Source: Kordiimonas pumila
GTDB taxonomy: Bacteria; Pseudomonadota; Alphaproteobacteria; Sphingomonadales; Kordiimonadaceae
Direction of reading: 5' to 3'
Assembly: GCF_015240255.1 (NCBI RefSeq)
Contig: NZ_CP061205.1
Span: 3,272,501 to 3,336,500, forward strand
Length of the DNA stretch: 64,000 nt
Positions within the stretch are counted from its first letter, which is position 1; the number at the start of each line of letters is the position of its first letter. This document shows positions 1-64,000 of this stretch, in pieces. Made by a program: the position numbers and the translations under genes. The notes beneath the pieces are model-generated. The model did not search any database. It saw only the letters and a program-made list of their open reading frames with translations, and was not told where the DNA came from.

Positions 1-44
1 TGACCAAACGCAAATATAAACACCGATAAATGCCTTAATAAAGC

Positions 45-1157
45 ATGGCTGGAAACGACAGACCGGAGCAGTTGATGCCCACAACAGACTTGATTGAAGA
101 CTTCCCACTAAGGGAAGCGCGTAGAATTGTAAAAGATCTGCAAGCCCCTAACCCTTTGGTTTACTGGGCCGATTTTCTTGCCTCTAATATAATTGGCTGG
201 TCTGCTGTTGCCATTGCTACCTTCAGTCCACTTCTGTCTGTACTACAGATTGTTGCCGTTGTTGTTGCGACCATAGCCCTGTACCGCGCGGTTATTTTCA
301 TCCACGAGCTGTCGCACCTAAAGCGTGATAGTTTCAAACTGTTTAGATTTGTCTGGAATGTGACATGTGGCATTCCTCTTATGGTCCCATCGTTTACCTA
401 TGCAGGCGTGCACATTGACCACCATAAGCCGCAAATATATGGCACTCATGAAGACGGCGAATATTTACCAATTGGCATTGAAAGCCCTTGGAAACTACCG
501 CTATACTTGATCATTTCGCTGGTACCACCCTTGGTTTTTGCCTTCCGTTTCATTGTGCTAACACCGCTTTCATACCTGCATCCCAAACTTCGGGCCCTTG
601 TATGGCGGCACGTGTCGTCGCTTACAGTTGACCTTGCTTACAAGCGGCCAGAGGCGACAAAGCAGAATGACCGCACGTGGCTATTGCAGGAATGGGGTGC
701 ATTTTTTTACGGCGTTGCTTTGCTTGCCGCTGTTTATTTTGGCTTGGTGCCCCTTGCCTTTCTGGGTGTTTGGTATGCTGTAACTGTTTTAATATTTATG
801 CTCAATGCGGTGCGCACACTGGTCGCCCATGCTTATAAAAACCCCGGAGACAACCGTATGAGCCGTGCACAAGAATTTTACGATTCCATTGATGTGCCAG
901 GTAATGCGCTCATTACGCCTATGTGGGCACCAGTGGGCTTACGCTTTCATGCAACGCACCATCTATTTCCGTCCATGCCCTACCATAACCTTGGTGCCGC
1001 ACGGCGGAAATTAATTGCTGAACTGGCTGATAATGAACCCTACCTGCGCTCGACCCGCAAAAACCTGCGCCATGCGCTGGTTCGCCTGTGGCGCGAAGCA
1101 AAAGCCGCACAGCAAGCAGAAAAACAAAAAACTACAGCAAAAGAGCAAACCGTCTAA
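45..1157 (+). CDS. Membrane fatty acid desaturase family protein
   Basis: This is a 370-residue integral membrane di-iron desaturase or hydroxylase that should act on lipid acyl chains in the inner membrane. Three histidine boxes are visible: HELSHL at residues 87-92, HIDHH at 123-127 and HATHH at 302-306, the last followed by LFPSMPYHNLG, typical of the fatty-acid desaturase superfamily. Hydrophobic stretches near 45-85, 150-180 and 220-260 fit a multi-helix protein. The N-terminal 40 residues and the Lys/Gln-rich C-terminus are cytosolic-looking. Its last four bases overlap the end of the convergent ABC exporter gene. The exact substrate (acyl lipid, sphingolipid-like or carotenoid) cannot be told from sequence alone. 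Confidence 0.85.
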   Translation: MAGNDRPEQLMPTTDLIEDFPLREARRIVKDLQAPNPLVYWADFLASNIIGWSAVAIATFSPLLSVLQIVAVVVATIALYRAVIFIHELSHLKRDSFKLFRFVWNVTCGIPLMVPSFTYAGVHIDHHKPQIYGTHEDGEYLPIGIESPWKLPLYLIISLVPPLVFAFRFIVLTPLSYLHPKLRALVWRHVSSLTVDLAYKRPEATKQNDRTWLLQEWGAFFYGVALLAAVYFGLVPLAFLGVWYAVTVLIFMLNAVRTLVAHAYKNPGDNRMSRAQEFYDSIDVPGNALITPMWAPVGLRFHATHHLFPSMPYHNLGAARRKLIAELADNEPYLRSTRKNLRHALVRLWREAKAAQQAEKQKTTAKEQTV

Positions 1158-3031
1158 AGCTTTACAAAAGCTTCTGCCTTTTCCTCTTCAGTTAACTCTT
1201 CCAGCTTTTCGGCGGCTTCCGTTGCCTGCTGCTGCCTATGCCACATTGCGTGGTAAGCCCCGCCTTTTTCCAGCAAAACATCATGGGTGCCGTGCTCAAT
1301 AATAGCACCTTTATCAAGTACTAAAATCTCGTTTGCGTTCACCACTGTTGACAGTCGGTGTGCAATCACGAGTGTTGTACGGCCTTTTGATATTTGTTCC
1401 AAAGCCTTTTGAATCCCGCGCTCTGTATGGCTATCAAGTGCGGATGTTGCTTCATCAAGCAAGAGAATTTCAGGGTTTTTCAAAATTGTTCGTGCAATTG
1501 CCACGCGCTGTTTTTCACCGCCAGAAAGCTTAAGCCCACGCTCCCCGACTTCCGTTTCATAACCTTCAGGCAGGCCCAGAATAAAATCATGAATTTGCGC
1601 CAAGCGCGCCGCTTCTTCAACTTCAGCATCTGTTGCATCAGGGCGACCATAGCGAATATTATAGCGGATATTATCGTTAAAAAGCACTGTATCTTGCGGC
1701 ACAACCCCCACATGTGACCTAATACTTTGCTGCGTAACAGCGGCTATATTTTGGCCATCTATCTCTACACTGCCCCCGGTTATATCGTAAAAGCGGAACA
1801 GGATACGCGAGATGGTTGATTTCCCAGCGCCGCTTGCACCGACAATAGCCGTGGTGGTGCCAGCTGGCACTTCAAAGCTAATCCCTTTCAGGATTTGCCG
1901 CGCCGGATTGTAATGAAAACTCACATCCTTGAAAGATACAGTTCCACCTTTGATTTTAAGCGGTTCGGCATTCAGCTCATCTTTCACATCCGGGTTGGTT
2001 TTAATAACATCAAACATTTTTTCCATGTCTGTAAGCGACTGTTTAATTTCGCGGTACACAAAACCCAGAAAATTTAAAGGCATGTAAATTTGGATAAGCA
2101 GGCTATTTACCAGCACAAATTCACCAATAGTAAAGCGGCCATCCACCACACCTTGTGCTGCCATATACAAAACAACTACAAGACCAAGTGAAATAATAAT
2201 ACCCTGCCCCACATTTAAAAGGGTAAGGGAAACCTGACTTTTAACCGAAGCAGATTCGTACCGTTCAAGCGCCTCATCATAGCGCCTGCTTTCGTGCTCT
2301 TCGTTTGTGAAATACTTAACCGTTTCAAAATTAAGTAAGCTATCAATTGCTTTGGTATTGGCTTTTGTATCCTGCGCGTTCATTTCGCGCCGAAATTTAA
2401 GCCGCCAATCCGTAACAGCAACTGTAAAGTATATATAACTCACCAAGGCAACAAACGTGATAAGCGCATAATAAAAACCAAAATTACGCCAAAAAATACC
2501 AGTGATCAGCACTATTTCCAGAAGTGTTGGCAAGATATTAAACAGCATGAAACGTAGTAAAAAATCTATGCCGCGAGTGCCGCGTTCAATAACCCGGCTT
2601 AGGCCACCGGTTTTGCGCTCCATATGGAACTTGAGGGAAAGCTGATGTAAGTGCCGAAAGGTACTCAGGGCAATCTGCCTCAAGGCATGCTGACCAACCT
2701 TCACAAAAACAGCGTCGCGCAGTTCGCCGAAAACCAACGTCATGACCCGGGCTATCCCATAGCCAATAATAAGCCCCGTTGGCACAGCAGCCACAATAAC
2801 CGCCATATCAGGCTTGGTGCCACTGGTTAAAATATCAACCGCATCTTTAAACAGGAATGGTACATAAACCCCAATCACTTTAGATAGAACCAACAATGCC
2901 ATAGCAAGCAATACACGAATGCGCAGGTCCCACCGGCCTTTCACCCACAAATACGGAGCTAAGCTTTTAACAGTTTGCCAGTGATTTTCTTTCTCATCTG
3001 TTTTTGAATCGGTATAACTTGGGGGAACCAT
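1154..3031 (-). CDS. Atm1-type ABC exporter (fused membrane and ATPase domains)
   Basis: This is a half-transporter of about 625 residues with an N-terminal six-helix exporter domain and a C-terminal ATPase. Walker A (GASGAGKST, about residues 400-408), the signature LSGGEKQR and Walker B ILLLDEATSALD are intact, as is the H-loop (IAHRLST). The phrases ERGTRGIDFLLRFMLFNILPT and NFETVKYFTNE are hallmarks of the Atm1/HMT1 group, which exports glutathione-linked sulfur or metal compounds from the cytoplasm. An upstream in-frame Met exists at 3082, but the Met at 3031 has AGGA eight bases before it and gives the usual length, so I chose it. The C-terminus ends in a Glu/Lys-rich tail. It stands alone as a monocistronic unit facing the desaturase. 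Confidence 0.88.
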   Translation of the reverse strand: MVPPSYTDSKTDEKENHWQTVKSLAPYLWVKGRWDLRIRVLLAMALLVLSKVIGVYVPFLFKDAVDILTSGTKPDMAVIVAAVPTGLIIGYGIARVMTLVFGELRDAVFVKVGQHALRQIALSTFRHLHQLSLKFHMERKTGGLSRVIERGTRGIDFLLRFMLFNILPTLLEIVLITGIFWRNFGFYYALITFVALVSYIYFTVAVTDWRLKFRREMNAQDTKANTKAIDSLLNFETVKYFTNEEHESRRYDEALERYESASVKSQVSLTLLNVGQGIIISLGLVVVLYMAAQGVVDGRFTIGEFVLVNSLLIQIYMPLNFLGFVYREIKQSLTDMEKMFDVIKTNPDVKDELNAEPLKIKGGTVSFKDVSFHYNPARQILKGISFEVPAGTTTAIVGASGAGKSTISRILFRFYDITGGSVEIDGQNIAAVTQQSIRSHVGVVPQDTVLFNDNIRYNIRYGRPDATDAEVEEAARLAQIHDFILGLPEGYETEVGERGLKLSGGEKQRVAIARTILKNPEILLLDEATSALDSHTERGIQKALEQISKGRTTLVIAHRLSTVVNANEILVLDKGAIIEHGTHDVLLEKGGAYHAMWHRQQQATEAAEKLEELTEEEKAEAFVKL

Positions 3032-3130
3032 AAATTTTCCTGCTGATGTAGCATAAGTGCATACTGCTAACCTAAACTGCAAAACCTCAATGCAACAGTT
3101 AAAAAAACTGAATACTCAGCTTACAAGATA

Positions 3131-3715
3131 TTATGCCAAACTGTGTGAAACTTTTTGTTTAAGCACCGGCAAAACTTCGTCTGTAAACCAAGGGTTTTTT
3201 GCGAGCCAAATATTATTTCTGGGGCTTGGGTGTGGCAGTGGCATTATATTTTTGCTGCCATAGCACCGCCAGTTACGTACTGTTTCTGTTAGGCTTGCTT
3301 TCGATCTTTCGCCTAAATGCCATGCCAGAGCATATTGACCAATAACAAGGGTAAGGCCTATATCAGGCATATTGTTTAGCATTTTTTGCCGCCACTTAGG
3401 CGCACACTCCTGCCTTGGTGGCAGATCCCCCGACTTACCTGTACCCGGAAAACAAAAGCCCATCGGCAGGATCGCTACTTTTTCAGGGTTATAAAAATCA
3501 TCAAGGCCAATACCCATCCAGCTGCGCAAACGTTCGCCGCTTGCATCATCAAAAGGGATGCCTGTTTCATGCACCTTACGACCGGGGGCTTGCCCTGCGA
3601 TCAATATTTTTGATGCTGGGCTAGACTGAAAAACCGGGCGAGGCGTATGGGGTAAGTGCTCGCTGCACAAAGTGCACGCCTGTATCTCGTGGCTTAGTGC
3701 AGCGAATTTTTGCAT
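3131..3715 (-). CDS. Uracil-DNA glycosylase family protein
   Basis: This 194-residue protein resembles the family 4/5-like uracil-DNA glycosylases. Motif 1 appears as GQAPGRKVHETG (from residue 41) and motif 2 as LPHPSPRNN (160-168). Two Cys at positions 14 and 17 (ACTLC) could be two of the iron-sulfur ligands of these families, but the other two of a full cluster are not obvious. It would remove uracil from DNA in the cytoplasm. The gene begins 16 bases after the stop of the aminotransferase gene on the same strand, so the two are probably co-transcribed, although no functional link is apparent. This shorter, divergent group is often annotated only as uracil-DNA glycosylase family, so activity is inferred. 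Confidence 0.8.
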   Translation of the reverse strand: MQKFAALSHEIQACTLCSEHLPHTPRPVFQSSPASKILIAGQAPGRKVHETGIPFDDASGERLRSWMGIGLDDFYNPEKVAILPMGFCFPGTGKSGDLPPRQECAPKWRQKMLNNMPDIGLTLVIGQYALAWHLGERSKASLTETVRNWRCYGSKNIMPLPHPSPRNNIWLAKNPWFTDEVLPVLKQKVSHSLA

Positions 3716-3731
3716 GACGACAATACCTTAC

Positions 3732-4907
3732 TTAAGCATCCAGCACCTGATGAGCCGCTTTCAGGGCGCCAGTAACATCTGTTTTATACTGGTGGCGGTT
3801 AAGCGCATCGGCAAGCGCTGTGATACACAGCTCCACATTCTCGCGCCGTGCACTGGCTCCCATAAGGCCAATACGCCATACATTGCCCGCCATTGGGCCA
3901 AGACCTGCGCCAATTTCAAGGCTGTGCGCCTTAAGTAAATGCGCGCGGACAGAGGCCTCATCAACACCTTCTGGCACCACAACAGCGTTTAGTTGTGGTA
4001 GGCGGCAGCTTTTATCAACCAGAAATTTCAGACCCATACTTTCAAGGCCTGCAACAAGTGCTTCATGCATATGCTTGTGGCGAGCGATTGCACTACCCAG
4101 CCCTTCTTCAAACAAGATAACAAGGGATTCGTGTAGCCCGTAAAGCGCATTCACCGGTGCCGTGTGGTGGTAGCTGCGCCCTCCTTCACCGTTCCAATAA
4201 TTCATAACAAGGCTAAGATCCAGAAACCAGCTGCGTACAGGTGTTTTGCGGGCTTTTATTTTATCTAGTGCTTTTTCTGACAAGCTTACTGGCGACAAGC
4301 CCGGCGTACAGGAAAGGCATTTTTGTGACCCAGAATAAACCGCATCAACGCCCCATTCATCAATAAGCACAGGCACACCACCAAGGCTGGTAACAGCATC
4401 CATAATGGTCAGGCAGTTATGCTTCTGTGCAAGTGCGCAAATAGCAGCAGCATCTGCCAAAGCGCCGGTCGACGTTTCTGCATGTACAAATGCTACGATT
4501 TTTGCCTCAGGGTTGGCATTAAGTACAGTCTCGATGACAGCCACATCTGGCGCTTTACCCCATTCAACATCCACCAGCACAGCGATGCCGCCCGCCCTAA
4601 CAACATTTTCGCGCATGCGGTCACCGAAAACACCATTGCGCACAACAATAACTGTGTCGCCTTCTTCAACCAAATTAAGAAAGCATGTTTCCATACCAGC
4701 GGAACCAGGGGCAGACACAGGGAAAGTAAGCCGATTCTTCGTTTGAAACAGGTCTTTGAGGCCTTCTTTTACTTCTTCCATCATCCGCTGAAAATCAGGG
4801 TCTAAATGGCCCAGTGTTGGACGCGCCATGGCCCCCAAAACGCGGGCAGACACATCGGACGGGCCGGGGCCCATAAGAGTTCTTTTTTCAGGGATAAATG
4901 ATTTCAC
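3732..4907 (-). CDS. Alanine/serine-glyoxylate aminotransferase (class V PLP enzyme)
   Basis: This is a class V aminotransferase that moves an amino group from alanine or serine to glyoxylate. The N-terminal phrase [12 protein letters not shown] is characteristic of the AGXT/SgaA group. The PLP lysine lies in [14 protein letters not shown] (Lys196 from the chosen start) and the cofactor-contacting Asp in [10 protein letters not shown] place the start at a GTG at 4907 because AGGAG stands seven bases upstream, giving 391 residues, the family length. The ATG at 4991 would add 28 residues unlike the family. It probably heads a two-gene unit with the uracil-DNA glycosylase. Whether serine, alanine or ureidoglycine-type donors are used cannot be decided here. 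Confidence 0.88.
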
Positions 4908-5107
4908 GGCAAGGCTCCTACATTTTTTATGAATAGTTTGTAGCTGATATAGCCGGGTACTGCTTTTTGTAAACCCTTTTGGCAAAATCATATACGCAGG
5001 CTAAAGTGGTATGGGTGCTGTGCGGCTGCTGTTTTTTACTGTCTGGTAAAAGACCATTTTGTTCGTCTTAACCATTAGGTATTGTCTACTTAGGAATTGC
5101 TGCTGTC

Positions 5108-6208
5108 ATGAATAAAACTTTATTTTCAATCCACAAATGGTCAGGTATTTGCCTTTTCATCCTGTTTTTCCTGCAAGGCGCAACAGGCTTTATAATGACG
5201 AACAAAGATACACTGACACCTTGGTCGTTTGGGACAGCTATTCATAACACTGACAATAGCCCTATAAGTCTAGACACAACGCTTGAGGCTGTGAAAGCGC
5301 TGTATCCCGATTATAGTTTAGAACGCATTATTTACCCCTTGGCACAAGATGTACCGCTAATTGTAAGAATGACACCAAACGATGGTTTTTGGCTTGCTAT
5401 TGTGTATTTAGACAGGGAAACAGGCAGGCCAATTTCCCACGGCATGGTCTGGCAGTATCCTGCACAGTTCTCTGAACGTATTCATGTTTCCTTACTGGCC
5501 GGCACCACAGGACATTTTATTCTTTTAGTGGAAGGAATACTTCTAACCTTTATGGCTGTTAGCGGGCTTATTCTCTGGTGGCCAAAGAAAAACCGCTTTG
5601 CCCGTGCCCTTAGAATAACTTTTGATAAAGGCATAAAACGCACAGTACGGGATATTCATGTTGTTCCTGCAGTTGTTACAGCCCCGTTCATGATCATTCT
5701 GGCTGTTGCAGGGTCCCTTATTATCGCAGAGCCACTTGTTGCTCCTATCGTCAACATCTTTGCCCCTGTTGGCCCCCCTTTGAACATTGAATTTGAAGAA
5801 ATCGAGCGCCCAGAAACCCTAACGCCTTGGCAAACCAGTAAAGATATGATCGCTGACCACTTTGACGACGGTACTATCACACAGCTACGGTTTATGGGCG
5901 ATCGCATGCTCGGCGCCGTGCTGCATGCCAGCAAGCCCTTAAACCCAAGGGCACACCATATAGCAGGTGTTGACCGCTACAGTGGTACATTAATGGAACT
6001 GGAAAATGCCAGCGAAGAACTCGCCGGTGACCTGTTTATGGGCTGGTTCCTGCCCGTACATTCAGGCCAGATATACGGCCCCTTCCGGGTATTAATTCTC
6101 AGTATTCTTGGAATACTTCTTTGTGGCCTCGCCGTTACAGGTATTGTTATGTGGCTACAACGCAGGCCTAAAAAGCGCGCCCGTAAAATAGTAGCAGAAA
6201 ATACTTAA
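5108..6208 (+). CDS. PepSY-associated membrane protein
   Basis: This 366-residue protein begins with a PepSY-TM helix (HKWSGICLFILFFLQGATGF, residues 9-28) and has further membrane spans near 135-160, 190-215 and 325-350, with two periplasmic loops. This architecture belongs to the PepSY_TM family. Members are commonly encoded next to TonB-dependent receptors and are thought to help with siderophore or other ligand handling at the inner membrane. It is followed after 14 bases by the ABC binding protein, so it likely heads that operon (5108-9604). A reductase role as proposed for some siderophore systems is possible, but no cofactor motif is evident. Confidence 0.75.
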   Translation: MNKTLFSIHKWSGICLFILFFLQGATGFIMTNKDTLTPWSFGTAIHNTDNSPISLDTTLEAVKALYPDYSLERIIYPLAQDVPLIVRMTPNDGFWLAIVYLDRETGRPISHGMVWQYPAQFSERIHVSLLAGTTGHFILLVEGILLTFMAVSGLILWWPKKNRFARALRITFDKGIKRTVRDIHVVPAVVTAPFMIILAVAGSLIIAEPLVAPIVNIFAPVGPPLNIEFEEIERPETLTPWQTSKDMIADHFDDGTITQLRFMGDRMLGAVLHASKPLNPRAHHIAGVDRYSGTLMELENASEELAGDLFMGWFLPVHSGQIYGPFRVLILSILGILLCGLAVTGIVMWLQRRPKKRARKIVAENT

Positions 6209-6222
6209 AGGGATATGCAGGC

Positions 6223-7845
6223 GTGCGCTGTTTAAAAACACAAACCAGATTATTACGCTTCCTGACCGTAAGTGCTGTATTGTTATCGGTTACCTGTAAC
6301 CCGAGCCACGCCTCAGATCCTGTTTACGGCGGCGATATAAAGGTTGCCATTAACTCAGATATTCGTAGCACAAACCCTGGTGTTAAACGCGACGGTAATA
6401 CAGATACTGTTCTCTATCATGTGGCAGAAGGTCTTGTCGCTTTTAATGAGAGCTTGCAGCCCGCCCCTATGCTGGCTGAAACAGTAACCGAAAGCGAAGA
6501 CGGCAAACGCTATGACTTTACCCTAAGAAAAGGTGTAAAGTTTCATAACGGGTCAGAAATGACCAGCGCCGACGTTTTATGGTCATGGGAAAGGCTGCTG
6601 GCACCAGAAACAGGTTTTAGGTGTCTTAGTGACTTTAACGGCAACGCGCCCAATGGCTTAAAAATTGAAAAAATTGTTGCGAATGGCCCATACAGTGTCA
6701 GTTTTTACCTGAACAAGGCCAGTTCTCTGTTTCTAAACCGCATGTCCAGTTTTCAGTGCCTTGCTGCGATCTTGCACCCTGACAGTGTTGATGAAAACGG
6801 CGCTTGGGTTGCACCTATTGGCACAGGCCCCTACACGCTGGAAAAATGGGTGCGCGGCCAATATGTGTCCCTTTCCCGGTTTTCAGACTATAGCAGCAGA
6901 ACCGACCCTGAGAGCGGCTTAACTGGCGAGAAGAAATCTTACTTTGACCGCATTATTTTTCAGATCGTACCCGACCGAATTGCGGGCAAGTCGTCCGTAT
7001 ATGCTGGCAATATAGATTTGGTGTATGCCCTGCCTCTTAGCGCAGCAAAAGAAGTTGAACGACGAGCAGAGCATCAGAAAGATGTAAAAGTATATCATCA
7101 GAATACGTTCGATTGGACTAACCTTCTTATCCAGACACAAGATCCGCTTTTATCTGATGTGCGAATGCGGCGGGCTTTAGCCCATGCTATTTCGCAGGAT
7201 ATGCTCAGCACCTTTACAAGCTTTGGCTATGCACCGCCAAATAGCTCCGCAGTACAAAGCCTGTCACCCTACCGTGCCTTGATGCCTGATGTCTGGCCAG
7301 AGTATAACCCCGAGAAAGCAAGGGCACTGGCCGCTGAAGCAGGCTATAAGGGCGAGGTATTAACCATTCAGGCAAACCGTAAGTACAGCTATATGTTCGA
7401 TAATGCTGTCGCCATACAAGCCATGTTAAATGCCGCAGGCTTTAATGTTAAAATTGATGTGTTTGACTGGGCAACCCAACTTACAAATTTTTTCAAGGGC
7501 GATTTCCAGCTTTCTTCGTTTGGTTATTCTGCCCGCAGCCACCCCGCTTTGGTATATGATAACATTATAGGGCACAAAGACCAGCGCCCCAGTGCGCAGT
7601 GGGACAACCCGGAAGCCTTTACCTTGTTAGAAAAGCTAGAAAGTGCCAAAGAGGGGCCTGAAATGCTGGATGTTCTTACTCGCCTGCATGTGCTTATGGC
7701 TGAACAGGTGCCGGTTATAGGCCTTTATAACGACCACGTTGTTGACCTTTCCGCCGCAGATATAGAGGGTTATAAACCTTGGCCCTTTGGCAGGCCTCGC
7801 CTTTGGGGTGTATGGCGCAGTAAAGAAGGAGAGGCACAAAAATGA
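6223..7845 (+). CDS. ABC transporter substrate-binding protein, family 5 (peptide/opine/nickel type)
   Basis: This is a 540-residue periplasmic binding protein of the DppA/OppA superfamily. The N-terminus is a signal peptide ending near SHAS-DPVYGG. The body has the family phrases YDFTLRKGVKFHNGSEMTSADVLWSWERLL and VRMRRALAHAISQD. It starts with GTG at 6223. It is translationally close to the first permease, with a four-base overlap (ATGA-type junction at 7842). It would capture an oligopeptide-like or other modified ligand and deliver it to the permease pair. The ligand cannot be named from sequence: this family also binds opines, glutathione, nickel chelates and sugar-peptide conjugates. 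Confidence 0.88.
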   Translation: MRCLKTQTRLLRFLTVSAVLLSVTCNPSHASDPVYGGDIKVAINSDIRSTNPGVKRDGNTDTVLYHVAEGLVAFNESLQPAPMLAETVTESEDGKRYDFTLRKGVKFHNGSEMTSADVLWSWERLLAPETGFRCLSDFNGNAPNGLKIEKIVANGPYSVSFYLNKASSLFLNRMSSFQCLAAILHPDSVDENGAWVAPIGTGPYTLEKWVRGQYVSLSRFSDYSSRTDPESGLTGEKKSYFDRIIFQIVPDRIAGKSSVYAGNIDLVYALPLSAAKEVERRAEHQKDVKVYHQNTFDWTNLLIQTQDPLLSDVRMRRALAHAISQDMLSTFTSFGYAPPNSSAVQSLSPYRALMPDVWPEYNPEKARALAAEAGYKGEVLTIQANRKYSYMFDNAVAIQAMLNAAGFNVKIDVFDWATQLTNFFKGDFQLSSFGYSARSHPALVYDNIIGHKDQRPSAQWDNPEAFTLLEKLESAKEGPEMLDVLTRLHVLMAEQVPVIGLYNDHVVDLSAADIEGYKPWPFGRPRLWGVWRSKEGEAQK

Positions 7846-8783
7846 TGTATGCCTTAAAACGCCTGATCGCGAGCTTGCCGACCTTATTAATCCTGTCAGT
7901 TTTTGTATTTGCCCTTATCCGCATGGTGCCCGGCGACCCGGCAGCGGTGCTAGTGGGTGACATAGAGAACAGCGCCGAACTGGAGCGTGTCCGCGAAGAA
8001 ATGGGCCTTAATAAGCCGCTGCCGGTTCAGTATCTGATATGGCTTGAAAATGTTGCTGCTGGCAACCTTGGTACATCCTTTATGACCGACCAGCCCGTTA
8101 CCGATGCCATTATAAAACATTTTGCGATTACCGCGCAGATTGTCAGTATTGCATTTCTTATTGCAGGATGCATTTCCATTCCAGCCGGTGTTTATGCGGC
8201 TCGCTATCAGAATACCCAAGTTGACACCATCATTACAGGCGCTGCCACTTTTTTCCTATCTGTGCCCAGCTTCTGGGTAGGTATGATACTAATTCTTATC
8301 TTTGCAGCGACCCTTGGCTGGATGCCCGCACTGGGTTTTGTACCCTTTACCAATAACCCGCTTGAATGGGCACGCCATATTAGCTTGCCTGTACTTGCTC
8401 TTGTATTTGTGGAAACCGCTATCCTCACAAGGCTAATGCGCGCAAGCACTCTTGAAGTATTATCACAGGATTATATCTCCTATGCCCGCGCGAAAGGCTT
8501 GCCTGAAAAAACAATCATCATTCGACATGCGCTCAAGAATGCCTTGTCCCCTACCATTACCATGCTGGGGCTTATTTTTGGTTCGCTCCTGAGTGGTACA
8601 GCCGTAATTGAAACCATCTTTGGCCTACCCGGCTTAGGCCGGCTACTGGTCGATGCCATTTATGCCCGCGATTATCCGGTTATTCAGGGCACGCTATTAT
8701 TTATTGTACTGATTTACATGGCTGTTAACCTGATTGTCGACCTTATCTACCCGCTTCTTGACCCACGAGTAAAAATGCAATGA
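7842..8783 (+). CDS. ABC transporter permease, DppB-like
   Basis: This is the first inner-membrane permease of the importer, 313 residues with six predicted helices. The N-terminus (LKRLIASLPTLLILSVFVFALIRMVPGDPA) is typical of DppB/OppB. The EAA loop that docks the ATPase is seen as YISYARAKGLPEKTIIIRHALKNAL. It overlaps the binding protein before it and the second permease after it by four bases each, so the three are translationally coupled. No ATPase follows here; the nearest is the double ATPase at 19150-20802 on the same strand. Confidence 0.92.
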   Translation: MMYALKRLIASLPTLLILSVFVFALIRMVPGDPAAVLVGDIENSAELERVREEMGLNKPLPVQYLIWLENVAAGNLGTSFMTDQPVTDAIIKHFAITAQIVSIAFLIAGCISIPAGVYAARYQNTQVDTIITGAATFFLSVPSFWVGMILILIFAATLGWMPALGFVPFTNNPLEWARHISLPVLALVFVETAILTRLMRASTLEVLSQDYISYARAKGLPEKTIIIRHALKNALSPTITMLGLIFGSLLSGTAVIETIFGLPGLGRLLVDAIYARDYPVIQGTLLFIVLIYMAVNLIVDLIYPLLDPRVKMQ

Positions 8784-9604
8784 GCCTGATATCCACCATA
8801 AAAAGCCAAAAAAAATACCGCTTTAGCGCTATTGGCCTGATCTGCATTATTAGCCTTTCAATAGTGGGCGTATTAATAACACCTTATGACCCGCTAACCC
8901 TAAATGTAGACGCCCGCTTGCTAGCGCCCTCTGCGACACACCCATTTGGGACAGACCATTTTGGCCGTGACCTGTTAAGTCGTATGATGGTAGGTATTGC
9001 TGTTAGCCTTAAAGTAAGCTTTTTCACTGTCCTGTTCGCAACCATAGTAGGTGCCCTACTCGGCGCTGTTGCAGGCTATTTTCGCGGCATACCCGACAGG
9101 CTGATTTCAGGCATAACAGATGCCTTTCTCGCCATGCCTGGCATCCTGCTGGCTCTTGCCCTCATTTCCGTGTTCGGCGCCAGCACAACTGGCCTCGTGG
9201 TTGCGCTTGGTATTGCCTACACACCCAATGTAACCCGCGTTATCAGGGGGGCTGTGTTATCCCTTAGGGAAAGCGAATTTGTTGAGGCCGCACGCCTGAT
9301 GGGCCGTAGCCATCTAAAAATTATTCTGCTGCATATTCTGCCTAACACCATCGGCGCTATTACCGTGCTGACAAGCAGCTTTTTTGCTCAGGCCCTGCTA
9401 TCTGAGAGCGCGCTTAGTTTCTTGGGCCTTGGTGTGCCGCCACCGTATCCAAGCCTTGGCGGTATTCTAGCTGAAAGCCGCCGGTTTATGGACATGGCAC
9501 CATGGCTCGCTGTGTTTCCCGGTGTGCTGATTGTGTGCACATTACTGTGCATAAACTGGCTGGGTGATGCTTTCAGAGACCATTTCGACCCACGTCAAAA
9601 CTAA
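8780..9604 (+). CDS. ABC transporter permease, DppC-like
   Basis: This is the second permease, 274 residues. The conserved N-terminal segment HPFGTDHFGRDLLSRMMVG and the EAA loop FVEAARLMGRSHLKIILLHILPN identify it as DppC/OppC. It would form the heterodimeric channel with the preceding DppB-like protein. The gene ends the operon and is followed within 15 bases by a strong hairpin terminator. No regulator is encoded within the operon. Confidence 0.92.
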   Translation: MSLISTIKSQKKYRFSAIGLICIISLSIVGVLITPYDPLTLNVDARLLAPSATHPFGTDHFGRDLLSRMMVGIAVSLKVSFFTVLFATIVGALLGAVAGYFRGIPDRLISGITDAFLAMPGILLALALISVFGASTTGLVVALGIAYTPNVTRVIRGAVLSLRESEFVEAARLMGRSHLKIILLHILPNTIGAITVLTSSFFAQALLSESALSFLGLGVPPPYPSLGGILAESRRFMDMAPWLAVFPGVLIVCTLLCINWLGDAFRDHFDPRQN

Positions 9605-9615
9605 GCCCATAAAAA

Positions 9616-9643
9616 AGCCCGGCCAAACAAGGACCGGGCTTTT
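9616..9643. terminator. Bidirectional rho-independent terminator
   Basis: The stem AGCCCGG / CCGGGCT (9616-9622 and 9634-9640) is flanked by A-rich sequence on the left and T residues on the right. It lies between the convergent permease and esterase genes and can serve both. Confidence 0.8.
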
Positions 9644-9663
9644 ACAGTTTCCGTCAGAATATA

Positions 9664-10848
9664 TTATTCGCGTAATAACTGCCCCATTAGACGGGCTGTT
9701 TCAAAGCAGGCAGTACGCGCATCGTCTATCGCGTGGGATGCCTCCAGAAAACCATGATTAAGGCTTGGATAGTGTTTATACACCACCTTAATGCCTGCAT
9801 CCTTCAGCTTATCAGCAAACACGCGGCCTTGATCGCGGATAGGATCAAACCCCGCAGTTGCAACAAGCGTTATAGGTTGCTCGGCAAAGTCCACTGAACG
9901 AACAAGGTTTAACCATGGATGGTCCTTATCTTCAGGGCGTTTTAAAAACATTTCTGTTGCTGTTTTCATGAAATGCTTATCAAGGCCAAAACCATCGCCG
10001 AACAATTCGTATGATGGATACTCCATATAATAGGCATCGGTGAAAGGATAATATAACAGCTGGGCTTTTGGCCTGTGACCGCCTGTTTTAGCTTCCATAT
10101 CAGCAATAGAAATAGCTAGGTTACCACCCGCGCTATCACCTGCAACGCCAATTTGACCTGGGTTTATACCAAGCTTTTTAGCATTCTCTACAACCCATTC
10201 ATAAGCTGTAAAGGCATCAAAGTGCGCCGCAGGGAAAGGGTAATCTGGTGCCAGGTTATAATTTACCGAAATTACAATCATGTCGCCCTCTTTTGCCAGA
10301 ATTTTGGCTTGGGGTTCAACAGATTCAATTGTCGACATTAAAAAGCCGCCGCCATGAAAATAGAGCAAGCCCGGCTTTGGCTCTTTCATGGTATCTGGGT
10401 TCTCAGGCCAGTAAACTTTCACTCGCAGATCACCGTATGGGCCAGTGATAGTGACATTTTCTGTCTTTGCCATAGGGCCGACATCTTCAGCCATCTTCAC
10501 CCAGTTTTCTTCGGCAGCATCAAGAAGCCATTTTTTGCCTTCTGGCGTGGCAAAGGTTTCAAACAGCCATTTGTTATAATCGATGTTTTTTTTCTTGCGC
10601 GACTTTGTCCGTTCCTGAAACTCATACTGTAGCTTGGGATGCAAGGTTTGGCCATCTATCACCACCGCTGGCTCTTCAAGCTTTTCAATAAAATAGGCAT
10701 TAGGCTGTTCGAAATAAGCGCGTTCTTTTTTTGCCTTTTCTGAAAGCGTATCAACAAAGGATGGATCATCAGCACGCGCTGGGGCTGAAAGCAGTAAAAC
10801 AGCCGTTAAACCAGCCAGTTTTATACATGTAAGAAAGTTATAGTGCAC
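9664..10848 (-). CDS. Exported alpha/beta hydrolase (HSL-type esterase)
   Basis: This is an HSL-family carboxylesterase of about 394 residues with an N-terminal signal peptide ending near APARADD. The oxyanion motif HGGGF and the nucleophile motif GDSAGG are present. The acid and base are likely the Asp in GFDPIRDQG and the His in LNHGFLE. I prefer a GTG start at 10848, eight bases after GGGAG; the ATG at 10863 lacks a good ribosome site. The protein is clearly paralogous to the lipoprotein esterase at 17042-18268: both share VVIDGQTLHPKLQ near the N-terminus and PSLNHGFLE/PSLTHGFLE at the end. It probably cleaves ester bonds of an imported or extracellular ligand in the periplasm. Confidence 0.87.
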   Translation of the reverse strand: MHYNFLTCIKLAGLTAVLLLSAPARADDPSFVDTLSEKAKKERAYFEQPNAYFIEKLEEPAVVIDGQTLHPKLQYEFQERTKSRKKKNIDYNKWLFETFATPEGKKWLLDAAEENWVKMAEDVGPMAKTENVTITGPYGDLRVKVYWPENPDTMKEPKPGLLYFHGGGFLMSTIESVEPQAKILAKEGDMIVISVNYNLAPDYPFPAAHFDAFTAYEWVVENAKKLGINPGQIGVAGDSAGGNLAISIADMEAKTGGHRPKAQLLYYPFTDAYYMEYPSYELFGDGFGLDKHFMKTATEMFLKRPEDKDHPWLNLVRSVDFAEQPITLVATAGFDPIRDQGRVFADKLKDAGIKVVYKHYPSLNHGFLEASHAIDDARTACFETARLMGQLLRE

Positions 10849-10891
10849 TGTCGTATCTCCCATTTATGCAAACTCTACATAAGGGAGGACG

Positions 10892-10917
10892 GAATTCCAG
10901 CATAATTGCCGGAATTC
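10892..10917. repeat. Inverted repeat between amidase and esterase genes
   Basis: GAATTCC (10892-10898) pairs with GGAATTC (10911-10917), and the arms extend inward to about ten base pairs with one mismatch. There is no T-run on the transcribed strand, so it is not a standard terminator. It could be an mRNA-stabilising hairpin or an operator in the short gap between two co-oriented genes. Confidence 0.4.
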
Positions 10918-10935
10918 TTATCTCTTAAAGTACCT

Positions 10936-12420
10936 TTATGTGTAATAAGCTGAGTTTGGCGCCCATTTATGTTTCCAAGGCTTTGCCTGCTCAAGCTCAT
11001 ATGCAAGTTCAAAGAGGGTGCGCTCACCCCCAAGACGCGCACCAAAATGGCTGCCAATAGGCAAACCCTTTTCATTCCAGTTTAGCGGCACAGACATAGC
11101 CGGTTGGCCGCTACCGTTATATAAAGGCGTGTACCCCACATAATTCATCACATCTTCCATTAGGTAGTCACCCGGCTTTGTGGGGGCATGCTGCCCAAGC
11201 GGCAAGGGCGAACTTGTTAGAACAGGCGATAAAATAACATCATACTGACCAAAAAGGGTTTCCATTTCGGTCTGTACACTCTCCATAAAAGCAAGCGCTG
11301 GCTTAAAATCATCTGCACCCGTATTTTTAAAATAATCAGCAAGATACAGTGTCCACGGCTCCAACACTTCAGGGGCTGCAGCACCAGCCTTATCAACAAG
11401 CCCGGCTGGCACACGCGACCACATCGCCGTAAAATACCGGCTAAAGAGCTTGGTATCAAAAGGCAAGGCCACCTCTTCCACCGCATGCCCAAGCTGGCGG
11501 CACAAGGCTGCTGTTTCCGTAATTGCTGAGGCTACATCATCATCAGGCATATTGCCTTTAAGGTTCGCTAATTGCAGGCCAATTTTAAGTCGCTTTTTTG
11601 CAGGGCCTGTTACAAAGCCAACAGGCGGCAAGGCCGCATCTGCCCCTTGCCATTCGGTTACAGCATAAAGAGCAGCGCTATCACGAACAGTGCGGGTAAG
11701 GTGACCTTTTACTGCAAGGCCGTTTAAGGCTAACCTGCCCGGCCACACATTACGCCGACGGCTTACTTTTACACCAAACAGGCCGCAGCATGATGCGGGA
11801 ATACGAACCGAACCACCACCGTCACTGCCTTGTGCTGCCGGTACCATGCCGGCTGCCACGGCGGCCGCTGCCCCGCCTGACGACCCCCCAGCAGAATATT
11901 TCAGGTTCCAAGGGTTTGCTGTCGGGCCAAAAGCTAGTGGTTCTGTTGTACCCAGCAGACCAAATTCTGGTGTATTGGTTTTACCAAAAATATTAAGCCC
12001 AGCTTGCTCAGCCGCTGCCGCAAATACATGGGTGTCCGCTGATATATTCCCCATCATCATACGGGATCCAAAAGCTGTACGCCCCCCTTTATAGTCCATC
12101 AGGTCTTTTAAAAGATATGGCACTCCTTGAAACGGGCCGGTTGGTAAATGGTCCGCGCGGTCAAGTGCTGCCTCAAACATAGGTGTTATCACAGCATTAA
12201 TAGAAGGATTCAGGCGCTTTATGCGAGCGATGGCTTCTTCTGCCAAATAACGGGCTGATACCTCGCCAGAGCGCACCATCTCTGCTTGCTTCACGGCATC
12301 AGCATCAAGCAACGTTTTATCACCTGCGAATACGGCTTTTGGTATTGCGCCCAAAGCTGCCGTTGCACACAGTGTTGAAACAGAGTTTTTAAGAAAATGC
12401 CGCCGGTTCATAGTTGCCAT
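10936..12420 (-). CDS. Tat-exported amidase (amidase signature family)
   Basis: This is a 494-residue amidase-signature hydrolase that cleaves carboxamide or peptide-like bonds. The N-terminus carries a twin-arginine motif (NRRHFLK) and a hydrophobic stretch ending IPKAVFAGD, so a periplasmic location is likely. The Ser-Ser-Lys triad region is visible: Lys in PYLLKDLMDYKGG, the Gly/Ser stretch GGSSGGAAAAVAAGM and the serine nucleophile in GSDGGGSVRIPASCCG. AGGA stands nine bases before the ATG. The gene lies between two hydrolase genes on the same strand, so the three may be co-transcribed. The specific substrate is unknown. Confidence 0.88.
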   Translation of the reverse strand: MATMNRRHFLKNSVSTLCATAALGAIPKAVFAGDKTLLDADAVKQAEMVRSGEVSARYLAEEAIARIKRLNPSINAVITPMFEAALDRADHLPTGPFQGVPYLLKDLMDYKGGRTAFGSRMMMGNISADTHVFAAAAEQAGLNIFGKTNTPEFGLLGTTEPLAFGPTANPWNLKYSAGGSSGGAAAAVAAGMVPAAQGSDGGGSVRIPASCCGLFGVKVSRRRNVWPGRLALNGLAVKGHLTRTVRDSAALYAVTEWQGADAALPPVGFVTGPAKKRLKIGLQLANLKGNMPDDDVASAITETAALCRQLGHAVEEVALPFDTKLFSRYFTAMWSRVPAGLVDKAGAAAPEVLEPWTLYLADYFKNTGADDFKPALAFMESVQTEMETLFGQYDVILSPVLTSSPLPLGQHAPTKPGDYLMEDVMNYVGYTPLYNGSGQPAMSVPLNWNEKGLPIGSHFGARLGGERTLFELAYELEQAKPWKHKWAPNSAYYT

Positions 12421-12487
12421 TCATACAATCCTTCAAAAAAATACCTAATTGATAACGAGTTAAGTAAGTATTTACCTGATAACTCAT

Positions 12488-13357
12488 CTAATAATGTAGT
12501 TTGCCTGTTGCCTGTAAAATTTCACTGCGCAGAACTGCGTTAAAGTCTGCAGGGCGTTCCATCATCAGAAAATGGCCAACACCATCAAGGCGGAGAATGC
12601 GCACACCAGCATGTAGTGCACTAAGCCCCTCTATATCTACAGGCTTTACATTAGAGTTTATAAAAACAAGCGGCATCGCCTGTAGTGCCTTTATCGCAGA
12701 CACCTGATCGTAACCATAGAGAGACAAAACCATTTCTACTGCGCTGTCTGGGTCGCCCTTTTCCATAACCCGAACAACACGATCAACAAGCGCTGGGTCA
12801 GCCGTCTCGTGAAAATAACCACCTCGCACCATTTGGTGCATCATGGTTTTAAAGTTCTGACGCATTGAAGCAGCCATACCGTTAATCGTAGCCTCATCGA
12901 GCACCATATTAGGGCGTTTCATGGTATCAACACCAACCACAGCCTCTATACGTCCCTGAAGCCCTGAGGCCGCCTCAACAACAACAGGCCCTCCCATCGA
13001 GTGACCTACTAGAATAATGTTTTGCAGATCAAGCTTGTTAGCGAGAGTGATAATATCCTTCCCGTATGCTTCGATCGTCCAACCCTTACGAGTTTTGCTC
13101 GACTTTCCATGCCCTGGCAGGTCTAGGGTGATAACCTGAAAACCGTTAGAAAACTCTTCTATTTGTGCATTCCAAAAGGTTTCATCGCACATCCAGCCAT
13201 GAACAAAGAGAATAGTCTCCTCACCACTGCCATATATTTTATAATGCAGCGTTTCACCGTCAAAGCTTTCTATGTATTGGCTTTCAGATGCTATGGCCGC
13301 AGGCATGCTGCTTAGAATAGCAACCCAAACAGCCATAAGCTTTAGGAACTGTTGCAT
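12488..13357 (-). CDS. Exported alpha/beta-fold hydrolase
   Basis: This 289-residue alpha/beta hydrolase carries a signal peptide (cleavage near AAIASES). The nucleophile elbow is GHSMGG, the oxyanion region VHGWMCDETFW, and the C-terminal histidine is in VGHFLMMERP. It resembles the small esterase/haloperoxidase-like group. Its start overlaps the stop of the upstream small membrane protein gene by one base, so they are translationally coupled. It belongs to the group of four exported or membrane-linked proteins from 13821 down to 9664, presumably processing the same ligand class. Confidence 0.82.
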   Translation of the reverse strand: MQQFLKLMAVWVAILSSMPAAIASESQYIESFDGETLHYKIYGSGEETILFVHGWMCDETFWNAQIEEFSNGFQVITLDLPGHGKSSKTRKGWTIEAYGKDIITLANKLDLQNIILVGHSMGGPVVVEAASGLQGRIEAVVGVDTMKRPNMVLDEATINGMAASMRQNFKTMMHQMVRGGYFHETADPALVDRVVRVMEKGDPDSAVEMVLSLYGYDQVSAIKALQAMPLVFINSNVKPVDIEGLSALHAGVRILRLDGVGHFLMMERPADFNAVLRSEILQATGKLHY

Positions 13358-13821
13358 TAAGTATTTTCCCCATGGTTGATGGCAAAGGGTTGTTTTCCCA
13401 ATAACCAGCCTAGCCCCAAAATGAAATATACAATATTTGCTGTAATGATGGGTATAAACCCACCATAAAACACTAAAGGCTTTATTTTATATGCACTGAC
13501 AAGCTGATACCAGATATACCAGTAAGCTGGCACAAGTACAAAACCACCCGCAAACCGCACCATTGATACAAACCCGTAAAAGAAATCTGTTGTGTAAACA
13601 GAGAGAGTCCCCAAAGCCATCAACAGACCTGCGATAGCAGGTAACCCGGCCTTTCGACCAAGATCATAATATTGCAACACAGGGAAAAAAGCATACAAGC
13701 TCACCTTTTCACCGCGATATTTTGCAGCCCCCACCAGAAAAAGCGCAAGACAGATATAGCTCACACAGTGGTATATCAGCACTTCCTTGGCCCAAAGCCT
13801 ACTCATTGCAAGTTCCAGCAT
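13357..13821 (-). CDS. Uncharacterised four- to five-helix membrane protein
   Basis: This 154-residue protein is mostly hydrophobic, with segments near 13-33, 57-75, 83-103, 110-125 and 125-145. I do not recognise a named family. GGAGG lies five bases before the ATG. The downstream hydrolase starts on its last base, which supports real translation and a shared function. No catalytic or cofactor motif is visible. Confidence 0.6.
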   Translation of the reverse strand: MLELAMSRLWAKEVLIYHCVSYICLALFLVGAAKYRGEKVSLYAFFPVLQYYDLGRKAGLPAIAGLLMALGTLSVYTTDFFYGFVSMVRFAGGFVLVPAYWYIWYQLVSAYKIKPLVFYGGFIPIITANIVYFILGLGWLLGKQPFAINHGENT

Positions 13822-13831
13822 TTACCCCTCC

Positions 13832-13872
13832 AAAAGAAAAGGCCTGCGCTTCCTTTTTTGAAAACGCAGGCC
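13832..13872 (-). terminator. Rho-independent terminator after the TonB receptor gene
   Basis: The arms GGCCTGCG (13841-13848) and CGCAGGCC (13865-13872) form an eight-pair stem. On the minus strand the stem is followed by TTTTCTTTT, placing it just after the TonB-dependent receptor stop. Confidence 0.75.
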
Positions 13873-13896
13873 ATATTTTAACAAGCTCCGAAACGC

Positions 13897-16116
13897 CTAG
13901 AACTCTATTTTATACCGAACTGAGCCAATTGCACCAGGTGCTGCAGTGGCACAGAATGTATCAAATATTGGGCTGTCAGAACAATTCATAAGCGTAACAA
14001 GCGGGAAATACTGTTTGTTAAGCAGGTTTTCTACACCCAGATTGATCGTACCACCAAGGAACGGCCCAGACACCAAAAGGTCGAATAAAGTATAGCCCTC
14101 AACATCGCGCTGTGACGTATTGAAAGGTGCGGTAAACCGGCTTTCATCAAACAGAGTGTTTGACTGTAGTCGTGCAGACCAACCTTCAAAGAAGTCAACC
14201 TCAACATACGTGGTCAACATCGGAGGTGGCACACGGCTGAAATCAAGCGGGCCTTCAAACACCCCGTCACTATCAGCATCGGTTTTACTGTCCTGAATAG
14301 AGAAACTACCACCAACACGCAGTTTATCTGTAACATTCACATCTGCTGTCAGTTCCAAGCCCCAAATACGCTCTGGTGCCCGTACTGTTTCAAATGTTAC
14401 AGGGTCGAAACTAGCACCCAGATCACTTGTGCTGTAGAAAGCCGCAATGCTTGCTGACACAACTTCGCCAGAATAGCGTAAACCACCTTCATAGCTGTCA
14501 ACTGCCACAGCTTCCGTAAACTTGCCTAAGTCTGCCACATAATATGTAACAGGAACCGGACTGAAACCAGAAGGCCGCAAGCCGCCAATAGTGCGCAGAA
14601 CGTTCCCGACAGAGAAGCCACTTGACCAGCTAGCAAACACATTCAGATTGTCGGTAAAGTCATAAACAATACCAAAATTGCCTGAAAGATTGCTGTAATT
14701 GAGATCAGCGCCCACAATTGGGTGGGTAATAGCTGTATACCAGTCGATAGCTTCAAAATCAGGAATAGTTAGCTTGAAGTCATCATACCTAAGGCCGCCA
14801 CGAATATGGAGGTCATCGGTGATATCAAGCTGTGCCTGACCAAAGAATGAGAGACTATTCTGTTTACCAGCAGAGCGGATCCGCCCATCGAGCAAACGCT
14901 CTTCCGTTTCATCTTTCAGATAATCCACACCCCACAGCACAAACCCGTCAATACCCCCCATTGTAACCGGTGTATTCACATCAAGGCGCAAGCCTTTCTT
15001 TTCTGCACTGGTGCTTAACTGGCTACCTTCTGGCGGAAAGCCAGCAACACCGGGCCCTAAGTAGTCTAGGTGCCGCCATACATAATAAGAATCTTGGTAG
15101 AATGTCTGTAGTTTAACGGAGCTACCGGCAACATCATCCAGAATAAGACTAGCCGCTATTACTTTATTATCATTCTCTGGGTCTTGCACGCCTACAAAGT
15201 CAAAGGCATATGGCCCAAGCACAATATTGTTTTGGCTTTTAATTTCGCCCACAGATTTCACACCTGCGGCAAAGCTACCTTGCCCAACAGTATAATCTGT
15301 ATCTACTTCAGCATCAAAATAAACACCCATCAGCTCAAGGCGAACCGTTGGTGTGAAATCGTAGCCAACCTTTGCAAACAGGCTCCATTCGTCCATATCC
15401 GCGATACCGGTTTGACCTGCAGGGTCTGGCGGTATCAGGTCGCCGTCACCGTCAAAATATAGCCCGCGTGACTGGTATGTAATATTTGCAACAATATCAA
15501 ACTTGCCTTCTTTTGCTGAAATACCCTGCGTGCCAGTATAGCTAAAGCTGCGGTCATCAATGTTGGAAAGAGATGTAGAAAAACCAATCTCGGTGAAGAA
15601 ATTATAGCCTTCCTCGGCTGGGCGCTTGGTAATATAGTTGATTACACCGCCAGAGCCACCTTGCCCGTATATCGATGTCGAGCCACGAATGACCTCAACA
15701 CGTTCCAGAACATTCGGGTGAATAATACGCATATCCCGGCCACCACCACGAAGGGCTGCTGATTGCGGAATCCCATCAAGAAAGAAAGCTGGCTTTCTAC
15801 CCCGAATTGTTTGCGCAAAGTTATTCCCGTCATTACTTGATGGTGCCATGCCCGGAACTGATTTTGCCAGAATTGCACCCAGATCACTCGATATGCCTGA
15901 TTGCTTTTGAATTTCCGCCAAGCTCAGAATTGTAACTGAACCGGGGATAGATGTAACATCAGCAGGCAAACGTGAACCAGATGCCGTAATAACAATTTCC
16001 TCGAATTCGCCGCTATTACTATCTGACTGTGCAGATACGTTTTGTGACAATGCCGCCAGGCTACACCCTGTGAGCAATCCCGCAAAACGAACGGCTTTCT
16101 TAGTATTCAAACCCAT
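13897..16116 (-). CDS. TonB-dependent outer-membrane receptor
   Basis: This is a receptor of 739 residues that imports a large ligand across the outer membrane using TonB energy. After a signal peptide (NVSAQS) comes a TonB-box-like EIVITASG, then the plug domain with IRGRKPAFFLDGIPQS and VERVEVIRGSTSIYGQGGSGG-type phrases, then a long barrel ending in the aromatic SVRYKIEF. The Met at 16116 has GGGAG nine bases upstream and starts a normal signal peptide; the ORF runs 36 codons further upstream without such support. There is no N-terminal signalling (STN) domain. It follows the ECF sigma gene by about 110 bases on the same strand. The siderophore-receptor family is the best guess. Confidence 0.88.
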   Translation of the reverse strand: MGLNTKKAVRFAGLLTGCSLAALSQNVSAQSDSNSGEFEEIVITASGSRLPADVTSIPGSVTILSLAEIQKQSGISSDLGAILAKSVPGMAPSSNDGNNFAQTIRGRKPAFFLDGIPQSAALRGGGRDMRIIHPNVLERVEVIRGSTSIYGQGGSGGVINYITKRPAEEGYNFFTEIGFSTSLSNIDDRSFSYTGTQGISAKEGKFDIVANITYQSRGLYFDGDGDLIPPDPAGQTGIADMDEWSLFAKVGYDFTPTVRLELMGVYFDAEVDTDYTVGQGSFAAGVKSVGEIKSQNNIVLGPYAFDFVGVQDPENDNKVIAASLILDDVAGSSVKLQTFYQDSYYVWRHLDYLGPGVAGFPPEGSQLSTSAEKKGLRLDVNTPVTMGGIDGFVLWGVDYLKDETEERLLDGRIRSAGKQNSLSFFGQAQLDITDDLHIRGGLRYDDFKLTIPDFEAIDWYTAITHPIVGADLNYSNLSGNFGIVYDFTDNLNVFASWSSGFSVGNVLRTIGGLRPSGFSPVPVTYYVADLGKFTEAVAVDSYEGGLRYSGEVVSASIAAFYSTSDLGASFDPVTFETVRAPERIWGLELTADVNVTDKLRVGGSFSIQDSKTDADSDGVFEGPLDFSRVPPPMLTTYVEVDFFEGWSARLQSNTLFDESRFTAPFNTSQRDVEGYTLFDLLVSGPFLGGTINLGVENLLNKQYFPLVTLMNCSDSPIFDTFCATAAPGAIGSVRYKIEF

Positions 16117-16228
16117 TCTTTTTCTCCCTGTATTAGGACTTTGAGTTCCCTGTAAGTCACCTTTGAAAGCGAACTTCATTTTGTATGACGTAACCCGCAA
16201 AAAATCCCGTAACCTAGTTAGCAATAGT

Positions 16229-16747
16229 TTAAGCAGCTTCCAGAGCCACAGAGTCCCGGCAGTGCTTCATTGCCTTACTGATATTTTTTTCTACCGTACT
16301 AAGGCACACGCCTTCGCTTTCGGCGATTTCGCTATTTTTGTAGCCATGCAAACGGCTTAACCAAAAAATCCTTTGGCAAGGTTCTGGCAAAACCGCTACT
16401 GCATCGCAAGTTTCTTGCAATCTATTTTTCGTTGCCAGATCCTCTTCCATATCAGAACCTGACGATAACACTTCGGCCATCTCTGTTAGCTCAATAACTT
16501 CCTTTGGTGCAAACTTGGCCCTGACACTACGAATATGATCAATAACAATGTTGCGGGCTATCCTGAACAGATAGGCTCCAACTTCTTGTACAAGGCCTTT
16601 TTGGTCAGCCTGATAAAACCGGATAAACGTATCCTGTGTTAGATCTTGAGCCATTTCATAACACCGGACCTTCGACAAAATAAACCTGAGTACTCTGGGG
16701 CCGTATTCGGCATAGGCTGCTTCCAGCCTGTCATTATATGGTTGCAT
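16229..16747 (-). CDS. ECF sigma factor (FecI-like)
   Basis: This is a 172-residue extracytoplasmic-function sigma factor. Region 2 contains YLFRIARNIVIDHIRS and region 4 contains LPEPCQRIFWLSRLHGYKNSEIAESEGVCLSTVEKNISKAM, the FecI-type pattern, split here only for illustration. It directly precedes the TonB receptor and probably activates it. No FecR-type anti-sigma gene is present between or beside them, which is unusual for this class. The start has a GGGGAGA purine run just upstream (CTCCCCCC on the plus strand at about 16752). Confidence 0.87.
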   Translation of the reverse strand: MQPYNDRLEAAYAEYGPRVLRFILSKVRCYEMAQDLTQDTFIRFYQADQKGLVQEVGAYLFRIARNIVIDHIRSVRAKFAPKEVIELTEMAEVLSSGSDMEEDLATKNRLQETCDAVAVLPEPCQRIFWLSRLHGYKNSEIAESEGVCLSTVEKNISKAMKHCRDSVALEAA

Positions 16748-17041
16748 GGTCTCCCCCCGGAGCTGCTTATGCGCCCATTGGCGCTTGATTTCATCTTCTG
16801 TAAAATAATCTAAAAAATAGTTACCAATTTTACAACTTATTTTTACAACAAAATTAACTCATTGTTTTTAAATATATTTTTTAAACTTTGCAGAAAATAT
16901 CATTGGCAAAATATGCTGAAACTAGCACGACTCGTTAGCGTTACGCGCTAAACACACTTGTGGAGATAAGGTTTTTCAGTGGTGCTGCGTCCTTATGAAG
17001 AGATGTAGTATGCTGCCATAAACATGATAAAGGACCCGCTC
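16748..17041. other. Divergent promoter region, AT-rich
   Basis: This gap of about 290 bases separates the leftward sigma factor gene from the rightward lipoprotein esterase gene. It is rich in A/T runs between 16800 and 16910 and presumably holds both promoters. I saw no convincing small gene or known operator in it. Confidence 0.45.
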
Positions 17042-18268
17042 ATGATATATGACAAAACGATCAGCCTAGTGGTTGCGACACTATTAAGCTTCACGCTTGC
17101 CGCTTGCTCGGATACAGAAAACAGGGGCGACCAAGCCTCGCAGCTTGTTGAGCAAGGTATGGCGCCCGCTTCAGGGCCTTTAACCAAAAGAACGCCAACG
17201 GCTGACGAACAAAAGTATGTTGACTTCCGCACCCAGCCAAATAGCGCTTTTGAAGCACTTCTAACAGACCCCCCCGTTGTGATAGACGGCCAAACCCTGC
17301 ACCCCAAACTGCAGTGGGAATATGAAAAAGATAAAAAGGAGCCTGAGAAAGACCGTCGTGCTTCTCTTATCAAAACCATGAATGATGAAGCGGCAAAAAA
17401 CCGGCTGCGCGGAATTGTGGATATTTACTGGGATATAACTACAAAAGAAACGCCTCCAATGGCTGCCGTTTACGATATGGCGATTGAAGGGCCAGACCAC
17501 ACAAGTCTACCTATCCGCATTTATGTGCCTGATGTCGACACGGGCGAAGAAAAACTGCCCGTCCTAGTTTATTACCACGGCGGTGGTTACCTGTTTGGCA
17601 GCATTCAGGCCCTTGATGGTGCTGTACGCCTTATTGCAACCGAGGCAAAGGTTATTGCTGTCTCTGTTGACTACAGACTCGCGCCTGAAAACCCGTACCC
17701 TGCTTTCAGCCTTGATGCCCAAGCCGCTTTTAACTGGACAGTGGACAATATTGCAGAATACGGCGGCGACCCCAATAATGTGTCTGTGGGCGGCGACAGC
17801 GCCGGTGGCTTCCTCTCTGTTAGCACAACAATACGCCAGCTTGAAAGTGGTGGTCAGGTGCCTGCAGCCCATCTCCTGTATTACCCTGCTCTCGATAAAA
17901 ACTATGAAGACTATCCTTCATACGATTTGTTCAAAAAAGGCTTTGGGTTGGACGAAGGCTTTATGCTTGCTGCAACCGAAATGGCGTTTCAAAACGTAGA
18001 TGCAAATGACCCACTGATATCTATGAATAAATACGCACATATGGATAAAATGCCCCCGTCCATAATAGCGTCCGCAGGGTTTGACCCAATCCGTGATCAC
18101 GGTAAGGTATTTGCTGAAAAAGTAACATCTGCAGGCGGCGGTGCGGTCGATTATAAAAACTATCCCTCCCTCACGCACGGTTTTCTGGAGGCATCCGGCA
18201 CGATTGATGATGCAGAAGAAGCCTGCCTTGAAACCGCAAGAAAATTCGGTGAGCTTGTTCGCCGCTAA
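17042..18268 (+). CDS. Lipoprotein alpha/beta hydrolase (HSL-type esterase)
   Basis: This esterase of about 408 residues is the paralogue of the exported esterase at 9664-10848. The N-terminus ends in a lipobox LAAC, so the mature protein is probably lipid-anchored in the periplasmic face of a membrane. HGGGY (oxyanion), GDSAGG (nucleophile), the Asp in GFDPIRDHG and the His in LTHGFLE give a complete set. The ATG at 17042 is preceded by AAGGA at a good distance and opens the signal sequence properly; an earlier ATG at 17024 is possible. A strong terminator follows. Two such enzymes around one TonB receptor suggest stepwise or alternative ester cleavage of the same ligand class. Confidence 0.86.
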   Translation: MIYDKTISLVVATLLSFTLAACSDTENRGDQASQLVEQGMAPASGPLTKRTPTADEQKYVDFRTQPNSAFEALLTDPPVVIDGQTLHPKLQWEYEKDKKEPEKDRRASLIKTMNDEAAKNRLRGIVDIYWDITTKETPPMAAVYDMAIEGPDHTSLPIRIYVPDVDTGEEKLPVLVYYHGGGYLFGSIQALDGAVRLIATEAKVIAVSVDYRLAPENPYPAFSLDAQAAFNWTVDNIAEYGGDPNNVSVGGDSAGGFLSVSTTIRQLESGGQVPAAHLLYYPALDKNYEDYPSYDLFKKGFGLDEGFMLAATEMAFQNVDANDPLISMNKYAHMDKMPPSIIASAGFDPIRDHGKVFAEKVTSAGGGAVDYKNYPSLTHGFLEASGTIDDAEEACLETARKFGELVRR

Positions 18269-18290
18269 TAAAAATAAGCGTTAAAAGAAA

Positions 18291-18316
18291 AAGCGACCAC
18301 TTAGGTCGCTTTTTCA
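18291..18316 (+). terminator. Rho-independent terminator
   Basis: AAGCGACC (18291-18298) pairs with GGTCGCTT, followed by a T-run. It ends the lipoprotein esterase transcript and, read in reverse with its A-run, may also serve the convergent GntR gene. Confidence 0.8.
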
Positions 18317-18340
18317 TAACCAACTCTTCAGGATGTAAGC

Positions 18341-18973
18341 TTAACCTTGTTCTGATTGAACAGCGTGTGCCGCCAACCGATTCCTTAAAGCAACAGCATT
18401 GTCTGTTTCTATTGCTTCAATAATCTCAAAATGTTCCTTATTGCTTTTTTGCAGCCCGTCAAATGTCATATAACGGACCTCAGGCCCACTAGCACAACAT
18501 TCCCGCAAATGACGCACTGTACGTGCAATAAGCTTGTTCCCGCACATGCTGATAATTTTGTCATGGAAACGATAGTTTTCAATCCGAAGTTCAGCCTGAC
18601 TACCTTGTCGTATAAGGCTTTCAAAGCGTTTGGCAATTTCACGTGTCTCTACCATGTCCTGCACTGTTGCATTTTCAATAATGCTATCGGCCGCTGCGGT
18701 TTCAAGCGCTGCTATCATCTCTGCAATTTCATCAAGCTCCTCGGTGGACCGCGTAAAAACACGGAAGCCCCGGTTTTTCACATATTCCACAACACCGCGT
18801 TCAGCAAGGCTACTCAGGGCGCTCCGCACATCAGAGCGGCTGGCACCATACTGGCTTTCAAGATCAGCCTGCTTCAACCACTGCCCTGACGGGTGATGCC
18901 CTTCGAGGATTTTGGCTCTAATATTTTCAAACAGTGCCTGAGATTTTGGCCTTGTATGTATCTCATGTATCAA
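18341..18973 (-). CDS. GntR-family transcriptional regulator (FCD/FadR type)
   Basis: This 210-residue regulator has an N-terminal winged helix (GASRSDVRSALSSLAERGVVEYVKNRGFRVF) and an all-helical FCD domain with metal-type residues (RFHDKIISMCGN, HLREC). FCD regulators bind small carboxylates. It is divergent from the double ATPase gene, so it may control the ABC importer and the hydrolases near it. No clear operator was recognised in the 176-base gap. Confidence 0.85.
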   Translation of the reverse strand: MIHEIHTRPKSQALFENIRAKILEGHHPSGQWLKQADLESQYGASRSDVRSALSSLAERGVVEYVKNRGFRVFTRSTEELDEIAEMIAALETAAADSIIENATVQDMVETREIAKRFESLIRQGSQAELRIENYRFHDKIISMCGNKLIARTVRHLRECCASGPEVRYMTFDGLQKSNKEHFEIIEAIETDNAVALRNRLAAHAVQSEQG

Positions 18974-19149
18974 ACTATTGGCCCCTGACCTATTTTCAAA
19001 TTACACTCTAGTGCACGTGATGCTAGACGGAATATAGTTTGCTATGCCGTAATGCTCAATATCCTGTTTGATAATGAGCTTAAGGTTTTTTACCGTAGTT
19101 CATCTGGTTAAGCCTACAGTCTTTCGTCATAGAAGACAAAGGATAGCAT

Positions 19150-20802
19150 ATGACCACGCATTCAGAAAACATCGTTTCAGTCAAAGGTCTTTCCCTTGGC
19201 TTTATGAGCGGCAACACGCTGACGCCTGTTATTCAAAAAGCTTCGCTAGACTTGGTCTCTGGCCGTACAACAGCTTTAATCGGCGAATCTGGGTCAGGCA
19301 AAACACTACTTGCAAAAGCGCTGGTAAACCTTGTGCCCAAGTCATGTAAAATTACGGAGGGAGAAATCTGGTGGCACGGGGAAAACCTGTTATCAGAAAA
19401 CGCTTCTATAAGTCGTGAACAGCTACGCGGTAAAAAAATCGCTTTTATTTTTCAAGAGCCGTTATCAAGCCTGAACCCGGCACTTAAAATCGGCATTCAG
19501 CTTACAGAAGGGTTATCCGAACATTCAGGCATAGACAAAAGTGCGGCGCATGCTGCGGCTATCGATATGTTGAACCGGGTAAAAATCAATAACCCTGACG
19601 TTATTATGAAGGCGTATCCGCACGAGCTTTCCGGCGGTATGCGCCAGCGTGTTATGATCGCATCCGCACTTATCATGCAGCCAGATGTTCTAATAGCGGA
19701 CGAACCCACCACGGCCCTTGATATGGTTATTCGGGATGAAATCCTTGGGTTAATGACCCAACTTGCCACAGAAATGGGCGCCGCTGTGCTGATAATTTCA
19801 CACGACCTGGGTGCTGTTGCAAGGCTCGCTGATACCATAAGCGTGATGCAGAAAGGCATGATCGTAGAAACCGGCACAAAAGATATTTTACTGTCTGCTG
19901 CCAAACACCCTTATACGCAAAAGCTCTTAAGCGCTATTCCACAGCCTGATGAAAGCATGGAATTTGACAATAAAAGCGTCCCAAAACCACTTCTAAGCGT
20001 TGAAAACCTAGAAGTTTCTTTCAAGAGCAAACGCATCCTGCCCTTTCTAAACACCGTCCATATGGCTGTTAAGGATGTGTCCTTCACCGTTGCTGCTGGT
20101 GAAACACTCGCAATTATTGGTGAATCTGGTTCAGGGAAAACCACCGTTGCACGCACGGTTGCTGGCCTGCAAGCCCAAACCGCTGGTACTGTTGCTTTTG
20201 ATGGTGGCTATAGCAGCGCCTTTGAATATGCTAAAACCAGCAGACTACAATATATTTTCCAAGATCCAGCTGGCGCCTTAAACCCCCGTATTAGAATTGG
20301 AAAATCCATTGAAGAGAGCTTGCTCCCTTTAAGGATGACAGCACAAGAGCGACAAACACGCATTCAGGAAGCCCTTGAGCAGGTTGGCATGCCCGCCGAT
20401 ACTATTCTGCGCTTTCCGCATCAGCTTTCCGGGGGCCAGCGTCAGCGTGTGTGCATCGCACGAGCCATTGCCCCAAAACCAGACTTTATTATTGCAGACG
20501 AGCCGGTTTCAGCCCTTGATCTTACAATTCAGAAGCAGGTACTGGATCTATTTCTAACCCTAAAACAGGAAATGCAGTTTGCCTGCCTGTTTATTTCGCA
20601 TGATCTTGGCGTTGTAGAGCATATCGCCGACAGGGTGGGTGTTTTACTGAACGGAAAACTGGTTGAAATTGGCCCATCAAGCCAAATCTTTAACGCGCCC
20701 AAGCACCCCTACACCCAGCAATTGCTGGCTGCAACACCGTACCTGAAAAAATCTAATAAAGGCTATGCACTGGCACGTCGCTACTGCATGACAGAAACCT
20801 AA
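19150..20802 (+). CDS. Fused double ATPase of a peptide-type ABC importer (DppD-DppF fusion)
   Basis: This 550-residue protein holds two complete ABC ATPase domains. The first has Walker A GESGSGKT (about 45-52), signature LSGGMRQR (about 160) and Walker B VLIADEPTTALD. The second has Walker A GESGSGKT (about 323-330), signature LSGGQRQR (about 425) and Walker B FIIADEPVSALD. The C-terminal oligopeptide-type extension after each domain (KHPYTQKLLSAIP, KHPYTQQLLAATP) is characteristic of Dpp/Opp ATPases. The fused form is like GsiA/YejF. It supplies the ATPases missing from the binding protein and permease operon at 6223-9604, about 9.5 kb away. The first ATG follows an AGGATAGCAT leader. Confidence 0.92.
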   Translation: MTTHSENIVSVKGLSLGFMSGNTLTPVIQKASLDLVSGRTTALIGESGSGKTLLAKALVNLVPKSCKITEGEIWWHGENLLSENASISREQLRGKKIAFIFQEPLSSLNPALKIGIQLTEGLSEHSGIDKSAAHAAAIDMLNRVKINNPDVIMKAYPHELSGGMRQRVMIASALIMQPDVLIADEPTTALDMVIRDEILGLMTQLATEMGAAVLIISHDLGAVARLADTISVMQKGMIVETGTKDILLSAAKHPYTQKLLSAIPQPDESMEFDNKSVPKPLLSVENLEVSFKSKRILPFLNTVHMAVKDVSFTVAAGETLAIIGESGSGKTTVARTVAGLQAQTAGTVAFDGGYSSAFEYAKTSRLQYIFQDPAGALNPRIRIGKSIEESLLPLRMTAQERQTRIQEALEQVGMPADTILRFPHQLSGGQRQRVCIARAIAPKPDFIIADEPVSALDLTIQKQVLDLFLTLKQEMQFACLFISHDLGVVEHIADRVGVLLNGKLVEIGPSSQIFNAPKHPYTQQLLAATPYLKKSNKGYALARRYCMTET

Positions 20803-20819
20803 AACCAGCAGGATAGATT

Positions 20820-21677
20820 ATGACATCCAAAATCGAGCAAAAACAAAAGCTAAACGAAGTGTACCACTCAGGTGTTACCACCATATACAGCGCCCGTGCT
20901 GACCGCCGTTTTTGTTATACGCTTTATGTACCGCGACGCCTTGCCCAAATGGATCGTAGCAAGACCACTATTTTAGTTTCTGTGCATGGCACCCTAAGGA
21001 TGCAATCCCAGTACCGCGACATGTTTGCAGAGTTTGCGGAATATAATAATTGTATCGTTCTGGCTCCCTTATTCCCCGCCAATGTACTTGGTGACGGTAA
21101 TATGAGTGGGTACAAATTCATGCGCGAACAGGATATTCGCTATGACCTGATCGTGCTGGACATGGCCCGTGAAGTAGCCGAAAAATATAGCGTGTCAGAT
21201 GAAAAGCTCTTTATGTTTGGCTTTTCAGGCGGCGGCCACTTTACCCACCGCTTTACCCTTTTACACCCAGACCGTATTAAAGCCGCCTCCGTTGGTGCGC
21301 CCGGTGTTGTAACACTCGCAGACCCGGATAAACCCTGGTGGGTGGGTACAAAAGGCGCTGAAGAAATAGTAGGCCAAGCTGTTGACCTGTCAAAACTGAA
21401 AGGCAAACCCATACACTTTGTTATTGGCGCCGCTGACCGCGAAACATGGGAAATCACCATTGAGGAAGGCGATAGCTGTTATATGCCCGGCATTAACGAT
21501 AGCGGCGAAAGCCGACAAGAGCGTATTCGTAGCTTAAAAGCATCCTTTGCCCGCCACGGCGCTTTAACCAAACTGGATGCTGTCGACGATGTAACCCATG
21601 AAGTTGAACTGGTCATACATAAAACCCGCGAATTTTTTGCCGATGTTTTGAATGGCACCTATATCCCGGACGTATAA
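20820..21677 (+). CDS. Alpha/beta hydrolase (depolymerase/esterase-like)
   Basis: This 285-residue hydrolase has the nucleophile motif GFSGGG (Ser136) and a C-terminal His in DDVTHEVE. It lacks an obvious signal peptide, so it is probably cytoplasmic. The fold resembles the PHB-depolymerase/feruloyl-esterase-like group. It lies 17 bases after the double ATPase gene with AGGAT before its ATG, so it is co-transcribed and probably acts on the product that the ABC importer delivers. The substrate is unknown. Confidence 0.78.
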   Translation: MTSKIEQKQKLNEVYHSGVTTIYSARADRRFCYTLYVPRRLAQMDRSKTTILVSVHGTLRMQSQYRDMFAEFAEYNNCIVLAPLFPANVLGDGNMSGYKFMREQDIRYDLIVLDMAREVAEKYSVSDEKLFMFGFSGGGHFTHRFTLLHPDRIKAASVGAPGVVTLADPDKPWWVGTKGAEEIVGQAVDLSKLKGKPIHFVIGAADRETWEITIEEGDSCYMPGINDSGESRQERIRSLKASFARHGALTKLDAVDDVTHEVELVIHKTREFFADVLNGTYIPDV

Positions 21678-21693
21678 ATCCCCCTTGATCACC

Positions 21694-21727
21694 AAAAAAG
21701 GCCCCCTAAGCTCAGGGGGCCTTTTTT
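21694..21727. terminator. Strong bidirectional terminator
   Basis: AAAAAAGGCCCCCT and AGGGGGCCTTTTTT form a long GC-rich stem with a seven-base loop between convergent genes. Confidence 0.9.
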
Positions 21728-21744
21728 GTAATGCGTTCTAGACC

Positions 21745-22866
21745 TTAATAATCAAGGCTATATTCTGTATAATTGACCTGCAGATAAGGGCTGGGTGCCA
21801 CCCACATCTTACGGTCCATTGTATCCATAATGATGCTGGCAACAGTGCCAGAAAGATTTCCACCAGGACGTGCTTTTGGCGTGCGTAGTACAGCATCAGG
21901 CGTACCAAAAGTATCAGTAAAGGCTTCCTTAAAGGTATCAATCGTTATCTTGCCGTGATTTGCCATCATATGATCTAGAACCCGCTGGTCACGGTAAAGC
22001 GATTCTGGGCAACGCCGAAGGCCGATATCCAGTATTTTACTGCGCGCCACAGGGCATTTAAAATGGTTAGCATGCACCAAAAGGCCATTTTCAGGCTGCA
22101 GCCAGAAAGTTTCACCCGGTGTTGCTTCAAGAATACTACCAACACCTGCTGGGTGGCTAAGCGTTAGGCTATGCGAAAAAGAGATATCGCCGTTTAAAAC
22201 GGCATCAAGCCCACCTGCAAAACTATTTGAAAGCAGCATGCGGCGACGAATAAGCGGGTTTGGCGTCCCAATATTACCACAGTCCTTATCGCATTGCAGG
22301 CCATTAACGGTAAGTGCAAGGCCGCTACCATTCATACCGTGCCGCGCAAGCTGCCCAGCTTCAACAAAGGTCAAAATATCAGGGCCATTATCATTTTCAA
22401 TTCGCAGCACCACAGCACAGGCTGCACATTTTGGGTTCCAGTCCCAGTTTTGACCGTGAATTACATGACCATTTGCCGTTGCCGAAGGCAGGGCAAGCGC
22501 TGAGGTGCATTCCTCCTGCATATCAGTTTCAGACTTTTCGTCCAGTTCGTTATCACGCCAAAAAATAATCTCTGTGCGAGCATTTATCGCAATGATCGCT
22601 TCAACAGGCTGATTAGAGCCTTTAGCGATACCCTTAATTTCCGCCAGCATGTCAGCATCAAATTTTTCAACCGCGGGCAGGAAGCGTCCAGCAATTTTCA
22701 TTGCTTGCGCCCAGTTTATACCAACACGGCCAAATGCCTCGCGGTAAATGTCAAGCGCTATAGCAATGCGATCTCCCGCTTGTTTGCCATAACTTATACC
22801 GCGTTCCTCAGGCCCACCCGAAACGTGGATCAGCGGTACGGGTGATGTTAAATCCAGTTCACTCAT
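21745..22866 (-). CDS. C45-family (AAT-like) acyltransferase/peptidase
   Basis: This is an N-terminal-nucleophile hydrolase of about 373 residues, in the family of acyl-CoA:6-aminopenicillanate acyltransferase. The phrase QEECTSALALPSATANGHV places the autocatalytic Cys (about residue 120 from the chosen start) and GQNWDWNP follows, both diagnostic of peptidase family C45. Members cleave or transfer acyl groups on amides and undergo self-processing at the Cys. The Met at 22866 gives a normal family N-terminus (IHVSGGPEERGISYGKQ). With the Tat amidase and esterases of this island it suggests degradation of an acylated amide or peptide-like ligand. The actual substrate cannot be named. Confidence 0.83.
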   Translation of the reverse strand: MSELDLTSPVPLIHVSGGPEERGISYGKQAGDRIAIALDIYREAFGRVGINWAQAMKIAGRFLPAVEKFDADMLAEIKGIAKGSNQPVEAIIAINARTEIIFWRDNELDEKSETDMQEECTSALALPSATANGHVIHGQNWDWNPKCAACAVVLRIENDNGPDILTFVEAGQLARHGMNGSGLALTVNGLQCDKDCGNIGTPNPLIRRRMLLSNSFAGGLDAVLNGDISFSHSLTLSHPAGVGSILEATPGETFWLQPENGLLVHANHFKCPVARSKILDIGLRRCPESLYRDQRVLDHMMANHGKITIDTFKEAFTDTFGTPDAVLRTPKARPGGNLSGTVASIIMDTMDRKMWVAPSPYLQVNYTEYSLDY

Positions 22867-22980
22867 AAACAACCTGCTAGACTTCATTGGTAGCGACACA
22901 AAACATACCGCTGCTGCGAGTTCCCACAACGGGAAGACTCTCTTTCATCCTTTGGATGACGAAGCTGCAGAAAAAACCCG

Positions 22981-23006
22981 TAAAAAAAGAGGCCCAAAGG
23001 CCTCTT
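22981..23006 (-). terminator. Terminator after the OprB-type porin gene
   Basis: AAGAGGCC (22987-22994) pairs with GGCCTCTT (22999-23006). On the minus strand the stem is followed by a run of T residues, 29 bases past the porin stop. Confidence 0.8.
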
Positions 23007-23034
23007 AATTATTCTATATTATCCTGTATTCGCC

Positions 23035-24171
23035 TTATGGCAGGGTAAAGGTTGTCCGTATACCAAAAGCAAGCGCATTCTTTGCACCCTCAAACGGGTT
23101 CACAATATACTGAACATCCGGCTGAATGCTGAACCAGTCATTCACATCAAGCTGATATGTTAGTTCAATTGCAATTTCCCTGTCAGGAGCAAAGGGCACC
23201 AGTTGCTGATACTCCTTTGATGTTTCAGCCCATGCAAAGGCCAAACCAACAGCATCAGCTTTTTCTGGGGCAAACACACCTTGCATGCGCACACCAGCAG
23301 AGTAAAAGGCTGAAAAAGCATTGATAGCACTATCTGCAACACCAACACGGCCGAAAATATACAGCCCATTTTCACCGTCAGCACCGCTTATCTGTGCTTC
23401 ACCGCGCAGATAGTAACCGTCATTACTATCACTTACAGTCCCGGCATGGGTTTCAAAGTCTGCCGTGTAGCGCCAGTAACCAGCTAGCACCTTTGCCCTC
23501 GGCAGATGATATTCAAGCTCGCTAATACTAAAGGCACCATCACCGTTACCAAGCTTGATGGTGGTTTTCTTTAAGTGATCAGGATCACCCGGTACGCCGT
23601 CAATAAGGGCCGTCCGAATGATCAACTCGTCCGTAAGTGCTGCCTGAAACCGCACACCAAGTGCCGTTATCGGAAAAATGGAAGGGCCGTTCTCACCCGT
23701 TTGCCCAATATCACTACCAATACCGTGCGCACTGCCCAGAAACATGCCAGAGGAATCGAGCACGTCAAATTCGGCGTTTGTGTCTAGAAGGCCTGCTTTA
23801 ATAGAGATGCTGTCTGTTAGATGTTGCTCAAGCCATACTTCATATGCGCGGGCAGCTCTCACCGGGGCCTCAATGTTGCTGATTACTTGCGCATCGCCCA
23901 CATGATTACCTGCAAAGGATTGCCCGTTATTATAAAGACCAGACAGGTATATTGTCGTGCCTGTGCTTTCCCAGCTTTTCTCAAGGCCTGCATAAAGGTT
24001 GTCTAGATATTCAAACCCCTTGTCATTCCCGCCAGATGCAAGGCCCCAAACTTCAGCCGTATAGGCAAGCTCAAACGACAGGCTGTCATCATTAGCAAAA
24101 AGAGATTCAGGCATTGCAACAACGCCAGCAAGAGCATACAGCGACTGTTTGACACGTGCAGTATTCAACAT
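23035..24171 (-). CDS. OprB-family carbohydrate-type porin
   Basis: This outer-membrane porin of about 378 residues has a signal peptide (ESLFAND) and a body with alternating aromatic beta-strand pattern ending in FGIRTTFTLP. The phrases AYEVWLEQHLTDSISIKAGLLDTNAEFDVLDSSGMFLGSAHG match OprB family members, which admit sugars and other small solutes; I cite them as short pieces. GGGAGG before the Met at 24171 supports that start over the upstream Met at 24195. It is monocistronic with its own terminator. Specificity is unknown. Confidence 0.82.
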   Translation of the reverse strand: MLNTARVKQSLYALAGVVAMPESLFANDDSLSFELAYTAEVWGLASGGNDKGFEYLDNLYAGLEKSWESTGTTIYLSGLYNNGQSFAGNHVGDAQVISNIEAPVRAARAYEVWLEQHLTDSISIKAGLLDTNAEFDVLDSSGMFLGSAHGIGSDIGQTGENGPSIFPITALGVRFQAALTDELIIRTALIDGVPGDPDHLKKTTIKLGNGDGAFSISELEYHLPRAKVLAGYWRYTADFETHAGTVSDSNDGYYLRGEAQISGADGENGLYIFGRVGVADSAINAFSAFYSAGVRMQGVFAPEKADAVGLAFAWAETSKEYQQLVPFAPDREIAIELTYQLDVNDWFSIQPDVQYIVNPFEGAKNALAFGIRTTFTLP

Positions 24172-24454
24172 ACACACCTCCCAGCCCTTTTCCATGCCCG
24201 CAGATACGTCATTGATACTGTTATATGTGAAAAATAATATAGGGCAGCCACCAGCAAAGCTGGTGTCTTGCAGTTTTTCATTGTGTCACCTCTTGTAAAA
24301 GTGCCTGACAGCACACAAAATTTTACGGAATTCTCTCAAAACGCACTGTTTGGCCCTGGCGCTTAGAGAAAATGTCCGTAAATTGAAGACTACCCGTATT
24401 TATGTGTTCCTTCAAGTATTTGAAGGAACACAATTTGTTTATCCGAGGTATTTA

Positions 24455-25774
24455 TTACCAGCGAACCTGCGCTCGCATACCGTATGCACGGCCACTTTCG
24501 GTTAAAGCACCTTTTGCAGAAAAATCTACAGCGTTTAACATGAAGCGAACCGCATCTGTTGGATACCAGTTAATACCCAGCGTCAGGTTATCACCGTATG
24601 TGCCTTGGCCAGCGTCAGAAAGATCAATCCGGCTATAGCGTGCAGCAAGTTCAAAAGCACCCATGCCACCTTCACCAACCGGATTAAACGGTTTTAGTTT
24701 ACCGAAATAGCCTTTACCAGCACTGTAAGGCCTGCTTTCCCCTGTTAGGAAATAGCTAACCTGCCCAGAATAACCATCAAATGATTGATCCCCTGTTGAA
24801 CTTGAAGTCTCTAGCACACTATATTCAAACTGGGCAGAAACAGGCCCTAAAACACCCGCGATCTCAGCGTTACCGTAACGATAGCTTTCTGCGATCAATG
24901 TGCCACTATCAAATGGCTTGAAGCTATCGTTCCTGATCTCAGGCCTATCACCCATACTAAGGACATCATCATCTTCATTACGGTAGTAAGCATCCAGACC
25001 AACGTGAAGAAGTTTACCCTCTTCCAGAATAGGTGCCCAAGTTACACGGCCATTAAAGCCCCAGCCATCTTTGTTAGCATCGCCGCTATTTGCACTACCG
25101 GCAAAAACACCAAACTGACCACTCCAGTTTGAGCCGCTTTGAAGCACAGAAACACCCATTTTACCGCCAGCGCCGACTTCAAAAATGTTAGAAACCATAT
25201 GGCGTTCCATAAAGGTTACGTCCAAGTCGCTCGTTGCAGACTCAAGGGAGTGGTACACTTTATGGAAACCAAATGTAACCGCTGTATTAGGGCTAAACTT
25301 GTAGCGCAGATATGTATCATCAAGCTTTACAGAATCGCCGCCTGCAAAATCAGCCTCAATCTGATACTCAAAATTACCGGGAAGTGTTCCCTGAACACCA
25401 AGACGCGCCCGACGAAAGCTACTACCATCATTATAGGAGCGACCACCGTCATTTTGATCATAAAATACAGTGTCATATTCTATGCGACCACGCGGCTTGA
25501 TTGTAAAACCTGTTTCTTTACTTTCTGTCGCTGAAGCCGGCGTTGCTGGAGCTGCTGACGAAGCACTCGCAACCGTGCGGGCTTCCCCTGAAACAGCAAC
25601 TGCTTTTACGCTGCTTTTTTCTTCAAGTTGCGCCAGTCTTGCTTTCAGTTCGGCTAGTTCTGCCGCCTGCTGCATAACAATTTTGCGAAGTTCTAGGTCT
25701 GTTTCACTATCCGCCATTGCTGACGCTGAAATTGCCATTGCAAGGGGCATGGCTATGGCTGTTCTATACCGCAT
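24455..25774 (-). CDS. OprO/OprP-type (phosphate-selective-like) porin
   Basis: This porin of about 439 residues starts with a signal peptide (ASAMADS), followed by a short coiled coil (ELRKIVMQQAAELAELKARL, about 27-46) that likely makes a trimeric periplasmic stalk. The barrel includes RGRIEYDTVFYDQNDGG and the end YGMRAQVRW with terminal aromatic Trp, as in phosphate-selective porins O and P. A GTG at 25795 could also start the frame, but the ATG at 25774 opens a better signal peptide; its ribosome site (GAAAGG) is rather distant. True phosphate specificity is not shown, since related porins are upregulated in many catabolic settings. Confidence 0.82.
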   Translation of the reverse strand: MRYRTAIAMPLAMAISASAMADSETDLELRKIVMQQAAELAELKARLAQLEEKSSVKAVAVSGEARTVASASSAAPATPASATESKETGFTIKPRGRIEYDTVFYDQNDGGRSYNDGSSFRRARLGVQGTLPGNFEYQIEADFAGGDSVKLDDTYLRYKFSPNTAVTFGFHKVYHSLESATSDLDVTFMERHMVSNIFEVGAGGKMGVSVLQSGSNWSGQFGVFAGSANSGDANKDGWGFNGRVTWAPILEEGKLLHVGLDAYYRNEDDDVLSMGDRPEIRNDSFKPFDSGTLIAESYRYGNAEIAGVLGPVSAQFEYSVLETSSSTGDQSFDGYSGQVSYFLTGESRPYSAGKGYFGKLKPFNPVGEGGMGAFELAARYSRIDLSDAGQGTYGDNLTLGINWYPTDAVRFMLNAVDFSAKGALTESGRAYGMRAQVRW

Positions 25775-26050
25775 TGTACTATTATTACCTTTCACACTTT
25801 TCTGACGTTTTAATAAAAACTGGCTTACCTGAAGTCCCAGCAGATCAAAGCGCCTTCTTTTTCTTGATGTTGGTATTTATAGTGCTGCTGACTGACAACT
25901 ACCTGATAATTGTAAAGTTCTTATGAAATTTTATAAAAATAGTGCATGTCTACAAACAGCATAAGAGAAGCTTCTTCTCTTAGTATACCTAACGAATATT
26001 ATACGGAAAAACCTTATAAGACCTTCGAAAATGGGCCATAAATATTGCTT

Positions 26051-26725
26051 TTATAGCTCAACATCACCAAAAGTGAGATAATCCCACATACGCTCTATTA
26101 TATGGCCATTTTCCGTGGCGCGGGCGAGACATTCTTCATGCGATAAAATAGGCGCATCACTCCCAGATCGAAGTGCTTCCATTTCCACACGACACATATC
26201 TTCAGCGTACCATGCCCACACAACAGCTCGTTCAATATCTGCCCCAGCTGTCACTAAGCCATTGCCGCGCATGATTACAGCTTTGCCGTCTGCCATAAGT
26301 TCCGCAACACCTTCAGCCTGTGGGTTTGAACGTACAAGTTGCACATCATCCCACATTGGAATAGCGGGGCTAAAATAACTACCAAATCCATGCCTTGGTT
26401 TTGCAATACCATGAAGCGCAGATAGCGCCATCACATTTTGCGGCATTGTACGGCAAACACTGTTCACATCCGGCCTGTTTCGATAAACATACTGGTGAAT
26501 CCGAACCTCGCCCAAAACACCCTCGGGCAATTCACCCTGAACCGGCACAACCGTGCCGATATCAGACGGTGTAATCAGCCCCATTGGTTTTGCAGTGCAA
26601 ACCAAAAAGTACTCAGCATCAAGACGCAGGCTACAGTGCCCATAAGCATGAACAAATCCGGCACGCGCCAACGCACGGGCTGCTATACGCACCTTTTTTT
26701 GCTGCTCAGATGATACTGTTACCAT
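26051..26725 (-). CDS. Class II aldolase/adducin-like protein lacking the metal His triad
   Basis: This 224-residue protein has the class II aldolase fold signature (GHCSLRL, GEVRIHQYVYRNRPDVNSV, IMRGNGLVTAG). In fuculose aldolase numbering, Glu73 is kept, but the zinc ligands His92, His94 and His155 correspond to Arg92, Met94 and Asn155 here; the numbering coincides without gaps. Classical zinc-dependent aldol cleavage is therefore unlikely. It is the last gene of the meta-cleavage operon, 36 bases after the decarboxylase gene. It may use another mechanism, have another metal site, or have a structural role. Start: GAGAG lies before the ATG. Confidence 0.8.
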   Translation of the reverse strand: MVTVSSEQQKKVRIAARALARAGFVHAYGHCSLRLDAEYFLVCTAKPMGLITPSDIGTVVPVQGELPEGVLGEVRIHQYVYRNRPDVNSVCRTMPQNVMALSALHGIAKPRHGFGSYFSPAIPMWDDVQLVRSNPQAEGVAELMADGKAVIMRGNGLVTAGADIERAVVWAWYAEDMCRVEMEALRSGSDAPILSHEECLARATENGHIIERMWDYLTFGDVEL

Positions 26726-26761
26726 AATGATATTCTCTCTTTAGCGACGACATATAACCTT

Positions 26762-27532
26762 TTACGCGGCCTCTACCGTAAATCCAACACGACCAAGGCC
26801 TTCAAGTTCTGCCGCAACTGAAACGCCGGGCTTCAAGGCTTCCGCCGCAGTTGCACCACCAGTTAGTACAATCTGGCCCGCCTCAAGGCTTTCGCCGCGT
26901 TCTGCAAGCATCCGCGCCGCTGTAACCAAAGAACGCACTGGATTACCGAGCACAGCCGCTGTTGAGCCAATTTGCACGGGCTTGCCGTCGAATGACAGTA
27001 TCATACCAAGGTTCGATGGGTCTTCCGGTTTTAAGCGCCAGTTACCCAGTACAAAACCAGAAGAAGAAGAATTATCAGCAACCACATCAATCAGGCTGAA
27101 TTTGAAATTTTCATAGCGGCTATCAATGATCTCGATCGCGGGCGCTACAGCTTCCACTGCAGCATAAGCCTCCACCATACCAACGCGGCCAGAAAGCGGG
27201 CGTTTCAAAAGCAGGGCCAGTTCTGGCTCAACACGAGGGTGTACATAGTGTTTCACATTCATGAAACCACCGTCTTCAACCACCATACCATCAGTAAGCT
27301 TACCGTAGATCAGGTCATCAACGCCCATTTGAATTGCTTTGGCCCTGCTGGTGAAGCCCATTTTATAACCAATGTGCTTTTCACCGCGCGCGATGCGCCT
27401 ACGAATACTGGCTTCCTGAATACTGTAAGCGTCAAAAAGGGAAAGCCCCTCTTTTTCAGCAAGCTGAGGAATAGCTTTTGCATTAAAAGCGGCGCTATCA
27501 ACCACTTTTGCCAGTGCTTCAATATGTGCCAT
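26762..27532 (-). CDS. dmpH: 4-oxalocrotonate decarboxylase (DmpH/XylI type)
   Basis: This 256-residue enzyme of the FAH-like hydratase/decarboxylase superfamily converts 2-oxo-3-hexenedioate to 2-oxopent-4-enoate in the meta-cleavage pathway. Features include a GYKMGFTS segment near the N-terminus, RVEPELALLLKRPL with the metal Glu residues, and a conserved Val-Val-Ala-Asp-Asn stretch. Its paralogue in the operon (29492-30289) is the hydratase. I assign decarboxylase to this copy because it follows the aldolase gene, as dmpH follows dmpG in Pseudomonas. The two types are hard to separate by eye, so the pair could be swapped. Confidence 0.78.
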   Translation of the reverse strand: MAHIEALAKVVDSAAFNAKAIPQLAEKEGLSLFDAYSIQEASIRRRIARGEKHIGYKMGFTSRAKAIQMGVDDLIYGKLTDGMVVEDGGFMNVKHYVHPRVEPELALLLKRPLSGRVGMVEAYAAVEAVAPAIEIIDSRYENFKFSLIDVVADNSSSSGFVLGNWRLKPEDPSNLGMILSFDGKPVQIGSTAAVLGNPVRSLVTAARMLAERGESLEAGQIVLTGGATAAEALKPGVSVAAELEGLGRVGFTVEAA

Positions 27533-27534
27533 AA

Positions 27535-28563
27535 TCAGTTTACTCCCTCTTTTTGTGCCTTCAAATCAAGGGCAACATCAATGATCATATCTTCCTGACC
27601 GCCAACCATCTTGCGGCGGCCCAGTTCCACCAGAATATCCCGTACATCAAGCCCGTAGGCTGCAGCAGCACTCTCTGAATGCCGCAGAAAGCTTGAGTAC
27701 ACCCCAGCATAGCCAAGGGATAGGCTCTCGCGGTCTACACGTACTGGGCGGTCTTGTAGGGGCCGTACGATATCGTCCGCTGCATCCATAAGTGGGAACA
27801 GGCTACAGCCATGATTAAACCCAAGCTGATCCGCTGCGGCAATAAACACTTCAAGGGGTGCATTACCAGCCCCAGCTCCCATACCTGTGAGCGACGCATC
27901 AACACGAGTTGCGCCGTTTTGCACAGCTACAATCGAGTTTGCAACGCCAAGGGAAAGGTTGTGGTGCGCGTGAATGCCCGTTGTTGTCTCTGGTTTCAAG
28001 ACCTCATTAAAGGCCTGAAACCGTGCGGCGACACCGTCCATAAGCAAAGCACCGGCAGAATCTGTTACATAAACACACTGGGCACCATAACTTTCCATAA
28101 GTTTGGCCTGTTCAGCCAGCTTTTGAGGCTCCAGCATATGTGACATCATCAGGAAACCAGCCACATCCATACCCAGTTCACGGGCCTTTTCAATATGCTG
28201 TTTTGAGATATCTGCCTCTGAACAGTGCGTGGCAACACGAACAGAACGTGCCCCCGCATGGTACGCTTCTTTCAGGTCTTCAACGGTACCAATACCCGGT
28301 AACAACAGTGTTGCAACATTGGCATGTGTTAGCACATCAGATACAGCCTCAATCCACTCAAGGTCTGTATGCCGGCCAAAGCCATAATTAAAGCTACTAC
28401 CAGATAGGCCGTCGCCGTGAGCCACTTCAATACTGTCAACCTTTGCAGTATCCAGTGCCTTGGCAATCGCCACAACATTTTCAATTGAATACTGGTGCCG
28501 GATCGCATGCATCCCATCACGCAGAGTAACATCCTGAATATAAAGTTTGTGGTCTATACTCAT
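27535..28563 (-). CDS. dmpG: 4-hydroxy-2-oxovalerate aldolase
   Basis: This 342-residue class II metal aldolase splits 4-hydroxy-2-oxovalerate to pyruvate and acetaldehyde. [12 protein letters not shown] (from residue 15) holds the catalytic Arg and His, and [11 protein letters not shown] has the Mn-binding His198 and His200. A DmpG-type C-terminal domain ([17 protein letters not shown]) that contacts the dehydrogenase is present. Its start overlaps the dehydrogenase stop by four bases, matching the physical complex in which acetaldehyde is channelled to DmpF. Confidence 0.95.
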
Positions 28564-29495
28564 GCTGCCACTCCTTCACTGCGCCGTTTCACCAGTTCTT
28601 CCGCTGTTGCTAGCGCTGCTGATGTCATAATATCCAGATTGCCCGCATATTTAGGCAGATAGTGCCCCGCGCCTTCCACTTCCAAAAACACAGTGGTTTT
28701 CAGGCCAGTAAACTCGCCGTACCCCGGTATTTTAAGCGGATTATTATGACCAAAAACTTCAAACTGAACCTTTTGTTTCAGCCTGTAACCCGGCACATAA
28801 CTTTGCACACGCGCCACCATGTTTTCGATAGACTTTTCAATATCCGCTTGTTCTGCCATATCGCTTAGGCACAATACCGTATCACGCATAATAAGCGGCG
28901 GTTCAGCAGGGTTTAACACGATAATGGCCTTCCCTTTGCCTGCGCCGCCAACTGTTTCGATCGCCCGTGAGGTTGTCTCGGTGAACTCATCAATATTGGC
29001 GCGCGTACCCGGCCCGGCTGACTTTGAAGAAATGGATGCTACAATTTCAGCATATTTAACATCTGCCACTTCTGACACCGCCGCCACCATTGGAATAGTT
29101 GCCTGACCACCACATGTCACCATGTTGATGTTAGAAGCTTCAAGGTGCTGTTTCATATTAACGGGTGGCACCACATAGGGGCCAATCGCCGCTGGCGTCA
29201 AATCAATCACTGTCCTCCCAAGGGACTGTAAAATTTTATCGTGGTGTTTGTGCGCGCCCGCTGATGTTGCATCAAAAACAATCTCAACATCTTTAAATTC
29301 TGGCATATTCACAAGGCCGTCTATGCCTTCTGCTGTTGTTGCCACGCCCATACGTGCTGCGCGCGCCAGTCCGTCGGATGCCGGGTCAATACCCACCATC
29401 ACCTTACACTCAAGCAGTTCTGATTTACGCAGCAGCTTGATCATAAGGTCTGTACCAATATTGCCAGAACCAATAATAGCCACCCCTACTTTCAT
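28560..29495 (-). CDS. dmpF: Acetaldehyde dehydrogenase, acylating
   Basis: This 311-residue enzyme oxidises acetaldehyde with CoA and NAD to acetyl-CoA. The Rossmann motif GSGNIGTD is at 9-16 and the catalytic Cys128 is in MVTCGGQAT. The sequence is typical of the DmpF/BphJ group. It overlaps both neighbours by four bases (hydratase upstream, aldolase downstream), consistent with tight stoichiometric coupling with the aldolase. Confidence 0.95.
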
Positions 29496-30289
29496 GAGGC
29501 TTCTCCAAAAACCGTGCGCACAGAACCAACGCCAGAAATCCGCGCTTCAAAGTTATCACCCGGATTAACGGCAACCATTGGCCCTAAAGCTCCGGTCATG
29601 ACAAGATCACCCGCTTTAAGCGGTGTGCCCATTTGAACCATTTTATTGGCAAGCCATAAAGCAGCATTCAAAGGGGAGCCAAGGCATGCAGCGCCCGCGC
29701 CCATTGACACCGGTTCGCCGCGCCGCTCCATTACCATGCCACAAAGACGCATATCCACATCCTGCAATTTCACAGGGCTATGACCCAGCACGATCAGACC
29801 ACAAGAGGCATTATCGGCAATTGTATCTGTGATTTTAATATCCCAGTTTTCAATACGGCTACCAACGATCTCAAGGGCTGGCAGGACATAATCAGTCGCA
29901 CCGATCAGATCGACAATAGTTGGGTTTTCCGTGGTTAGGTCTTGCCCCAACACCAAGGCGATCTCAGCCTCCACTTTTGGCTGCATCACTGCACTAAAAG
30001 GGATTACGGCACTGTCTGGCACAACCATGTCCGCAAACAGAGCACCAAAATCGGGCTGATCAACACCAAGCTGCTTTTGGACAGCAACAGACGTAAGGCC
30101 AATTTTGCGCCCAACAAGACGACGACCAGATGCCAAGGCACGATCCACATTGATTTGCTGGATTGCATAAGCTGTGTCCAGATCCTCTACACCAATTTCA
30201 CTGCGCAGCGGTGCGCAAGGCTTGCCTGATGTTTCTGCATCAAATAGCCTGTCAGCAAGGCTTTGAAGCGTATTCTTACTATCGGTCAT
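29492..30289 (-). CDS. dmpE: 2-oxopent-4-enoate hydratase (DmpE/XylJ type)
   Basis: This 265-residue enzyme hydrates 2-oxopent-4-enoate to 4-hydroxy-2-oxovalerate. It has [21 protein letters not shown] with metal-binding Glu residues, and [13 protein letters not shown] near the end. It stands directly before dmpF and dmpG, the dmpE position. Its paralogue at 26762-27532 is taken as the decarboxylase; the two form a complex in Pseudomonas. Confidence 0.82.
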
Positions 30290-30304
30290 GGAAATCCCCG
30301 TTTT

Positions 30305-31762
30305 CTATAGCTTTACGCAGATATTAACTGGTTCTGAATAAAAATTAATCGAATGGATGCCGCCTTCGCGGCCAATCCCTGACATTTTTGTACCACCAAA
30401 CGGTGTTCTCAGGTCTCGTAGGAACCAGCAGTTAACCCAATTAATACCAGCTTCAATTTGGCCTGCCACACGGTGTGCACATGTCAGATTAGTGGTCCAA
30501 ATAGAGGAGGCAAGGCCATATTCCGTATCATTGGCCATTGCCACCGCTTCTTCTTCTGTATCAAAAGGAGCAATGTGAGCTATTGGGCCAAAAATTTCTT
30601 CCTTCACACACCGGGCTGTTTCTGGCAGGCCGGTAATGATTGTTGGTTGAACATAATATCCATTATCACGCTCATCACCAAATTTTGGAACACCGCCACC
30701 CGTCACAACTGTAGCGCCTTCTTCAACAGCAAGCTTGTAATAGGAAAGCACTTTATCGCGGTGCTCGGCAGAAACAAGCGGCCCAAAGTTTGTCTCAGCA
30801 TCTTGCGGTAAGCCAATATGCATGGCCTCGGCTTTTTCTTTCATTGCCTGTACAAACCGGTCAAAGATCGGGCGTTCAACATACACCCTTTCCGTAGCAA
30901 GACACACTTGCCCGGTATTAGCAAAAATCGCACGGCCAATACCTTCTACTGCGGCATCAAAATCTGCATCGGCAAAAACAATACCAGGGTTCTTGCCGCC
31001 CATCTCAAAGGAAAGTGCTTTAACGGTTTCCGATGCAGCCCTCATAATAGCTGAACCAGTACGTGTTTCCCCCGTGAAGGTGATAGCATCAACACCGGGA
31101 TGGCTTGTCAAAAACTCTCCAGCGGAATCAGGGCCAAAGCCATGAACAAGGTTAAAGACACCATCTGGAATACCGGCTTCCTTGATTACTTCAGCAAGTA
31201 GTGTTGCTGTCGACGGAGTTTCTTCTGACGGTTTTACAATAATCGTATTACCGCAAGCCAGCGCAGGAGCAACCTTCCATGTCATAAGAAGTAATGGTAA
31301 ATTCCACGGTGATATAATGGCAATAACACCAAGCGGCTTTCTAACAGAATAATTGATCGCCCCACGCCCATCTGGCGTATCCATTTCAAATGTCTCAGTC
31401 GAGACATTAGCGATACCATCAGCAAACACACGGAAGTTTGCCGCGCCGCGAGGAATATCAATATGACTTGCAAGACTCACAGGCTTACCTGTGTCGGCAA
31501 CTTCTGCCGCCAAAAACTCATCAAAGCGGGCTTCAATAAGGTCGGCGACTTTCCCTAAAAGGGCGCGCCTCTTCTGCAATGGCATACTGCCCCATTCGCC
31601 CTTCAGGGCTGTACGTGCGGCACTTACTGCCCTGTCGACCAAAGCCTTATCAGCCTCAAATGCCTCAGCATGTGCGGTTCCTGTAACCGGGTTGTAAATA
31701 TCAAATGTCGAACCTGTTGTAACAAACTCACCTGCAACAAAGTTTTTAAGCTGCTTTTTCAT
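30305..31762 (-). CDS. dmpC: 2-hydroxymuconate semialdehyde dehydrogenase
   Basis: This aldehyde dehydrogenase of about 485 residues oxidises 2-hydroxymuconate semialdehyde to 2-hydroxymuconate with NAD. The catalytic Glu is in FEMGGKNPG and the Cys in GQVCLATER. The N-terminal KNFVAGEFVTTGSTFDIYNP and the C-terminal NCWFLRDLRTPFGGTKMSGIGREGG are characteristic of the XylG/DmpC group. The Met at 31762 is the normal family start, 13 bases after the tautomerase stop; the frame is open 17 codons further upstream and would overlap the tautomerase. Confidence 0.9.
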   Translation of the reverse strand: MKKQLKNFVAGEFVTTGSTFDIYNPVTGTAHAEAFEADKALVDRAVSAARTALKGEWGSMPLQKRRALLGKVADLIEARFDEFLAAEVADTGKPVSLASHIDIPRGAANFRVFADGIANVSTETFEMDTPDGRGAINYSVRKPLGVIAIISPWNLPLLLMTWKVAPALACGNTIIVKPSEETPSTATLLAEVIKEAGIPDGVFNLVHGFGPDSAGEFLTSHPGVDAITFTGETRTGSAIMRAASETVKALSFEMGGKNPGIVFADADFDAAVEGIGRAIFANTGQVCLATERVYVERPIFDRFVQAMKEKAEAMHIGLPQDAETNFGPLVSAEHRDKVLSYYKLAVEEGATVVTGGGVPKFGDERDNGYYVQPTIITGLPETARCVKEEIFGPIAHIAPFDTEEEAVAMANDTEYGLASSIWTTNLTCAHRVAGQIEAGINWVNCWFLRDLRTPFGGTKMSGIGREGGIHSINFYSEPVNICVKL

Positions 31763-31775
31763 ACAAGGCCCACTC

Positions 31776-31976
31776 TTACTTCTTATTCTGATTATTTTGA
31801 GATTTAGGAACACCGGCAGTTCCCCAATGACTTGCCGGAATTTCGTTAATCAATACCCGGATAGCTTCCCGCGAAGCCCCGATAGAATGCTCAACAGCAT
31901 CTGTCACTTCTGCAATCAACCGGGCCTTTGCAGCATCATCGCGCCCTTCAAGTATTGATATATTTACGATGGGCAT
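31776..31976 (-). CDS. dmpI: 4-oxalocrotonate tautomerase family protein
   Basis: This 66-residue tautomerase starts with Met-Pro, so Pro1 becomes the catalytic N-terminal base after Met removal (PIVNISILEGR). Arg residues near positions 11 and 39 are in the usual places. It isomerises 2-hydroxymuconate to 2-oxo-3-hexenedioate. GGAG lies before the ATG. It is the first gene of the operon rather than the last, as in the classical dmp order, which is a rearrangement. The C-terminal SHWGTAGVPKSQN is like DmpI/XylH. Confidence 0.9.
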   Translation of the reverse strand: MPIVNISILEGRDDAAKARLIAEVTDAVEHSIGASREAIRVLINEIPASHWGTAGVPKSQNNQNKK

Positions 31977-32083
31977 ATTCTTCTCCAGTTCCCAAACATA
32001 TTCCCCACTGCCATCACAGGGCCTTCATACAGGCTTTAAAACCATCAACGAGGCGACCCCTGCCTTAAAGCAGTCAATATTAA

Positions 32084-32097
32084 ATCTGTATCCACTT
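32084..32097 (-). promoter_or_regulatory. Candidate operator, AAGTG-N4-CACTT class
   Basis: On the minus strand the site reads AAGTG-GATA-CAGAT. It is 108 bases upstream of the tautomerase start and matches seven sites around the transhydroxylase cluster. Confidence 0.5.
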
Positions 32098-32192
32098 TAT
32101 TACGATTTTCGATTTTTTAGCAACCTTCAATAAACAATTTTATCTAACCACGCCCACACTTTTAAATGTTTGGCAAAATTAATGCCCAATCA

Positions 32193-32232
32193 GAAAAAAA
32201 GCGCAGTCAAGTCAGCTTATGATTGACTGCGC
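32193..32232 (-). terminator. Rho-independent terminator 350 bases after the GntR gene
   Basis: GCGCAGTCAA (32201-32210) and TTGACTGCGC (32223-32232) form a perfect ten-pair stem with a 12-base loop. On the minus strand it is followed by seven T residues. It would end transcripts running leftward from the GntR gene, or from an unannotated small RNA promoter between 32233 and 32583. Confidence 0.75.
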
Positions 32233-32467
32233 CGCAGTTGGGGACATTACTCATACTATCCAAACGAACCGCAACACTGCGGCACTACTCGTAACAAATT
32301 GAAATACTCATATTTCTGAAACAATGCGTCATCATACAAGTATCACACAAACCAAAGGCACTCACACAAAGCCAGCACCCCTGAAAAGCAGCAGAGAAAA
32401 TATAAAATTTATATTTATTCACTGACACTTCAGCTTTATTAGCTTAATGCAGACATAAATGTCAATT

Positions 32468-32479
32468 AATTTCGAAATT
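32468..32479. promoter_or_regulatory. Palindrome AATTTCGAAATT
   Basis: A perfect 12-base palindrome. The identical 12-mer recurs at 40289-40300 in front of the PQQ dehydrogenase gene, and half-sites cluster at 33524-33640. It may be an operator for the local GntR regulator. Confidence 0.4.
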
Positions 32480-32583
32480 TTTTGAATTTTGACCTAATGC
32501 ACAAATGCATACGGCACAGAAACAGGTGCTTTGCTCCCAGCACATAAAGCCCCAGAAGGCTATGAAAAGCAGAATGATTATAT

Positions 32584-33267
32584 TTAGGTGTTAAGGCTTA
32601 GTGTCTTTTTCACGGCGTCTGTGGTTCTGCGCAAATGAAGCTCTGTCAATTTACAGGCTTTCAAGACATTCCCTTGCATAACAGCTTCATAGATAGCTTC
32701 ATGCTCATCATGAACACTGCGTTCGCTTTGAACATTCACTATAGAAATACGCCGATACCGTTCTGATTGCTGATACAGCGTCTGCAACATGCGAATCATC
32801 CAGGGGGAGCCACAACACGAAACCATTGTCTCATGGAATGTTCGGTTCGCTTCTTCCCATTCAGGCACTAAATCGCGGTGACGACCATCAAGCTTACTTT
32901 CAATACTGGAGAGCGCATCATAAGACTGCTTCAAGCGCTCGCGCCAAGCATCATCACCGTTTTCGATTGAAAGCTGTAAGGCTTCCGTTTCCAGAAGGCT
33001 GCGGACATAGGTAATATCTATCATTTCATCGAGTGAAAGTGGTGCAACCCAAAAGCCACGCTGGCCCTCTGTTATAACAAGCGCATCACCAATCAGGCGC
33101 GCAAGCGCTTCCCGAAGCGGGCTCATGCCAATATCATACTTCTGGCAAAGCACATTCAGGCGCAGCTTTTCACTCGCACCTAATTCACCCCGAATAATAT
33201 CACGTCGTATTTTTTGGTATGCGAAATCAGCAAGTGTTTTGCTAACTTTTGTATCCAGCTTATTCAT
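32584..33267 (-). CDS. GntR-family regulator (FCD type)
   Basis: This regulator of about 227 residues has an N-terminal winged helix (ADFAYQKIRRDIIRGELGASEKLRLNVL region and YDIGMSPLREALARLIGDALV) and an FCD ligand domain (FHETMVSCCGSPWMIRMLQTL). The Met at 33267 has AGGGTGG about ten bases upstream; the frame is open for 30 more codons. It sits between the meta-cleavage operon and the quinohemoprotein genes, so either may be its target. FCD proteins usually repress catabolic operons and respond to a pathway carboxylate. Confidence 0.85.
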   Translation of the reverse strand: MNKLDTKVSKTLADFAYQKIRRDIIRGELGASEKLRLNVLCQKYDIGMSPLREALARLIGDALVITEGQRGFWVAPLSLDEMIDITYVRSLLETEALQLSIENGDDAWRERLKQSYDALSSIESKLDGRHRDLVPEWEEANRTFHETMVSCCGSPWMIRMLQTLYQQSERYRRISIVNVQSERSVHDEHEAIYEAVMQGNVLKACKLTELHLRRTTDAVKKTLSLNT

Positions 33268-33688
33268 TCCCGATATCCACCCTGACAACTTCCCATCAAT
33301 CAGACTAGCTTGATACCACCCATAGCACAAGCCCGGCGCAGGAGACAGGCCCTGCAAGCCTTATCTGCCAAGCCTTAGCAGAATCTCCAATTTCTGCGGC
33401 TGACTATAGGATGATAAATAAAAATGTCATTATAAAACACTGAAAATCAGGCTTTTAAGACGTGGCAGTGTGTGAATCTCATCACGGCAAAATCACTGAA
33501 AAACACAAGTTTGCCTTGCTCTCTCGAAATAAATATCGTAATTATTTCGAATATATGTTCGGATTATAGCGAATATCTGCTAATTTTCGGTTAAATTTCG
33601 CCTAAAACTCCCTTAGCTTTAATAAAATATCGAAATTATTAACAAAAACTAGCCACCCTGCACTACAACAACAAGGCCTGAACCATTC
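33268..33688. promoter_or_regulatory. Divergent regulatory region with TTTCGAA-type repeats
   Basis: This gap of about 420 bases lies between the GntR gene and the first quinohemoprotein gene. It contains a perfect inverted repeat TCGAAATAA-N9-TTATTTCGA (33524-33550), an overlapping near-palindrome CGAATATATGTTCG (33548-33561) and a further half-site ATCGAAATTATT near 33630. The second element recurs as a perfect palindrome before the third PQQ dehydrogenase gene (40336-40349). The AT-richness raises the chance of coincidence. Confidence 0.5.
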
Positions 33689-35833
33689 ATGAAACGTTCC
33701 TTTTATACACGGTTCAATTGTTTTAGAACCATAGCAGTTATAGTGTTTTTAAGCTTGCTGGCAGTTTCAGCCTTTATTCTATTAAGGCCCCATCCGGTAC
33801 AGTATGGCATCCCTACCAGCGAAAAGTCTTATCTCTCACCAGACCAAAATAGCGCTGACTGGCCCTTACACGATGGCCCATTCAATAGCACACGTTATTC
33901 AAGGTTAGACACCCTTAATACAGAGAGCATTACAGACCTTGGCCTTGCATGGGCATTTGGTGATTACTTGATACGAGGGCGTGTAGCTCGCGGCAATGAA
34001 ACCACCCCGCTTGTAATAAATGACATTATGTATATTAGCGGCCCATGGAGCACGGTTTACGCGCTCAATGCCAAAACGGGATCCCTTATATGGGACTATG
34101 ACCCTAATGTTGATGGCAACTGGATGCGCAACACTTGCTGTGACGCAGTTAACCGCGGAGTGGCTTTTGCAAATGGCAAGGTGTTCATAGGCACGCTTGA
34201 TGGTTACCTTGACACGCTTGACGCCGCAACAGGTAAGCTTATACGCCGCACAGACACCTTGATTGACCGTACCCGCGCCTATTCAATTACCGGTGCGCCC
34301 CGTATTGCCGGTAATCTTGTCGTTATCGGAAACGGCGGCGCTGAAATGGGTGTCAGGGGCTATGTAACAGCCTATGACATAGAAACAGGCAAACAGGCTT
34401 GGCGTTTTTATACCGTACCCGGTGACCCAGCAAAGCCTGACGAAAACCCAGAACTGGCTGCAGCCCGCAAAACATGGGCTACAAATAGCCGGTGGGATAT
34501 TGGCGGCGGCGGTACTGTTTGGGATTCAATGACTTATGACCCCGACCTGAACCTGCTTTATATAGGTGTTGGTAACGGCTCACCGTGGCCTGTATGGCTC
34601 AGAAGTCCCGGCGGCGGTGATAATCTCTATCTTTCATCTATTGTCGCCCTAGATGCCAGCACAGGCCGCATGAAATGGCATTACCAAACCACCCCCGCCG
34701 ATAGCTGGGACTATACAGCCACCCAGAATATGATACTAGCCGATCTGGACATAAACGGCCGCGCCCGCAAGGTGATTATGCAGGCGCCCAAAAATGGTTT
34801 CTTTTATATTTTGGACCGCGAAACCGGTGAACTGCTGTCTGCTGAGAAATATACCCATGTTACTTGGGCTGACAAAATTGACATGGCGACCGGCAGGCCA
34901 GTGATGAACCCCACGGCAAATTACAGTCAGACCAGCCAAACCATATGGCCATCAACAGCAGGCGGCCATAATTGGCAGCCCATGGCCTACAGCCTGGACA
35001 CAAAACTGGTATATATCCCCGTGCTTGAGTTACCCATGACATTTTCGCAAGAAAAACAACTAACCTATCAGGCTGCGACCGCGCTTGTCGGTGCCCAGGC
35101 AAGCCCGCCGCGTCCCGGCACACCAGCAGCCGAAGGGGTTTTTCAAAGCATCCTCACCGCGTGGGACCCTGTTGCCCAAAAAGCTGTATGGAAATCCGAG
35201 CCACGACCATGGTGGAGTGGAGGGGTGCTAACCACATCGGGCAACCTTGTCATTCAGGGAACGGCTGATGGCTACCTTATCGCCAGAAATGCGCAAACCG
35301 GCAAAATTATAAAAGAAATATTCCTTGGTGTTGGTATTATTGCCGCCCCTATAACCTATGAAATAGACGGTATACAGTATCTTGCCGTCGCAACCGGCTT
35401 TGGCGGCGGCATCAAGCGCTACCTGCCCGGCGTTGCAGCACTGGAATATGAAAACAAGACCCAGTTACTGGTGTTTAAGCTGGCTGGCGGTGACATACCC
35501 ATTCCGCCCCGTTTGGTGCCGGATGCTATACAGCCCCTACCACCAATGCCAAAAGTAACAACAGAAACCCTTACTAAGGGCCGCGATCTATTCATGCTAA
35601 ACTGTGGTAAATGTCATGCTTTCCGGGGTGCTGAAAACGGCTACCCCAATCTATGGAATATGGCCCCACACACCCTTGAAGCATTTGATGAAATTGTATT
35701 GAACGGCGCATATGCATACAGCGGTATGCCGCAGTTTAATGACATTATGTCAGCCGCTGATACTGCCGCATTGCGGGCTTTCATCATCAATGATCAACAT
35801 AGTGTGCACCAAAGCGCACCGCAGCCACATTAA
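33689..35833 (+). CDS. PQQ-dependent quinohemoprotein dehydrogenase (type II ADH-like)
   Basis: This 714-residue periplasmic dehydrogenase oxidises an alcohol or aldehyde-type substrate with PQQ and passes electrons through its own heme c. An N-terminal hydrophobic segment (about 12-32) serves as signal or anchor. Eight-bladed propeller Trp-docking repeats follow, with the vicinal Cys pair NTCCDAVNRG (about 150) and a catalytic Asp in SWDYTATQNM. The C-terminal cytochrome domain has CGKCH (about 640-644). It forms a tandem with a paralogue starting 70 bases downstream. Substrate is not deducible. Confidence 0.9.
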   Translation: MKRSFYTRFNCFRTIAVIVFLSLLAVSAFILLRPHPVQYGIPTSEKSYLSPDQNSADWPLHDGPFNSTRYSRLDTLNTESITDLGLAWAFGDYLIRGRVARGNETTPLVINDIMYISGPWSTVYALNAKTGSLIWDYDPNVDGNWMRNTCCDAVNRGVAFANGKVFIGTLDGYLDTLDAATGKLIRRTDTLIDRTRAYSITGAPRIAGNLVVIGNGGAEMGVRGYVTAYDIETGKQAWRFYTVPGDPAKPDENPELAAARKTWATNSRWDIGGGGTVWDSMTYDPDLNLLYIGVGNGSPWPVWLRSPGGGDNLYLSSIVALDASTGRMKWHYQTTPADSWDYTATQNMILADLDINGRARKVIMQAPKNGFFYILDRETGELLSAEKYTHVTWADKIDMATGRPVMNPTANYSQTSQTIWPSTAGGHNWQPMAYSLDTKLVYIPVLELPMTFSQEKQLTYQAATALVGAQASPPRPGTPAAEGVFQSILTAWDPVAQKAVWKSEPRPWWSGGVLTTSGNLVIQGTADGYLIARNAQTGKIIKEIFLGVGIIAAPITYEIDGIQYLAVATGFGGGIKRYLPGVAALEYENKTQLLVFKLAGGDIPIPPRLVPDAIQPLPPMPKVTTETLTKGRDLFMLNCGKCHAFRGAENGYPNLWNMAPHTLEAFDEIVLNGAYAYSGMPQFNDIMSAADTAALRAFIINDQHSVHQSAPQPH

Positions 35834-35902
35834 AAAACAACCTCAATGGGACATGCCTCATGCACTGCAATAAATGGACAGCGAAGGAAAGAGAGACATG
35901 AA

Positions 35903-38086
35903 ATGATCATAAAAACACCACGCCCACAATATTGGCGTACGGTACCACTGCTAGCAGCTATGGCTGTTAGTGCGGCCCTTGCAGGTTGCGGTGAACAGGA
36001 AAAAGCGCCCACAACAAATGCAGCGCAAACCACTGTGGAATGGGCTACAGTAGGCGGCACGGAAATGGCACAGCGCCACAGCCCCCTAGCCCAAATCAAC
36101 AAAGACACAGTCACGGACCTAGGCCTTGCCTGGAAATTTGATGACTTTATTGTACGCGGCCGGGTTCACCGCGGCAACCAAGGCACCCCGCTAGTGGTAG
36201 ACGGTGTGATGTATTTCACAGGGCCTTGGAGTGTGGTTTATGCGGTTGATGCCGTAAGCGGCAAAGAACTATGGGTTTATGATCCAGAGGTTGAGGGCGG
36301 CTGGGCACGCAAGACCTGCTGTGATGTAAACAACAAAGGCGCCGCCATTGAAGGTGATACCCTGTTTGTCGGCGTGGTTGACGGCTACCTTGATGCCGTT
36401 GACATTAAAACCGGGGAGCGTAAATGGCGGACGGACACCCTAATAGACCGTACACGAAGCTATTCTGTAACCGGGGCACCCGCACTGGCAAATGGCAACG
36501 TGATTATCAGCCACGGTGGCAGCGATATGGATATTCGCGGTTATATTTCTGCTTATAACCAGAAAACCGGCGCGCTTGTGTGGCGCTTTTATACCGTTCC
36601 GGGTGACCCTGCGATAAACGGCGATGAAACACCCGATATTACCCTCGCCCGTGAAACATGGGGCGACCAAGCCCGGTGGGACCTTGGTCTTGGCGGCGGC
36701 GCGTATGACAGCATTGTTTATGATCCAGAGCTGGATATTGTCTATGCTGGCACTAGTAACGGCGTTCCACACCCCACATGGCTGCGGGATCCCGTGAATG
36801 AAGGCGACAACCTTTATCTTTCGTCCATCGTGGCGATTGATAATAAAACCGGTCGCCGGGTTTGGCATTACCAAACCACCCCGGGCGATAGTTGGGATTT
36901 TGGCTCCACCCAGAATATGATCATGGCAACGCTGAATATCGAAGGCAAAGACCGTAAGGTGATTATGCAGGCACCGAAGAACGGCTTCTATTATGTGATT
37001 GACCGTGCAACAGGCGAGCTGCTCTCTGCCGACAAATTCACTACTGTTACATGGGCCACCCATGTTGATATGGCAACTGGCAAACCTGTGCTGGATGAAC
37101 GGCTTGATTTCCGCGATGAAGCAACCATCATCTGGCCGTCTGTATCCGGTGCTCATAACTGGCAGCCCATGGCATACAGCCCGGTAACTGGCCTGACATA
37201 TATTCCTGCACTAGAAGCGCCAATGAAATATGTGGCCTACAGCAAGGTTGACTATAAACCCGGTAGCCTGAACGAAGGCAAAGGCCCACCATTAATGCCC
37301 CCGTTCGCAGATGAAGGCGATGATAAACTGGCAGGCGTGAATGATTTTGCCCCGCGTATGGAAAGCGTTTTGAAAGCATGGGACCCGGTCGCCCAAAAAG
37401 TGGTGTGGCAATCAAAGCCCCAAACATGGTGGTCAGGCGGTATTCTTTCCACCGAAGCCGGCCTGATTATGCAGGGCGCTGTTGATGGTATCTTCCGGGT
37501 ATATGATGCCGCCACCGGAGCCGTTCTAAAAGAAATCAACACCGGCATTGCCATGCTCGCGCCGCCCATGACCTATATGATAGACGGCATACAATATGTT
37601 GCAGTGCTCGGCGGGCTAGGCGGTTCTGAAAGCGCATACTTCCCAGACGAATCCGCTGCCAAAAAATATGAAAACCCCGAAACCCTGTTTGTGTTCAAGC
37701 TGGGTGGTACTGATGTAACCATGCCACCCGCTAAAACATGGCCCGCAGAAGAACCCCTGCCCGCCATGACCACCGCGAGCGCAGAGGTGATCGCACGCGG
37801 GGAAGAACTGTTTTTTGAAAATGGTAACTGCGCGCGGTGCCATTCTTACCGGGGCTCTGAAGGATCATACCCGAACCTGTGGAACATGGCCCCAGCCACC
37901 CATGAGAATTTTAAAAATATCCTCTTGGGCGGGGCCTATTCATACGCGGGCATGGCAAGCTTTGCTGACCTTCTGAGCGAAGAAGACGCTGAAGCCATCC
38001 ATGCCTTCCTTATTGCAGATGCCCATGCACTGCGCACTGAAGGAGCGGTTGAAGGCGAAGTTCGCTTTAAAGAAAAAGCCCACTAA
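35903..38086 (+). CDS. PQQ-dependent quinohemoprotein dehydrogenase, lipoprotein
   Basis: This second quinohemoprotein of about 727 residues has a lipobox (LAGCGEQ), so it is probably membrane-anchored in the periplasm. The Cys-Cys ring is in KTCCDVNNKG (about 138), the catalytic Asp in SWDFGSTQNM and the heme site is CARCH (about 642). It is highly similar along its whole length to the preceding gene product, so the pair arose by tandem duplication. The ATG at 35903 follows a purine-rich AAGGAAAGAGAG; the frame is open for 19 codons upstream but lacks a signal sequence there. Confidence 0.9.
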   Translation: MIIKTPRPQYWRTVPLLAAMAVSAALAGCGEQEKAPTTNAAQTTVEWATVGGTEMAQRHSPLAQINKDTVTDLGLAWKFDDFIVRGRVHRGNQGTPLVVDGVMYFTGPWSVVYAVDAVSGKELWVYDPEVEGGWARKTCCDVNNKGAAIEGDTLFVGVVDGYLDAVDIKTGERKWRTDTLIDRTRSYSVTGAPALANGNVIISHGGSDMDIRGYISAYNQKTGALVWRFYTVPGDPAINGDETPDITLARETWGDQARWDLGLGGGAYDSIVYDPELDIVYAGTSNGVPHPTWLRDPVNEGDNLYLSSIVAIDNKTGRRVWHYQTTPGDSWDFGSTQNMIMATLNIEGKDRKVIMQAPKNGFYYVIDRATGELLSADKFTTVTWATHVDMATGKPVLDERLDFRDEATIIWPSVSGAHNWQPMAYSPVTGLTYIPALEAPMKYVAYSKVDYKPGSLNEGKGPPLMPPFADEGDDKLAGVNDFAPRMESVLKAWDPVAQKVVWQSKPQTWWSGGILSTEAGLIMQGAVDGIFRVYDAATGAVLKEINTGIAMLAPPMTYMIDGIQYVAVLGGLGGSESAYFPDESAAKKYENPETLFVFKLGGTDVTMPPAKTWPAEEPLPAMTTASAEVIARGEELFFENGNCARCHSYRGSEGSYPNLWNMAPATHENFKNILLGGAYSYAGMASFADLLSEEDAEAIHAFLIADAHALRTEGAVEGEVRFKEKAH

Positions 38087-38112
38087 ACGGGGTTTAACAC
38101 AATCAAAACACA

Positions 38113-38140
38113 AAAGCCGGGGCATTGCCTCGGCTTTTTT
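38113..38140 (+). terminator. Terminator after the quinohemoprotein pair
   Basis: AAAGCCG and CGGCTTT arms with an inner GGC/GCC extension form a long stem followed by six T residues. Confidence 0.85.
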
Positions 38141-38220
38141 TATTGCCTATCACGGATGCATCCCACCCAATATGGGTACTGGGGCCAACCTCGATATAAC
38201 ACCGCGAAACGCACAATAAA

Positions 38221-38255
38221 AAAACCGCCACCCCACATAGGCAGGATAGCGGTGA
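38221..38255 (-). terminator. Possible weak terminator for the third PQQ dehydrogenase gene
   Basis: ACCGC and GCGGT arms flank a 20-base loop, and on the minus strand the stem is followed by a T-run. The stem is short, so the call is tentative. Confidence 0.4.
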
Positions 38256-38311
38256 CTATTTGTGCATAAGTAGGCATGCCCACCTGAATGGGCATTCCCT
38301 GAAATTAAAGC

Positions 38312-40255
38312 TTATTTCGGCAAAGCATAAGCAACCAGCGCATCAGATAGGTTGTCATACAGCCGCGCCACGCCGCCTGCTGTTGTGACGACAAACTGCC
38401 GCCCCCCTGCCATATAGGTCATCGGAACTGAAGGCCCCGCAGCAGGCAAGCCGTCTGACCAAAGTATTTCGCCTGTTTTTGTATCAAAAGCACGGATTTT
38501 TTCGTCCATTGTTGCCGCGATGAAGGTAAGGCCGCCTGCTGTAGTGATCGGGCCACCCACGTTTGCAGACCCCCAGCCTAAAAATTCTGGCAAATTCACA
38601 CCAAAGCGCCGTGCCTGCCCCAGTGGCACCTGCCAGTTTTTCTTACCGGTATCCATATCAAGGGCCGTAAGTGTACCCCACGCAGGCTTGCCGCACGGTA
38701 TACCAAGCGGGGAGAGGAACACTTCACCCTGAAAATAATAATTGGTGCCCACAAGCGGCCTGCTGGAGAAGGTCGAAGCCGTTTCCTCTGGCATTTCATT
38801 TTGTGGAGTCAGGGTTAAAATCATGGGCAAATTCTGCGATTTAACAATCAACTGATTTGTGGTGGGGTCATAACTAGCCCCGCCCCAGTTGCCGCCACCA
38901 AACGGCCCCGGACTTGCGATTGCACCCTTTTTGCTCGGCGGGGTATACATGCCTTTATAGTGCAGCGTATCGAACTTATCTTCGCACCATGCTTTATCAA
39001 AAGGGGTAAGGCCCCACATATCTTCCCGGGTTACACCTTGCAAGGCAAAGGGTTCAATCCCTTGCGGCACCGGCTGTGTGGGTGATGTTTTTTCACCCGG
39101 CACCGTAGACTGCGGCACAGGCACTTCTTCAATAGGCCAGATAGCTTCCCCGGTGACACGGTCAAACACAAAAACCCAGCCCATTTTGGTTTGTAGAATA
39201 GCTACATCACGGGGCTTGCCGTCTTTCTGGATTGTAACCAGCAAGGGGTGCGCGCCGTTATCATAATCAAACACATCATGATGCACGGTCTGGAAAGACC
39301 ATTTCACTGCGCCGGTTTTGGCATCCACCGCAACCAAAGCACTTGTCAGCGGCATATCCATTTCTGCCCGTGTACCGCCAAAATAATCTGGTGAAGGGCT
39401 CGTTGTTGGCAGGAATACGAGGCCGTTTTTCTCGTCAGCAACAATCGGCGCCCACACATTACCCGCGCCTGTTTGATCACGGTATTGCTCCGGAATAGGG
39501 TTAAAGTCCCAGACCATATCGCCTGTGCGCACATCATATGCCCGCACAATACCATCATTGGCATTGGCATTGCTATCATTCGCTCCAGAAGCACCAATCA
39601 CCAAATCACCCACCACACCGGGCGGTGTCGCAGTACCCCGGTAATTGTCTGACCCGTTTACATTATAATCCCAGTTTGTAACATAGCCCGGGTGGCCTTT
39701 TGCTGCGCCAAAATCCTTACAAGCTTTGCCTGTATCCGCATCAACCGCGAACAGATGACCATAGTTATCGTTTCGGAAAATACGCTTCTGGCACGGTTCC
39801 CCCGCCACCTTTTCTTTTGCTTCCCAGTAAGAAACACCACGGCAATAAGCCGGGAACTTTTTCTGAGTGATCAAAGGCTCGCCAGTTTCTTCCTGCACAG
39901 CGTGGGGGTCAAACACCCATTTTTCTTTACCTGTTGCCGGGTCTAACGAAAAAATACGGTTCAACGGTGTACAATAATAAATACTGCCATTGGCATGAAT
40001 GGGGTGTACTTCATACCCGGTAGAAAAGCGTTTATCTTTTGCAACAATCAAATCACCTGAGTGATGCACCCAGGCAACTTCAAGGTCATCAACATTCTTG
40101 GTCGTGATTTGGTCAAGGGGGGAATACTGGCTGCCGCCGTAGCTGCCTCCAAAAAGCGGCCACTGGGTATCCCCCGCCTCAGCCAAACCTGCTGCCCCAT
40201 TCAACATGATTAAAAATGGAACCAGTATAAGATGCCATAAACCCATTTTCTTCAT
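38312..40255 (-). CDS. PQQ-dependent dehydrogenase without heme domain
   Basis: This quinoprotein of about 647 residues has a cleavable signal peptide (GLAEAGDT) and the propeller of the membrane glucose/quinate dehydrogenase branch (WPLFGGSYGGSQYSPL, RNDNYGHLFAVDADTGK, FDYDNGAHPLLV). There are no N-terminal membrane helices and no CxxCH, so electrons must go to a separate carrier. The chosen ATG at 40255 follows GGGATTGAGC; earlier in-frame Met codons exist up to 40342. It is convergent with the quinohemoprotein pair. The promoter carries two palindromes shared with the pair's region. Confidence 0.85.
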   Translation of the reverse strand: MKKMGLWHLILVPFLIMLNGAAGLAEAGDTQWPLFGGSYGGSQYSPLDQITTKNVDDLEVAWVHHSGDLIVAKDKRFSTGYEVHPIHANGSIYYCTPLNRIFSLDPATGKEKWVFDPHAVQEETGEPLITQKKFPAYCRGVSYWEAKEKVAGEPCQKRIFRNDNYGHLFAVDADTGKACKDFGAAKGHPGYVTNWDYNVNGSDNYRGTATPPGVVGDLVIGASGANDSNANANDGIVRAYDVRTGDMVWDFNPIPEQYRDQTGAGNVWAPIVADEKNGLVFLPTTSPSPDYFGGTRAEMDMPLTSALVAVDAKTGAVKWSFQTVHHDVFDYDNGAHPLLVTIQKDGKPRDVAILQTKMGWVFVFDRVTGEAIWPIEEVPVPQSTVPGEKTSPTQPVPQGIEPFALQGVTREDMWGLTPFDKAWCEDKFDTLHYKGMYTPPSKKGAIASPGPFGGGNWGGASYDPTTNQLIVKSQNLPMILTLTPQNEMPEETASTFSSRPLVGTNYYFQGEVFLSPLGIPCGKPAWGTLTALDMDTGKKNWQVPLGQARRFGVNLPEFLGWGSANVGGPITTAGGLTFIAATMDEKIRAFDTKTGEILWSDGLPAAGPSVPMTYMAGGRQFVVTTAGGVARLYDNLSDALVAYALPK

Positions 40256-40288
40256 GCTCAATCCCATCATAGTTTCGCTGCGGTACAT

Positions 40289-40349
40289 AATTTCGAAATT
40301 TATAGTCGCTTTACAAAGTAAGGTCCAGAAAATTCCGAACATATGTTCG
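40289..40349. promoter_or_regulatory. Palindromes in front of the third PQQ dehydrogenase gene
   Basis: AATTTCGAAATT (40289-40300) and CGAACATATGTTCG (40336-40349) are both perfect palindromes. Each has a counterpart in the 32468-33561 region near the GntR gene and the quinohemoprotein pair. They are candidate operators for common control of the PQQ dehydrogenases. Confidence 0.45.
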
Positions 40350-40405
40350 TGTAAATTTAAACATAAATTTTGACAGACCCGGCAAACCCCGTAAACTACG
40401 ATCGT

Positions 40406-41215
40406 ATGACAGTACCTCTTGTGATATTTTCTGATCTAGATGGCACACTGCTTGACCATGAAACTTACGGGTTTGAGGCTGCTAAACCTGCCTTTGAAAT
40501 CCTAAAGGCACGCGGCATTCCCCTTGTGCTTGCCAGCAGTAAAACTGCCGTTGAAATAGCCACCCTTCGAGAAAAAATGGGCTTCACCCATTGCCCCGCG
40601 ATTATTGAAAACGGCAGTGGTTTATTACCCGCTGGCCCCTTTGACACCAAAAGCATTGACCAAACCGTATACAAAAAACTGAGAAATACCGTGCAGGCCT
40701 TGCCGCCCCATCTGCGTAGGCTTTACCAAGGCTTTGGCGATTGGACGGTTGCTGAGATTACGGCAAAAACCGGCCTACCCACCCACGAAGCACAACAGGC
40801 ATCAAAGCGGCAGTTCTCTGAACCTGGTCTATGGTCAGGCACCGAAAAGGAACTGGCTTCCTTTATTCAACATTTAACCAACCATAATATTTCCGCCCGG
40901 CATGGCGGCAGGTTCCTCACCTTGTCATATGGGGGAACAAAAGGTGTGAAAATGGGGCAAATACTTGACAGATACACAACGGATACAACACGCCCGCCGT
41001 CGCTTGCGCTAGGCGACGCACCTAATGATATTGAAATGCTGGAAGCCGCTGACATCGGGGTTATTATAAAAAATCCGCACGGCACTAAAATTGCGCCTCT
41101 GCAAGGCGAGCAAACCGGCACCATAAGGCGGTCAGATAAACCCGGGCCGGAAGGCTGGGCTTATTCTGTGTTATCAATACTTCACGAAATGAATTTATAC
41201 TCTTATAAAGCATAG
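40406..41215 (+). CDS. gpgP: Glucosyl/mannosyl-3-phosphoglycerate phosphatase (HAD family)
   Basis: This HAD phosphatase of about 269 residues has motif I FSDLDGTLLD, motif II in LASSKT and motif IV GDAPNDIEML, the pattern of the MpgP/YedP group. It removes the phosphate from glucosyl- or mannosyl-3-phosphoglycerate to release the compatible solute. The ATG at 40406 starts the normal family N-terminus; a TTG 12 codons upstream is also open. The synthase gene follows after 27 bases. With a glucosyl-type synthase beside it, glucosylglycerate is the expected product. Confidence 0.85.
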   Translation: MTVPLVIFSDLDGTLLDHETYGFEAAKPAFEILKARGIPLVLASSKTAVEIATLREKMGFTHCPAIIENGSGLLPAGPFDTKSIDQTVYKKLRNTVQALPPHLRRLYQGFGDWTVAEITAKTGLPTHEAQQASKRQFSEPGLWSGTEKELASFIQHLTNHNISARHGGRFLTLSYGGTKGVKMGQILDRYTTDTTRPPSLALGDAPNDIEMLEAADIGVIIKNPHGTKIAPLQGEQTGTIRRSDKPGPEGWAYSVLSILHEMNLYSYKA

Positions 41216-41242
41216 GAACAGTATTGAGCGGAGGGCGAAAGC

Positions 41243-42463
41243 ATGGCAGATTTTCACCAAAATGGCAATGTAGCAACCCTACATAACCTTCATTCTGTAA
41301 AGCCTGAAAAACTGGAACGGGAGCTGGAAATATTTTCCAAAACCCGCAAGATTACATTAATTTTGCCTTCGCTGTTTTCCGAGCTTGAAGGTGTTGCCCT
41401 TAAAAACATTCTCGATGAGCTTTCCAAAGTGAAGTTCATTAGCCACATTGTGATTGGGCTAGACCGCGCCAATGAAGCTGAATATCGCTTTGCCAAAAAA
41501 TATTTTGCCCGCCTGCCGCAAAAGCACAGCGTGCTGTGGAATGATGGCCCCAGAATGAAAGCCGTGAGTGACCGGCTCGAAAAAGCGGGTCTATCACCCA
41601 TAGAAGCGGGTAAAGGTCGCAATGTATGGTTTTGCATTGGCTACACTCTGGCACAGCAAAACAGCGCCGTTGTTGCTTTGCACGACTGCGATATACTTAC
41701 CTATTCAAAAGAAATGCTAGCCCGCCTTGTATACCCCGTGGCAAACCCCGGCTTTTCCTATCAGTTTTGTAAAGGCTTTTACCCACGTCTTGCAGACGGC
41801 AAAATGAACGGTAGGGTTACAAGGCTTCTTGTTACCCCGTTACTAATGGCGCTGAAACGCACAATTGGTGACCGTAATTACCTTAGCTACTTGCGCTCGT
41901 TCCGCTACCCACTTGCAGGCGAATTTGCCATGCGTACCCAGATTTTGCCAGACATGCGCATCCCCTCAGACTGGGGGCTGGAGATCGGCGTGCTATCTGA
42001 AGTGTGGCGCAACCTCAGTGAAAAGGCCGTGTGTCAGGTTGAAATTGCAGATGCATACGACCATAAGCACCAACCGCTCTCAGAAGAAGACGCCACAAAA
42101 GGGCTATCCCGCATGTCGATAGATATCTGCAAAGCGCTTTTTAGAAAACTCGCAACAGATGGCACCATTTTCAGCCACGAAACCTTTAGAACGCTCAAGG
42201 CAACCTATTACCGTATCGCCCTTGATATGATCGAAACATACTATAACGATGCCGTTATGAACGGCCTGCGCGTAGACCGGCATACAGAAGAACGCACCGT
42301 AGAGCTATTTGCCTCCAACATTGTTGAAGCAGGCATTACTTTTCTTGAAAACCCAATGGAAACCCCGTTCATCGCGAACTGGAGCCGGGTTCAATCTGCC
42401 GACCCAGACCTAATGCGCGACATGATAGAGGCTGTGAAAGAAGACAACCGCGACTTTGCCTAA
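41243..42463 (+). CDS. gpgS: Glucosyl-3-phosphoglycerate synthase-like glycosyltransferase
   Basis: This 406-residue GT-A glycosyltransferase resembles bacterial GpgS (GT81 type), which joins NDP-glucose and 3-phosphoglycerate. It shows GKGRNVWFC (from 123), the metal-binding DCD motif in ALHDCDILTY (Asp148, Asp150), and RSFRYPLAGEFAM with SDWGLEIGVLSEVW, characteristic of the family. GGAGGG precedes the ATG. It pairs with the phosphatase upstream, and a GH13_18 phosphorylase gene converges four bases after its stop. Mannosyl transfer is an alternative, but the sequence fits GpgS better. Confidence 0.82.
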   Translation: MADFHQNGNVATLHNLHSVKPEKLERELEIFSKTRKITLILPSLFSELEGVALKNILDELSKVKFISHIVIGLDRANEAEYRFAKKYFARLPQKHSVLWNDGPRMKAVSDRLEKAGLSPIEAGKGRNVWFCIGYTLAQQNSAVVALHDCDILTYSKEMLARLVYPVANPGFSYQFCKGFYPRLADGKMNGRVTRLLVTPLLMALKRTIGDRNYLSYLRSFRYPLAGEFAMRTQILPDMRIPSDWGLEIGVLSEVWRNLSEKAVCQVEIADAYDHKHQPLSEEDATKGLSRMSIDICKALFRKLATDGTIFSHETFRTLKATYYRIALDMIETYYNDAVMNGLRVDRHTEERTVELFASNIVEAGITFLENPMETPFIANWSRVQSADPDLMRDMIEAVKEDNRDFA

Positions 42464-42467
42464 AAAC

Positions 42468-44234
42468 CTAGTTACGGTTGGTAATCCAGCGGCACTGATA
42501 GGGGGCAAAAACGATATCGCCGCTATCAGCGGCAATCTTTTCACCTGTTAGCAGGTCATACCAGTTTTCGCCGCCAATCAGGTTAATAGACACAGCCGAC
42601 ACCAGAACCTCCTCCCTGCTCACATTATGCAGCGCAAAAATAGACTGGTCACGGTTCATGCTTTGCCGCCAGAAGGCAAATATTTTATCCCCAAGCTGCA
42701 TGGTAAACTGTGTTGCATTAGGGTGAAACGCAGGCTGTTTCCGGCGGATCGCCATACGCCCTTTAAGGGCGGCATATACTCTCGCCTGCATGCTAGAGGC
42801 ATCATCCAGCTTTTCACGGAGTTCAGGATAGTCCCACCGGTGCCGGTTTATTGCCCGGTTGTGGTTTGATTTTTCCACCCCTTCATAGTCATTTGGGGTA
42901 GCAACAAGAGAGTGGATATAAAAAGCGGGGATCCCCTCAAGTGCCATCATAATGGTTTGACTACACAGGAACCGCTCCATCTGAAACGCATCCACCCCTT
43001 CAACCGTGCCTTTCATGGCTTCGAAAAAAGTGATATTCAACTCGTACGGTCGCTCTGTCCCATCTGGCAGCGAACGCATGCTCACAAGCCCGCCAAAGGA
43101 TTTAACCGCCCCAATTACGCTATCTATCTCAGCCTCAGATAGCAGGCCCTCTGCCGGGCGCATCCCAATACCGTCATGCGACGCGGTAAAGTTCAGGTAA
43201 GCACAGCCAAGCTGCGCAGGTGGCATGGCCATTTGCCAGCGAATAAGGTGCTGCGAGGTACCCGTCAGCAGCGCATGCAAGATCAGGGGCGGCAGCGAAA
43301 AGTTATAAATCGCATGGGCTTCATTCCTGTTCCCAAAATAAGAAAGGTTTTCCGCATTTGGCACATTGGTTTCGGTCAGCAGCACCACTTCTTCATCGGT
43401 ATAATCAAGCAGCAGGCGCATGAGCCGCACAACAGCATGGGTTTCAGGTAAATGAACGCAGTTTGTGCCAATTTCCTTCCACAGGAAGGCCACTGCATCA
43501 AGCCGTAAAATACGCACACCATTATCAATATGCAGCCGCATGATGCGCAAAAACTCTACCAGCACATCTGGGTTTTTAAAGTTGAGGTCCACCTGATCAT
43601 GGCTAAAGGTACACCACACATGACGCGGGCCATTCTTTGTTTCAACTTTACGAAGAAGCGGGCTTGTGCGCGGCCTAACCACTTCGCTCAGGTCATCTGA
43701 AGGCAATGCTTCATAGAAAAACCTGTCATATGGTTCATGGCCTTGCAGATAGTCATTAAACCAGTTGCTCTGGCTTGATACATGGTTCAGCACCAGATCA
43801 GACATAAGCTTAAATTCGCCTGCAATACGGTTAATGTCTTCCCAGTCACCCAGCAATCCGTTCACGGCGCAGTAATCCGTTACGGCAAAACCATCATCAG
43901 ATGTGTAGGGGAAAAACGGCAATATATGAACACCGCTGACCATGTCAGTTAGATAACGTTTCAAGAAATCGTGTAACAGATCAAGGGGCTTGTAGGTACC
44001 ATCAACCACCGAATTACCGTAGGTTATGACCAGAATATCATCTTCTGACCACAAGCTGTTTCCCGGCAAGCGTTCAGGCACCATCTGCTCAAGCCCCATG
44101 GGCCAAAATGTCTGCACAATCCTGTCGATCAGTTGCCCTGTGTTTTCATCAGGGTATATCTGCTCGATTAGCGTACTCAGTTTCACCTCAAAGTTTGCGT
44201 ATCCATTATCCATGGGCATGGTACCTGTGATCAT
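42468..44234 (-). CDS. GH13_18 sugar phosphorylase (glucosylglycerate phosphorylase candidate)
   Basis: This 588-residue glycoside hydrolase family 13 protein belongs to the sucrose phosphorylase subfamily. The nucleophile Asp246 is in RILRLDAVAF, the acid/base Glu288 in VVLLTETNVP and the third acid Asp354 in FTASHDGIG. Subfamily members use phosphate to cleave sucrose, glucosylglycerol or glucosylglycerate. The neighbouring gpgP and gpgS and the glycerate kinase make glucosylglycerate the likely substrate, giving glucose 1-phosphate and glycerate. Met codons at 44219 and 44213 are alternative starts; no strong ribosome site singles one out. Confidence 0.85.
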   Translation of the reverse strand: MITGTMPMDNGYANFEVKLSTLIEQIYPDENTGQLIDRIVQTFWPMGLEQMVPERLPGNSLWSEDDILVITYGNSVVDGTYKPLDLLHDFLKRYLTDMVSGVHILPFFPYTSDDGFAVTDYCAVNGLLGDWEDINRIAGEFKLMSDLVLNHVSSQSNWFNDYLQGHEPYDRFFYEALPSDDLSEVVRPRTSPLLRKVETKNGPRHVWCTFSHDQVDLNFKNPDVLVEFLRIMRLHIDNGVRILRLDAVAFLWKEIGTNCVHLPETHAVVRLMRLLLDYTDEEVVLLTETNVPNAENLSYFGNRNEAHAIYNFSLPPLILHALLTGTSQHLIRWQMAMPPAQLGCAYLNFTASHDGIGMRPAEGLLSEAEIDSVIGAVKSFGGLVSMRSLPDGTERPYELNITFFEAMKGTVEGVDAFQMERFLCSQTIMMALEGIPAFYIHSLVATPNDYEGVEKSNHNRAINRHRWDYPELREKLDDASSMQARVYAALKGRMAIRRKQPAFHPNATQFTMQLGDKIFAFWRQSMNRDQSIFALHNVSREEVLVSAVSINLIGGENWYDLLTGEKIAADSGDIVFAPYQCRWITNRN

Positions 44235-44471
44235 TTAAACTGGGTGGAAACGGGCCTACATGCCCTCTCATCTGCGCCCCCAAAACAGGCACAGTGAACA
44301 CTTCTGGCAATTAGCTTCATGACAAAATTACCCAAAAAGTAACCATGTCACATAAGAATCATTAAACTAGAGATAAAAAATTGTCAAAGCAACCAAATGA
44401 CTTAGAGACACTTTACCAGCGAAAGTGAGGCTTTATTGCACCCGTACGGGGCAAAATAACACGCGCGCGAG
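44235..44471. other. Intergenic gap with no recognised element
   Basis: About 237 bases upstream of the phosphorylase gene and downstream of the antiporter gene. It presumably holds the phosphorylase promoter. I saw no terminator, small gene or operator here. Confidence 0.4.
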
Positions 44472-45671
44472 TTATTCTTTAGGGGTATCTTTTTCGGTTA
44501 CCCCAAATATGTGCGCCGCACCAGATACGGTCCAGCCCTGCAACACAAGCGATGCCACCACAATAATAAAAACGATATTAAAGAACTGCGGTGTTAGTGG
44601 GCCGGGGCTAATAACCGGAATGATAGCAAGGAAAATAGGCACTGCGCCGCGCAAGCCGACCCAGCCAACATAAAGCTGTTCTTTTGTGGAAAAGCCAAAC
44701 GGCGCGAGGCAAGCCATAACAGCAAGGGGCCGTGCGAGGAACATAAGCACAGCCGCCATCACAATACCGACCAGCAACACCTCTGGCAAAGCGCTGGGGG
44801 TTACAAGCAGGCCTAGCATGACAAACATGGCAATCTGTGCAAGCCACGCCAGCCCTTCGTGAAAATGGATCAAGCCTTCGTGGGCTTTTTCTGAATAGTT
44901 GGCAACCACAACGCCGTAAAGGTATATGGCAAGGAAACCGGACCCGCCAACAAGGGCAACAAGCGCATATGTAAAAAGACCCGCCACCAGAAAAAAGGGC
45001 GAGTTTAGCCCGCGCGGCAACTGCACCTTGCTGCTAATGCGCGACACAGCAACACCGCCCAAAACACCGCCCACCGCGCCCAAGCCTATTTGCTGAAAAA
45101 ACAGCGGCACCGATGCAATGATGGCATCCCAGCTTAGTGGCAGGTCTGCATCTACCAGCCCGACAAACGTAACAGTTAGAAAGATAGCAATGGGGTCGTT
45201 CAAGCCAGATTCGATAAACAAGGTTTCCTTCAGCCGCCCTTGCAGTTTTACCCCACTCTGCGACAGTAGCATAAAGGTTGCCGCCGCATCGGTTGAGCCA
45301 ACCACAGCCCCCAGAAGCAGGCCTTCCACCAAGGGGGCATCAAAAATAAGTGCATAAAGCACACCGACAATAGCGGCGGTTAACACAACCCCCACGGTTG
45401 CCAACACCCCTGCCGGACGTACTGCGGTTTTCAGTTCCGCTAATTTAATATCAAGCCCGCCAAATAACAGAATAATAGCAAGGCACACAGAACCAAGGCT
45501 GTAGACCAGATCAAAACTATCAAAATAAATCTGGCCGGGGCCATCTTCCCCCAGAAACACACCAAGCCCTAAAAACAATAGCAGGATGGGCGCCCGAACC
45601 TTAGCCGATACGGGCACCATAAGTATGCTGATAACCGCAATACCTGAGGTAAATAAAAGAAGCGATTCCAT
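44472..45671 (-). CDS. Cation/proton antiporter, NhaP2/CPA1-like
   Basis: This inner-membrane antiporter of about 399 residues has around 12 hydrophobic helices. The conserved core GSTDAAATFMLL and ESGLNDPIAIFLTV, with adjacent Asp, matches potassium/proton antiporters of the NhaP2/CvrA group. The usual cytoplasmic TrkA-C regulatory region is missing; the protein ends soon after the last helix (GVTEKDTPKE). The ATG at 45671 is preferred to a GTG at 45680. Its place in the osmolyte cluster suggests a joint role in osmotic or pH adjustment. Confidence 0.85.
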   Translation of the reverse strand: MESLLLFTSGIAVISILMVPVSAKVRAPILLLFLGLGVFLGEDGPGQIYFDSFDLVYSLGSVCLAIILLFGGLDIKLAELKTAVRPAGVLATVGVVLTAAIVGVLYALIFDAPLVEGLLLGAVVGSTDAAATFMLLSQSGVKLQGRLKETLFIESGLNDPIAIFLTVTFVGLVDADLPLSWDAIIASVPLFFQQIGLGAVGGVLGGVAVSRISSKVQLPRGLNSPFFLVAGLFTYALVALVGGSGFLAIYLYGVVVANYSEKAHEGLIHFHEGLAWLAQIAMFVMLGLLVTPSALPEVLLVGIVMAAVLMFLARPLAVMACLAPFGFSTKEQLYVGWVGLRGAVPIFLAIIPVISPGPLTPQFFNIVFIIVVASLVLQGWTVSGAAHIFGVTEKDTPKE

Positions 45672-45769
45672 GAATACCACTGAAACTGAAGATTTAGGCT
45701 AAAATGACCACTGTTATTTTATGTGTGCCACATTTTCGCCTGCACGAAAACTCACAAATCTTTTAACAG

Positions 45770-46972
45770 CTATTTTTTTATGCCTAACTGATACCCAAGC
45801 CTGATCTGCCGGAAGCTGCGCTCTGATGCCTGCACCAAAGCACCCCGTGCATTCGCCATCGCCGCATCAACACCAATATCTTCTGTATAGGCACTTTCCA
45901 GACAGTCGACCCCGTGCCGGTACACATCCACCGCGCATGCTGCCACCTGCCCGCCAATCGCCACAACAGGCATGCCCAGTTCTTTAGCGGCCTTTGCAAT
46001 ACCAACCGGCGTTTTACCAAAAACCGTCTGGCTATCGATAAAGCCTTCGCCTGTAACAACCATATCAGCCGCACCAATTTGGTCTTTAAAATGAATGGTC
46101 TCAATAATCAGTTCTATGCCGTGTAGCAACTTTGCGCCCAAAAAAGCATGCAGCGCCGCGGTAACCCCGCCGCCCGCACCCGTACGCGGCAGGCCCGCAA
46201 TCTCTATACCTGCCGTTGCCGCAATACATTCAGCATACTGCCGAAGGCTTTTATCCAGCACTGCGATATCAGCCTCTGTCGCACCTTTTTGCCGGCCAAA
46301 CACCTCAGCAGCCCCCAACGGGCCACACAGCACATTATCTACATCGCATGCCGCGACAAACTCTATGACGCGAACTGCCTCCCCTATTTGGGAACAATCA
46401 ATCTGGGCAATACGCCCTATATCTGCCGCCATCAATGGGGCTGCAAGAGGCTGACCTGATTTATCCAGAAAGCCAACACCAAGGGCCTGCGCAAGCCCGA
46501 CGCCGCCGTCAACAGTCGCAGACCCGCCAATGCCAATAATAATTTTTTGCACACCGCGTTTTACCGCATCAAGGATCAGTTCCCCTGTGCCAAAAGTCGT
46601 GGCCTGCATAGGGTTTCGTTTATTTTTGGGTATCAGTGTAAGGCCGGAAGCTGCGGCCATCTCAATAATAGCTAACACGCCGTCATGTGTAATACCGTAC
46701 CCTGCAACAACAGGCGTGCCTTGCGGTCCTGTTACCTCTAGTTCTACCCTCTTGCCACCAAGTGCGGTGAGAACTGCATCGACCGTACCTTCACCTCCGT
46801 CAGCAACAGGAACGGCAATAGAGGTTGCACCGGGGAAGACATTTTTCAGCCCCTCCGCCACTGCATCAGCGGCCTCGATGGAGGAAAGGCTACCTTTAAA
46901 GGAATCCATCGCAATCGCTACTGTCAGGGGAAAGGTCATACTGTCATACCATTTGGTAAAATTTTCACTCAT
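45770..46972 (-). CDS. garK: Glycerate kinase (GarK/GlxK type)
   Basis: This 400-residue glycerate kinase, type I, phosphorylates glycerate with ATP. The N-terminal AIAMDSFKGSLSSIEAADAV and the internal GIGGSATVDGGVGLAQALG and TGEGFIDSQT are diagnostic. The ATG at 46972 follows TAGG with suitable spacing, although a Met 11 codons in is also plausible. In this cluster it would recover glycerate released from glucosylglycerate. It may also take glycerate from photorespiratory-like or serine-glyoxylate routes, given the aminotransferase at 3732-4907. An antiporter gene follows on the same strand. Confidence 0.92.
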   Translation of the reverse strand: MSENFTKWYDSMTFPLTVAIAMDSFKGSLSSIEAADAVAEGLKNVFPGATSIAVPVADGGEGTVDAVLTALGGKRVELEVTGPQGTPVVAGYGITHDGVLAIIEMAAASGLTLIPKNKRNPMQATTFGTGELILDAVKRGVQKIIIGIGGSATVDGGVGLAQALGVGFLDKSGQPLAAPLMAADIGRIAQIDCSQIGEAVRVIEFVAACDVDNVLCGPLGAAEVFGRQKGATEADIAVLDKSLRQYAECIAATAGIEIAGLPRTGAGGGVTAALHAFLGAKLLHGIELIIETIHFKDQIGAADMVVTGEGFIDSQTVFGKTPVGIAKAAKELGMPVVAIGGQVAACAVDVYRHGVDCLESAYTEDIGVDAAMANARGALVQASERSFRQIRLGYQLGIKK

Positions 46973-47103
46973 ACAAAGCCTACCCCGCGCTTTCCCGCCT
47001 TGTCACGCAAAACAGCTACACCAGCTTCAAATTTTAAGGAAAGGCTCGACAATTTACCAAAACAGTTCAAGAATAATTCAGGATACAAAAACGGGGGAAA
47101 ACC

Positions 47104-47451
47104 ATGAAACACACAGGAAGCTGTCACTGCGGTGACGTACACTATGAAGTGGAAGCCGACATCAAGGATGTGATTGCCTGCAACTGTTCTATTTGTAGCA
47201 AAAAAGGCTATTTACTGTCATTTGTGCCAGAGGCAAATTTCACCCTCATCAAAGGGGCAGATGCAATATCAGACTATCAATTTGGTGCGCACAGAATTCA
47301 TCACACTTTTTGCCAGAAATGCGGTGTTGCGTCCTTTAGCCGTGGCGCCATGCCAGATGGTACCAAAATGATTGCCCTCAATGTGCGCTGTATTGATGCT
47401 ATAGACATAGCAGCCCTAGCGGTTAACCCCTTTGACGGTAAAAGCCTTTAA
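47104..47451 (+). CDS. GFA-family (glutathione-dependent formaldehyde-activating-like) zinc protein
   Basis: This 115-residue protein of the GFA/CENP-V fold has zinc-binding Cys in SCHCGDVHYE, CNCSICSKKG and FCQKCGVASF. GFA proteins bind glutathione adducts; many have no known substrate. GGGGGA precedes the ATG. It is divergent from glycerate kinase and monocistronic. Confidence 0.88.
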   Translation: MKHTGSCHCGDVHYEVEADIKDVIACNCSICSKKGYLLSFVPEANFTLIKGADAISDYQFGAHRIHHTFCQKCGVASFSRGAMPDGTKMIALNVRCIDAIDIAALAVNPFDGKSL

Positions 47452-47466
47452 ACTGCTTTGCACCCA

Positions 47467-47595
47467 TTAGGGCGTAAGTACCAGTTTAAGGGCGCCGCCC
47501 ACAAGGGCCAGAACCAGAACACTGGCAAACCACAGGCCAACAAACCACAGCAGCTTTTTAGAGGTGGAAGGGTGCTGTTTTTGTGTCTTTTGCAT
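47467..47595 (-). CDS. Small DUF2474/CydX-like membrane peptide of the bd oxidase
   Basis: A 42-residue peptide, too short for routine gene calling. It starts MQKTQKQHPSTSKKLLWFVG, continues with one membrane helix (LWFASVLVLALVGGAL) and ends KLVLTP. This matches the DUF2474 group of peptides found after cioB genes. Its ATG overlaps the cydB stop by one base (TGATG), a translationally coupled arrangement. It likely stabilises the bd oxidase as CydX does in E. coli. Confidence 0.82.
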   Translation of the reverse strand: MQKTQKQHPSTSKKLLWFVGLWFASVLVLALVGGALKLVLTP

Positions 47596-48596
47596 CAGTG
47601 ATAGCCTTCCCCCGGTTTCATTTTACCCCTAAACACCCAGTAAGCATAAGCGGTGTAGCCCAGAATGATAGGTAGCAGCACAGCCGTGCCGACCAGCAAA
47701 AATAGCAAGCTTTCATCAGGGGCAGCTGCATCCCATATGGTTACCTCAAGCGGCACGATATAAGGGAATAGGCTGATCCCAAGGCCAATAAAACACAGCA
47801 CAAACAGGGCTATCGCGGTTAAAAATGGCCTGTAATCCATTTTTGCACTCAAAAAGCGCCACAACATAAAGCCTGCTAACGCAACAGCAAACGGCACTGG
47901 TGCCGTATATAAAATGGCGGGCCAAGAAAGCCATGTTGCCATAAAGCGCGGATCAAGCGACAGGGTAGCCCCGCTAATAATGGCAATAAAAGCAACCGTT
48001 GCAACGCCTGTCACCCGTGCATAGCGCACTGCTTTTTCGCCGAGCCGCCCTTCGGTTTTCATCACAAGCCATGTAGACCCTAAAAGCGCATACCCTGCGA
48101 TCAGGGCCAAGCCCGTCAGCATGCTAAACGGGGTTAGCCAGTCCCACCAGCCGCCTGCATATGCCCGGCCATCCACATCTACACCCTGAATAAAAGCACC
48201 TAGGGCAATACCCTGTGAAAAGGTTGCCGTGATAGACCCTGTCGTAAAGGCAAAGTCCCAAAAATGGCGATGGGCTGGGTCACGCCAGCGAAACTCAAAA
48301 GCCACCCCCCTGAAAATCAGGCCAAAAAGCATGGCCAGAATGGGCACATAAAGCGCTGGCATCAACAGGGCATAGGCCAGCGGGAATGTTGCAAACAAAC
48401 CACCACCACCCAAAATAAGCCATGTTTCATTACCGTCCCAAACTGGCGCAACCGAGTTCATGGCCGTATCACGGTCTTCGTGTGTTTCCAGAAAGGGGAA
48501 TAAAATCCCAAGGCCCAAGTCAAAACCATCAAGAATAACGTAAATCAGAATAGCTGTCGCAATCAGGAAAGACCATATCAGGGGAAGATCAAACAT
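47595..48596 (-). CDS. cydB: Cytochrome bd oxidase subunit II
   Basis: This 333-residue inner-membrane subunit has the conserved opening LIWSFLIATAILIYVILDGFDLG and NSVAPVWDGNETWLILGGGG, both diagnostic of CydB/CioB. It supports the heme-bearing subunit I in quinol oxidation and oxygen reduction. GGAGA precedes the ATG at 48596. The gene overlaps the end of cydA by eight bases and the small peptide by one base. Confidence 0.95.
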   Translation of the reverse strand: MFDLPLIWSFLIATAILIYVILDGFDLGLGILFPFLETHEDRDTAMNSVAPVWDGNETWLILGGGGLFATFPLAYALLMPALYVPILAMLFGLIFRGVAFEFRWRDPAHRHFWDFAFTTGSITATFSQGIALGAFIQGVDVDGRAYAGGWWDWLTPFSMLTGLALIAGYALLGSTWLVMKTEGRLGEKAVRYARVTGVATVAFIAIISGATLSLDPRFMATWLSWPAILYTAPVPFAVALAGFMLWRFLSAKMDYRPFLTAIALFVLCFIGLGISLFPYIVPLEVTIWDAAAPDESLLFLLVGTAVLLPIILGYTAYAYWVFRGKMKPGEGYH

Positions 48597-50004
48597 TTTT
48601 GGTCTCCTGTTTTTCTGTGTCATAGGCTGCAATTGGTGTAGTACCGGCTGCGCGTTGTGGCTTACCGCTTTCTGGGCCAGAGGAAGCGTTATCGGGGGTG
48701 CGGGCCATCAGCTTTAGAATATATAAAGTCCCTGCCCCAAACACGACAAAATAAACCACAGCAAACACCGCAAGCGATGTCGCAACAGCAGGCGCTGCAA
48801 TCGGGGAAAGAGAATCTGCCGTTTTCAGCAAACCATACACCGTATAGGGCTGACGACCGACCTCGGTTACAACCCAACCCGCGAGCACAGCAACAAACCC
48901 CATAGGCCCCATAACAACAGCTGCCTTTTTCAGCAAAACCTGATCATAAAGGCTACCTATAAAACGGGCGCATAGGCTCCAGACACCAAGCCCAACCATT
49001 AAAAAACCAATAGCAACCATAATGCGGAAAGCCCAAAACACGATAGCTGTTGGGGGGCGCTCATCCTTTGGCCAATCTTTCAGGCCCTGAATTTCACCGT
49101 CTATATCATGCTTTAAAATCAGGCTCGCCATACCCGGTATTTCAAGTGCATATTTTGTTTTTTCTGCGTCATCATCTGGCCAGCCAAATAGAATAAGCGG
49201 CACTCTGGTACCTGTCTCATAGTGGCCTTCCATTGCCGCCACTTTGCGGGGCTGGTGCTCCAGCGTGTTCAGGCCGTGCAAGTCACCAGCAAAAATCTGT
49301 ATAGGGGCAACAAAAGCGGCCATCCACAGCGCCATAGAAAACATAATCCGTGCTGGCTTGTTTGTTTTGTCTTTCAACAGGTGCCATGCCCCAACACCGC
49401 CAACAACAAACGCCGTGGTCAGGTAGGCCGCAAGTACCATATGTACCAGCCGGTACGGGAACGAGGGATTAAAAACAACAGCCCACCAATCAATAGGCAC
49501 AAACTGGCCGACCTCATTAAAGGCATAGCCTGTCGGCGTTTGCATCCAGCTGTTCACGCTCAGTATCCAGAAAGCAGAAAACAGGGTGCCAAATGCCACC
49601 ATAAGGGTTGCAACATAGTGAAGGCGGCGGCCCACCCGCTCCATACCGAACAGCATAATCCCCAGAAAACCAGCCTCTAGGAAAAAGGCTGAAAGTACTT
49701 CATATCCTAAAAGAGGCCCAATCACCGGGCCAGCCTTATCTGAAAAAACAGACCAGTTCGTGCCAAACTGGTAGCTCATAACCAGCCCAGACACGACCCC
49801 CATACCAAACGCGACCGCAAAAATTTTAAGCCAGTACCGAAAGGCCACCAGATAATTGTCGTTTCCGGTCTTTAACCAAAGCCCTTCAAGCACAGCAAGG
49901 TAGGATGCAAGGCCAATAGTGAAAGCCGGAAAGATAATATGAAATGCAACGGTAAAGGCAAATTGCGCACGGGCCAGAATTTCTGCTGTCAAAAAATCAA
50001 CCAT
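48589..50004 (-). CDS. cydA: Cytochrome bd oxidase subunit I (CioA type)
   Basis: This 471-residue quinol oxidase subunit carries the heme ligands. His22 lies in AFHIIFPAF; another ligand His is in RLVHMVLAAYLTTAF. The Q-loop is short, as in the cyanide-insensitive CioA branch rather than E. coli CydA. The usual GRQPW motif reads GRQPY (383-387), a Trp-to-Tyr change in a conserved place. It is the first gene of a three-gene operon. The 108-base gap after 50004 holds its promoter. Confidence 0.93.
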   Translation of the reverse strand: MVDFLTAEILARAQFAFTVAFHIIFPAFTIGLASYLAVLEGLWLKTGNDNYLVAFRYWLKIFAVAFGMGVVSGLVMSYQFGTNWSVFSDKAGPVIGPLLGYEVLSAFFLEAGFLGIMLFGMERVGRRLHYVATLMVAFGTLFSAFWILSVNSWMQTPTGYAFNEVGQFVPIDWWAVVFNPSFPYRLVHMVLAAYLTTAFVVGGVGAWHLLKDKTNKPARIMFSMALWMAAFVAPIQIFAGDLHGLNTLEHQPRKVAAMEGHYETGTRVPLILFGWPDDDAEKTKYALEIPGMASLILKHDIDGEIQGLKDWPKDERPPTAIVFWAFRIMVAIGFLMVGLGVWSLCARFIGSLYDQVLLKKAAVVMGPMGFVAVLAGWVVTEVGRQPYTVYGLLKTADSLSPIAAPAVATSLAVFAVVYFVVFGAGTLYILKLMARTPDNASSGPESGKPQRAAGTTPIAAYDTEKQETKNV

Positions 50005-50112
50005 GCCGCGCTCTCCTTTACCGTCTGTTTATAGACTGTGGATTACAGCCTATAAGGCACAGTCCTTTCCGTAAAGTGGTAACAGTGTCGCATAGCCTTG
50101 GGTCATTCATAC

Positions 50113-50715
50113 TCAAGCAGCGATACCTGCGCCGTATGCCGGAAAAACATCACTGAACAAAAGCGTTATCAGTTGCTGACCATTTGGTGATGACCATTCC
50201 TGCGCCACTTCGGCTATCAGTGTGTTTGTCGCGGTCAACACAACACCGGCATCATGCATGCGCGTGCGGGCAAGCTCTTCTGACAAATCCGTGGGCGAAC
50301 CTGAGGCATCCATCACTGCCTGCACGGCAAAGCCTTCTTTCACAGCATCAATCGCCGGGAAAATAAGGCACACATCTGTTGTAACACCTGCCATAATCAG
50401 GTTTGTGCGGCCAGTAGCCTTAACGGCTGCCTTAAAAGCCGGGTCAGCCCACGCATTCACGATACCAACACGCTGTATGCGCTTCTCAAAAGCATCTGGC
50501 AAAATCTCAGCTAGTTCTGGCAAAACAGCACCTTGAACATAATCTTCCTGGCTGGATGTAATAACCACGGGCAGGCCAAGTATGCGGGCCATTTTTGCAA
50601 GCGCAATCGTTTGAGCCTTCACAAGGGCAACATCTAAATTCTTGATTAACTGCATAGTGCCTATCTGGTGGTCAATCAGGACAAGTGCTGTATTCTCGGG
50701 GGTAAAGTCAGTCAT
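50113..50715 (-). CDS. Isochorismatase-family hydrolase (YcaC-like)
   Basis: This 200-residue cysteine hydrolase has the catalytic Asp15 in ALVLIDHQIGTM and the nucleophile Cys116 in AGVTTDVC. It resembles YcaC and other isochorismatase-like proteins with unknown amide substrates. The ATG at 50715 has AAGGAG seven bases before it. It lies 59 bases after the pirin gene on the same strand, and this pairing of pirin, isochorismatase-like hydrolase and LysR regulator is common in proteobacteria. Confidence 0.88.
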   Translation of the reverse strand: MTDFTPENTALVLIDHQIGTMQLIKNLDVALVKAQTIALAKMARILGLPVVITSSQEDYVQGAVLPELAEILPDAFEKRIQRVGIVNAWADPAFKAAVKATGRTNLIMAGVTTDVCLIFPAIDAVKEGFAVQAVMDASGSPTDLSEELARTRMHDAGVVLTATNTLIAEVAQEWSSPNGQQLITLLFSDVFPAYGAGIAA

Positions 50716-50773
50716 TTTCAACTCCTTTTTCATCATATTATGTCAACCTGTTCGAGGCCCGTTTTATATCGTT

Positions 50774-51613
50774 CTATATCGTGCCAAATTCGCCGCGGTT
50801 CAGGCTCTCCAGCCTGCCCTGCAATAATTCTGCGGATGCCATTGTAAGGGGGCCGTGCTGGAAAGCCGGCTGGTTCGTGCGCTTTCCTGCTATAATCACA
50901 AACCGCACATCGGCAGAAGCTCCCTTAACCACTAGCTGTTCGTTTTCCTCCGCCTTAAAAGCTATCGCTTGCTGCGCTTGCAGCTCTGGCCCGCCCATAA
51001 GTGTTGCTGTTCCTTCCAGCAGGATGATAAGGCCGCCCCACCCTGTGGGCACATCAAAGGCGCGCTCTTTATAGCCCGCAATGCGGGTTTCCTCGATCAG
51101 CACAGGGGCCGGTAACGCCTCCCTATCCCCGGCAAGTGTGGTGCCTTTAACCGCAACACGGCTTATCCAGCCTTCCCCCACAAGCGGTTCCATATCATCC
51201 TCTGGCACATGAAAAGCGGCAGGCGGGTCTAGCTGGTAAGCCTCTGGTATGTTGATAAAGATCTGCAAACCCTTAACCGGCCCCTTGCCGGGTATGGGAA
51301 ACTCTTCATGCACAAGCCCGCGTGATGCCCTGCTCCAATGCATGGCACCCGCTGGTATTTCACACTGGTTGCCCATACTGTCCCGGTTGATAAAACCATT
51401 GCCGGAATCTTCAAACAGGTACGTAACCGCAGAAAATCCTGCGTGGGGGTGCGGCGGAAACGTGGGACCAGCCATTTCAAACCAGTCAACTTGCAAGACA
51501 GGGTCTGCCAAACCTGCAAAAGCCTGCCGTGAGTACTGCCGTACCTTAAAGTTTTCGCCGTGCCGAGCAGCCCCCGGCCTGTGTGGTGTTGAATATTGCA
51601 TTCTGAAGCCCAT
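50774..51613 (-). CDS. Pirin family protein
   Basis: This 279-residue bicupin has the metal-binding set His55, His57 (PPHPHAGF), His102 and Glu104 (GLVHEEFP). Bacterial pirins act as quercetinase-like dioxygenases or redox regulators. It is divergent from the LysR gene, with 99 bases between, and is probably controlled by it. Confidence 0.88.
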   Translation of the reverse strand: MGFRMQYSTPHRPGAARHGENFKVRQYSRQAFAGLADPVLQVDWFEMAGPTFPPHPHAGFSAVTYLFEDSGNGFINRDSMGNQCEIPAGAMHWSRASRGLVHEEFPIPGKGPVKGLQIFINIPEAYQLDPPAAFHVPEDDMEPLVGEGWISRVAVKGTTLAGDREALPAPVLIEETRIAGYKERAFDVPTGWGGLIILLEGTATLMGGPELQAQQAIAFKAEENEQLVVKGASADVRFVIIAGKRTNQPAFQHGPLTMASAELLQGRLESLNRGEFGTI

Positions 51614-51712
51614 GCCTTTGTCTTGAAAATAATTACAATATATCTATAATACACGTAAAATCAGGGCACAATTGCGGGGTTTTGGACAAAATTGTTCCAT
51701 TAATGGGCTAAT

Positions 51713-52609
51713 ATGTATTCACTGGATGATCTTGCTTTATTCATTGCCATTGCCGAGCACGGTGGCTTTACTGCGGCCGCCAAAGCAGTTCAGCTTCCCA
51801 AATCTACAGTTAGCAGGCGCTTGTCAGACTATGAAGCCCGGCTCGGCATAACCCTGTTCCAGCGCTCCACACGGGCGCTATCCCTCACAAACGAAGGCAT
51901 GAAGCTCTATCAGAGCGCAAAACCTGCTATTGAAGCCGCCCTTGCTATAGACCAAACCCTTTCGGAAAAATCTGGGAACCGCGCTTCAGGCAGGGTTAGC
52001 ATTACAACAACTGCTGCCATGGGCCAGCATTTGGTGGCCCCGCATTTACCCGCCCTGCTTGATAGCTATCCAAATATTCAAGTAGAGCTGCGACTATCGG
52101 AAAACCGCATTAACATCATTAATGACGCTGTTGATATTGCGATTAGAATGGGCGAACTGGAAGACAGCGACCTGATGGCAAGGCGGCTCACCTCTATAAA
52201 CCGCCTTGTTGTAGCCACGCCAACCTATCTGGCAGCAAAAGGCACCCCCCGCACCCCGCAAGACCTGATGCAACATAATTGCATTATCACCCGACAAGAC
52301 CTTTCAGTATGGCATTTTCCCGGTGACCATACCATTCACATCAAATGGCAGATTGCTGCTGGCAACATGCTGGTTGCCCGCGACCTAACGCTCGCCAGTA
52401 CCGGTATTTCCATTTTGCCAGCCATGTTCATAGAAGATGATCTCGCCGCCAACAGACTGGTTCCCATACTAGCTGATTATCCCCTTGAAAGCGCACCAGC
52501 GTGGATTGTGGCAACACGGCAAAAGCATCGTTCCCTTGCTGTCAGAACCGTGATGGACCACCTGATTACAGCTTTTGCACATCCGGCACAAAATCAGGCG
52601 CAAACCTAA
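51713..52609 (+). CDS. LysR-family transcriptional regulator
   Basis: This 298-residue regulator has the N-terminal helix-turn-helix (AIAEHGGFTAAAKAVQLPKS, then TVSRRLSDYEARLG) and the periplasmic-binding-like effector domain. It is divergent from pirin and the isochorismatase-like hydrolase. Its last codons fall in a tandem repeat that continues beyond the stop, so the C-terminus (HPAQNQAQT) has been affected by the repeat. Confidence 0.9.
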   Translation: MYSLDDLALFIAIAEHGGFTAAAKAVQLPKSTVSRRLSDYEARLGITLFQRSTRALSLTNEGMKLYQSAKPAIEAALAIDQTLSEKSGNRASGRVSITTTAAMGQHLVAPHLPALLDSYPNIQVELRLSENRINIINDAVDIAIRMGELEDSDLMARRLTSINRLVVATPTYLAAKGTPRTPQDLMQHNCIITRQDLSVWHFPGDHTIHIKWQIAAGNMLVARDLTLASTGISILPAMFIEDDLAANRLVPILADYPLESAPAWIVATRQKHRSLAVRTVMDHLITAFAHPAQNQAQT

Positions 52610-52680
52610 GCACAACGGCACAAAATTTGGCACAAATGCAGGCACAGTGGCACACGTTTTGGCACAGATAATGGCACAAA
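52585..52680. repeat. Tandem GGCACA repeat with 32-base higher-order period
   Basis: Nine hexamers of GGCACA (two with one change: GGCGCA, AGCACA) start at 52585, 52597, 52609, 52617, 52629, 52641, 52649, 52661 and 52673. Spacings are 12, 12, 8, 12, 12, 8, 12, 12, so the array is three 32-base units. It begins inside the last codons of the LysR gene. Confidence 0.85.
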
Positions 52681-52868
52681 TTTCAGCCAAGCGTGGGCGC
52701 GGCAGCACGAATGGCGGAACACATTTTGCTACATCAACAGGCCAAATTCAGCCACAAAATGACGCGTCACACGCCCCTATGTGGCTCGTCGCAACACCCA
52801 AAGCGCACCCACAGCAGCAACAAATACGCATAAAAAACCGTTATACACACCCTGCTCGCTAGCCCCAA

Positions 52869-52882
52869 TATTACATCCACTA
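52869..52882 (-). promoter_or_regulatory. Candidate operator, weak match
   Basis: Minus strand TAGTG-GATG-TAATA. One good half-site; second half is poor. It lies 74 bases from a better site. Confidence 0.35.
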
Positions 52883-52942
52883 TTATGATGAAAATTACAT
52901 TATATTACTATTTTTTGTCATATTTATATTGACTATCATAAA

Positions 52943-52956
52943 AAGTGGATCCATAA
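52943..52956 (+). promoter_or_regulatory. Candidate operator upstream of the FAH gene
   Basis: AAGTG-GATC-CATAA, 134 bases upstream of the TTG start. Confidence 0.5.
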
Positions 52957-53089
52957 AGAGACGAACATTAACAAGAATTTTTACTTGGGGCACCCCTGAT
53001 CTATGGCAAAGCCGTTATACATAGCCCCCCGTCATACATACCGCTGCCAACGGCGCAGCCACTAATAAACACAATTGAGGAGCCAAACC

Positions 53090-54007
53090 TTGAACAGTTC
53101 TTACCGGCTGGCCACGGCGATACACAACAACAAGCAAGCCGTTTTTGTTGAGCTTGATAATACCCTTTACACCCTTGACCACCTACTACTGGAGGAGGAT
53201 AGAAAGCAGCTAAGCTACAAAAGCCCAGCAGACCTGATGCCATTGCTTGAGAATTGGGGATATTGGTCCATTATTCTGCCAAAACGCATTGAAGCGGCTA
53301 TACCAGACACCGGCACAGCCATAAGTCCCAATGCAGTCACGTTTTGCGCCCCTGTCTTAAGCCCCAAAAAGCTTGTGTGTATCGGCGCTAACTATAAAGA
53401 TCATATCGCGGAAATGAATATCCCGATGCTGCCTGATTATCCCTATTCTTTTTTCAAGCCTGCCACCACAACGCTGCGAGGTTCTGGCGCGAAGGTTTCT
53501 ATTCCGTCCGTTGCAAAAATGGTAGACTGGGAAGCAGAACTTGCTGTTGTGATTGGTAAACACGCCAAAAACGTACGTGCAGCAGATGCCCTTCAGTATA
53601 TTGCAGGATATTCAAACCTGAATGACCTATCCGCACGCGACTGGATCGCAAAACGCCCCCCTGTTGGTATAGACTGGGTACGTCACAAAGGCCACGATGG
53701 TTTCGCCCCAATGGGACCCTATTTTTTACCGGCGAAATTTGTGCCTGACCCGCAAAACATGTCTGTCAAACTGTCTGTAAACGGTGCAGTCAAACAGCTC
53801 TCCAACACTGGCCAGATGGTGTTTGGTGTTGCCGAGATTATTGAGCACCTTTCCAGCATTTTCACCCTTGAGCCCGGCGACATAATCGCAACAGGTACAC
53901 CGGCAGGCGTTGGCCACGGGCGGGATCCGCAAGAGTTCCTCGCAGCGGGTGATATAGTAGAAATGGAAGTAGAGGGGCTTGGCGTACTGATAACCGAAAT
54001 GGCCTAG
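53090..54007 (+). CDS. Fumarylacetoacetate hydrolase family protein
   Basis: This FAH-superfamily enzyme of about 305 residues has VCIGANYKDHIAEM, metal-binding Glu residues in DWEAELAVVIGK, a GYSNLNDLSARDW segment and the terminal GDIIATGTPAGVGHG. Members hydrolyse or decarboxylate 2,4-dioxo acids such as fumarylpyruvate and acylpyruvates. The start is a TTG with GAGGAG seven bases upstream, clearer than the alternative TTG at 53075. It is convergent with the GntR gene and likely belongs to the same catabolic route, acting after ring cleavage. The exact substrate is open. Confidence 0.87.
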   Translation: MNSSYRLATAIHNNKQAVFVELDNTLYTLDHLLLEEDRKQLSYKSPADLMPLLENWGYWSIILPKRIEAAIPDTGTAISPNAVTFCAPVLSPKKLVCIGANYKDHIAEMNIPMLPDYPYSFFKPATTTLRGSGAKVSIPSVAKMVDWEAELAVVIGKHAKNVRAADALQYIAGYSNLNDLSARDWIAKRPPVGIDWVRHKGHDGFAPMGPYFLPAKFVPDPQNMSVKLSVNGAVKQLSNTGQMVFGVAEIIEHLSSIFTLEPGDIIATGTPAGVGHGRDPQEFLAAGDIVEMEVEGLGVLITEMA

Positions 54008-54020
54008 AGTAAAAGAAATT

Positions 54021-54779
54021 CTAGGCTTTTTCGCCCATTGCAGCCGCTGCAGTAAGCGCAAATCGCAGGCTTTCGCGAATTCTTGATGTATCATATTCAG
54101 GCGCAAGGGCTGCCAGCAGCTCTAGCGCTGTGCGGGCAAGATGACGGGCTGCAAGCTCGGCTGCCTTTGAGGCATCACGTGCTGCCATCGCCTCAAAAAT
54201 TTCCCTGTGTTCCACTTCTCCGCGCTGCCACCAGCCCGGGAAATGTGCACCCTTATATGCAGACTGATACCGCTCACTCCGCAGTTCAAGCGCCTCAAGG
54301 TCTGCAACAAAAGCAGCTCCGGCTTCAGCAACCACCAGGCTGTGCAGGCGGCGATGCAGTTCAATCCAGGTTGTGAAAGATGAATGGGATTCGTCGCCCT
54401 CAAGAGCCTCCAGTAACGCGCTCAATTCAGCGACATGCTTATCGGTCATACGCTGGGTGGTTAGCACAACACCAAGGCTTTCCATCATAATACGCTTCAT
54501 ATAAAGCGCCTCAATGTCTTTTGGGTCAAAACCTAGAACACGGTTCCGAAAGTTAGGCTCTGCACCAACAAGGCCACCTTCCTGAAGCATCCGTAAAGCT
54601 TCACGTACAGGTGTGCGGCTAACACCCAGTAATCTAGACAGCTCAACCTGTGACAACACTGTGTTCGGCGCCAGTCGTCCACTCAAAATCAGATCCCTGA
54701 TAATATCATGAATTTCAACGACAGCGCGGCGGCCGTCAGTTTTTTCAAGCGGTGTAATCAGGTTTGAATCAAGTTTCAT
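54021..54779 (-). CDS. GntR-family regulator (FCD type), candidate for the AAGTG regulon
   Basis: This 252-residue regulator has a winged helix (LSRLLGVSRTPVREALRMLQ) and an FCD domain (IELHRRLHSLVVAEAG, HREIFEAMAARDASKAAELAARHL split pieces). It lies among genes that share the AAGTG-N4-CACTT motif, so it is the leading candidate to bind it. Such regulators normally repress until a pathway metabolite binds the helical domain. No copy of the motif was seen in its own upstream gap (54780-54921). Confidence 0.85.
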   Translation of the reverse strand: MKLDSNLITPLEKTDGRRAVVEIHDIIRDLILSGRLAPNTVLSQVELSRLLGVSRTPVREALRMLQEGGLVGAEPNFRNRVLGFDPKDIEALYMKRIMMESLGVVLTTQRMTDKHVAELSALLEALEGDESHSSFTTWIELHRRLHSLVVAEAGAAFVADLEALELRSERYQSAYKGAHFPGWWQRGEVEHREIFEAMAARDASKAAELAARHLARTALELLAALAPEYDTSRIRESLRFALTAAAAMGEKA

Positions 54780-54921
54780 AGCGTGCGAATTTATACTAAA
54801 AAGATGAATGAAAAATATGTAGCCTGATGTCGTGGTAAAACGGCATCAGCACATATACCCTAGGTATAACGGATAACAGCAGTAATTCACCCCGCCCCTC
54901 TCAGTCAAGCAAATATCATGG

Positions 54922-55575
54922 CTAAAGTGGGCACACAAAAGGGTATCGCGGTACCAGACCATAGAAATTCAACCTTCCCGACACACTTGAAGCGGCATAG
55001 ATTTCCCTAAAGAAATTTCCATAAAAATGGCGAAAGTACTCAGCTATCATCAGCTTTTTTTTAAGTGTTGAGGGTGGCCGCGCAAACTTTTTACTCATAT
55101 GCCCCATACCTTCTTGGTCACCAAGCTCAAAGCCCCAGCTGTATCCACCTTTAGGATTAGATAGAATTTCCCAGCAATTGTCATCGGCATCCCAGAAATA
55201 GAAGCAATAAGTACCATGCTGCACAACTGGTTTAGTGATTTTTTTCAAATGCCATTTTTCAGCATCGCGTGTAACCACTGCGTAAGCCGCATCCACATCA
55301 GCCTCTGTTTCAACATCAAGACCATTATGGTTCAGGAACGGCATTTCCTGCTTTTCTTTGCCAGTGCTTTTCACAACCACAATAACCTGATCGCCGCCCA
55401 TTCGCGCCCAAAATGAAATTTTAGCCATCTGAACAACTTCAAAACCAAGAAATTCTTCAAAAAAGCGGCGGGTGAACTCAATGTCTCGACACTCTAAGGT
55501 CGCGTGTGAATAGAAATTAAGCGCAAGCGCGGGCTTTGTCGCTGCCGTTGCCGGATTAGATGCTACCGTACCCAT
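54922..55575 (-). CDS. VOC (glyoxalase/extradiol-type) family protein
   Basis: This protein of about 217 residues has the vicinal-oxygen-chelate fold (SHATLECRDIEFTRRFFEEF, then CFYFWDADDNCWEIL). Possible metal ligands are His24, His83 and Glu136. Chain length and ligand positions would allow a metal-dependent lyase, isomerase or dioxygenase, but I cannot name the reaction. GGAG precedes the Met at 55575; the frame is open nine codons further up. It is the last gene of an operon that begins at 56753. Confidence 0.75.
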   Translation of the reverse strand: MGTVASNPATAATKPALALNFYSHATLECRDIEFTRRFFEEFLGFEVVQMAKISFWARMGGDQVIVVVKSTGKEKQEMPFLNHNGLDVETEADVDAAYAVVTRDAEKWHLKKITKPVVQHGTYCFYFWDADDNCWEILSNPKGGYSWGFELGDQEGMGHMSKKFARPPSTLKKKLMIAEYFRHFYGNFFREIYAASSVSGRLNFYGLVPRYPFVCPL

Positions 55576-55653
55576 TTTTGATCTCCCCATCAAAGCTGAC
55601 AAGGCCCCCTTGTCAGGACAATCATTTCTTCAAGCCAAAATACCTTGGCCAAT

Positions 55654-56253
55654 CTAATCAAATAGTTTGGCAGCTGTTTTTGCCACCAGTTCCCCTTGAT
55701 GGCGCGCACCTGCCAGTTCATTCTCGCTTGGCATACGCGACCCATCACCGCCCGCTATTGTTGTCGCGCCGTAAGGGCTACCTCCGGTAATTTCATCAAG
55801 CCTCATCTGCCCCTGAAAGCTATAAGGAAGACCAACAATCGTCATGCCCAAATGTAAAAGGTTCGTAATAATCGAAAACAAGGTGGTTTCCTGGCCGCCG
55901 TGCTGCGTCGCTGTTGAAGTAAAAGCCGCGCCAACTTTGCCGTTCAAAGCACCGCGCTGCCACAAACCACCTGTTTGATCGAGAAAAGCAGCCATCTGCG
56001 ACGCCATCCGGCCATACCGTGTTGGTGAACCCACAACAATACCGTCGTAGCCAGCCAGTTCATCGACCGTAGCAACAGGGTGCTTCTCATTTGAGCGAAA
56101 GCCCGCTTTTTCAGCTACCTCCTTAGGCGCTGTTTCAGCAACACGTTTAATATCGACTATTGCGCCAGCAGAGCGGGCGCCTTCAGCAATAGCTTCAGCA
56201 ACCAATGAGGTGTGACCGTAGCTTGAGTAATAAAGCACCAGTATTTTAGCCAT
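55654..56253 (-). CDS. wrbA: NAD(P)H:quinone oxidoreductase, WrbA type
   Basis: This 199-residue flavodoxin-fold enzyme carries the FMN loop [18 protein letters not shown] and [22 protein letters not shown]-type segments (given in short pieces). It reduces quinones by two electrons, avoiding semiquinone radicals. In the middle of a presumed aromatic-catabolic operon it may reduce benzoquinones formed from polyphenols. It lies between the SRPBCC and VOC genes. Confidence 0.93.
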
Positions 56254-56282
56254 AATAAATTCCTCTTATAACGAGACAGATT

Positions 56283-56753
56283 TTATACGATGGTGCCGTC
56301 CTGCACCAACTCACGCACACGGTTAAGCGTAGCCGCAACCGCACCCACATATGCACCGCGCATCCCCTCGCCCTTCGCACGCTCTTCTTCAGAGCCCGGC
56401 TTGGTGCCCGGAAAAGTAAGAGCAAATGTAAAGGTAAGCATTAATCCTGCTTCAGATTCGCTGATCGTGTTTTCAATAAAGCCTTCGCTCGCCCCCTTGC
56501 TATCAACCCGTGTGAAGTGCACCTGCACCGGCGCATGAAACGTGATAAATTCCCGAAATGTGTCGCCTGCAAAGGTAATCTCGCGCAGTAAAGTATTATC
56601 TTTACGCTCAAGAACATCACACTGGGTCATTCCCTTCACAAAGGGTTTTGCATCTGTCGCTTTCATTTCCAGTCCGCGCCATACCTGATCCCGCGTTAAT
56701 ACGGGTTGTGCACCAGCCGGGTTAATAGGAATAGTGTATGATAATGCAAACAT
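56283..56753 (-). CDS. SRPBCC/AtaL-like protein (DUF1857)
   Basis: This 156-residue protein matches the AtaL-like branch of the SRPBCC ligand-binding fold (TRDQVWRGLEMKATDAKPFV, REITFAGDTFREFITFHAP). Its activity is unknown; such folds hold hydrophobic ligands in a central cavity. It is the first gene of the operon that continues to wrbA and the VOC gene, and a candidate operator lies 96 bases before its ATG. Confidence 0.8.
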   Translation of the reverse strand: MFALSYTIPINPAGAQPVLTRDQVWRGLEMKATDAKPFVKGMTQCDVLERKDNTLLREITFAGDTFREFITFHAPVQVHFTRVDSKGASEGFIENTISESEAGLMLTFTFALTFPGTKPGSEEERAKGEGMRGAYVGAVAATLNRVRELVQDGTIV

Positions 56754-56848
56754 AAGGAACTCCCTCTATTGTAACCTTTGCTCAAGACAACGGGCCGCCA
56801 CACCGCAGCCACACAAAGCCTTTTATGGCATTACAATATGTTAAAATT

Positions 56849-56862
56849 AAGTGGATACACTT
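56849..56862. promoter_or_regulatory. Candidate operator, perfect AAGTG-GATA-CACTT
   Basis: The best of eight sites: the two five-base arms are exact inverted copies. It lies upstream of the SRPBCC-wrbA-VOC operon. Confidence 0.6.
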
Positions 56863-56931
56863 TTTGCATTGTCTTGCGCGCCTGTCAAGGTAATTCTAGC
56901 AGCATCACCGCTTGCGACATCCCAAAAAATG

Positions 56932-56962
56932 AAAAGCCCCAACGGGGCATGTCGGGGCTTTT
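56932..56962. terminator. Bidirectional terminator
   Basis: AAAAGCCCC (56932-56940) and GGGGCTTTT (56954-56962) form a stem ending the leftward TAXI binding-protein transcript and separating it from the next operon's promoter. Confidence 0.85.
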
Positions 56963-57025
56963 CGCCTGATAGTCTGTATGGGAGACAGCAGGCTTTCTTT
57001 ACAGCTAAATTAGCTCTTTAGCTGC

Positions 57026-58051
57026 CTATTGTATCATTCCATGCAGCCTGTAAAAGGCCGCAGCTGCTGGGTGTAAATGCCCCAAATCAAGGCCAGGCCA
57101 CTTAAGCATACCCGCCTGTTCTTGTGGCAGGGCATCATACTGACCAAGCTGATTGTGGATACAGCCAAGCAGCGCTCTCACCGTAACAGCATCTGTTTTT
57201 TCCCATGCGGCAAGAGCCTGCGTAAAAGACACCATCTGAATATCGTTCAGCGCTCCTGTGCCGCTTTCTTTTTCTGCGCCCATTACGGATACTCCAACAA
57301 CAAAGGGATTATGCTTATTGATTGCAGATACCGCTTCCCTATCCACTTCAAGCCAATGTGAAGCTTCCATTTCCAAAAGACCGGGCAACAATGAAATATA
57401 GCTATCACCGTTCCTTCGCACAAAATTCCACGTTGTGGCGTCTATCTCGCCTGCCTCAAGGGCCTTTTGTACATTTGGCGGTGCAATATCCACCAACTCC
57501 ACATCGTCTAATATTCCCCACCCGTCACGCAGCAAAGCTTCGCTTAACATTCTCACTGAGCTTGCCCTTGGCGGTACACCTATCTTTTTCCCCTTCAGGT
57601 CATTAGGGTTTTTGATTTCAGAATCAAAAACCAACACACCGAAGCCGATATCATATAAGACCGACACAAACATCAAATCCGCACTAGCTTTAGTATACCC
57701 ATGCCAACCAGGGCCGGTTTTAGTGCGCGCTGGCAAAAAATCTACGGTTGTAACAATTGGCAGGTGGTATTGTTTCTCATGCTCGTCAAGCTCGTTGATA
57801 TCGTTAATACCATCCGGCAAGGGAACAGGAATAACAGTCACATCCTCTAAGGCAGGGCATTTTGCCGCCACGTCGACCAACTGTAAATTCAGCATATGCA
57901 GCATATTGCTTGGCGGGGCAGGTGAATAAATCACAAGTGGTTTTGCATTGTTCATCAGATTTTTATCCTCCGCCCATACCGGCCATACCTGCTGGCATAA
58001 CATCACTAGAGCGCCTGCACCCACCATGCAGAAATGCCGTCTTAAAGCCAT
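57026..58051 (-). CDS. TAXI-type periplasmic solute-binding protein, without permease
   Basis: This protein of about 341 residues has a signal peptide ending near PVWAED and a NMT1/TAXI-like binding fold (NPNDLKGKKIGVPPRASSVRML split as NPNDLKGKKIGVPP and ASSVRML; EAGEIDATTWNFVRRNG). TAXI proteins normally deliver organic acids to a fused TRAP permease, but no DctQM or other permease gene is near. The Met at 58051 opens the signal sequence; the frame is open 23 codons further. It is divergent from the molybdenum enzyme operon and both promoters carry the AAGTG motif. Confidence 0.75.
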   Translation of the reverse strand: MALRRHFCMVGAGALVMLCQQVWPVWAEDKNLMNNAKPLVIYSPAPPSNMLHMLNLQLVDVAAKCPALEDVTVIPVPLPDGINDINELDEHEKQYHLPIVTTVDFLPARTKTGPGWHGYTKASADLMFVSVLYDIGFGVLVFDSEIKNPNDLKGKKIGVPPRASSVRMLSEALLRDGWGILDDVELVDIAPPNVQKALEAGEIDATTWNFVRRNGDSYISLLPGLLEMEASHWLEVDREAVSAINKHNPFVVGVSVMGAEKESGTGALNDIQMVSFTQALAAWEKTDAVTVRALLGCIHNQLGQYDALPQEQAGMLKWPGLDLGHLHPAAAAFYRLHGMIQ

Positions 58052-58155
58052 TACATTACACTTTCTGTCTTTTCTAAAATAAGCCTGCACTATCAAGGGG
58101 CACAGCCAAGGCCGTGCCACACAGCAACATGTATATCATTCTCAATACCATTAAA

Positions 58156-58169
58156 ATGTGCATCCACTT
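58156..58169 (-). promoter_or_regulatory. Candidate operator upstream of the TAXI gene
   Basis: Minus strand AAGTG-GATG-CACAT, 105 bases before the TAXI start. Confidence 0.55.
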
Positions 58170-58253
58170 TATAAGCTCAACAACAACCCAAGGCAAGGTC
58201 AATATTGTATTAAACCTTAATTTATAGAAATAATCCTCACCTTTTGTATTGAT

Positions 58254-58267
58254 TAATGGATACACTT
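58254..58267 (+). promoter_or_regulatory. Candidate operator upstream of the molybdenum enzyme
   Basis: TAATG-GATA-CACTT, 99 bases before the ATG of the large subunit. Confidence 0.55.
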
Positions 58268-58365
58268 ATGGCTTTATAGGCCCGTGCTACGGTTCTAGGC
58301 ACGTCAACGCTATAACAATGACATTGGGGAATGTCTGGCGTGCATGTAGTTAAAGGGGAGTAATA

Positions 58366-61359
58366 ATGAAAAAAAAGCTGCTGAGTCTTATTATCAAGGC
58401 CCTGCCACAGGTCATGAAAGCAGTAAAACTCACCAATACTTCCTTTCGGGAACACGTGCAGCAAAGAGATGCTGTCATTCAGGTACGCTTAAAAGATAAC
58501 TCAGTTGCACACCATTTCATTTTCCAGAATGGCCATATATCGTCTGGGCGCGGGCTTCATGCCAGCCCAGATGTTGATGTCGCCTTTCTCAATGCCTCTG
58601 TCGCCCTGAAGTTTTTGAAACCTGTTCCAGATCAGGCTGATATTATTCATTTCGTTAAAAATTATCAGGTTGAAATGTCAGGCGACGATGCTGCGACCGT
58701 ATGGTTTGCAACCCTTGTTAAAAAAATAAATTCCGGCATGTGGAAACAAGGCACAAAAATGCCCGATGGCAGCACACGTTTTGTAACCAATACAAATGGC
58801 GGCCCTCTATTTGTTTATGTAAAAGACGATAAAATTCTACGCACAACACCTATAGATCTAACAGACGACGACCCCGAAAGCTGGGTTATTAAAGCGCGCG
58901 ATACTCAGTTTTCCCCCAAACGCCAAATGACCGTAAACCCGCATGCCCTGTCGCTTAAATCTGTCGTTTATTCAGAACGTCGCGTTAAATACCCCATGAA
59001 ACGGGTAGACTTTGACCCCAAGGGCAACCGTAACACGCAAAATCGTGGTAAGTCTGGCTATGTCCGTATTTCATGGGACGAAGCTCTCGATATTGTAGCA
59101 GATCAGGTTCGCCGACAAAAAACAACTTATGGCCCCGGCTCCATTGCCGTTACACACGGTGCCCACCACCAAATGGGCAATGTGGGTTACTGGCTTTCCG
59201 CCCTGATGCGCTTCACTAACATTCTCGGCGCCACGCTTATGAAATTTAGCCCCATTAGCTGGGAAGGCTGGTACTGGGGCGCGCAGCATCACTACGGCAA
59301 CAGCTTGCGTCTTGGCCTGCCCGGCCCATACGGCACAATGGAAGACTGCTTAAAAGAATGTGAAATGATCGTTTTCTGGTCAAGCGACCCTGAAGCTACC
59401 GCTGGCCTTTACGGCGGCGGCGAAGGCTCGCAGCGCAGGCAGTGGGCAAAAGACCTGGGTATCAAGTTTGTGCATATCGACCCCCACTATAATTCCACAG
59501 CGCAAGCTTTTGGCGGCAAGTGGTTGCCGGTAAAGCCCACAACAGATTCCGCGCTGGCGCACGCCATTATGTATGTTTGGATAACGGAGAACCTTTACGA
59601 CAAAACCTTCATTGCAAACTGCACAACGGGCTTTGAGGAGTGGAAAGAATATATCCTTGGTCGTGAAGACGGTACACCCAAAACCCCTGCATGGCAGGAA
59701 AGTGAAACAGGCATCCCGGCAAAAGATGTTACCTCTCTTGCGCGCATGTGGGCCAGCAAAAAAACATACCTTTCAGCAGGCGGGCTGGGCACTGGTTTTG
59801 GCGGCGCCTGCAGGGCGGCCACAGGCCAGCAATGGGCACGAAACATGATCCTGCTTATGACCATGCAGGGCTGGGGCAAGCCGGGTGTAAACTTTGGCAA
59901 CCTTCAATGCGGCGCGCCGGTTGACCTTGCTCATTACTTTCCCGGGTATGCAGAGGGCGGTATTTCTGGCGACCTGACACGCACGGCATCATCTATCAAT
60001 AATTATGTTCGCATGCCGCACGTTGTAACTGTTAACCCGGTGGAACAGCGCGTACCCCGCGAATATATCTCAGAAGCCATTAAAACCGGCAAGGCAGAAG
60101 CATACCTCTGGGACGGCATGTCACTGGAGGCGCAGTTCAGAAAAGCACCCTACCCCTCACCCGGCAACGCAGAAATTCACATGATATACCAGTATGGCGG
60201 ATCGTCTTTTGGTACCACCATGAACTCATCTCGCCGGATTGAAATGTACCGTGACGAAAAAGTTGAGTTTGTCGTGAGCCAGTCTATCTGGAACGAGGGC
60301 GAGGCACAGTTCGCCGATATTATATTGCCCGCATGCACGGTTGCAGAGCGCGCCGACATCAGCGAAGTGAGCGGCTGCGCAGCCTTTGGCCACCATAACC
60401 AGACCCAAATGAACCACCGCATGGTGGTAATGCAGCACGAATGCATTAAACCTTTGTGGGAGTCAAAATCAGACTACCGCATTTTCACAGAGGTTTTAGG
60501 TCGCCTTGGTTTTGGCCCCATGTATTCTGAAGGATGCAGCGAGCTTGATTGGTGCAAACGCATTTTTGATTCAACCGATGCTGTTAATTTCACAAGCTGG
60601 TCAAAGTTCCTGAAAAAAGGCTATGTTGTGTTCCCACCACAAGCAGAGGACATGCGGGATAATGTTTATATGCGCTGGATGCACGAGGGGCGCAAAAAAG
60701 ATGTGCCAGAGCCACACCCTTTACCCGGCGACTATTCTGGCGACTTTCTGGACGGCCTGCAAACACAGTCTGGTAAAATAGAGTTTTTACCAAACTCCCT
60801 GAAACGCGGCGACCCGGATAACGAGGAACGCCCCGTTCTGAACCGCTATAAACCAGCATGGGAAGGCCCGGCGAGCGGCGAGCAGGTAAAGGCTTACCCC
60901 TTGCAGCTTGTAACCGGGCACCCGCGTTATAGCTTTCATACCCATATGGACGGTAAAAACAGCCATATTAATGACATTCAGGACCACCGCATAAAGATTG
61001 ATGGCTATGCCTACTGGATCGTCCGTATGAACAGCATAGACGCCGCTGATCGCTGCCTAAACCACCATAGTCTTGTAAAGGTTTATAATGACAGGGCTGG
61101 GGTGATCTGCGCCCTTGATGTGTCCCCCCTTGTGGCACGTGGCACCCTTAAAACCTACGAATCCTCTGCCGAGTTTGACTTCATACAAGATGAAAACGGC
61201 AAGGTGCTGGACCGGGGTGGCTGCATGAATTTGCTAACCCCCTCGCGCACGCAAGCAAAAGGGACAACCGCAATCGCACCAAACTCATGTCTGGTTGAAG
61301 TAGAACAATGGAATAACAGTTGGGAAGTACGTGATGAAAAAATGGCACTTGGTAGTTGA
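58366..61359 (+). CDS. Transhydroxylase-like molybdopterin enzyme with N-terminal SCP2-like domain
   Basis: This 997-residue protein of the DMSO reductase superfamily resembles the large subunit of pyrogallol-phloroglucinol transhydroxylase (AthL) and resorcinol hydroxylase. Signature pieces include EMIVFWSSDPEAT, GYAEGGISGD, FADIILPACT, DGKNSHINDIQDHR and DRGGCMNLLTP. There is no export signal, so it is cytoplasmic. AthL is about 875 residues; the extra 124 residues at the N-terminus (about 30-120) look like an SCP2 lipid-binding domain. Relative to AthL the Mo-ligand Ser (Ser299) and the His pair (His267-268) are kept, but the catalytic Asp174 is Ile298. It overlaps the beta-subunit gene by 26 bases. 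Confidence 0.85.
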   Translation: MKKKLLSLIIKALPQVMKAVKLTNTSFREHVQQRDAVIQVRLKDNSVAHHFIFQNGHISSGRGLHASPDVDVAFLNASVALKFLKPVPDQADIIHFVKNYQVEMSGDDAATVWFATLVKKINSGMWKQGTKMPDGSTRFVTNTNGGPLFVYVKDDKILRTTPIDLTDDDPESWVIKARDTQFSPKRQMTVNPHALSLKSVVYSERRVKYPMKRVDFDPKGNRNTQNRGKSGYVRISWDEALDIVADQVRRQKTTYGPGSIAVTHGAHHQMGNVGYWLSALMRFTNILGATLMKFSPISWEGWYWGAQHHYGNSLRLGLPGPYGTMEDCLKECEMIVFWSSDPEATAGLYGGGEGSQRRQWAKDLGIKFVHIDPHYNSTAQAFGGKWLPVKPTTDSALAHAIMYVWITENLYDKTFIANCTTGFEEWKEYILGREDGTPKTPAWQESETGIPAKDVTSLARMWASKKTYLSAGGLGTGFGGACRAATGQQWARNMILLMTMQGWGKPGVNFGNLQCGAPVDLAHYFPGYAEGGISGDLTRTASSINNYVRMPHVVTVNPVEQRVPREYISEAIKTGKAEAYLWDGMSLEAQFRKAPYPSPGNAEIHMIYQYGGSSFGTTMNSSRRIEMYRDEKVEFVVSQSIWNEGEAQFADIILPACTVAERADISEVSGCAAFGHHNQTQMNHRMVVMQHECIKPLWESKSDYRIFTEVLGRLGFGPMYSEGCSELDWCKRIFDSTDAVNFTSWSKFLKKGYVVFPPQAEDMRDNVYMRWMHEGRKKDVPEPHPLPGDYSGDFLDGLQTQSGKIEFLPNSLKRGDPDNEERPVLNRYKPAWEGPASGEQVKAYPLQLVTGHPRYSFHTHMDGKNSHINDIQDHRIKIDGYAYWIVRMNSIDAADRCLNHHSLVKVYNDRAGVICALDVSPLVARGTLKTYESSAEFDFIQDENGKVLDRGGCMNLLTPSRTQAKGTTAIAPNSCLVEVEQWNNSWEVRDEKMALGS

Positions 61360-62176
61360 TGTTAACCTGTGTACCGGCTGCCAGAACTGCGTGGTTGCAA
61401 CACAAGACGAATATATGAATAACGACTTTAAGGGCTATTCAAAGCCCGGGGCTGCCGGTGTAACGCCGCTTAGCATTGAGCACCGCGTGCGCGGCACAGG
61501 ATCCATGGTTGATGCCCAGCATGTACCAAAAATGTGCAACCACTGCGATGATGCGCCGTGTATTGCAGCAAGTGACGGCGCAATCTACAAACGCCCGGAC
61601 GGCCTTGTGATTATTGACCCAGACAAAGCTGTTGGGCGCAAAAATCTGGTCAGCACGTGCCCCTACGGCATGATCAAATGGAACGACGAACAAAATGTCC
61701 CTCAGGCATGGAACTTTGACGCGCATTTACTGGATTCCGGCTGGAAAGCACCACGTGCTGTGCAAAGTTGCCCGATAGACGCTCTCAAAGCGCTGCATAT
61801 TTCTGATTCTGATATGGAAAAAGCTATAGCTGTAGAAAAGCTGGTAGTTTTACAGCCTGAACTAAACACCAAACCACGGGTATATTATAAAAACCTGTCT
61901 GCTTTCCTCAGCCATTTCATCGGCGGCAATGTCTCGGGCACAAGGGATGGTGAAGCTGAAAACATAGAGGGCGCAACCATAGCGCTTTTACAAAACAGCA
62001 CCCCGCTTGCCGAAACCCTGACAGATGCCTTTGGTGACTTTAAATTTGAAAATCTCCATGATACTTCAACAGGCTATAGCATCAGCATCAACCACCCTGA
62101 TTACACCTCACAAATTATAGAAGTCAGTGGTATTTTAGCGGAAAGTAAGGTGCTTGACATCTCCCTGAGCCGATAG
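61334..62176 (+). CDS. Transhydroxylase-like iron-sulfur subunit with C-terminal Ig-like domain
   Basis: This subunit of about 280 residues matches AthB. N-terminal ferredoxin-type motifs carry eight Cys (14, 17, 20, 69, 72, 77, 110, 147), enough for two [4Fe-4S] clusters. In AthB there are twelve and three clusters. The four missing positions (Thr24, Trp127, Asp130, Ala143) are exactly the expected ligands of one cluster. The C-terminal part (about 195-280, ATIALLQNSTPLAETLTDAF, FGDFKFENLHD) is a CnaB-like beta-sandwich, also found in AthB. An alternative GTG start lies one codon earlier. Electron transfer in or out of the Mo site is its expected job. Confidence 0.85.
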   Translation: MKKWHLVVDVNLCTGCQNCVVATQDEYMNNDFKGYSKPGAAGVTPLSIEHRVRGTGSMVDAQHVPKMCNHCDDAPCIAASDGAIYKRPDGLVIIDPDKAVGRKNLVSTCPYGMIKWNDEQNVPQAWNFDAHLLDSGWKAPRAVQSCPIDALKALHISDSDMEKAIAVEKLVVLQPELNTKPRVYYKNLSAFLSHFIGGNVSGTRDGEAENIEGATIALLQNSTPLAETLTDAFGDFKFENLHDTSTGYSISINHPDYTSQIIEVSGILAESKVLDISLSR

Positions 62177-62201
62177 CCTTCCCATTTGGCTCAGCCTTAC
62201 A

Positions 62202-62230
62202 GACGCTGCATACTTTGCAGCGTCTTTTTT
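62202..62230 (+). terminator. Terminator after the molybdenum enzyme operon
   Basis: GACGCTGCA (62202-62210) and TGCAGCGTC (62216-62224) form a nine-pair stem with a five-base loop, then six T residues. The convergent deacetylase gene ends shortly after. Confidence 0.9.
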
Positions 62231-62246
62231 GTATGCCGTCAAGCCT

Positions 62247-63125
62247 TTACATGCAGTTCGCACGGTACCAGTCATTTATTTCGCCGCCCGTGGTTTGCCA
62301 AATATCATCATGCCCCGCAATATAGGCAAGAGCTGCTTTAAAGTGCTTCATCCTAAAAGGGTGGCCTGTGATAAACGGATGCAATGATATGGACATCACC
62401 CGTGGTAGCTCAAGCGCTTCTTCGTACAGCACATCAAACTGGTCTTTAATCATTTGGCCAAAAACCTCTGCCGATGTACCCTTACCCATAATTGTAGGCA
62501 CGTCATTAAGCTCAAGCGTATATGGCATTGTCAGCAAGGAACCCTTTTCAACTTTCATTGGTACAGGCAGTTCATCATGGGCATAGTTTGAAACATATTC
62601 GATACCCGCTTCAGCGAGAAAATCAGGCGTTTTAAAGCTTTCTGCCAAGCACATGCCCAGCCAGCCCTTTGGCCGTTTACCTGTTGCTTTTTCTACAATA
62701 GCAACATTTTTGCTTATGAATGCACGTTCCTCATCTTCCGTCATCACCGTCATGATGCTGGTGTTGTTATCACCCTGCATGCCCCATTCCCAATCCCGGG
62801 CATTGCCTTCCTCGATAATCTGCGGATATTCGCGGCACACATCACTGTTCAAATTCACCGTTCCTCTAAAACCATATTCATCCATAGCTTTCATAATGCG
62901 CCATAAGCCAACACGGTTGCCGTAATCTCGCCAGCCATGGTTCAAAATATCGGGACTATACTGCATTGTCATCGGGTATACAGCATGCGCAAGCGACGTA
63001 GACCCAAAGGGCACATGCTCAATATTCACATAAATCATTACCGCCAAACGCTTCCCGCCGGGAAACTTGACAGGCTTTCTATTTATGATTGGTTCGAAAT
63101 CGTATCTGGGTGACTGAGTAGACAT
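62247..63125 (-). CDS. Polysaccharide deacetylase-family hydrolase (PuuE-like)
   Basis: This 292-residue NodB-fold protein (PYTLELNDVP, ISLHPFITGHPFRMKHFKAAL) belongs to the cytoplasmic PuuE/PgdA-like branch, which includes allantoinase-like and cyclic imide hydrolases. RGTVNLNSDVCREYP and WEWGMQGDNN are near the metal site. It has no signal peptide. Hydrolysis of an amide or imide bond is a guess. It lies among the AAGTG-motif genes and has a copy 72 bases before its start. Confidence 0.82.
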   Translation of the reverse strand: MSTQSPRYDFEPIINRKPVKFPGGKRLAVMIYVNIEHVPFGSTSLAHAVYPMTMQYSPDILNHGWRDYGNRVGLWRIMKAMDEYGFRGTVNLNSDVCREYPQIIEEGNARDWEWGMQGDNNTSIMTVMTEDEERAFISKNVAIVEKATGKRPKGWLGMCLAESFKTPDFLAEAGIEYVSNYAHDELPVPMKVEKGSLLTMPYTLELNDVPTIMGKGTSAEVFGQMIKDQFDVLYEEALELPRVMSISLHPFITGHPFRMKHFKAALAYIAGHDDIWQTTGGEINDWYRANCM

Positions 63126-63196
63126 AATATCATCCTTTATCGTTCATACGTATCAAAACACACTCTCTTAGGGATGATAGGTATATTTTTTAAATT

Positions 63197-63210
63197 TTGT
63201 GGATCCATAT
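63197..63210 (+). promoter_or_regulatory. Candidate operator upstream of the deacetylase gene
   Basis: TTGTG-GATC-CATAT. The centre GGATCC is palindromic, so either strand fits. Confidence 0.45.
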
Positions 63211-63339
63211 AGAAATCTCCCCATCTCTATAAAGAATAACCGATTCCCCACAAAAACCTTATAATACATCAAATTTTTAAGCAAACATTTTACTCTATAA
63301 AATGATTAGATACTTGACTCCCCAAAGATATAGTGACTA

Positions 63340-63353
63340 AAGTGCATCCACAA
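63340..63353 (+). promoter_or_regulatory. Candidate operator upstream of the TonB receptor gene
   Basis: AAGTG-CATC-CACAA, 205 bases before the TTG start of the receptor. Confidence 0.5.
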
Positions 63354-63557
63354 TAGGGGAGAAATCGAACACCATTTATATGCGCACTGCCATTAGGTTG
63401 CACCTTAGTTGCACTTTCTGGCCTGCGCTGCCTTCCACTCCATTTGCGGCGCCAGTTCGCAAGGAGAAAAAGGGCTGTCGCATATCTGCCAGCATTACGG
63501 GGAAGTAATCTGCCAGCCTCTATTACAAGGGAATTTTAGGGAAAACCGGAGGGAACT

Positions 63558-64000
63558 TTGATTAACAAAAAACGTACTCAGCCAGTACGCTTATCCAGCA
63601 GGGCCTTTATGCTCGCTGGGTGCAGTGTTGTTGGCCTCCTCGGCGCAAGCAGCCTTGCCTATGCCGAGCAAACTGCCGCTGACGAAACCACCGTATCAGA
63701 TGCGGGTACAGCGTCAAAAGGCACTTATGTTATTGAAGATATTGTTGTAACGGCGCAAAAGAGAAGCGAAAGCCTGCAAAAAACACCCGCGGCCGTTACA
63801 GCCTATAGCGGCATTTCCCTTGTAGAAAAGGGGGTAACAGACCTGCGAGCCGCACAAACCATTATTCCTAACGCCCGCTTGCAGCAAGAGGGGGCCACCA
63901 CACAGGCCTTTCTGCGCGGTGTAGGCTCGAACCTTGATTATAGTAACATCGAACCCACCATCGCTTTTAACTTTAACGGCGTGTTTATCCCGCGCGAAGG
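63558..64000 (+). CDS. TonB-dependent receptor, N-terminal part (cut by the window edge)
   Basis: The frame starts with TTG at 63558, with GGAGGG just before it, and runs open to the window end (about 147 codons). It begins MINKKRTQPVRLSSRAFMLA, a signal peptide ending near LAYAEQ, then a TonB box DIVVTAQKR and plug segments (LRAAQTIIPNARLQQEGA, FLRGVGSNLDYSNIEP). The pattern is that of the large receptors of sphingomonad-like bacteria that import aromatic or other complex organics. It is probably the outer-membrane gate for the substrate of the neighbouring molybdenum enzyme cluster. The barrel lies outside the window. Confidence 0.85.
   Translation, partial: MINKKRTQPVRLSSRAFMLAGCSVVGLLGASSLAYAEQTAADETTVSDAGTASKGTYVIEDIVVTAQKRSESLQKTPAAVTAYSGISLVEKGVTDLRAAQTIIPNARLQQEGATTQAFLRGVGSNLDYSNIEPTIAFNFNGVFIPRE

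Follow-up and report, generated by a model that had tools for sequence, protein, structure and literature searches.

A molybdenum enzyme large subunit of the AthL type, encoded in the window (the whole 64,000-nucleotide stretch of Kordiimonas pumila DNA analysed here), carries at its N-terminus a predicted SCP2 domain, and the fused enzymes to which it belongs form a single clade. A literature search of open-access records, covering titles and the beginnings of abstracts and with most subscription papers outside its range, contained no paper on an SCP2-AthL-type fusion among the matches listed.

The large subunit gene is overlapped at its end by the gene for an Fe-S small subunit (Table 1), the C-terminus of which has a sub-threshold match to CarboxypepD_reg. 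The TonB-dependent receptor whose gene runs beyond the window is a 729-residue protein in locus L192, where two SDR genes come after it. Thirteen more window genes between 33.7 and 52.6 kb, among them those for PQQ dehydrogenases, cytochrome bd, glycerate kinase, pirin and isochorismatase by Pfam, have no clear link to this locus.

Table 1. Features of the window around the fused large subunit gene, in order of position.
Feature	Position	Strand	Basis
FAA hydrolase family protein	53075..54007	+	Pfam/NCBIfam
GntR/FCD regulator	54021..54779	-	Pfam/NCBIfam
VOC/glyoxalase-fold protein	54922..55602	-	PF00903 barely above cut-off
WrbA-type NAD(P)H:quinone oxidoreductase	55654..56253	-	exceeds NCBIfam cut-off
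AtaL family (PF08982) protein	56283..56753	-	Pfam
NMT1/TAXI-type solute-binding protein, divergent from large subunit gene	57026..58120	-	Pfam/NCBIfam
Likely ribosome-binding site AAAGGGGAG, few bases 5' of ATG 58366	58352..58360	+	read from sequence
AthL-type Mo-bisMGD large subunit with N-terminal SCP2-like domain, 997 aa, ATG start	58366..61359	+	ORF list, Pfam, phmmer, structure model
SCP2-like domain, residues 1-127	58366..58746	+	AF2 model, Foldseek, hhalign
Catalytic core, residues 138-984, alignable to AthL 4v4c	58777..61317	+	Pfam, phmmer, structure match
Trp276, AthL Arg153 position	59191..59193	+	alignment
Ile297, AthL Asp174 position	59254..59256	+	alignment
Ser298, AthL Ser175 position	59257..59259	+	alignment
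Small subunit, [4Fe-4S] dicluster protein, gene overlapping end of large subunit gene	61331..62176	+	Fer4_11 1.8e-17
Polysaccharide deacetylase/PuuE-like protein	62247..63125	-	Pfam/NCBIfam
TonB-dependent receptor gene, 5' part, continuing beyond window end	63558..64000	+	ORF list and locus L192

An earlier note on this DNA had described an AthL-type molybdenum enzyme core with an added N-terminal part, and both points are borne out. The core aligns with residues 6-869 of AthL (4v4c) in a phmmer search of the PDB (E 1.7e-255), its predicted structure matches 4v4c (E 7e-89, TM 0.88 on the target), and the large subunit scores above the cut-offs of PF21423 (83.3 bits, cut-off 27), PF00384 and PF01568. 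AthL Ser175, presumably the Mo ligand, has Ser as its counterpart in all 50 fused and all 17 unfused rows of the alignment. For the RhL/PgtL group, within the DMSO reductase superfamily, PMC10100899 describes a serine ligand of Mo. At the Arg153 position, all 50 fused cores possess Tyr or Trp, and the 17 unfused cores and AthL possess Arg, Lys or His; at the Asp174 position, 39 of the 50 fused cores retain Asp and the 11 of the window subclade have Ile. Because Trp276 and Ile297 replace Arg153 and Asp174, which we take to be important residues of the AthL pocket, the window protein is filed with the family and not as a pyrogallol-phloroglucinol transhydroxylase. Coupling of the two changes was ruled out by their cross-count (Tyr/Asp 30, Trp/Ile 5, Trp/Asp 5, Tyr/Ile 5; n=45).

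The large subunit exceeds the 4v4c chain (875 residues) by 122 residues, the N-terminal extra part comprising about 130. An AF2 model of this domain (pLDDT 81.7) contains strands at residues 36-42, 48-54, 57-62, 70-74 and 102-106, and the models place helices at 2-23 and 25-32, at 77-83 and 90-98, and from 108 to 123 or 127. The motif VEMSGDDAATVWF, quoted in the earlier note for its SCP2-like look, spans residues 102-114 and is modelled as the last strand, a turn and the start of the final helix. When the AF2 model was compared with the PDB by Foldseek, the best 42 matches comprised 29 SCP2-type chains, bearing the names UbiJ-SCP2, sterol carrier or like proteins, and 13 alkylsulfatase/YjcS chains, which presumably have a C-terminal SCP2-like domain; the top match was UbiJ-SCP2 6h6p (E 4.1e-6), and the TM-scores of these 42 were moderate (0.36-0.61 on the query). 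The predicted structure thus agrees with the SCP2 reading. Profile searches gave a divided answer. The window sequence alone has no SCP2 match in Pfam or NCBIfam, PF02036 giving no match at its gathering score or at loose thresholds. When the extension profile was run against PDB sequences, no SCP2 chain came up and the only match (E 0.95) was a chance one. By hhalign, however, the extension profile matched a profile of 22 SCP2 domains at 94.3%, residues 17-115 aligning with profile positions 1-96, whereas 30 control families (obtained by clustering neighbour ORFs, some of which may be spurious) reached at most 0.8% and the reversed profile 0.6%; SCP2 profile A3 was built from 22 of 30 loci (29 plus L092). 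Of 48 homologous extensions, 11 have a weak PF02036 match with E no higher than 1, the strongest at 0.0017, with bit scores of 13.2-16.5 for four single proteins, below the gathering score of 21.3; 11 other families match one extension each, and the unrelated PcrA_UvrD_tudor family matches one at E 0.0018, close to the best SCP2 value. A loose Pfam match to Phage_tube (E 0.1) was discarded as chance. Fold, profile-profile comparison and the weak Pfam matches in relatives support the identification of the extension as a putative SCP2 domain, and the fold search together with the profile control makes a chance likeness very unlikely.

In a tree of 68 cores, all 50 fused rows (L008 and L161, which are one locus, both included) are set apart by a single branch (SH-aLRT 100), beside AthL, and no unfused core falls among them. 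The fused cores are one clade with one origin. The survey of homologues proposed in the earlier note took the form of a genome scan that retained 80 loci, and all 80 have the N-terminal extension fused in frame to the core, although in L047 the shared reading frame covers just profile positions 61-135. The fusion, which had been called unusual, is so relative to AthL itself but is the usual architecture in the sampled proteobacterial genomes; by record titles, uncharacterised fused genes occur in Burkholderia, Paraburkholderia, Pseudomonas, rhizobia, sphingomonads and deltaproteobacterial lineages. No separate SCP2 gene lies beside the unfused AthL relatives in five loci (L155-L159). The change from Arg to an aromatic residue is a single event on the tree, and its link to the fusion therefore amounts to one data point.

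Clustering of neighbouring genes covered 83 loci, 79 of which are represented in the large-subunit cluster; L001, L002, L003, L005 and L006 (window repeats or a G030 fragment) and L004, L007 and L088 were omitted. CoA ligase, extradiol-type dioxygenase, FAA hydrolase and porins are frequent neighbours of fused genes, an OmpW-like protein occurs in 17/83 loci and a FadL/TodX protein is also found; in the window subclade, SDRs and KstD-like flavoproteins are frequent. Counted with one core per locus, some loci being cut by contig ends and some being near-duplicates (L008/L161, one locus; L034/L089 and L061/L090, one species each), the Asp-type fused loci (n=70) have FAA hydrolase nearby in 43 cases, a two-domain VOC protein in 39 and CoA ligase in 34. 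The Ile-type loci (n=19, window included) have a two-domain VOC protein in two cases and CoA ligase in none, so that the ring-cleavage context is weaker in the window subclade. Complete DUF1302/DUF1329/BNR/MMPL sets, their families confirmed on members, are located near the fused gene in L017, L027, L047 and L084, and in L240 such a set lies between two fused copies. This kind of set is tied to monoterpene growth in Castellaniella (PMC6394551).

We infer the ligand, the substrate, the direction and chemistry of the reaction, its location and the delivery of substrate by the SCP2 domain as follows. The gene pair would encode a probably cytoplasmic hydroxylase with Mo-bisMGD and Fe-S cofactors, a member of the AthL (pyrogallol-phloroglucinol transhydroxylase) family. 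A lipophilic substrate, phenol-type or with another ring, would enter via FadL/OmpW or TonB-type receptors; the SCP2 domain would hold its lipophilic part and offer the ring to the Mo site for O2-independent addition of a hydroxyl group, whose source would be water or a co-substrate. The product may in many relatives pass to an extradiol-type dioxygenase and then to FAA hydrolase, with CoA ligase often at hand, and the window subclade, with Ile for Asp in the pocket and SDR and KstD-like neighbours, may have a different substrate or reaction. An SCP2 fusion shared across a large enzyme family suggests that hydrophobic ring compounds are processed in the absence of oxygen. The periplasmic solute-binding protein encoded beside the window large subunit counts against a lipophilic substrate, as it fits a soluble one equally. 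Presentation of a lipophilic ring substrate by the SCP2 domain for O2-independent hydroxylation at the Mo site has a precedent in the roles reported for UbiJ and proposed for UbiT in ubiquinone hydroxylation; we favour this reading tentatively, giving it somewhat less than an even chance. Rather doubtful is a broader proposal, in which the fused enzymes, a large clade found mainly in proteobacteria, would be O2-independent Mo hydroxylases with a tethered SCP2 domain that act on lipid-like rings. The fusion and the pocket change from Arg/Lys/His to Tyr/Trp would then mark a single shift in substrate, polar polyphenols giving way to lipophilic compounds, and the window subclade, its pocket Asp lost, would catalyse reactions outside phenol transhydroxylation, for example in concert with SDR and KstD-like enzymes on rings of an alicyclic or steroid/terpenoid-like kind.

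The domain might instead dock a CoA thioester, the neighbouring CoA ligase making an aryl- or acyl-CoA and the Mo site acting on the CoA-bound ring. SCP2 proteins bind acyl-CoAs, the acyl-CoA synthetase found near 34 of the 70 Asp-type loci is of the PRK07529 type (above its cut-off), and the Salipiger copy has an annotated salicylyl-CoA ligase about 12 kb away. A CoA ligase is, however, near just about half of the Asp-type loci, and the 19 Ile-type loci, among them the window, have the domain yet no CoA ligase; we consider this explanation unlikely. A salicylyl-CoA pathway as the main reading was set aside, its basis being one annotated gene. It is likewise improbable that the domain is structural, an assembly or membrane-contact module with a somewhat amphipathic first helix that has lost substrate binding. 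Its sequence diverges far more quickly than that of the core, with a mean pairwise identity of 40% as compared with 64% for the core and the smaller value in 990/990 pairs, but a substrate-reading domain would also change fast, and Gly56, Lys98, Gly106 and Trp113 are invariant across 48 domains; the hydrophobic moment of helix 1 exceeds the shuffle mean in 37 of 47 rows, but weakly (mean z 0.55), and the fused clade lacks any core without the domain among the 68 in the tree.

Less credible still is the possibility that the fused clade is the resorcinol-hydroxylase (RhL) branch, acting on small soluble phenols, in which the SCP2 domain would be a long-familiar but unremarked part. Azoarcus anaerobius RhL is the other characterised member of the Ser-ligand group (PMC10100899), and 17 of 19 enzyme-family places are fused in a draw of 297 genomes from the family of a Rhodocyclaceae bacterium (family draws contain seed genomes G573, G572, G585, G583 and G577, picked for carrying the enzyme). 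RhL was not identified in that draw, no cluster of the hydroxyhydroquinone-dehydrogenase type was recognised by eye in four loci (L238-L241), and the neighbours of fused genes suggest hydrophobic uptake and CoA ligation. That the N-terminal region is another small alpha/beta fold would suit the missing Pfam and PDB-sequence matches, the moderate TM-scores and the tudor match, but is extremely unlikely, as Pfam in relatives, AF2, hhalign and Foldseek all agree on SCP2.

The two enzymes of the RhL/PgtL group known to be characterised (PMC10100899) act on the small polyphenols pyrogallol and resorcinol. An SCP2 domain inside the catalytic subunit would be a testable reason to seek lipophilic substrates for this group, and the fusion would extend the idea of SCP2 plus hydroxylase from ubiquinone synthesis to Mo chemistry, probably in catabolism. 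A large set of uncharacterised fused genes is now named, and growth tests could reveal their substrates.

The window protein resembles AthL/AthS (PgtLS) of Pelobacter acidigallici (4v4c) in the fold and sequence of its core, the Ser ligand position and the adjoining Fe-S small subunit gene, and it keeps the AthL positions His144, Tyr152, Trp176 and Tyr404; AthL lacks the SCP2 domain, and the window protein has Trp for Arg153, Ile for Asp174 and Phe for Tyr560. RhLS of Azoarcus anaerobius is similar by description, as a Ser-coordinating RhL/PgtL-group enzyme with hydroxylation chemistry (PMC10100899). UbiJ and UbiT share the SCP2 fold, UbiJ being the best Foldseek match, in the service of phenol-ring hydroxylases on lipophilic intermediates: in PMC6747719 the UbiJ SCP2 domain is reported to bind hydrophobic ubiquinone intermediates, UbiT is proposed to do likewise for O2-independent hydroxylation, and a ubiT-ubiU fusion is described in Zymomonas. 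They differ in being separate proteins, with flavin or U32 Fe-S hydroxylases rather than Mo enzymes as partners, and in serving biosynthesis, not catabolism. The alkylsulfatases SdsA1 and Pisa1 (2cfu and 2yhe among the Foldseek matches) also pair a catalytic domain with an SCP2-like one for hydrophobic substrates, but theirs is presumably fused C-terminally, and to a sulfatase core of the metallo-beta-lactamase type. The closest stand-alone relative of the domain that we met is the 130-residue Pseudomonas protein WP_003096629 (profile E 4.5e-22, Pfam SCP2 sub-threshold), which differs in being unfused and hypothetical and in adjoining rubredoxin/alkT and HU genes.

The large subunit (Table) aligns from residue 138 to residue 984 with AthL, the pyrogallol-phloroglucinol transhydroxylase large subunit (PDB entry 4v4c, E 1.7e-255); this bears out the AthL-type core proposed in an earlier note on this DNA. 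Searched against its whole own genome, the protein matches only itself. A full-length AlphaFold2 model built with 45 homologues (pLDDT 81.3, pTM 0.84) likewise has 4v4c as its best PDB match (E 7e-89, target TM 0.88, 46% identity). Several stretches of the model, including residues 267-273 at the position of AthL His144, have a pLDDT below 50, and the modelled pocket geometry is therefore untrustworthy.

Table. Molybdenum enzyme gene pair and Pfam domains of its large subunit
Feature	Position	Strand	Remark
Mo enzyme large subunit, 997 aa	58366-61359	+	good ribosome-binding site ahead
AhtL-like_1st	residues 146-199		Pfam, over cut-off
Molybdopterin	residues 206-711		Pfam, over cut-off
Molydop_binding	residues 846-963		Pfam, over cut-off
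[4Fe-4S] small subunit	61331-62176		next gene after large subunit; C-terminal CarboxypepD_reg stretch sub-threshold

From predicted structure and profile comparison, an SCP2 fold of the N-terminal domain is established by computation. An alignment of 48 homologous N-terminal domains, compared by hhalign with 22 SCP2 domains that PF02036 had fetched from 22 of the 30 loci at hand, scored 94.3% (residues 17-115 on 1-96); under the same settings 30 control families from neighbouring ORFs reached at most 0.8%, and a reversed alignment 0.6%. The AlphaFold2 model derived from the 48 domains (pLDDT 81.7) has the element order helix-helix-four strands-two helices-strand-helix. Its best 42 Foldseek matches in the PDB (E 4e-6 to 5e-3; TM on query 0.36-0.61) comprise 29 SCP2-type chains (UbiJ-SCP2, AF1534, TT1886, insect, yeast, rabbit and human SCP2, and similar) and 13 chains of alkylsulfatases or YjcS, which have an SCP2-like domain at the C-terminus; ranks 43-50 are methyltransferases and acetyltransferases at E 0.03 and worse. 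Sequence searches were less direct. The window domain itself gave no SCP2 match in any profile library searched, no SCP2 chain came up when PDB sequences were searched with a profile, and PF02036 at E 0.1 hit three places in the whole genome, all other than this domain. PF02036 is the best match (E 0.011 to 0.12) for a Salipiger copy, two copies from the organism's own order and a stand-alone Pseudomonas protein, and 11 of the 48 aligned domains match it with E no higher than 1 (best 0.0017); a further 11 families each hit a single member, PcrA_UvrD_tudor (E 0.0018) among them. The Pfam check finds no SCP2 in the window sequence but weak matches in its relatives, which together with Foldseek and the controlled hhalign comparison uphold the earlier SCP2 reading; the claimed finding is right on both domain and core. 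The nearest single-domain relative met is a 130-aa hypothetical Pseudomonas protein (WP_003096629; locus L088, 7968-8360), whose gene adjoins rubredoxin/alkT and HU genes.

A scan of genome contigs confirmed at least 550 relatives among the 597 stretches listed, and in all 80 loci kept the domain lies in frame with the core (only partly in L047). Genome samples were queried with PF21423, the first domain of the core. Of 196 genomes from the organism's own order, 4 held four places between them, one being the window, and all four are fused. In its phylum (398 genomes) a single place, that of the window, passed the cut-off, and a weak, short match stayed below it. Four further samples included seed genomes picked for carrying the enzyme: the family of a Paraburkholderia (22 of 249 genomes with 28 places, every one fused), Mesorhizobium's order (3 in 3 of 249, all fused), the family of a Rhodocyclaceae bacterium (19 in 14 of 297, 17 fused) and the phylum of a deltaproteobacterial MAG (25 in 10 of 297, 5 fused), where the other 20 places are 17 domain-free cores (one of them at a contig end) and 3 without a usable core frame. 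Fusion is therefore the rule in the proteobacterial samples and not in the deltaproteobacterial phylum. Of 30 places in eighteen genomes reached from the collected loci, 24 are fused and 5 unfused, and the remaining one falls at a contig end; 8 of 10 matched plasmid records belong to this family (55-59% identity), the other two being TMAO-reductase-like (27%). The fusion, thought unusual at first, is real; one widespread clade has it in common, and it is not peculiar to the present genome. In Sinorhizobium terangae (NZ_CP121660.1, 792374-796809) domain and core matches share a strand with about 1.5 kb between them, and this copy therefore looks split or interrupted. Two AthL-type genes, one unfused (L155, 855 aa) and one fused (L126, 993 aa), are separated by about 14 kb on contig C85 of genome G572, and at L085 (8334-10526) an extra SCP2-free core frame directly follows the fused pair.

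In a maximum-likelihood core tree of 68 rows (50 fused, 18 unfused; quick search, no bootstrap), a single branch sets all 50 fused cores to one side (SH-aLRT 100), so that one gain, or one loss in the reverse direction, suffices. The nearest unfused group, AthL with three short relatives (L155, L156, L157), joins the fused clade at SH-aLRT 85. The window clusters first with two MAGs, one of Sphingobium and one of Rhodospirillaceae, and next with Xenophilus, Salipiger and Burkholderiaceae sequences, in a subclade of 11 rows (support 97). Pocket residues are given the numbers and roles of their AthL counterparts. The Ser175, His144 and Trp176 positions are conserved in all 67 rows other than AthL, and Tyr404 in 50 of 50 fused rows. 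At Arg153, 36 fused rows have Tyr and 14 have Trp, whereas 5 unfused rows have Arg, 5 Lys and 7 His. At Asp174 fused rows have Asp (39) or Ile (11), the Ile rows being exactly the window's subclade. Changes at Arg153 and Asp174 are uncoupled. These residues suggest that presence of the domain is linked to a less polar pocket; each change represents one or few tree events and therefore does not prove the link. At loci L189, L190 and L191, AthL-like large subunits only distantly related occur in pairs (871-879 and 906-907 aa); they lack SCP2 and have His at Arg153 and Thr or Ala at Tyr152.

Neighbour counts cover hits up to 9 kb away, or as far as the contig reaches, and near-duplicate loci are present in both sets. 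Fused loci of the Asp type (n=70) have FAA hydrolase (43), two-domain extradiol-type VOC protein (39), acyl-CoA synthetase (34) and SDR (9) genes; those of the Ile type (n=19, window counted) have SDR (12), KstD-like flavoprotein (8), FAA hydrolase (6) and VOC (2) genes, and a CoA ligase in 0 of 19 loci within that distance. OmpW-like proteins (17 of 83 loci) and a FadL/TodX protein among the neighbours suggest hydrophobic uptake. Full DUF1302/DUF1329/BNR/MMPL sets lie near the fused gene at L017, L027, L047 and L084, partial ones at L024, L055, L072, L074 and L082, and one set lies between two fused large subunits at L240 (2403-18019). The L240 set, from the Rhodocyclaceae family sample, also has an enoyl-CoA hydratase and a GntR gene. 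In Castellaniella, members of these families are tied to growth on monoterpenes (PMC6394551). Around the Mo genes of the window, FAA hydrolase, VOC, WrbA, AtaL-type and solute-binding genes lie upstream; downstream come a TonB receptor and, beyond it, two SDR genes, as is also seen for the Sphingobium MAG. A PuuE-like polysaccharide deacetylase gene (62247-63125) separates the Mo genes from the receptor, and at 33689-40342 there are three genes of the PQQ-dependent alcohol dehydrogenase type, two of which include cytochrome c domains.

The typical ligands of SCP2 domains are lipids. We propose, by analogy with UbiJ and UbiT, a substrate-holding role: the SCP2 domain would grip the lipophilic portion of the substrate, and the Mo centre would hydroxylate the ring in an O2-independent reaction. 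Possible alternatives are that the domain docks a CoA ester, that its role is purely structural, or that the fused clade is the resorcinol hydroxylase branch. That analogy, the pocket change and the neighbouring genes all point toward such a substrate-holding hydroxylation. The SCP2 domain of UbiJ reportedly binds intermediates of ubiquinone synthesis (PMC6747719; PMC9499169), UbiT is proposed to bind them for the O2-independent hydroxylases UbiU-UbiV, and a ubiT-ubiU fusion exists (PMC6747719).
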